From positions 1-22,521 of IMG/VR virus record IMGVR_UViG_3300033149_004693: a stretch of 22,521 bases of DNA; one strand, written 5' to 3'. Below the pieces are notes generated by a model. The model ran no database searches. It worked only from the letters and a program-made list of their open reading frames with translations, and was not told the DNA's origin. A program made the translations under genes and the position numbers. Source of the stretch: a virus. Position 1 is the stretch's first letter. The number at the start of each line of letters is the position of its first letter. Of the stretch, positions 1-22,521 are shown piece by piece.

Positions 1-2
1 CT

Positions 3-155
3 GTGATAGACTGGAAGTGGATACTGCCTAATGACCTGAACCAAAGAACAAGAAGGAATCCTGTGATGGTTGAAATACTGAACAATCAAAAAGAACTGAA
101 AAGGATGATTAAGGAGATTGAAAATGAGAAAAAAATTAAAAACCAAATTAACTAA
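3..155 (+). CDS. Partial hypothetical protein, C-terminal end of a gene entering from the left
   Basis: The frame is open from base 3 to the TAA at 153-155 and encodes about 50 residues rich in Lys, Asn and Glu, ending in a charged, helix-prone stretch (LNNQKELKRMIKEIENEKK). It may begin upstream of the window; GTG at 3 and ATG at 66 are the in-frame starts visible. The family is not recognised. The segment encoding LNNQKELKRMIKEI is repeated exactly, in the same frame, at 462-503, so this tail has been duplicated downstream. It is probably the C-terminus of a small viral protein, but the short length keeps confidence low. Confidence 0.4.
   Translation: MIDWKWILPNDLNQRTRRNPVMVEILNNQKELKRMIKEIENEKKIKNQIN
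78..119 (+). repeat. 42-bp direct repeat, copy 1
   Basis: These 42 bases are identical to 462-503. Both copies are read in the same frame as LNNQKELKRMIKEI. Copy 1 is the 3' part of the partial gene at the left edge. The bases after it (114-144) also resemble 403-433, so the original duplication was probably longer. Confidence 0.95.
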
Positions 156-229
156 AAAAGAAAAAGAGAACAGACTTCACGATTATCTGCAAAAAGTGCG
201 GTGAGTTTAATGAGATGGAAAAAGTTTAG
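124..229 (+). pseudogene. Possible small zinc-knuckle ORF broken by a frameshift
   Basis: An ATG at 124 opens a 26-residue Lys-rich ORF ending at the TGA at 202-204. In the +1 frame over the same stretch lies a start-less piece reading [18 protein letters not shown] and ending at the TAG at 227-229, which has a CxxC zinc-knuckle look. A one-base slip in the A-rich run at about 154-167 would join the two into one short zinc protein of about 34 residues, like the other small CxxC proteins in this window. This could be genuine decay, an assembly error in a homopolymer, or chance. The family is not recognised. Confidence 0.25.
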
Positions 230-410
230 AAAGAAACCAATAATAGTAGAAGCATATCAAAACAAAGACAGGGACAAGGTAATTAATACCCTTGAAGGAC
301 AGATGATAGCAAAGAAAGGAGATTGGATAATAAAAGGCATCAATGGAGAGATATATCCCTGCAAACCTGACATATTCAAAAAAACTTATGAGGAAGTTCC
401 AAGAGATTGA
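210..410 (+). CDS. PGDYG-like small phage protein
   Basis: The product (66 residues) has the layout of a small protein widespread in tailed phages: an N-terminal [11 protein letters not shown] strand, then a [19 protein letters not shown] core and an IFKKTYE ending. The family is known for the motif PGDYG, here KGDWI; its function is unknown, and the fold is probably a small all-beta barrel. ATG at 210 is preferred to the in-frame GTG at 201 because GGTGA (200-204) lies 5 bases before the ATG. The gene sits between two copies of a 42-bp repeat (78-119 and 462-503), suggesting that it moved or was duplicated by recombination. The sequence just after its stop resembles the tail of the preceding gene in another frame. 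Confidence 0.7.
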
Positions 411-461
411 AGTTGAGAAGAAATTAAAAAACTATAGGATAGAAGAAAAGAGCAGAGCTTG

Positions 462-503
462 CTGAACAATCAAAAAGAACTGAAAAGGATGATTAAGGAG
501 ATT
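462..503 (+). repeat. 42-bp direct repeat, copy 2, in a non-coding gene remnant
   Basis: This is an exact copy of 78-119. Here it lies between the PGDYG-like gene and the resolvase promoter. The frame matching copy 1 is closed by TAG at 435-437 upstream and TAA at 513-515 downstream; only a 19-codon ORF from TTG at 459 would be possible. It is best read as the remnant of a duplicated C-terminus, not as a gene. Confidence 0.9.
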
Positions 504-506
504 AAC

Positions 507-548
507 CGACAATAATATATAAACTTTATTAATTATTTTGACCATAAA
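507..548 (+). promoter_or_regulatory. Promoter of the Hjc-like gene with a YGACCATAAA element
   Basis: A TATA box (ATATATAAA, about 514-523) lies some 30 bases before the ATG at 554, which gives a leader of only a few bases, as is common in archaea. A perfect TGACCATAAA element (539-548) overlaps the expected transcription start. A degenerate copy, CGACAATAAT (507-516, 8 of 10 matches to CGACCATAAA), abuts the TATA box on its upstream side, the position the element takes at the queD and glycosyltransferase promoters. Confidence 0.6.
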
Positions 549-553
549 CAAAT

Positions 554-934
554 ATGCCTCGGAAGGGATACTCAGCCGAATACCTTGCCAAAAGAAAACT
601 CATAACAAGTTATGGAGAAGAGAATGTTATAAAAACTGCAAGTCAACGAGGTATCCCCGACTATATAATTCTGAACCCAATCATGGGTATTGAAGTAAAG
701 TCTTCCAGAAAGCCGAAGGTCTATATCCAATCCAGAGATATAAGACAATGGAGGGCAACTTCTAATTGGATGAAAAAAAAGAAAGCCCCTATTTTCTATT
801 GGATGGTAACCAAACAAAAAAACAAACTGAATATCAGTATCATTACCCATGATAGGTTCGGAAGAGAGTATATTGAACCCTACATCAAGAAGCATGGTGA
901 TGTTGGCTCGGTTAAGTATAAAGACAGGAGGTAA
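554..934 (+). CDS. Hjc-like Holliday junction resolvase / PD-(D/E)xK nuclease
   Basis: The 126-residue protein fits archaeal Hjc resolvases in length and motif order: an N-terminal helix with E9, then GIPD with D36, then GIEVKSS with E47 and K49, which is the E...D...ExK signature of the restriction-endonuclease-like fold. Such enzymes cut four-way DNA junctions during recombination and could debranch replicating viral DNA before packaging. A general VRR-NUC-type nuclease is the alternative. Transcription probably starts just before the ATG, from the TATA box at about 514-523; there is no Shine-Dalgarno site. The next gene follows after 3 bases. Catalytic residues appear intact. Confidence 0.75.
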   Translation: MPRKGYSAEYLAKRKLITSYGEENVIKTASQRGIPDYIILNPIMGIEVKSSRKPKVYIQSRDIRQWRATSNWMKKKKAPIFYWMVTKQKNKLNISIITHDRFGREYIEPYIKKHGDVGSVKYKDRR

Positions 935-937
935 GGT

Positions 938-1078
938 ATGATAACCAATAAGATATGTAAAGACTGTGGAATAGTTCCAGAAGACGCAAAAGGAAAATTC
1001 CTTTACGTAGTGATTGATGAAAGAAGGATACCCGTTGGTCTTTGCGAATCATGTTTAAATAAAAGATTAGGACGGTAA
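938..1078 (+). CDS. Tiny zinc-ribbon protein (46 aa)
   Basis: This short gene starts at ATG 938 with a perfect AGGAGGT site at 926-932 and ends at TAA 1076-1078. The product contains CKDC near the N-terminus and CESC near the C-terminus, spaced about 29 residues apart, with a VVIDERRIPVGL strand between; four cysteines would bind one zinc ion. It may bind nucleic acid or a partner protein. Family not recognised. It lies between the resolvase and the phosphoribosyltransferase in what looks like one transcription unit. The strong ribosome site and the paired cysteines make it a convincing gene despite its size. Confidence 0.75.
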   Translation: MITNKICKDCGIVPEDAKGKFLYVVIDERRIPVGLCESCLNKRLGR

Positions 1079-1083
1079 AGAAT

Positions 1084-1425
1084 TTGACCGAATACATTAG
1101 TTGGTATAAATTTGAACTCGGGATGAAAAAAATAGCTGAAGATATCAAAATCTCAGGAAAAGAATATACCGGAATCTATGGAATACCCAGAGGTGGTCTA
1201 ATCCCTGCGGTCAGGTTGAGTCATTTGCTCGGGATACCATTGACCACAATCTTAGATGAAGATACTCTTGTGGTTGATGATGTAGCTGACACTGGAGCTA
1301 CTCTTCTTGGATATGAAACATACGATAAGGCAACTCTTTACTGGAAGCCAGATTCAGAGATTAAACCCGAGTATTATGCCTTTACCACAAGGGAATGGGT
1401 CGTAATGCCGTGGGAAGAAAAATGA
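1084..1425 (+). CDS. Phosphoribosyltransferase, xanthine/hypoxanthine type
   Basis: The protein (113 residues) carries the PRPP-binding loop TLVVDDVADTGATL (residues 61-74) of type I phosphoribosyltransferases, preceded by GIYGIPRGGLIPAVRL (30-44) and ending in a VVMPWE tail typical of archaeal purine phosphoribosyltransferases. These enzymes transfer ribose-5-phosphate from PRPP to a base. Next to queD and queE, it could act in purine salvage or supply precursor for base modification; that is inference. The start is TTG at 1084; AGGACGG at about 1069-1075 precedes it, and the conserved N-terminal helix argues against the later ATG at 1123. It is somewhat shorter than cellular homologues, with a compact hood region. 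Confidence 0.75.
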   Translation: MTEYISWYKFELGMKKIAEDIKISGKEYTGIYGIPRGGLIPAVRLSHLLGIPLTTILDEDTLVVDDVADTGATLLGYETYDKATLYWKPDSEIKPEYYAFTTREWVVMPWEEK

Positions 1426-1453
1426 CCACAACTGACCATAAAACTTATATACC
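1423..1453 (+). promoter_or_regulatory. queD operon promoter: tandem 10-bp operator plus TATA box
   Basis: TGACCACAAC (1423-1432) and TGACCATAAA (1433-1442) are tandem at exactly 10 bp, one helical turn, and abut the TATA box CTTATATA (1444-1451). The distance from TATA to the ATG at 1475 (about 27 bp) predicts a leaderless mRNA. The same layout occurs at 19079-19107. The element could be bound by a viral activator or repressor, or form an extended BRE. The first unit begins at the stop codon of the preceding gene. Confidence 0.65.
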
Positions 1454-1474
1454 AGAACTATCATATACTTAACT

Positions 1475-1912
1475 ATGCACTCAGTAAGCGTCAAGGGACA
1501 TTTTTACTCAGCACACCTTCTGAATGGATACAAAGGAAAATGCAAGAACCTGCACGGACACAATTACTTAGTAGAGGTAATTCTACAAGGTAATGAACTC
1601 AATGATATAGGAATCCTTTTCGACTTCAGTAAATTGGAGCACGAACTTAACAAAATTCTAAATACATTAGACCATACAACAATACTGAAAGAATGTGAAG
1701 AAAATAAATCATTAATTGAAGTATTAAAATCAATGAAGTCACAGGTAATTCTATTTCATGACAATCCAACAGCAGAAAATTTAGCAAGGTATATATACAA
1801 AAAACTCAAGAAAAATTTCTTCGGAAATAAGAAAATAAAATCCATGCTCAGAAGTGTAAAGGTTTGGGAAACAAACGATTGTTTAGCTGAGTTTAAAGAG
1901 GAGGTGCAATAG
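1475..1912 (+). CDS. queD: QueD / 6-carboxy-5,6,7,8-tetrahydropterin synthase family
   Basis: A member of the 6-pyruvoyl-tetrahydropterin synthase fold, 145 residues, the usual length. The zinc ligands are H14, H27 and H29 (FYSAHLL and LHGHNY), with C23 as the likely catalytic cysteine in the conserved spacing; LDHT (about residue 65), PTAEN and the C-terminal VWET segment complete the active site. QueD turns dihydroneopterin triphosphate into 6-carboxytetrahydropterin, the step before QueE in preQ0 synthesis. The mRNA is probably leaderless. It heads a run of close genes (Alba, zinc ribbon, QueE and others). An archaeal PTPS with another pterin role is possible, but the nearby queE favours QueD. 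Confidence 0.85.
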   Translation: MHSVSVKGHFYSAHLLNGYKGKCKNLHGHNYLVEVILQGNELNDIGILFDFSKLEHELNKILNTLDHTTILKECEENKSLIEVLKSMKSQVILFHDNPTAENLARYIYKKLKKNFFGNKKIKSMLRSVKVWETNDCLAEFKEEVQ

Positions 1913-1913
1913 T

Positions 1914-2249
1914 ATGCCAAAGCAGGATGCAAACGATGGGATAATCTTCGTGAGCTACAAGGAAGACGAGAGAGGAAGGCAAATAAAACCAGCAATGTCA
2001 TACATAACCCCATTATTGATGCAATCAAGCAACAGAGATAAGGTGTTGATAAGAGCAAGAGGAAGAGCAATAAGCAAGGCAGTAGATGTCAGCCAGATAG
2101 CATTAAACAAATTCCTAAAGGGATGGGGAATGGGCAACATATCAGTAGGAACAGAAGAATATGAGAAGGAAGTCACAGAAAACAATCAAACTTCCAAAGT
2201 AAATGCTAAGATATCCTACATAGATATTGAACTCATTAAGAATAGGTGA
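1914..2249 (+). CDS. Alba-family DNA/RNA-binding protein
   Basis: The 111-residue product shows the Alba core: a SYITPLLMQ helix (29-37), then the diagnostic block VLIRARGRAISKAVDV (44-59), ALNKFL (63-68) and ISVGTEE (76-82), ending in a SYIDIELIK strand. Alba proteins are dimeric archaeal chromatin and RNA-binding proteins. A virus-encoded copy may coat viral DNA, bind RNA, or compete with host chromatin. GAGGAGGTG (1898-1906), 7 bases before the ATG, is a near-perfect ribosome site, and the gene follows queD by 1 base. The N-terminal extension of about 25 residues and the loop at 83-96 are longer than in small cellular Albas. Confidence 0.88.
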   Translation: MPKQDANDGIIFVSYKEDERGRQIKPAMSYITPLLMQSSNRDKVLIRARGRAISKAVDVSQIALNKFLKGWGMGNISVGTEEYEKEVTENNQTSKVNAKISYIDIELIKNR

Positions 2250-2256
2250 TATTAGT

Positions 2257-2454
2257 ATGGGACACCAAGGGTATTGCGTGAAGTGCAATCGAGGTAGGAA
2301 GAAAGGTGAGTGGAAACCTGTTGAGCTTGTAGACGAAAAAATAGAGACCAGAGAAAGATGGTCAAGGAAGCAGAGAGTCAAAATTAGATATAAACTGCTC
2401 AGGGGAAGATGCCCAAAATGCAATACACCAGTAACAGTAATTATTGGCAAATAA
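2257..2454 (+). CDS. Zinc-ribbon protein, DUF5679-like
   Basis: The product (65 residues from ATG 2257) starts MGHQGYCVKCN and ends RGRCPKCNTPVTVIIGK, with two CxxC knuckles about 40 residues apart and a very basic middle. The beginning and end match the plan of the short DUF5679 zinc ribbons found in viruses and archaea, but the middle is longer. ATG 2257 is preferred to the in-frame TTG 2227 because AGGTGAT (2244-2250) stands 6 bases before it and a TTG start would overlap the alba end. The function is unknown; nucleic-acid binding is plausible from the basic charge. Confidence 0.75.
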   Translation: MGHQGYCVKCNRGRKKGEWKPVELVDEKIETRERWSRKQRVKIRYKLLRGRCPKCNTPVTVIIGK

Positions 2455-2469
2455 TCAAGAAGTGATAAA

Positions 2470-3231
2470 ATGAAGGTATCAGACATTTTCCATAGTATTC
2501 AAGGTGAAGGAGTGACAGCAGGTTATCCAGCAATATTTATACGATTGGGTGGATGTAACCTTAGTTGTTGGTTCTGTGACACAAAATACACATGGCTATT
2601 CTCAAAGGAACAGGCAAATCATGTTAAGGAAGACATCAAGAGATTACAAGCACCAATACCAAGAGACCTAAAAGTATACAACCCAGACTTTGAACTGAAA
2701 GAGATGAAGCCCGAAGAAATAATAAAAAGGATAAACAAATTCAAATGTGATAGGCTCGTGGTAACAGGCGGAGAGCCAATGCTCCAACAGAGAGAACTCC
2801 TTGACTTGTTTGTCAAAATGAAGGACAATACTTCTGTTAAGTATATTGAAGTTGAGACAAATGGAACCATACTCCCTGATATTTTGATTAGAAAGCATGT
2901 ATCTCAATGGAATGTGTCACCCAAGATTAGCAGTTCAGGGAATAAAAAAGAACTATGGCTCAACCCCGATGTGCTGATATTTTTCTCACAGATACCTCAT
3001 AAGGCATGGTTCAAATTCGTGATAACCTCACAGAAGGATATGAAAGAAGTATTCAAATTAATCAGAGATTATAATTTGATGCCTGACAGGATAATACTCA
3101 TGCCAGAAGCTACTACCTCACAGGAACTCAAAGCGAAGTCACAATGGCTCATAAACATCTGCAAAAAACATAATTTTATATTTGGAAATAGAATACATGT
3201 GCAAGTTTGGGGGCAACAGCGGGGAATATGA
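2470..3231 (+). CDS. queE: QueE, 7-carboxy-7-deazaguanine synthase (radical SAM)
   Basis: QueE converts 6-carboxytetrahydropterin to 7-carboxy-7-deazaguanine, the radical SAM ring-contraction step of preQ0 synthesis. The 253-residue protein has IQGEG (10-14), the cluster motif C29-x3-C33-x2-C36 (GGCNLSCWFCDT) typical of QueE, TGGEP (99-103), ETNGT (129-133) and NVSPK (148-152). It includes an insertion at about 43-85 between the cluster loop and the next helix, seen in longer archaeal forms. It is the second pathway enzyme here after queD; QueC and the GTP cyclohydrolase are not in the window and may come from the host or from beyond the edge. Confidence 0.9.
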   Translation: MKVSDIFHSIQGEGVTAGYPAIFIRLGGCNLSCWFCDTKYTWLFSKEQANHVKEDIKRLQAPIPRDLKVYNPDFELKEMKPEEIIKRINKFKCDRLVVTGGEPMLQQRELLDLFVKMKDNTSVKYIEVETNGTILPDILIRKHVSQWNVSPKISSSGNKKELWLNPDVLIFFSQIPHKAWFKFVITSQKDMKEVFKLIRDYNLMPDRIILMPEATTSQELKAKSQWLINICKKHNFIFGNRIHVQVWGQQRGI

Positions 3232-3636
3232 ATGGCAGAGAACAGAAATGTAAAGGACGACCTCAGAAAAATAAAGAATTGGTTAAGAAAGCAAGAAGTG
3301 GACGAAGGAGAAGAAATCCCATCAAAAAGCAAGGAAAGAGTTTACAGTGCTATGGCAAGACAGATAAGACAAATCAAGCCATTACCCACAGGGAGTTGCC
3401 ATCTATGTGGGTTCTATACCGAGGACTTGATACCTATTCCATTAAGAATTTGTCCAAGATGTTTCAACAGGTTCACACGAAGAGGTGGAAACCAGAGGAT
3501 ACTAAACATTCAATTCGGAGCTTACTCATGTGATGTATGCAAATCACAGGCAATACATACTGTGACTATAAATCCATTGATATGTTATAGGTGCTTGAGA
3601 AGGATAGGGAAGGTGCATAGAATTGGAAGTAACTAA
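3232..3636 (+). CDS. Four-knuckle zinc-finger protein
   Basis: The 134-residue protein begins with a charged helical region (about 1-45), followed by four CxxC pairs: CHLC, CPRC, CDVC and CYRC. They would form two zinc sites in a double treble-clef or ribbon arrangement. Spacing and basic surroundings suggest nucleic-acid binding, but no family is recognised. The ATG directly follows the queE stop, so the two are likely translationally coupled. An overlapping frame from 3207 to 3533 lacks any such pattern and is a shadow. Confidence 0.75.
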   Translation: MAENRNVKDDLRKIKNWLRKQEVDEGEEIPSKSKERVYSAMARQIRQIKPLPTGSCHLCGFYTEDLIPIPLRICPRCFNRFTRRGGNQRILNIQFGAYSCDVCKSQAIHTVTINPLICYRCLRRIGKVHRIGSN

Positions 3637-3805
3637 ATTTGAACAGATAGAAGTGAACTTTGACCCAAAGAAAATAAGAGAAGCACTCGGTCTGGAAGAC
3701 GACTGGGAGCTCGTCTGGATAGACAAGATACCATCGGATTTCAAGAGGGAGACCAAGGGATTCAGGGTAACGTTAAGGAGAGTGCTGAAAAATGGAGATG
3801 TCTGA
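3623..3805 (+). CDS. Hypothetical 60-aa protein
   Basis: A small acidic-basic protein (EVTKFEQIEVNFDPKKIREA at its start, a DDWELVWID centre and a FRVTLRRVLKNGDV end). The start is TTG at 3623 with AAGGTG (3610-3615) 7 bases upstream, and the gene overlaps the preceding one by 14 bases. The family is not recognised. The alternating strand-helix-strand character suggests a folded domain. Its place immediately before the ParB-methylase gene suggests the same transcript. Confidence 0.6.
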   Translation: MEVTKFEQIEVNFDPKKIREALGLEDDWELVWIDKIPSDFKRETKGFRVTLRRVLKNGDV

Positions 3806-3836
3806 ATGTAGAAAAAATCAGGGAGGATATTGATTC

Positions 3837-5111
3837 ATGAAAATAATAAAGAAAAGACTCGGTGAACTGAAGAAGGCACCATATAATCCGAGAACAATAT
3901 CTAAATATGATATGGATAAACTCAGAACATCGATATCGAAGTTTGGATATGTGGAACCAATAGTTTGGAATAGACGAACAGGGAATGTAGTTGGCGGGAA
4001 TCAGAGACTGTTGGTATTAATGGAAACAATGAAATTAGAAGATGAAATAGATGTGGTAGAAGTAGACATGCCTTTAAGCAAGGAGAAGGCACTGAATATA
4101 GCATTGAATAGAATAAGCGGCGACTGGGACGAGGAGAAGCTGTCGGAGGCGATACAGTCGATAATGGATGATGACAACGAGCTTATTAAACTTACTGGAA
4201 TGGATGACGAAGAAATAAGCAGATTAATAGACGCATATAAAGAAACAGAAGAGGATGACTTCGATATAGAAAAATCAATGATGAAACCAAAATATAAAAT
4301 ACAAAAAGGAGATATATACCAGTTAGGACAGCATAGATTGATGTGTGGAGATGCTACGGATAGCCAAAATGTAGATAACTTAATGGGTAACGAAAAAGCG
4401 GATATGGTATTCACCGACCCTCCATATAATGTTAATTATAAATCAAAGTCCGGACATGGCTACAATACAGGAAAATATAAACATAAAAAAGTATTTGATG
4501 ATAATAAGAAAGAAGAAGATTATAAAAAATTCATATATGATATTGTCAATAACATAGTTAAATTCACAAAAGAAAAATGTCCAGTATATTTTTGGCTCGC
4601 AATAAGATATTCAAATATTGTTACACAAGCTTTCAAAGATAACAACTTTTCAGTGAATTCTTTCATAATATGGATAAAAGACCATCTTATAATGGGACAT
4701 GGAACATACCATAAATGTTATGAGTCAGCATTATATGGATGGAAAAACAAAAAAAGACCTTATGAAGCAAGAATATTAACATCTGGAGAAGTAGATTTAT
4801 GGGACCTAGATAAAAAAGATTTTGAAGAAAGATTGGATATGTGGAAAATAAGAAGAGATATATTTTCAGAATACAAACACCCAACACAAAAACCAGTAAA
4901 GCTTGCTGGAAGAGCTATAAAAAACAGCTCAAAAACAGGTGATATAATTCTTGACCTATTCGGTGGAAGCGGTTCAACCTTAATGGCTTGTGAACAGCTT
5001 AATAGAAAATGCTACATGATGGAATTAGACCCAATCTATTGCTCGGTCATAATTGAGCGATGGGAGGCTTATACGGGTAAAAAACACAGGAGGATTACGG
5101 TCAAAAATTAA
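3837..5111 (+). CDS. ParB-like nuclease domain fused to a DNA N6-adenine/N4-cytosine methyltransferase
   Basis: Residues about 5-95 are a ParB/sulfiredoxin-like domain: YNPR (16-19), then VVGGNQRLLV (51-60). A linker (95-150) leads to a class-beta amino methyltransferase: KGDIYQLGQHRLMCGD (157-172), catalytic motif IV DPPYN (194-198), HPTQKP (348-353), then the SAM-binding loop DLFGGSGST (373-381) and MELDP (395-399). DPPY favours N6-adenine. Such fusions are frequent in phages and are thought to modify viral DNA against host nucleases; the target site cannot be read from sequence. GGAGG (3822-3826) precedes the ATG. A GC-rich patch at about 4115-4165, in the linker, contrasts with the AT-rich methylase core and may mark a fusion joint. 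Confidence 0.9.
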   Translation: MKIIKKRLGELKKAPYNPRTISKYDMDKLRTSISKFGYVEPIVWNRRTGNVVGGNQRLLVLMETMKLEDEIDVVEVDMPLSKEKALNIALNRISGDWDEEKLSEAIQSIMDDDNELIKLTGMDDEEISRLIDAYKETEEDDFDIEKSMMKPKYKIQKGDIYQLGQHRLMCGDATDSQNVDNLMGNEKADMVFTDPPYNVNYKSKSGHGYNTGKYKHKKVFDDNKKEEDYKKFIYDIVNNIVKFTKEKCPVYFWLAIRYSNIVTQAFKDNNFSVNSFIIWIKDHLIMGHGTYHKCYESALYGWKNKKRPYEARILTSGEVDLWDLDKKDFEERLDMWKIRRDIFSEYKHPTQKPVKLAGRAIKNSSKTGDIILDLFGGSGSTLMACEQLNRKCYMMELDPIYCSVIIERWEAYTGKKHRRITVKN

Positions 5112-5214
5112 AAAATTTAGATTTTAATATTTAGATTCGGGAATCAATACTATATTAATTAGATTAAAAAAATTCATGTATTTGCGATAAAAAATTCATG
5201 ATGGGGGAATTACA
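5112..5214 (+). promoter_or_regulatory. Terminase promoter region with paired repeats
   Basis: This 103-bp gap contains a TATA-like CTATATTAAT (5150-5159) that would start transcription near 5180. The 12-bp sequence AAAAAATTCATG occurs at 5167-5178 and again at 5189-5200, 22 bp apart (two helical turns), on either side of that start, a layout suited to an operator. TTTAGATT also occurs twice, at 5116-5123 and 5130-5137. GGGGGA (5203-5208) is a weak ribosome site for the small terminase. Confidence 0.45.
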
Positions 5215-5691
5215 ATGGCGAGTCGGAGAGAAGTCGAAAAGAGAATATCTATTGTGAAGCGGTCACTAATTATGGGAATACCCCTGACTCAGATAGCCGA
5301 GGAACTCGGAATTTCTACGAGGCAGGTTGCCAATTATGCGAAGAAGATAAGGCAGGAATCGGGAGATGACTTCAAGAACATAAACATCGAGAACGAGATT
5401 ACGGATTTTCTTTTCAAGAACACCCAGCTCATAAATGAGGCTATGAAGCTATTCCACAAGTCGAGGCACGACCCATCAAAGGTCGGGGCGTTGAAGCTGG
5501 CGGGAGACAGACTCGACAGAAGGTTAGAAGTTCTTCAGAACTTAAACATCATAGGTACACAGTCTACTGGGAATCTCTTAGCAGATGAGATTGCTGAATA
5601 TGATAAGGTCTATGCTTACCTCATGGATAAACAGATGAGTGATAATCGTGTCCAAAAATCTACAACCGTCCCAGTTAGCAGAAAAACATAA
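5215..5691 (+). CDS. terS: Terminase small subunit
   Basis: The 158-residue protein has an N-terminal helix-turn-helix (residues 8-45: IVKRSLIMGIPLTQIAEELG then STRQVANYAKKI), a helical oligomerisation region (about 50-115, rich in Leu and charged residues), and a polar tail. This is the usual design of small terminases, which recognise the viral packaging site and regulate the large subunit. Identification rests on the HTH plus its position directly before the large subunit, which it overlaps by 53 bases. The family-level match is loose, so another HTH regulator is not excluded. Confidence 0.75.
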   Translation: MASRREVEKRISIVKRSLIMGIPLTQIAEELGISTRQVANYAKKIRQESGDDFKNINIENEITDFLFKNTQLINEAMKLFHKSRHDPSKVGALKLAGDRLDRRLEVLQNLNIIGTQSTGNLLADEIAEYDKVYAYLMDKQMSDNRVQKSTTVPVSRKT

Positions 5692-6976
5692 ACAGAGTCA
5701 TTTCCTTGACCCTGTGAATTTTGCAAGGATAATTTTAGGAGTAGAGCTGTATCCATACCAGAAGAAATGGATTAGAGACAGAAGCAAACAAAAAATCTTT
5801 GATGCAGGAAGACAAGTAGGGAAGACCACAGTAACAGCGATAGAAACTATCTGGGAAGCATTTTGTTTCAGAGACCAACAGATACTTATCTTCTCACCCA
5901 CATGGAGGCAGACGACAATCCTCTTCACAATGATTCTGGAAATAGCCCGAAGCAATCCAATAATTAGAAGGCATATAGTCAAGGACACAAACACCATGCT
6001 GTTCTTTGACAATGGCTCTAAGGTGTTCGGCTTAACAGCAGGAAGGACAGGATTACCGGGAAGAGGTTTCTCACCAACAAAGGCAAAGTTTGACGAGGGA
6101 GCATTTATACCAGACCAATCATTCACAGCATTCATTCCATTCCTTGTGAGACATAAGGCACATATTGAACTACTCAGCACTCCCTTCGGCAAGAGGGGAT
6201 TCTTCTACAATGCCTTTATCCATTGGAAGGGGTGGAGCAGGCATAAAGTGAAGTCAGAAGATTGCCCAGACATGAGTAAGGAAGACATAGAGGCAGAAAG
6301 ATTGAAAATGACAGAGAACGAGTTTAGACAGGAGTTTGAGGGTGAGTTTATAGAGGAAGTAGATGTATGGTTGCCAAGAGAACTAATACTACAGTGTGTC
6401 AAGGAGGGACTTGCTGTTAAATTCACAAAGAGACCAGATTGTGAATACGTATGTGGACTTGACATAGCACGATTCGGTCTGGATGAAACAGTATTCACAG
6501 TAGTAGAGAAGAATCCAGAAGGAGAGGGTCAGGTTATCTATATAGAGGCAACACAGAAGAAACCAATAACAGATACCATAGGAAGATTGTTACAACTCCA
6601 TAAAAAATTCAATTTCACTTCCTGTTATGTTGATGAGTCAGGACTCGGTGGGGGAGCAGTAGACATTCTGAAAGAGAAGGACATACCCGTGAGACCCATA
6701 ACCTTCACATTACAGAATAAGGATGTCATGTATAAGAATCTTAAAATGCTAATGGAACAGAAGAAAATCTGGATACCCAACAATCCCAGACTCCTTAACC
6801 AGTTAGCCACACTTCAATATGAGTTCAGTAGCAATGGACTCGTTAAAATACACCATGAAGAGAATGGACATGATGATTATCCAGACTCGTTGGCTCTTGC
6901 TTGTATGTGCTTGAAGAGAGAGGAAGGAGGATTCACATTCCTTGAAGACGAAGAGAATGTTACAGGACTGTTTTAA
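5639..6976 (+). CDS. terL: Terminase large subunit (ATPase-nuclease)
   Basis: This motor pumps DNA into the prohead and cuts the concatemer. Residues 1-250 are the ATPase: Walker A AGRQVGKTT (56-64), Walker B with D152-E153 (KFDEGAF) and the coupling motif STP (180-182). The RNase H-like nuclease follows, with acidic residues D275 (GLDIARFG), D332-E333 (YVDESG) and D413/D416 (HDDYPD). Length 445 is normal. The start is GTG 5639, inside the small-subunit gene, with GTG 5648 as an alternative; neither has a strong ribosome site, which suggests coupling. Confidence 0.95.
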   Translation: MIIVSKNLQPSQLAEKHKQSHFLDPVNFARIILGVELYPYQKKWIRDRSKQKIFDAGRQVGKTTVTAIETIWEAFCFRDQQILIFSPTWRQTTILFTMILEIARSNPIIRRHIVKDTNTMLFFDNGSKVFGLTAGRTGLPGRGFSPTKAKFDEGAFIPDQSFTAFIPFLVRHKAHIELLSTPFGKRGFFYNAFIHWKGWSRHKVKSEDCPDMSKEDIEAERLKMTENEFRQEFEGEFIEEVDVWLPRELILQCVKEGLAVKFTKRPDCEYVCGLDIARFGLDETVFTVVEKNPEGEGQVIYIEATQKKPITDTIGRLLQLHKKFNFTSCYVDESGLGGGAVDILKEKDIPVRPITFTLQNKDVMYKNLKMLMEQKKIWIPNNPRLLNQLATLQYEFSSNGLVKIHHEENGHDDYPDSLALACMCLKREEGGFTFLEDEENVTGLF

Positions 6977-6997
6977 AACCGATGTATGACAAGACGA

Positions 6998-7049
6998 TAA
7001 TATTAAAATAATATTAACGATAAACCTTATTAATATTAAAATAATATTA
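6998..7049 (+). promoter_or_regulatory. Double palindromic operator over the AbrB-like gene promoter
   Basis: The self-complementary octamer TAATATTA occurs four times, as two identical 19-bp boxes (octamer, AAA, octamer) at 6998-7016 and 7031-7049, whose starts are 33 bp apart (about three turns). The best TATA candidate (CTTATTAA, about 7026-7033) lies between them, roughly 26 bp before ATG 7055, so the mRNA would be nearly leaderless and box 2 would cover the start region. Autoregulation by the AbrB-like product is the natural reading. Confidence 0.6.
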
Positions 7050-7054
7050 TTAGC

Positions 7055-7243
7055 ATGATTAAACGGAAAGTCTGGAAGAATAATGGAACAGGGCAACTAT
7101 TAATAACAATTCCCACGAACTCTGGAATCAATGAAGGCGATGAAGTAATAATCTCTGCTGATGTTTCCAAAGAAAATACAATTAATATTGATGAAATCAG
7201 AAGGATAGTCAGGGAAGAAATTGAAAGAGCCAAAACTTATTAA
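7055..7243 (+). CDS. AbrB/SpoVT-type (swapped-hairpin) transcriptional regulator
   Basis: The 62-residue protein opens with the archaeal AbrB-like plan: KRKVWKNNGTGQLLITIP (3-20), then NSGINEGDEVIIS (22-34), the two-strand hairpins that intertwine in a dimer to bind DNA. The C-terminal part (45-62) is one charged helix, probably for oligomerisation. It lies between terminase and portal, which are constitutive or late genes elsewhere, so it may set the timing of the packaging and head genes. Two dyad boxes directly upstream are likely its own binding sites. Confidence 0.8.
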   Translation: MIKRKVWKNNGTGQLLITIPTNSGINEGDEVIISADVSKENTINIDEIRRIVREEIERAKTY

Positions 7244-7275
7244 GGAAGTAAACAAAATAATTAAAGAGTGATTGG

Positions 7276-10200
7276 ATGGTTAAGATATTCGGGATTGAGA
7301 TTGGTTCAGCAAAGAAACATCAGGAAGAGATAACTAAACTCCAGACACAAATTATGGAAGAGCAGTTTAATAATAATTTTAGACCTGTCATAGACCAAAC
7401 ACAAGTTATGGGCGATGAAATTGTAAAGATACCTTATTATCCATTACCTGAAAGACATTTATTTGATGTTGCGGCTCACTCAGATGTTCTAAGAAATGTA
7501 ATCAGGGCATTGAATAAAGAGATATTCAGGCATGGGTTTGAGATAACAGAAAAGTTTGCCAAGAAATGTAAAGTATGTGGAAAAGAATTTGAACACCCTG
7601 TTGATGAATGTGACGAGTGCAAAAAAGAAGGCAGACCTTTCCATAATCTAAGAGACCCAAATTCAAAACAAAGGGAAATTCTGGAAGTCTTTCTGAAACG
7701 AGTAAACGACAATGAACAAGATATTATCAAGGTTTGTAAGATGGTGAACAATGATATAGAAACTATTGACAATGGTTACTTCCTTCTTGTAAAAGATTAT
7801 TTCTGGAACGAAGAAGGAATGCTCATAGGAAGTTTACCGAGAGAATTGGTCAGGGCAGACCCCAAACATATCAGGATAATTGCAGATGATACAGGAAGAC
7901 TCGGAAGAAACAAGGCAGGGGAGATAATAAGAACCTGCCTTGAACATAGAGAAGAGTTTTGGGTAAAAAGATTGAAATGTCCACGATGTGGAAGAAAATT
8001 ATTTCCTGCTTACTATAGAGGACAAGCCCCAAATGGTAAATATTTATTCTATATCAAAAACGAAATATACCACACCTCAAAATATATGCCAAGCATGGTT
8101 TATGGATTCTCACCTATCTTCTCAGTCTGGATGAAGGTAAATACATTGATGTATCAAGACCGATACATGTTGGACTATTATCTGAAACAGAGACCTCCAA
8201 GAGCATTAATGTTCGTAAACACATCAAACATGAATTCCTTACAGAAAATGTGGGCATGGATGAAAGACCAATTTAAAAAGAATCCACATCAGATACCTCC
8301 GTGTGGTGTTGAAACACCCGGTAAAGGTAAATTCATTGAATATATTGACTTCATGAAATCCCTTGATGAGATGCAATTCATAGAGGCAAGAAACGAATTC
8401 AGAAGGTCAATAGGTTGTTATGATGAAAAAACAGAAATATTCACAAGTGAAGGATGGAAACTTTTCTCAGAACTTACAGAAAAGGAATTAGTAGCAGAAG
8501 TTAATGACAACTTAACAATCAATTTTGTAAAACCAAGACATTATTTCAAAGCAGATTATGAAGGAGAGATGTATAGTTTCAAGACAAAGTCTTTAGATTT
8601 ATTGGTGACACCAAACCATAACATGGTGGTTGTCAATGAAAACAAGTATTACTCAACAAAACAAATGCAGATGCAGTTGAAAAGAGCAGACCAGACAAGA
8701 AGATGTATAATACCACAAACAATCGAATGGGAAGGGAAAGAAATAGATAAATTTACAGTTGCGGGACAAAAATTAAAGAATCATATACTAAAGCCGATAG
8801 TTCTTAATGGTGATGATTACTGTAAATTTATGGGCATATATCTTTCAGAAGGAAGTGTTTCAAAAGATAAATATTACAAAGTTCAAATTGCACAGTCAAA
8901 AGATAATAACAAAGAAAAATATGAAAAAATAAAGGAAATGATTAAATCTTTACCTTTTAATTATTTTGAAGTTAAGAATAAAGGAATAGTAGTGAATTCA
9001 AAACAGTTGAATGAATACTTAAGACAGTTTGGATATTCTGGAGAAAAATATGTTCCAGATGAAATAAAGAATGCTACAAAAAGACAAGTAAGGATTTTTC
9101 TTGATTGGTTTATTCTTGGAGATGGATACAAAAGGACATATATTAAGAATGGACATACAAATGAAAGAATAATTACTAAATCGAAAAAATTAGCTGATGA
9201 TATACAGGAACTTTATCTAAAGCTTGAAATTTCAACGACTTTAAGAAAAACAAAAGAAGGATACTATGAAGTATCAACAAGACACACAAAAAACAATAAA
9301 TGGAAAAAATACTCACGAATTAGAAAAGAAAACATAGAAAAGGAATATTACAAAGGAAAGATATACTGTGTCGAAGTTTCATCACATAAACTTTTGGTCA
9401 GAAGAAACGGAAAAATCGCAGTTTGTGGCAATAGTGTCTATGGGGTTATGCCACTATTCCAAGCCGATGTAAGTACGTCAGGTGGGCTAAATAACGAGGG
9501 ATTGCAGGTTACAGTTACAAATAGGGCAGTAGAGGATGGACAAGAGGTCTATAACAAGGGCTTCTTCCCTTGGTTGCTCAAACAATTAAGGATTACAGAT
9601 TATGTTCTTGAACTTGTGCCAAGCGAGGAAAGAGATGAAATGGCCGAATTGCAGATAGAAGCCCAGAAGATACAGAACGCAAGGATGATGCAATCAATGG
9701 GCTTTGATGTAACCCTTAATGAAGATGGTGATTTTGAATACGAACCAACAGAAGTACCAGTAGAACCTCCAACTCCAACAGAAGGAATGAGAGAAGGAGT
9801 TCCACGAATAGGGACAACAGGACAGGTAGAACCTCCACAAAATATGTCAGGTGAACCTCCAGACATGAGAAGAAGTAAGGATGCTCCTATATCAACAACT
9901 ACAACAGAAGTTACAAACCCGAGATATAATATGAGAAGAAGAGAGTTAGAGAAGTTCTTACAGAAAACTCTTGAAGATATAATAAAGGAAACTAAGACCA
10001 AAATGAGCATCAAAAAACAGGGAGAAGGTATGGGAGATATGATTAAATTCCTTATGGGTTCACTTTTCACAGGAAAATTTAAGGGAATATCAACGGAAAA
10101 ATCAAATTTAATCAAAGAATATCTAATCAGAGCATTGACAAAGAAATATCCATTAACAAGGATTATAAATTATATAAACAGAAAGGGTGGAAAAAATATA

Positions 10201-10494
10201 ACTCCAGAACAAGCAGAGACTATAGCCCGAACAGAAATTCAAGCACTCCAAAACAAAGCGAGGGAATGGTCTTATAAAAAAGTAGACCCACAGGAAAAGT
10301 TCAAGTATAAGTGGATAAATCCTTTGGATAACAGAACAACTGAAATCTGTAAAAAATTGGTAGCAAGGACAAGAAACGGTGTTTCCCTTGATACTTTAAA
10401 GAAGATGATAGCAGAGGAATCGAAACTTGCAGGATTTGAACCGAGAGAGTTTACGCCTCATATTGGTTGTAGGTCAACCTTCGTTAAAATATAG
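7276..10494 (+). CDS. Portal protein fused to a MuF-like head morphogenesis domain, interrupted by an intein
   Basis: The precursor has 1072 residues; removal of residues 381-719 leaves 733. The portal part (1-380 and 720-about 830) forms the dodecameric DNA channel and terminase dock. It carries knuckles absent from most phage portals: C98-x2-C101 with C112-x2-C115, and C221/H224 with C235-x2-C238, likely zinc sites. A proline-rich linker (about 835-880) leads to a C-terminal MuF domain (about 940-1072, SPP1 gp7 family) with ETIARTE (981-987), W1013, DNR (1018-1020), C1025 and the PHIGCRS end (H1062, C1065). Portal-MuF fusions are known but less usual than separate genes. ATG 7276 has no strong ribosome site nearby; it follows the regulator by 32 bases. 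Confidence 0.88.
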   Translation: MVKIFGIEIGSAKKHQEEITKLQTQIMEEQFNNNFRPVIDQTQVMGDEIVKIPYYPLPERHLFDVAAHSDVLRNVIRALNKEIFRHGFEITEKFAKKCKVCGKEFEHPVDECDECKKEGRPFHNLRDPNSKQREILEVFLKRVNDNEQDIIKVCKMVNNDIETIDNGYFLLVKDYFWNEEGMLIGSLPRELVRADPKHIRIIADDTGRLGRNKAGEIIRTCLEHREEFWVKRLKCPRCGRKLFPAYYRGQAPNGKYLFYIKNEIYHTSKYMPSMVYGFSPIFSVWMKVNTLMYQDRYMLDYYLKQRPPRALMFVNTSNMNSLQKMWAWMKDQFKKNPHQIPPCGVETPGKGKFIEYIDFMKSLDEMQFIEARNEFRRSIGCYDEKTEIFTSEGWKLFSELTEKELVAEVNDNLTINFVKPRHYFKADYEGEMYSFKTKSLDLLVTPNHNMVVVNENKYYSTKQMQMQLKRADQTRRCIIPQTIEWEGKEIDKFTVAGQKLKNHILKPIVLNGDDYCKFMGIYLSEGSVSKDKYYKVQIAQSKDNNKEKYEKIKEMIKSLPFNYFEVKNKGIVVNSKQLNEYLRQFGYSGEKYVPDEIKNATKRQVRIFLDWFILGDGYKRTYIKNGHTNERIITKSKKLADDIQELYLKLEISTTLRKTKEGYYEVSTRHTKNNKWKKYSRIRKENIEKEYYKGKIYCVEVSSHKLLVRRNGKIAVCGNSVYGVMPLFQADVSTSGGLNNEGLQVTVTNRAVEDGQEVYNKGFFPWLLKQLRITDYVLELVPSEERDEMAELQIEAQKIQNARMMQSMGFDVTLNEDGDFEYEPTEVPVEPPTPTEGMREGVPRIGTTGQVEPPQNMSGEPPDMRRSKDAPISTTTTEVTNPRYNMRRRELEKFLQKTLEDIIKETKTKMSIKKQGEGMGDMIKFLMGSLFTGKFKGISTEKSNLIKEYLIRALTKKYPLTRIINYINRKGGKNITPEQAETIARTEIQALQNKAREWSYKKVDPQEKFKYKWINPLDNRTTEICKKLVARTRNGVSLDTLKKMIAEESKLAGFEPREFTPHIGCRSTFVKI
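8416..9432 (+). mobile_element. Intein with LAGLIDADG homing endonuclease inside the portal gene
   Basis: Residues 381-719 (339 aa) of the portal precursor. It starts with Cys381 in CYDEKTEIFT (block A), has T445-P-N-H448 (block B), two dodecapeptide motifs FMGIYLSEGS (518-527) and LDWFILGDG (609-617) of a LAGLIDADG endonuclease, YCVEVSSHKLLV (block F) and ends NGKIAVCGN, followed by Ser720. Splicing would join SIG to SVYG. The penultimate residue is Gly instead of the usual His, a variant seen in active inteins. DNA here is more AT-rich than the flanking portal sequence. Both endonuclease motifs keep the acidic residue (E525, D616), so it may still be mobile. Confidence 0.93.
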
Positions 10495-10519
10495 GTAAAT
10501 GTGGTGGCAGATTTACCTA
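10492..10519 (+). promoter_or_regulatory. Perfect 9-bp inverted repeat at the portal stop codon
   Basis: TAGGTAAAT (10492-10500) and ATTTACCTA (10511-10519) are exact reverse complements around a 10-base loop, and the left arm begins with the portal stop codon. No U-tract follows, so an archaeal terminator is unlikely. It could be an mRNA hairpin or a dyad operator just upstream of the TATA box at 10523-10531. Confidence 0.55.
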
Positions 10520-10531
10520 CGAAATATAAAG
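10520..10531 (+). promoter_or_regulatory. BRE/TATA of the gp10-like gene
   Basis: CGAAATATAAAG reads as a BRE-like CGAAA merged with a TATA box. Its centre is about 31 bp before the ATG at 10557, giving a leader of a few bases. A more obvious TATATAT run at 10545-10551 is too close to the ATG to act as TATA box for this gene. Confidence 0.45.
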
Positions 10532-10556
10532 TCCTTGACCGAGATTATATATTAGT

Positions 10557-10994
10557 ATGGAAAAAGACTTTAAAGTTTTGGTAAGAGATATAAAGGAATC
10601 AGAAACTATAAAGAAATTTGCAGAAGATATGATGAATTTTATTTTTACTAAATCTCAGGAAAATCTCATTCAAAATGGTTCAGTAGACACGGGTTTTCTG
10701 CTTCGTAGTGGTAAACCACCGAAATGGGAAGGAAATACCCTTACTCTCGGCTACGATGCCCCTTATGCCCGCATGATAGAATATGGAACGCCACCACATC
10801 CTGTCTCTGGGAAACATTTTGTTGCATGGGTAAGAAGAAAACTCGGGATAACAGACCCAGAAACAGCGAGGGTTGCATGGGCAATAGCCACGAAAATAAA
10901 GAAGGAAGGCACCGACCCCAAACCATTTTTGCGTCCTGCAATCAATGATGCGATTGCCAAGTTTGGTCTAAAGATAAAACCAATAATAGAGTAA
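10557..10994 (+). CDS. HK97 gp10-like neck / minor head protein
   Basis: The 145-residue product has the HK97-gp10 pattern: SVDTGFLLRSG (41-51), a beta strand region, then YDAPYARMIEYGTPPHPVSG (66-85), and the C-terminal PFLRPAIND. Family members sit at the head-tail junction or close the tail, and some archaeal viruses place the gene beside the portal as here. Exact role, neck versus minor capsid, is inferred from position. It probably has its own promoter (10520-10531) and little leader. Confidence 0.8.
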   Translation: MEKDFKVLVRDIKESETIKKFAEDMMNFIFTKSQENLIQNGSVDTGFLLRSGKPPKWEGNTLTLGYDAPYARMIEYGTPPHPVSGKHFVAWVRRKLGITDPETARVAWAIATKIKKEGTDPKPFLRPAINDAIAKFGLKIKPIIE

Positions 10995-11042
10995 CACTTT
11001 TAAGTAGGTTAGAATAATAATAAACTAAATGGAGGGTTATGG

Positions 11043-11387
11043 ATGCTGGAAAAGAATTGGAAAGTCGCCTTGACACATGCATTTTATGTATTCGGACTTA
11101 CTTTCTTCTCAACACTATCAAGCGAGTTCTATAAACTCGGTGGGAAAATAACTCTTGACCAATTCTGTTTTTGTTTCATGTCGGCTTTTATTGCCTTCGG
11201 TCTATCATTCTTCATTTCACTACAAGTCCAAAGTAAATCTAATTCCTATATGGAAGTGTCTCCATTACTTTCAACGAAGAAAAAGAAAAGATTAAAAGTA
11301 ACTAAAACAAATAAATCAATTAAAGGTAGTTTTTGGGGAGTACTACTAAAAATTATTCATGCTCCTCAATATATTGAGGTGTATTAA
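11043..11387 (+). CDS. Small protein with two membrane segments (holin-like topology)
   Basis: Two hydrophobic stretches, about residues 10-28 (LTHAFYVFGLTFFSTLSS) and 42-62 (FCFCFMSAFIAFGLSFFISL), are followed by a strongly basic tail (KKKKRLKVTKTNK, about 79-92). This is class II holin-like topology, and holins permeabilise the membrane at lysis, but no family is recognised and the position among head genes is not typical of lysis cassettes. It could equally be a membrane anchor for assembly. GGAGGG (11031-11036), 6 bases before ATG 11043, is a good ribosome site. The next gene starts directly after its stop. Confidence 0.55.
   Translation: MLEKNWKVALTHAFYVFGLTFFSTLSSEFYKLGGKITLDQFCFCFMSAFIAFGLSFFISLQVQSKSNSYMEVSPLLSTKKKKRLKVTKTNKSIKGSFWGVLLKIIHAPQYIEVY
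11364..11379 (+). promoter_or_regulatory. Palindrome hiding the ribosome site of the protease-scaffold gene
   Basis: CCTCAATATATTGAGG is a perfect 16-bp palindrome. In RNA it can fold as a 6-bp stem with a 4-base loop. Its right arm contains GAGG, the core of the GAGGTG ribosome site (11376-11381) for the ATG at 11388. The left arm CCTC is its complement. A ribosome finishing the upstream gene (stop at 11385-11387) would melt it, so translation of the two genes may be coupled. Confidence 0.5.
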
Positions 11388-13058
11388 ATGGAAGATGAGA
11401 TAATCATTGACCTTGCTAAACTGAAAAAACCTGCACAATTTCCTAAGGATGAAATTCTTGACGAAGATGACAGGCTTGTAAGAGGATGGCTCTCTGTTGA
11501 GACTAAGGATAAAGATGGGGAGATAATTCCTATTTCTGAATTGAAAAGGTCTATGAATACTTGGATGAGACGTGGAGGTTTTGTTACAGACCAACATTCC
11601 AATAGAGTTATAGGCAAGGTTCTGAACTGGAAGGAGGATGTCCATCCAAAAGTAGGAAAAAAAGGAATAGTTCTTGATTACCAGATATTTGATGACTACA
11701 CTATTGATGATTCAGTTTGGAATGATATCAAGGCAGGAAAGAGGTCTCTATCCTTTGGTGGCAGGGCAGTAAAACAGCCAAAGATGGTCAAGGATGAACA
11801 TACAGGTGAGGATGCTAAAGAACTTCATGGGATAGAAGCATACGAGGTTGCTTCTGTGATAGACCCTGCAAATAAATATGCTGAAAATATTGCTGTGAAT
11901 TTCTTGGCAAAAGGAGATAAGAAAAAACAAATCAGAACAGTAGGGATGCCAAGAAGAGACCTTATTGCCTATGAATTATTTAACAAACCTTATGATGAAC
12001 TGTCAGATGCTGAGAAGGAACTTGTGCATCAACGAAGGATGGCTGACGACAAAATAAAAGGAATGGATATTCAAAAACCATTCGCAGGTTACAAAAACTT
12101 TGCCGATTGTGTAAGCCAGAATCAAGACAAGCGTGACCCAGAGGCATATTGTGCGGTAATAATGAGAGCAGTAGAAGGAGAGAAGGCAAAACAGGAAGAA
12201 GTTAAAAAACCTGAAGAAAGACCACCAAAGGCATGGTGGGATAGGGTTGTGTCAAGATTGCGACAAGTTTCAGGAGTCAAAGACCCTGAGAGACTTGCAG
12301 GGTGGATATGGTATCATCATATGAATAAAGACATCGACAAGATGTCTGATGATGATTTAACGAAGTTGATAAAGTCTGCTCCGACCATAAACGAAGCGAA
12401 CAACGGCAAAACTTTAAAAGCAACTGAATATAATACTCATACAGGTGAAGGTATGGAAAAAGAAAATTTGAAAGATAAGGAAGAGGAAACCAAATCCAAA
12501 CCTTCCGCCAAAACTGAAAAAACCGAAGAAAAAGAAGAAACTAAACAAGAAGAAGAAGCAACAAAGCCCGAGGAAGCAATTTCTGAACTTGCACAGAGAA
12601 TTGAAGGAATAGCTGAGGAAATAGCAGAAGTCAAGGCAAAACTAGCTAAACAGGACGAGGAAGAGAAACCAACAGAAGAGGCAGAGAAGCCTAAAGAACC
12701 ATTGGAAGATGAGGAAAAACAGGAGGAGCAGAAACTTCCGAAAGCACCGGCAGGTGAAACCGATGAAACTGCCGATGAAGAAAGCGACAAAGTTCAGATA
12801 ATGGAAAAGATGATAAGTAAGAGCATAGAAAAGGAACTCAAGAAGAGAGGCATAATAAAATCAACAACTCCACGACCAAAGACTACCGAAGTTCAGAAGA
12901 AGGTAGAAAAGAAAGAGGAACTCGCATTAGAACTTCTTAACAAGGCAAAGAAGGGCGAATTAACACAAGCAGATATGAATAGAATAACAAAGGAATACAT
13001 CAGAGAAAACAGCGAAGCAGGACTCAGAGAATTCTTAAATGAGGGGAGGGCGAGCTAA
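11388..13058 (+). CDS. Prohead protease (S78/XkdF-like) fused to scaffold
   Basis: Residues about 1-175 are an HK97-type maturation protease: RLVRGWLSVE (29-38), H70 in VTDQHSNRVIGKV, and S122 in KRSLSFGGRAV, the likely His-Ser pair. A second region (226-312) contains PFAGYKNFADCV and DPEAYCAVIM, with C241 and C255, followed by AWWDRVVSRLRQVSG and GWIWYHHM; this block recurs in archaeal and phage head proteins but its role is unknown to me. Residues about 355-556 are a Glu/Lys-rich coiled-coil scaffold. In prohead assembly the scaffold is degraded by the protease. Fusion of both in one gene is known in phages. A nested start at 12453 may give free scaffold. Confidence 0.8.
   Translation: MEDEIIIDLAKLKKPAQFPKDEILDEDDRLVRGWLSVETKDKDGEIIPISELKRSMNTWMRRGGFVTDQHSNRVIGKVLNWKEDVHPKVGKKGIVLDYQIFDDYTIDDSVWNDIKAGKRSLSFGGRAVKQPKMVKDEHTGEDAKELHGIEAYEVASVIDPANKYAENIAVNFLAKGDKKKQIRTVGMPRRDLIAYELFNKPYDELSDAEKELVHQRRMADDKIKGMDIQKPFAGYKNFADCVSQNQDKRDPEAYCAVIMRAVEGEKAKQEEVKKPEERPPKAWWDRVVSRLRQVSGVKDPERLAGWIWYHHMNKDIDKMSDDDLTKLIKSAPTINEANNGKTLKATEYNTHTGEGMEKENLKDKEEETKSKPSAKTEKTEEKEETKQEEEATKPEEAISELAQRIEGIAEEIAEVKAKLAKQDEEEKPTEEAEKPKEPLEDEEKQEEQKLPKAPAGETDETADEESDKVQIMEKMISKSIEKELKKRGIIKSTTPRPKTTEVQKKVEKKEELALELLNKAKKGELTQADMNRITKEYIRENSEAGLREFLNEGRAS
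12382..12448 (+). promoter_or_regulatory. Candidate internal promoter and ribosome site for the nested scaffold
   Basis: Inside the protease-scaffold gene, CGACCATAAA (12382-12391), identical to the element at 19079-19098, is followed by a TATA-like TTTAAAAG (12413-12420) and the ribosome site AGGTGA (12443-12448), 4 bases before an in-frame ATG at 12453. The predicted start near 12442 would give a short leader. All parts are inside coding sequence, so chance is possible. Confidence 0.35.
12453..13058 (+). CDS. Nested in-frame scaffold protein (internal start of the protease-scaffold gene)
   Basis: ATG 12453 (codon 356) is in frame with the long gene and preceded by AGGTGA. The 201-residue product would be the entire charged coiled-coil part: Glu/Lys/Thr/Pro-rich to about 445 and more ordered helices at the C-terminus, ending in ELLNKAKKGELTQADMNRI. 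Internal scaffold starts inside protease genes are known in lambda (C/Nu3) and related phages. The separate product is inferred; it lets scaffold exceed protease in number, as assembly requires. Confidence 0.5.
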   Translation: MEKENLKDKEEETKSKPSAKTEKTEEKEETKQEEEATKPEEAISELAQRIEGIAEEIAEVKAKLAKQDEEEKPTEEAEKPKEPLEDEEKQEEQKLPKAPAGETDETADEESDKVQIMEKMISKSIEKELKKRGIIKSTTPRPKTTEVQKKVEKKEELALELLNKAKKGELTQADMNRITKEYIRENSEAGLREFLNEGRAS

Positions 13059-14267
13059 ATGGCATACTCTAATGTCGTAAAGACCATTGAAGACTTGGAG
13101 AAACTGTTTTACTCAGTAAAAGGTCAGCAATTCCTACATCCAGATGACCTAATGATGCCATTTGTTACCAAAGATGCCGCAGTAACCTCAGGATTAACAG
13201 GAGTCTACAACGCTGTTTACGGAGTCCAAGCATGGGTTCAGGTAAACCAAGAAGCCAACACATTCGGAGTCCTTCCGAAAGTTCCGTGGGGACGCTCTGG
13301 ATGGAGAGCAATTACAGCAAGAGGTAACACACGACCTTACGGTGGTGTTGCTGAAACAGGAAACATACCAGATACAATCAAGCCAACGTTTGCTGAAGTC
13401 AGCACCAAGCCAAAAATCGCGGCTGTCTCATTTGAAAACACAGAATTGCAGGAATTCTTGGCAACCCAATCAGACGACGACGCTGTTGCGGCAATGGCTG
13501 ACCTGAGAACCTACTTTGCGGTAGAACATAAAGAAGACATAAATGCCATGCTTAATACACAGGGCGGAACAACAGCAAATAACAACTTTGAGTCAATAGA
13601 TAGAGTAGTGGCTTCTTACGCAGAAAAGACAAATTGTAAAGAAAATGATGAATCAACAGCATTCAGCACAAACGACCTTGATATATACAGTCAAGACAGA
13701 GATAGTGGAGCAACATGGACAGATGCCTATGTAAACTACAGTAGTACAAGCGGTTCTGTGAGAAGTTTGACGGATTCAGTCCTTCAAGCACTTGTTCAGA
13801 ACACATTGACCAACGGAGCAAACCCAAACGGTCAGTTCTTTCAGACAGGATACGACACTTGGGCGGCAATCAATCAGTTGTATGACCCACAGGTTAGATA
13901 CAATCTGATAGGAACATCAACAATTCAGCCGGGTGTGAACGGAATCAAGACCCTTGAAGGTCGTGAGGTCGGAACACAAGTAGCAACACTTTTCGGCAAA
14001 CCAGTAATCATATCAAAGGATACAGTTCAGGACACAGGCGGTATATCCAGAATATACCTGCTTGACACAAGCAATCCAGAAGGATATGACATACCAAGAT
14101 TGTGTATAAAGATAGCAAAGCCAACACAATACTTTGAGGCAGGAATAAATGCAGGAACACCACATGCGATAAACAAATTCGGTACAGAAGGAACATTCAG
14201 AACAATGGGTGAACTTATCTGCACTTTCTTCAAGGTTCAGGGCAAAGCCAGAGACTTGAAGGCTTAA
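13059..14267 (+). CDS. Major capsid protein (HK97 fold)
   Basis: A 402-residue protein directly after the protease-scaffold gene, the position of the HK97-type capsid protein. The N-terminal helical part (LEKLFYSVKGQQFL, about 13-26) is followed by QVNQEANTFGVLPKVPWGRSGWRA (57-80 region), a candidate N-arm/E-loop, then the FEVSTKPK-like P-domain strand, a long acidic helix (about 140-163), and a C-terminal A-domain ending in GTFRTMGELICTFFKVQG. Codons are more balanced and GC-richer than in neighbours, as expected for a highly expressed gene. GGAGGG (13045-13050) is 8 bases before the ATG. Family assignment is by order and fold pattern, not by a signature motif. Confidence 0.85.
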   Translation: MAYSNVVKTIEDLEKLFYSVKGQQFLHPDDLMMPFVTKDAAVTSGLTGVYNAVYGVQAWVQVNQEANTFGVLPKVPWGRSGWRAITARGNTRPYGGVAETGNIPDTIKPTFAEVSTKPKIAAVSFENTELQEFLATQSDDDAVAAMADLRTYFAVEHKEDINAMLNTQGGTTANNNFESIDRVVASYAEKTNCKENDESTAFSTNDLDIYSQDRDSGATWTDAYVNYSSTSGSVRSLTDSVLQALVQNTLTNGANPNGQFFQTGYDTWAAINQLYDPQVRYNLIGTSTIQPGVNGIKTLEGREVGTQVATLFGKPVIISKDTVQDTGGISRIYLLDTSNPEGYDIPRLCIKIAKPTQYFEAGINAGTPHAINKFGTEGTFRTMGELICTFFKVQGKARDLKA

Positions 14268-14345
14268 ACAAGCAGTTTTGCGGAATGGTATTTGTTGGAT
14301 TTATTACCCCGATTAATTTTCCAAGAGGGTTATCATACTCAAATG

Positions 14346-14354
14346 CATTTAAAC
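14346..14354 (+). promoter_or_regulatory. TATA box for the head-connector gene
   Basis: CATTTAAAC is placed about 28 bp before ATG 14378 with AAATG just upstream as a possible BRE, so transcription may start close to the ATG. A ribosome site AAAGGA (14365-14370) is also present, so longer transcripts can use the same start. The rest of the 110-bp gap after the capsid gene shows no further structure. Confidence 0.4.
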
Positions 14355-14377
14355 ACTTAAAACTAAAGGATAATTAC

Positions 14378-14815
14378 ATGGCACGAATCATTTGTATAAG
14401 TTTGGATGGAGGTTTAATCCAGTCCAATATATACACCACACCAAAGGGAAACGAATATCTATTTCAGAAAGGTTGCCCTACTGATGTAAGAGACCCAGAA
14501 GATATAGAATTTTTCGTGAAGAAAGCAGGAAATGGCAAATTCTTTAAACGAGTAGATGGAGTAGAGAAAGTCAAGAAGAAGGTTAAAGAAGTAGTTAAAG
14601 GTAAAGAACCCGAGGTAGAGAGAATTGAAGATGGCTCAAAGGATGGAACACCAAACCCAGACAAGAAGTGGACAGAAAAAGAACTTTATGACCTAAACAA
14701 AGTAGACCAGATAAAACTAATTCAAAGACTTGGTGGAAGCAATAGCAGGATACCAAGATACGAGAAAGATAGGGTAAAAATGATTCTGAAACTACAAGGT
14801 AAACCCGAGGTGTAA
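14378..14815 (+). CDS. Putative head-completion/connector protein with a C-terminal HeH/LEM-like motif
   Basis: The 145-residue protein has an N-terminal beta part (RIICISLDGGLIQSNIY, NEYLFQKG), a highly charged linker (about 60-100) and a C-terminal pair of helices: WTEKELYDLNKVDQIKLI and YEKDRVKMILKLQ. The latter resembles the helix-extension-helix/LEM-type DNA-binding element used by several phage head proteins to touch DNA. ATG 14378 is chosen over 14285 because AAAGGA lies 7 bases before it and the first 31 residues of the longer version look like non-coding sequence. Function is inferred from position after the capsid gene. Confidence 0.55.
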   Translation: MARIICISLDGGLIQSNIYTTPKGNEYLFQKGCPTDVRDPEDIEFFVKKAGNGKFFKRVDGVEKVKKKVKEVVKGKEPEVERIEDGSKDGTPNPDKKWTEKELYDLNKVDQIKLIQRLGGSNSRIPRYEKDRVKMILKLQGKPEV

Positions 14816-14838
14816 GATTAAGATAGGAGGTGTTTGGA

Positions 14839-15102
14839 ATGGCAATATCAAATACAATAATAAGAAGAAGTGTATTCGGTAATATGCGAATCGTTGTAGG
14901 TAAATCTATACTGAGTGGTGGCACTAATACAGGAGATGCAGTAACAGGATTGAACAGGGTAGAAATTTTCCTTCCAATAACAGGAGGTTCTGCACAAAAA
15001 GGAATAGCAGTTAATGAGACACTTCCACTGTCAAGTGGAAACGTTACAGTAGTTACTGAAGCAAACGATGCAACATTTTATTGGCTTGCAATAGGTAAAT
15101 GA
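14839..15102 (+). CDS. Small beta-rich structural protein (capsid decoration candidate)
   Basis: The 87-residue product (MAISNTIIRRSVFGNMRIVVG... and ...TEANDATFYWLAIGK) matches a widespread phage protein plan: an RSVFGNMRIV strand, a SGGTNTGDAVTG turn, and a final beta strand with FYWLAIG. Such proteins sit beside capsid genes and probably decorate the head or form small fibres; this is inferred. AGGAGGTG (14825-14832) is 6 bases before ATG 14839, which rules out the in-frame GTG at 14830 that lies within the ribosome site. Confidence 0.65.
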   Translation: MAISNTIIRRSVFGNMRIVVGKSILSGGTNTGDAVTGLNRVEIFLPITGGSAQKGIAVNETLPLSSGNVTVVTEANDATFYWLAIGK

Positions 15103-15104
15103 AA

Positions 15105-15135
15105 CTTATAAACTATACCGAATAATTATAGTTTA
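15105..15135 (+). promoter_or_regulatory. TATA box with overlapping inverted repeat before the surface glycoprotein gene
   Basis: CTTATAAAC (15105-15113) is a TATA candidate predicting a start near 15133-15136. TAAACTATA (15109-15117) and TATAGTTTA (15127-15135) are exact 9-bp reverse complements around a 9-base loop and span TATA box to start, so a protein binding here would block the promoter. Ribosome site GAGGG (15136-15140) precedes ATG 15148. Confidence 0.5.
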
Positions 15136-15147
15136 GAGGGAAATTAA

Positions 15148-17181
15148 ATGAAAGGGAAGTTAAGACATTTACTTGGAACATCAGGAGGGATTTTACTCCT
15201 TTGTATATTTCTTACAGGATTAGTTATCGCAATAGGAACTGACCATGTTGAATACTATACTCCAATTAATGCTACATGGACAAATGAAGCTAATTACACA
15301 GCAGGATTCACAGGTGCTTGGAACATGAGTAACTTTGATAAATTAAATTATAATGGTGGGAACTATGTGGCTAACTGTACTCTCTATGTTGGTAATTCAT
15401 CTATGAGTGGTGGAGATAATCTTACAAGAGATAGTTATTATTCTACGAATGTGAGGGCACATACAAATGCTGTGAATGACACTGTTTTTAATATGACCCT
15501 TGACCTGAAATCATTAGGTATTGAAGGTCTGTATTATTGGACTATAGAATGCTATAACTCATCTTTGACCCCGACTTCTTGGTATCCAGAACCAAGGACG
15601 CTTTACTTTGATAACTCAACAGCAGATTGGTCAGTAAAACTTTACATAGATGGAACTCAATATACAAATGCTTCATGGACAAGTGCGACTTCTGCTGTGT
15701 GGGAAGTGAATGTAACAGAAAACGGAACACTTACCAACGAAGTCTACACAATCACAGTTTTCAATGCCTCAGATGCTCCGGCAGATAATGCAACCTTTGT
15801 CACGGATACAACTACCAATGCCACTGCAGTTAATATAACACAAACACTTACCGATGGAAACTATACAATAGCAATTAGTGTGGTAGATAATGCAGGGAAT
15901 ACGAATACAACCCAGATGGGAAGTATGAGTGTGGGATGTTATCAAATAAATGTAGACCAGACCAATCCTGTAGTTACATTCTTGGCAACATCAAGTATCA
16001 CAGATAATGACATAGTTTCGTATGATGATTGGATATATATAAATTACACTGTAATTGATGCCCATCTTGAAGACATGATGTATATTGATTTAGGTGGAAC
16101 AATACAAAATATAAGTTTGAGCAACAACTGCACAACATACAGTACCGATGGATATTATTGTGAATTTAATTTCACAGATTTGACCAATGTAAAAAATTCA
16201 TACATTGATATATTCGCAAATGACACTGCAGGCAATATAGGATATTCAGCAAATTGGACATGGTCATTGGATGTAGGTGAAACTCCAGTAATAAATGCGA
16301 CAAACAATTGGACAATTATAGATTCGGTTATAAATTTCAATATCACAATCTGGGATACTACTCCAACCTACTGTACTGCAAGAATTTATAATTCTTCTAA
16401 CAATATCAAAACCACAATTACAGGAATAATTAATGACAACACAGAAGCATTAAAATTCTGCACAGGAACAATTTCGGCTTCGGATATATCAGATGAAGGG
16501 GCATTTACAGTAGAGTTCAATCTGACAGATGGTGCAGGGACAAGCGTAACATCAAATAAGTCAGGAGTCTTAAAAAACCTTTACGATGGTTGGAATCTTG
16601 TAACTTATACAAACAATAGCGGAACAGTGGAAGATATTTGTGCTTCTATTGAATACTGTACAAAAATATCAGACTTTAATAATTCATTGCAGAGTTTCAG
16701 AAATTACCTGACCTCAGTTCCTGACACGAACAATGATACAACTATAAACGTGAGCGACCCGATTTACATTTATACATCTGCTGATGATTATCTGCTCATG
16801 GAGGATTATCTTCCAACAAATCAAGCCACATGGAAATATGAAAATAGAACTCTTTATGACGGCTGGAACATTATAGGTCTGCTTTATAATACAACTGTAA
16901 ATACAACCCTTTATGCTTTGACATACAATACATCATTATGGGATATAGGCGATTATCCAAATGGGTGTGGAGACCCGAGTAATTATCTATGTAACTTCAC
17001 ATGGGTAACGAAGATTGATACTGATGCTAATAAATACCTTACCTGTGGAAGAACAGCAGGTATTTGTACAGGAACGAGTTTGGTGGCTTCACAATTATAT
17101 CTTCCGAAAGGATACGCTGTTTGGGCTTTAGTGAATGATGCAAATCGTAGCGTAATCAATATGTCAAGGATAATAAATTAA
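15148..17181 (+). CDS. Large secreted surface glycoprotein, Ig-like/S-layer-like
   Basis: The 677-residue protein opens with a basic-hydrophobic signal peptide (about residues 1-28, hydrophobic core GILLLCIFLTGLVIAIG), then a Thr/Asn/Ser-rich exterior with about 40 N-x-S/T sequons. Ig-like repeats are suggested by YFDNSTADWSVKLYIDGT (about 151-168) and by ITQTLTDGNYTIAISVVDNAGN (231-252). The last 200 residues hold two GWN modules (LYDGWNLVTY about 480-489, LYDGWNIIGL about 572-581), as in archaeal surface proteins. No C-terminal membrane helix. It may be a virion spike or a protein displayed on the infected cell. Placed in the structural region, it is unusual for a tailed virus. Spacing to the next gene is short. 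Confidence 0.7.
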   Translation: MKGKLRHLLGTSGGILLLCIFLTGLVIAIGTDHVEYYTPINATWTNEANYTAGFTGAWNMSNFDKLNYNGGNYVANCTLYVGNSSMSGGDNLTRDSYYSTNVRAHTNAVNDTVFNMTLDLKSLGIEGLYYWTIECYNSSLTPTSWYPEPRTLYFDNSTADWSVKLYIDGTQYTNASWTSATSAVWEVNVTENGTLTNEVYTITVFNASDAPADNATFVTDTTTNATAVNITQTLTDGNYTIAISVVDNAGNTNTTQMGSMSVGCYQINVDQTNPVVTFLATSSITDNDIVSYDDWIYINYTVIDAHLEDMMYIDLGGTIQNISLSNNCTTYSTDGYYCEFNFTDLTNVKNSYIDIFANDTAGNIGYSANWTWSLDVGETPVINATNNWTIIDSVINFNITIWDTTPTYCTARIYNSSNNIKTTITGIINDNTEALKFCTGTISASDISDEGAFTVEFNLTDGAGTSVTSNKSGVLKNLYDGWNLVTYTNNSGTVEDICASIEYCTKISDFNNSLQSFRNYLTSVPDTNNDTTINVSDPIYIYTSADDYLLMEDYLPTNQATWKYENRTLYDGWNIIGLLYNTTVNTTLYALTYNTSLWDIGDYPNGCGDPSNYLCNFTWVTKIDTDANKYLTCGRTAGICTGTSLVASQLYLPKGYAVWALVNDANRSVINMSRIIN

Positions 17182-17218
17182 TATGGATAGAAAAATATTA
17201 TCAATAGGTGAGATAAGA

Positions 17219-17956
17219 ATGAAAGTAGGAATCTTACTCTGTATATTGATGACTTTCGTTTTAGTAGCAGATTTAGTTCAGGGCATATCACAACCAATAC
17301 CCATAGGTGGAGACCTTGACGGAACTCTTGGAGTTCAAAACAGAGATATAGAGATAACAAATCTCAGAACAGGAGATGTCATAATAACTAGAACAGCAGG
17401 TTCAGGTGGCTTTGTAATAGACGGTAACAACTTTGAGAAAGGAACACTTATTGGAGATTACATCAAGATGGTTATAAAGGATTGTAAAGAAAATCCGAAA
17501 TGTGAGATAACAGTCCAATATATAGGTCAAGATGAGATAGTTGTTAAGTTCAATCTTGAAGGAATAGAACTTCCCTGCCCAACTGTTGTTCCATGTGATT
17601 CATGTTGCCCTATCTGTGATGAATGTCTACCAGAGGCAAATACAGAAAATTGTGTAGAGTTTTGTAAAGAGTATAATGAATGTGAACCATGCCCACCTAA
17701 AGATATAAGCGGTCTTATTGTAACAGCAGTTATTAGCATTATAGCAACTGTTACTGCTGTTGGCGGAGGTATGAAGTTCTATAGAAAAAAATCAGGTGAG
17801 ATAGCCCAGATGCACAGACACAATGGAATCAAAGCATATCATGATATTAATATAAGGCATAAAAACCCGAAGTATAGACATAGACTTTTTAAAGATGACC
17901 CTGCTGGATTCATGGCTGATGTTAAAAAAATCAATGAAGAAGGAGGTCTGATATAA
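17219..17956 (+). CDS. Secreted/membrane protein with Cys-rich region, C-terminal TM and basic tail
   Basis: From ATG 17219 the protein has 245 residues: signal peptide (1-22, GILLCILMTFVLVADLVQG), a beta domain with GDLDGTLGVQNRDIEITNLR (31-50) resembling carboxypeptidase-regulatory/Ig-like folds, a Cys-rich stretch (120-158, nine or ten Cys, including CDSCCPICDEC), a membrane helix (about 164-186), and a basic tail with a repeated His pattern (MHRHNGIKAYHDINIRHKNP). AGGTGA (17205-17210) is 8 bases before this ATG, so the in-frame ATG at 17183 is not preferred. It is likely held in the membrane with the Cys-rich domain outside. Function unknown; the tail pattern seems familiar from archaeal viral proteins. 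Confidence 0.7.
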   Translation: MKVGILLCILMTFVLVADLVQGISQPIPIGGDLDGTLGVQNRDIEITNLRTGDVIITRTAGSGGFVIDGNNFEKGTLIGDYIKMVIKDCKENPKCEITVQYIGQDEIVVKFNLEGIELPCPTVVPCDSCCPICDECLPEANTENCVEFCKEYNECEPCPPKDISGLIVTAVISIIATVTAVGGGMKFYRKKSGEIAQMHRHNGIKAYHDINIRHKNPKYRHRLFKDDPAGFMADVKKINEEGGLI

Positions 17957-18519
17957 TGCCTGTCCAACCACATCCAATAACGATAACGGTCTATGATACG
18001 GACAATACCACTTTAAAATCTGGAGCATGTGCCTATGTTAGAAATTGTACCAAAAAGACAACTTCAAGTATAGAAACTACAAATGCAAGCGGAGTAGCAG
18101 TTATAGACCTTGCAAACTTACCTCTGGCAACTGGTCAAACAGAAGAATATAGCACAGGGGATAAAATTCTTATAATTTCTTACAATGGTCAGAATCATGA
18201 TGCCGCAATGTATACAGTTACAGGGACGAGTAAATCCCAGACCCTTTACCTAAATCCCATTGTCCATACAGGCGGAGGTAGTTCTGAATATGGAGATACG
18301 GTAAGATTGATGCAAATTCTTACAGGCAATACCGATGGTTCAAACGCTTATTATATAAAAGTTTGGGCAATAGATGATGGTGAGTTACTTGCTCATATTG
18401 AAACAGATTCAAACAGTTCACAGAATGTAATATTTGGAAGCAAAGGAAAGGGATGTAGTGGCGGTTTTGTAGTTGAAAGAGAGAACAAAGCTGTCATTGT
18501 CACGGCAACATTTAAATAA
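17956..18519 (+). CDS. Virion structural protein with Ig-like N-terminal domain
   Basis: The 187-residue product begins PITITVYDTDNTTLKSGACA with TTNASGVAVIDLANLP (42-57), the two strands of a bacterial Ig/CarboxypepD_reg-like domain common in virion proteins, and ends in a beta-rich region (IKVWAIDDGELLAHIET, about 133-149). No signal peptide, unlike its neighbours. It shares one base with the preceding stop (TAATG) and has AGGAGGT (17941-17947) 8 bases upstream, so it is co-translated. A fibre or decoration role is inferred from the fold and position. Confidence 0.6.
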   Translation: MPVQPHPITITVYDTDNTTLKSGACAYVRNCTKKTTSSIETTNASGVAVIDLANLPLATGQTEEYSTGDKILIISYNGQNHDAAMYTVTGTSKSQTLYLNPIVHTGGGSSEYGDTVRLMQILTGNTDGSNAYYIKVWAIDDGELLAHIETDSNSSQNVIFGSKGKGCSGGFVVERENKAVIVTATFK

Positions 18520-18539
18520 ACTGAGGCAAATATTATACT

Positions 18540-19058
18540 ATGAAAGAGGGAATTGGTGTCAAAACGAATGTTAAGATAAGAGTTAGGAAATTCCATCCAG
18601 ACCCACAAGGAACAGAAAAAGGAGCACATGACGGACAATCTGGATTCTACGGTGATTGGCAAGAATTTCAAGCCCATAATATTCTTACTAATGCAGGACG
18701 AGATTTTTTGCACCTTCAAGGATATGAAACCACAGGACTTGGAACAAATGGTGGAAATTATATAGCACTTTCATCTAATACCAGCGCTCCTGCCGATGGT
18801 GATACCTCATTAGCTGGTGAGATTACCAACGGCGGACTTGCAAGAGCACAGGGCACAGTTTCTCATAATGCAGGAGAGAATACAAGCACAATAGTAAAAA
18901 CATTCACAGCATCAGATACCCATACAGCAGTTCAGAAATCAGGTCTATTCACAGCAAATACAGGAGGAACTCTAGTAAATGAAAATACATTTACTTCTGT
19001 GAACCTTGAAAATAATGACCAGTTACAGGTAACGTGGACTTTGACAATCGATGACTGA
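18540..19058 (+). CDS. Virion surface/tail-associated protein
   Basis: The 172-residue protein has a short basic N-terminus (VKIRVRKFHPDP), then WQEFQAHNILTNAGRDFLHLQG (about 40-61) and NYIALSSNTSAPADGDTSLAGE (73-94), a motif set that recurs in phage tail and fibre proteins, and a beta-rich C-terminus ending LQVTWTLTIDD. No signal peptide. Its stop codon overlaps the first unit of the next regulatory region. The role in the virion is not known; a fibre or head-surface position is inferred. Confidence 0.55.
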   Translation: MKEGIGVKTNVKIRVRKFHPDPQGTEKGAHDGQSGFYGDWQEFQAHNILTNAGRDFLHLQGYETTGLGTNGGNYIALSSNTSAPADGDTSLAGEITNGGLARAQGTVSHNAGENTSTIVKTFTASDTHTAVQKSGLFTANTGGTLVNENTFTSVNLENNDQLQVTWTLTIDD

Positions 19059-19126
19059 CCAACTTAGTTTTTAAAATCCGACCATAAACGACCATAAACT
19101 TATATATCTGGTCACCAACTAATAAC
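19059..19126 (+). promoter_or_regulatory. Glycosyltransferase promoter: two exact CGACCATAAA units, TATA box, leaderless start
   Basis: CGACCATAAA occurs at 19079-19088 and exactly again at 19089-19098, in tandem at 10 bp and abutting the TATA box CTTATATAT (19099-19107), which is about 24 bp from ATG 19127. The T-rich GTTTTT at about 19067-19072, after the preceding stop, may end the upstream transcript. This is the clearest instance of the shared operator. Confidence 0.7.
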
Positions 19127-20506
19127 ATGGCAAAGAACAGAAACAGCAGAAGAAGACTTCAACATCAGCAACTCCAGAAAAAGCCAAAGATATGTGTATG
19201 TGTACCTGTTTACTATACGATTCCAGCACATTTCTTTATCAATTTCATAGATTTACTTTGTAAGAATATGTCCAGATATGTTCTTGAATGCATAATTCAG
19301 CAGGACATTCCTGTTGATAAAGCAAGGAATGAGATGATTAAACTTGCATTACAGAAGAATGCTGATTATATTCTCATGCTTGATAACGATAACCTTCTCC
19401 CCAAGAATGGACTTGATAGATTGGTAGAAGTAATGGAACAGGAAAAAGCCGATTTCGTAACCGGAATTTATTTTGAGAAGAAGAAACCATACTATCCTGT
19501 GTTAAGAGAATATCATGATGGTGGGTTCTGGAAGATAGAGAACCCACCACTCGGCAAAGTAATAAAAATAGATGGTTGTGGACTCGGTTGCTGTCTGGTA
19601 AAACCCGAAGTCTTTCGTAAGACCAAATATCCTTGGTTCAAATTCAATCATGAGAGATGGGGATACAAAGATATTCAACTCAGCGAAGACCTTTACTTCT
19701 GTCGGCAGTTAAGAGAAAAGGGATTCAAAATGGTCTGTGATACTGGTTTAATATCTAGTCACATAGGTGGAATGATAGATGCCTTTGAATATATGAGCAT
19801 GAAACCAATTAGACAAGCCGCATTAATAGGAAGAGAAGAAGCCATAAATGATATATCTGAGTTCACAAAGTTAAGCAATTACGAGACTAATATGAGGATA
19901 ATGGTTGGTTCAACACTGATGGCTAATGAATGGAAGGAGAAGAATCCAAAAACTACAGAAGAGATAAAAAAATTCTACAAGGAAACAAAAAATTACATCT
20001 ATGACCTATTTTACTGGCATTTCACAACAAGAAGGCAGTTTGATATTGAACTTATCACAGGTCTGCAAAAAATAGCACAGAAAAATAAAACAAACCCGAA
20101 AGATATAAGGATACTTGACTTTGCATGTGGAATCGGTCAGAATGCATATATGTTGGCTCAAAAAGGATTCAATGTAACCATAGCAGACCTTGATGGTTAT
20201 ACCCTTGACTTCGCAAAATTCAGGTTTGATAAACACAAACTACCCTACAAACTATGGAAGATAGATGTTGATAAGAAGCCACCCGAGGAAAAATACGATG
20301 TTATCTGTTGCTTTGATGTTTTTGAGCATCTGCCTAAAAGCGAGTTCAGGAAAACAATAAAGAAACTGATGAAATTGAAACATGAGAAAACAAAAGTTCT
20401 TATTACAGTAAATTTCGGCAAGACAGATACTTATTTAATGCACTTTGAATCAGACGAGGAAACAATAAGATTAATCAATGAATTGGCAGGAAAAAGAATT
20501 ATATAA
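19127..20506 (+). CDS. Family-2-like glycosyltransferase fused to SAM-dependent methyltransferase
   Basis: The N-terminal 230 residues form a GT-A domain: ICVCVPVYY (22-30), KARNEMIKLAL (65-75), and the metal-binding DND (86-88 in MLDNDNLLP). GCGLGCCLVKP (150-160) and the SED (186-188) fit the acceptor and catalytic region. After a helical linker (about 230-320) a class I methyltransferase follows: motif I ILDFACGIGQN (329-339), acidic D354/D356, and motif IV DVICCFDVFEHL (391-402). It could add a sugar and methylate it, or methylate a glycan made by others. Substrate unknown. The neighbouring sequon-rich proteins are possible acceptors. The transcript is probably leaderless; both domains appear intact. 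Confidence 0.85.
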   Translation: MAKNRNSRRRLQHQQLQKKPKICVCVPVYYTIPAHFFINFIDLLCKNMSRYVLECIIQQDIPVDKARNEMIKLALQKNADYILMLDNDNLLPKNGLDRLVEVMEQEKADFVTGIYFEKKKPYYPVLREYHDGGFWKIENPPLGKVIKIDGCGLGCCLVKPEVFRKTKYPWFKFNHERWGYKDIQLSEDLYFCRQLREKGFKMVCDTGLISSHIGGMIDAFEYMSMKPIRQAALIGREEAINDISEFTKLSNYETNMRIMVGSTLMANEWKEKNPKTTEEIKKFYKETKNYIYDLFYWHFTTRRQFDIELITGLQKIAQKNKTNPKDIRILDFACGIGQNAYMLAQKGFNVTIADLDGYTLDFAKFRFDKHKLPYKLWKIDVDKKPPEEKYDVICCFDVFEHLPKSEFRKTIKKLMKLKHEKTKVLITVNFGKTDTYLMHFESDEETIRLINELAGKRII

Positions 20507-20593
20507 ACTTATAAGTAAAAACCAATAAATATTTAAGAGGGAAATTGATAGCTTGAGAACTCTTAGATAAAAGCAAATTATAGAGGCGATTAA
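20507..20593 (+). promoter_or_regulatory. Leader and promoter region of the tail-fibre genes
   Basis: The 87-bp gap contains a TATA candidate AAATATTTA (20527-20535) about 60 bp from the ATG at 20594, allowing a leader of about 35 bases with GAGG (20583-20586) as ribosome site. AAACTTATAA (20505-20514) and TTTAAGAGGGAAATT (20532-20546) resemble, in order and spacing, AAACTTATAA (15102-15111) and TTTAGAGGGAAATT before the gene at 15148, but here no start codon follows directly. Confidence 0.4.
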
Positions 20594-20866
20594 ATGAGTT
20601 GGGATGATACTAAAACTGTTAGTGATTTAATTCAACCTGATGACTGGAATGATTTTGTTACAACATTTAAAAATCATTCATCATCAACCACATTACATAT
20701 ATCAAACAAAATAGCAACATTTGACACCAATACTTATATAAAATACAATGATTCAAGCAAACAGTTTGAGTTCTTTATAAATAATACTAAAGTAGCTGTA
20801 ATCAATTCCGATGGAAGAATGTTCGTAAAGGCAATAACTCAAGTCGGAGGAGGAAATTTACCATGA
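20594..20866 (+). CDS. Small tail-fibre/virion-associated protein
   Basis: The 90-residue product starts MSWDDTKTVSDLIQPDDWND, a start pattern shared by many short phage and archaeal-virus proteins encoded just before fibre genes, then a stretch (about 45-80) with FDTNTYIKYNDSSKQFEFFINNTKVA, which looks like the shaft or collar strand of a fibre-associated protein. GAGG (20583-20586) is the ribosome site. The stop overlaps the next start (ATGA). Function inferred from context. Confidence 0.6.
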   Translation: MSWDDTKTVSDLIQPDDWNDFVTTFKNHSSSTTLHISNKIATFDTNTYIKYNDSSKQFEFFINNTKVAVINSDGRMFVKAITQVGGGNLP

Positions 20867-22521
20867 GAAAAACAGTATTTGTAATAACAACAATATTACT
20901 TTTAACTTTTGGAGGAGTATTGGCAATAGATGACTATACGAATTATTTTCATGATAATGTGTCCATATATCAGGGGTTAAATTATATTAATTTCTCTGTA
21001 ACAGGAGCAGATAGTATTAATCTAACTGGAAACATAACAGGCACTGGATGGAATATGTTTTTGGTTTCATGGTCATTACTAAGAGAACTTCCTCATTACA
21101 TTGCTAATAACTACACCAATAATAGCATTTACCTTGCTGGACATATATCGAGTTACTATACAAAAGATACCGGCATATCAGATGAAATAGTATCAGCCTT
21201 TGTTAACAGAACAGGCGACACAATGACGGGAAACTTAAGCATATATGACGGGACAAACTGGGTTAATATTACAAATGACGGAAACATAAACCTTACAGGA
21301 TATTATTACGGAGAGCCTTTAGATGGCGGTCTTGGTTCGGGAATATTATCGGCTGACAGCATAAATAATAAAGGCAGGGTTGGAATACAATATCATGGCG
21401 GGCTATATATAGAATATCCCAACATGGTTGTAAGGCTTGTAAAGACAAATGGAACTGTGGTAATTTGTAATGTGGCTGGAGCAAACATATCAGTAGCTGA
21501 CAACCAGCATTCAGTTTATTATGTTGATTCAAGCTGTTCAGTTTCAAGCACTACATTTTCAAATTATATAGCAACAAACTTATCACCCGGAGGTATATCA
21601 GACATATTTAATGTTATGTGCCATAACAGCAAATGCGAAATTTATTCTGGAAGAACAGTTCAGAACAAGCAAAATATACAGGCACGGAAAACCAGCTTAA
21701 ACACCGAGCATTTAAAAATCGTCAGCGGAATGATAGAAGACCATGCCGATGATAATTTTGGATATTTCAATATCAGTACTGGGAAATATGTTTTTATAAG
21801 CAGTGTTGTTGATACAACAGAACAAGCAACCAATGTCAATGGAATGGAACTTATCTATAAATCAGGCGGAAGCTGGGTTTATGCCAATCAAAGCGGGCTT
21901 AACATAAGCTCATGCTCTGATGGGAATGATGTGATTGCATGTTCAAGCGACCTTTACAGGCGTTATTATATTTTCATGGTGGGTTTCTCTAATGGAATTG
22001 ATTCGAGTGAAATACACCAGCTCATAGCCTCTGATTCGGATACTTATAACAATATAGGAGATTGTGTAGACGTTGAAAGCAATCCAATCAGCTATACACT
22101 ACCTGACGAATTTAAATATGTTGCAATTCCGCTTTATTTTTACTGCGGAAGGAGCAGTGATACATCATGGCGTGACGGTTGGGTAAGGATTGTCAATGCT
22201 GAGCAGTCAGGCGGAATAATACCTGATTTAAGCCCTTATGCAAGGACTGACCAAGATGAAAACTGGGGTAGTTATAACATAACAGCAAACTGGATAATAG
22301 CCAAATTGGTATGGTCTTATTTAAGAGAGTTGCCTCATCATATAGCAAACAATTACACCAACAACACCATGTATTTTGCTGGGCATCTGCCGAGTTATTA
22401 TACTGGCGGTGGCGGTACTGAAAGCATCTGCAATGACTATAACTGTACAAATATACTTTATGATGCCAACGAATCTTCGCTGAATGTGAATCAATCTGAT
22501 TATCTGGGCGAACACATAGCA
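20863..22521 (+). CDS. Tail-fibre-like secreted protein, partial (runs off the right edge)
   Basis: The frame is open from ATG 20863 to the last base, 553 codons. GGAGGAGG (20846-20853) is 9 bases before the ATG. Residues 1-21 (MRKTVFVITTILLLTFGGVLA) are a clear Sec signal peptide, unusual for a tail fibre. Then come fibre elements: NRTGDTMTGNLSI (115-127), a collar-type repeat, and INLTG motifs. A 31-residue unit, WSLLRELPHYIANNYTN..., occurs at 70-100 and, with about three-quarters identity, at 484-514, and may be a trimer or coiled-coil shaft module. Many N-x-S/T sequons and about ten Cys. From about 21300 codons shift to GGC and AGC, unlike the neighbours, which suggests mosaic origin. 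Could also be a cell-surface adhesin. Confidence 0.7.
   Translation, partial: MRKTVFVITTILLLTFGGVLAIDDYTNYFHDNVSIYQGLNYINFSVTGADSINLTGNITGTGWNMFLVSWSLLRELPHYIANNYTNNSIYLAGHISSYYTKDTGISDEIVSAFVNRTGDTMTGNLSIYDGTNWVNITNDGNINLTGYYYGEPLDGGLGSGILSADSINNKGRVGIQYHGGLYIEYPNMVVRLVKTNGTVVICNVAGANISVADNQHSVYYVDSSCSVSSTTFSNYIATNLSPGGISDIFNVMCHNSKCEIYSGRTVQNKQNIQARKTSLNTEHLKIVSGMIEDHADDNFGYFNISTGKYVFISSVVDTTEQATNVNGMELIYKSGGSWVYANQSGLNISSCSDGNDVIACSSDLYRRYYIFMVGFSNGIDSSEIHQLIASDSDTYNNIGDCVDVESNPISYTLPDEFKYVAIPLYFYCGRSSDTSWRDGWVRIVNAEQSGGIIPDLSPYARTDQDENWGSYNITANWIIAKLVWSYLRELPHHIANNYTNNTMYFAGHLPSYYTGGGGTESICNDYNCTNILYDANESSLNVNQSDYLGEHIA

Follow-up and report, generated by a model that had tools for sequence, protein, structure and literature searches.

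A predicted 7-deazaguanine DNA-modification cassette, with a purine phosphoribosyltransferase partner, adjoining the packaging genes of an uncultured archaeal tailed virus

Modification of DNA with 7-deazaguanines (preQ0, preQ1, G+) is known from the haloarchaeal viruses HVTV-1 and HCTV-1 (Druskaviridae) and from phages 9g, CAjan and Rosebush, and a 2023 paper in NAR reportedly adds further phage deazaguanines as well as DpdL and DpdA3/4. HCTV-1 carries its pathway genes in one region, in the order QueF-QueC-QueD-QueE-FolE. Hutinet et al. (PMC6884629) grouped 48 phages that have pathway genes without DpdA, for which they suggested a function in tRNA; HVTV-1 was put in the no-DpdA class, yet its DNA carries dPreQ1, which mass spectrometry found at 30% of G (PMC6884629). 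The locus described here lies on a 22.5-kb piece of an archaeal tailed-virus genome (the window, i.e. the whole stretch of DNA analysed). It shares the QueD and QueE families with the known phage and haloarchaeal virus systems but differs from them in that FolE, QueC, QueF and DpdA are absent from the visible part, and in that the cassette adjoins the terminase genes, with phosphoribosyltransferase (PRT), Alba and ParB-methylase genes interleaved or adjoining.

The large terminase subunit (TerL), portal-MuF and capsid proteins are nearest to those of archaeal viruses, which places the window among the archaeal tailed viruses (Caudoviricetes). Among isolates, the capsid protein is nearest to Druskaviridae (31–33% identical), and TerL shows 33.8% to that of HGTV-1. 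By capsid (55–72%), the window's virus group includes G050 (IMGVR_UViG_3300037041_001843), L108 (3300033150_002012) and L104 (3300018080_000773). Most forks in the TerL and capsid phylogeny are unresolved and only nearest-path statements are used; by tree path, the nearest TerL relatives include L104 and L108. One capsid-related contig was binned as Pacearchaeota, and thermosome genes are present in relatives. The capsid relatives that occur in MAGs (of a TA06 bacterium and of Pacearchaeota) are viral contigs in bins, too weak a basis for naming a host, and such naming was rejected.

All genes of the cluster, like the other features given below, are on the + strand, and they overlap or are separated by short gaps. 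Their order is PRTase, QueD, Alba, zinc protein, QueE, zinc protein, 60-aa ORF and ParB-methylase, followed by the small (TerS) and large terminase subunits. The gene content of the cluster, and its coordinates, had been given in the original prediction and are borne out by the family matches, the E-values of which are inexplicable by chance or mis-translation. The neighbouring ORF at nt 554–934 is weakly assigned as an Hjc-like (archaeal Holliday-junction resolvase-like) nuclease (PF01870, E 0.004, below cut-off), and is followed by a 46-aa CxxC...CxxC zinc-type protein (nt 938–1078) without a family match above cut-off. At the other end, TerS (nt 5215–5691) was recognised by its position and helix-turn-helix (phrog_7067, E 0.0016), while TerL (nt 5639–6976; phrog_2, E 3.3e-41) provides the synteny anchor.

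QueD (6-carboxytetrahydropterin synthase, nt 1475–1912) matches PF01242 (E 5.6e-35), exceeds the cut-off of TIGR03367 (93.1 against 89.25 bits) and has a CKNLHGHNY motif. QueE (nt 2470–3231) matches phrog_2076 (E 3.7e-53) and the PDB QueE 6nhl (E 2.1e-12), and carries the CX3CX2C cluster motif as CNLSCWFC. Both frames are full-length and intact, with all key motifs and neither frameshift nor truncation, and the window encodes the QueD and QueE that DpdA-type viral 7-deazaguanine DNA modification requires. Judged by their family membership and motifs, the two enzymes make 7-carboxy-7-deazaguanine. A profile search of the 22.5-kb window found no FolE; QueC was likewise absent from it, as was DpdA, which was sought with phrog_887 and a profile built from relatives. 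The former was used in place of Pfam TGT (PF01702), which gave zero matches even in DpdA-bearing viruses and so is useless as a DpdA detector here. The preceding (FolE) and following (QueC) steps would presumably be supplied elsewhere; end products formed without QueC (dCDG, dDG) are only a lead.

Fuller cassettes are found in relatives. Among the capsid relatives, the order is QueD-QueE-PRT (40%)-FolE-PTPS2-DpdA-ParB-TerS-TerL in G050/L095, QueD-QueE-FolE-QueC-DpdA-TerL in L108, FolE-PTPS2-(two other ORFs)-DpdA-TerL in L104, and QueE...QueD-FolE-PRT-HAD-QueC-DpdA-TerL in G062/L125. In L003, which was reached via QueE, the order is QueD-QueE-FolE-PRT-QueC-DpdA-TerL. The cassettes of G050, L108 and L104 are like that of the window in their pre-terminase position and QueD/QueE/PRT homologues, but have FolE and DpdA (L108 also QueC) where the window has the ParB-methylase. 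The latter occupies the position usual for DpdA in relatives, directly before the terminase or before ParB. An isolate, Flavobacterium phage vB_FspM_immuto, carries QueD-QueE-PRT-FolE-...-DpdA-...-QueF with a PRT 44% identical to that of the window; unlike the window, its cluster includes FolE, DpdA and QueF, lacks Alba, and belongs to a virus of a bacterial host.

Because the relatives have a fuller pathway with DpdA at the matching genomic position, and because the capsid-related Druskaviridae include HVTV-1 with its dPreQ1, a 7-deazaguanine modification cassette for viral DNA is the best reading of the sequence. The original prediction of such a pathway is upheld in this respect, though the fragment itself is missing FolE, QueC and DpdA. 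With these three absent and a methylase in the DpdA slot, we can only infer that the DNA of this particular virus is modified with deazaguanine. The same absences, the methylase in the usual DpdA place and the tRNA proposal for the 48 phages (PMC6884629) would also suit a different role, in which QueD and QueE boost the archaeosine pathway for host tRNA while the virus infects, no deazaguanine is put into viral DNA and the methylase supplies its sole modification. We consider this unlikely, given that DpdA is kept together with pathway genes in the capsid and TerL relatives and that HVTV-1 has dPreQ1 in spite of its no-DpdA class (PMC6884629). The pre-terminase locus does vary among relatives, with DpdA sets in L104, L108 and G050, a ParB-methylase alone in L109, ParB alone in L110 and neither in L105. 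Such variation could reflect a decaying or swapped cassette, in which the DpdA/FolE part was exchanged for the ParB-methylase and QueD, QueE and PRT were left with little present function, but the undamaged, full-length QueD and QueE frames with their key motifs make this quite improbable.

On balance, the window cluster is probably part of an archaeal tailed virus DNA-base-modification cassette lying directly before the packaging genes, with a separate methylase and a proposed guanine return by PRT. DpdA, the DNA transglycosylase present in the relatives, would swap guanine in viral DNA for a 7-deazaguanine, releasing the guanine. A modification cassette of this kind would extend 7-deazaguanine DNA modification to an uncultured archaeal virus group and place it beside the packaging genes.

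The gene before queD encodes a short PRT of 113 aa (nt 1084–1425; PF00156, E 1.9e-6; phrog_8995, E 2.9e-14), which shows both the fold and the sequence motifs of an XGPRT-type purine phosphoribosyltransferase: a profile of its family matches the Pyrococcus purine PRTase 1vdm (E 2e-25), and its structure model matches 1vdm/XGPRT. The role of this enzyme was overlooked in the original prediction, and it is a recurrent partner of the pathway. An XGPRT-type domain adjoins QueE or FolE in many viruses. A PRT-FolE fusion is carried by 14 viral contigs and by 33 phage records, the latter annotating it simply as FolE; the domain occurs in cultivated phages of Pseudomonas, Vibrio, Xanthomonas and Sphingomonas, and the phages with the fusion include Pseudomonas phage NP1 and Quinobequin-P09. 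The N-terminal domain of the fusion was modelled with a pLDDT of 96.6, and its full 95 residues align with XGPRT from E. coli at a Z of 11.5 and an rmsd of 2.5. Viral PRTs share with XGPRT/HGXPRT (1vdm, E. coli Gpt, Sulfolobus GpT-2) the fold, PPi loop, PRPP loop, base-side Trp and PW(E/D), but the window and fused forms are of 95–113 aa, are often joined to FolE, the first enzyme of the pathway, and lack most of the XGPRT segment that links the PPi-loop motif to the PRPP-loop motif, so that their activity is uncertain.

A tentative proposal is that the XGPRT-type domain, whether beside FolE/QueE or as the FolE N-terminus, performs an overlooked recycling step, and its linkage to the pathway and fusion to FolE suggest that it may convert to GMP the guanine that DpdA releases, feeding the pathway's GTP. 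If so, DNA modification would come at little net guanine cost. The PRT fold is also used for regulation, as in PyrR, and the domain could instead sense guanine, GMP, PRPP or ppGpp and control FolE. The loss of the loop region in the short viral PRTs would agree with this, as would structural matches that include PyrR and a ppGpp-bound PRT (5vog); a regulatory role is nevertheless rather doubtful, as RGG, DDxxD(S/T)GxT, Lys and a C-terminal W-x-x-PWE are retained in stand-alone and fused forms alike, and a longer stand-alone PRT of 155 aa (L074) stands in the same place beside FolE. The literature searched yielded no description of a PRT with FolE/preQ0 in phages, and this purine-salvage domain seems to accompany the pathway regularly and, apparently, to have gone unnoticed in that role, a claim open to immediate test in isolated phages.

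The protein encoded at nt 1914–2249 has an Alba domain with an ARGRAISKAVD motif (PF01918, E 7.5e-9; 1nfh, E 1.6e-12), scoring below the NCBIfam equivalog cut-off. Alba was absent from all 22 other capsid-relative virus records, from the 50 records of a further search and from the phage records, and as a query it found zero relatives in viral contigs; it was therefore rejected as a shared cassette component. It had been predicted that Alba, the methylase and base modification form a combined system for protecting and packaging DNA, and the tight spacing and single direction of the genes, located before the terminase, are in keeping with this, but as Alba was found in none of the cassette-bearing relatives or phage records searched the idea is very improbable and that part of the prediction is not supported. 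Alba and the zinc proteins may be passengers or have separate DNA-binding roles. The zinc-ribbon-like protein (nt 2257–2454; the ORF opens at 2227, with the likely ATG near 2257) has CxxC pairs, and neither it, the other zinc proteins nor the 60-aa ORF (nt 3623–3805) gave family matches above curated cut-offs. The 134-aa protein at nt 3232–3636, with two CxxC...CxxC modules, recurs before the terminase/portal in relatives, including L105 (32%) and L111 (29%). Deazaguanine genes were not found in these two, which indicates that this protein tracks the virus lineage, not the pathway.

The ParB-domain/N6-adenine-type DNA methyltransferase (nt 3837–5111) combines a ParB-like N-terminus with a DPPY/FGGSG methylase in a full-length match to phrog_498 (E 7.4e-126; PF01555, E 1.1e-32), and by family would provide a second, independent modification. 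It differs from other phrog_498 methyltransferases in its location, with a queD/queE cassette on one side and the terminase on the other; L109 has a homologue (46% identical) before TerS/TerL. The viral DNA has been exposed to restriction: GATC is absent from the window (0 vs 64 expected), and other 4-bp palindromes are strongly avoided. Site avoidance was rejected as a test for modified DNA, since GATC is purged also in the DpdA-positive relatives and in a stretch of the Druskavirus HCTV-1 (0 vs 111 expected), and so does not discriminate.

A putative promoter element, TGACCATAAA, with a TATA-like box precedes queD (nt 1433–1451), where a promoter had been predicted. Exact copies are at 539 and 1433, and the copy before queD (TGACCATAAAACTTATATA) is closely similar to the one that precedes a gene at 19127 (CGACCATAAACTTATATA). 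When one mismatch is allowed, the element occurs 8 times in the window against 3.19 expected, a count reached in 2 of 100 shuffles, giving modest support for a shared promoter element.

The window, a linear viral fragment 22,521 nt long, makes up the whole of its IMG/VR record. Its genes run in the order Hjc-like nuclease, small zinc protein, phosphoribosyltransferase (PRT; nt 1084–1425, + strand, 113 aa), QueD, Alba, zinc protein, QueE, zinc protein, 60-aa ORF and ParB-methylase, then TerS, TerL, a portal-MuF protein with an intein, a neck protein, a putative protease/scaffold and the major capsid protein, with surface and tail genes downstream. The genes named in the original prediction, a 7-deazaguanine/methylase/Alba operon at nt 938–5111, all lie where it placed them. 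Their scores are strong, except that neither the 60-aa ORF nor any of the small zinc proteins had a family match above the cut-off. The intein of the portal-MuF protein (nt 7276–10494) carries a LAGLIDADG domain, and nt 19127–20506 encodes a glycosyltransferase-like domain fused to a methyltransferase-like domain, an arrangement kept in close relatives (46–51%). A repeated element, (C/T)GACCATAAA, occurs at nt 539, 1433, 12382, 19079 and 19089, followed at 1433 and 19089 by CTTATATA, and is a possible shared operator/promoter.

The large terminase is closest to that of haloarchaeal virus HGTV-1 (33.8%), and the capsid protein to those of Druskaviridae, e.g. HVTV-1 and HCTV-1 (31–33%), and of one virus assigned to Methanofastidiosa. 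A capsid search recovered 25 viral contigs with 34–72% identity and, in addition, one Pacearchaeota-binned contig. Several relatives carry the gene for the thermosome, an archaeal-type group II chaperonin (contigs L097, nt 4075–5673; L098, nt 2802–4490; L107, nt 11168–12703). On these grounds an archaeal host is most likely. In a poorly resolved TerL tree, the closest records by path are 3300018080_000773 (L104) and 3300033150_002012 (L108).

Just before the terminase, IMGVR_UViG_3300037041_001843 (G050; capsid 55%) has QueD, QueE, PRT (40% to that of the window), FolE, a second small PTPS-like protein, DpdA, ParB, TerS and TerL. The corresponding order is QueD, QueE, FolE, QueC, DpdA, TerL in L108; FolE, PTPS-like, two other ORFs, DpdA, TerL in L104 (capsid 72%); QueE, QueD, FolE, PRT, HAD-like protein, QueC, DpdA, TerL in viral record G062; and QueD, QueE, FolE, PRT, QueC, DpdA, TerL in L003, a record retrieved via QueE. 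In other relatives the position is taken by a ParB-methylase (L109) or by just ParB (L110), and L105 lacks both. The locus is thus a site for DNA-modification genes, and the window's version is mixed: its QueD, QueE and PRT are of one type, its ParB-methylase of the other.

No DpdA, QueC or FolE was found in the window with PHROG models, Pfam models or profiles built from relatives, which is not proof of absence, as the left edge is cut and the record is probably less than half of the genome. The slot directly before the terminase, usual for DpdA, holds other genes. Given these gaps, the basis for proposing modification of this virus's own DNA is its relatedness and its neighbouring genes, and the original interpretation is partly supported: the locus is a viral base-modification cassette of a known kind, incomplete in this fragment.

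Among the other viral contigs, a second small PTPS-like protein adjoins FolE in L095 (nt 8805–9131) and L104 (nt 524–847). It has a His-rich motif without the QueD-type cysteine before it, and could use 7-carboxy-7-deazaguanine as substrate; no QueC was seen in these two cassettes. A HAD-like domain is fused to PRT in L003 (nt 11210–12007) and adjoins it in L125 (nt 5645–6411). Candidate alternative transglycosylases lie close to deazaguanine genes in viruses without a DpdA of the phrog_887 model: L010, nt 14449–15612 (HCTV-1 gene 64, DUF6610); L002, nt 14074–14832; and L012, nt 20261–20656.

Profile comparison places the window PRT among the xanthine-guanine PRTases of archaea and bacteria (1vdm, E 2e-25), and its model (pLDDT 75.6) matches both 1vdm and XGPRT. 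Domains of this type adjoin or sit inside FolE at many queD-queE loci. The gene next after queE in 14 contigs encodes a PRT of ~93–108 residues followed by FolE (among such fusions L015, nt 8104–8928; L027, nt 10231–11070; L063, nt 10718–11572; L129, nt 4899–5792), for which Pfam reports FolE only. The fusion domain is linked to stand-alone PRTs by hhalign (probability 99.4) and hmmsearch (E 1e-9 to 7e-15), and all of its AlphaFold model (pLDDT 96.6) aligns with E. coli XGPRT (Z 11.5, rmsd 2.5). Of the PRT domains in the fetched loci, 33 in all including one duplicate of the window PRT, 31 are no more than 2 kb away from QueE or FolE. Since those loci were selected mostly via QueE, a phage collection, searched with the fusion domain independently of QueE, is a fairer test; it gave 33 records matching the domain, and also 33 matching the whole fusion over at least 80%, including Quinobequin-P09, NP1, PaMx25, VpKK5 and MMDA13. 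The gene is named GTP cyclohydrolase wherever annotated. The best phage match of the window PRT itself belongs to a QueD-QueE-PRT-FolE row that has DpdA and QueF nearby. No description of a PRT link with viral deazaguanine genes was found in the literature searched, and the association is a new, testable element.

By established chemistry, TGT-type exchange by DpdA removes one guanine from the DNA per modified base inserted, and FolE spends one GTP per base made (viral pathway: PMC6884629). We propose that the PRT would turn the freed guanine into GMP, returning it to the GTP pool. Fusion to FolE fits such recycling. The viral short PRTs retain the RGG and DDxxD(S/T)GxT motifs, a Lys and a C-terminal W-x-x-PWE. 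Unlike XGPRT, they are missing most of the loop region, which makes it a serious rival that they sense rather than catalyse.

Alba, which had been seen as a component of the same unit, is real in the window, but since none of the other records searched yielded it, it does not belong to a conserved system. The 134-aa zinc protein has relatives upstream of terminase/portal in L105 and L111, two contigs in which no deazaguanine genes were found.

The window has no GATC (64 expected), and GGCC, CTAG, GTAC, TCGA, GCGC and CGCG are rarer than expected. GATC is also nearly or wholly missing from DpdA-positive relatives and from the HCTV-1 stretch, so its loss indicates that restriction pressure exists and says nothing on whether the window DNA is modified. 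The HGTV-1 stretch (L011) is devoid of GATC (206 expected), CTAG (68 expected) and AGCT (150 expected).
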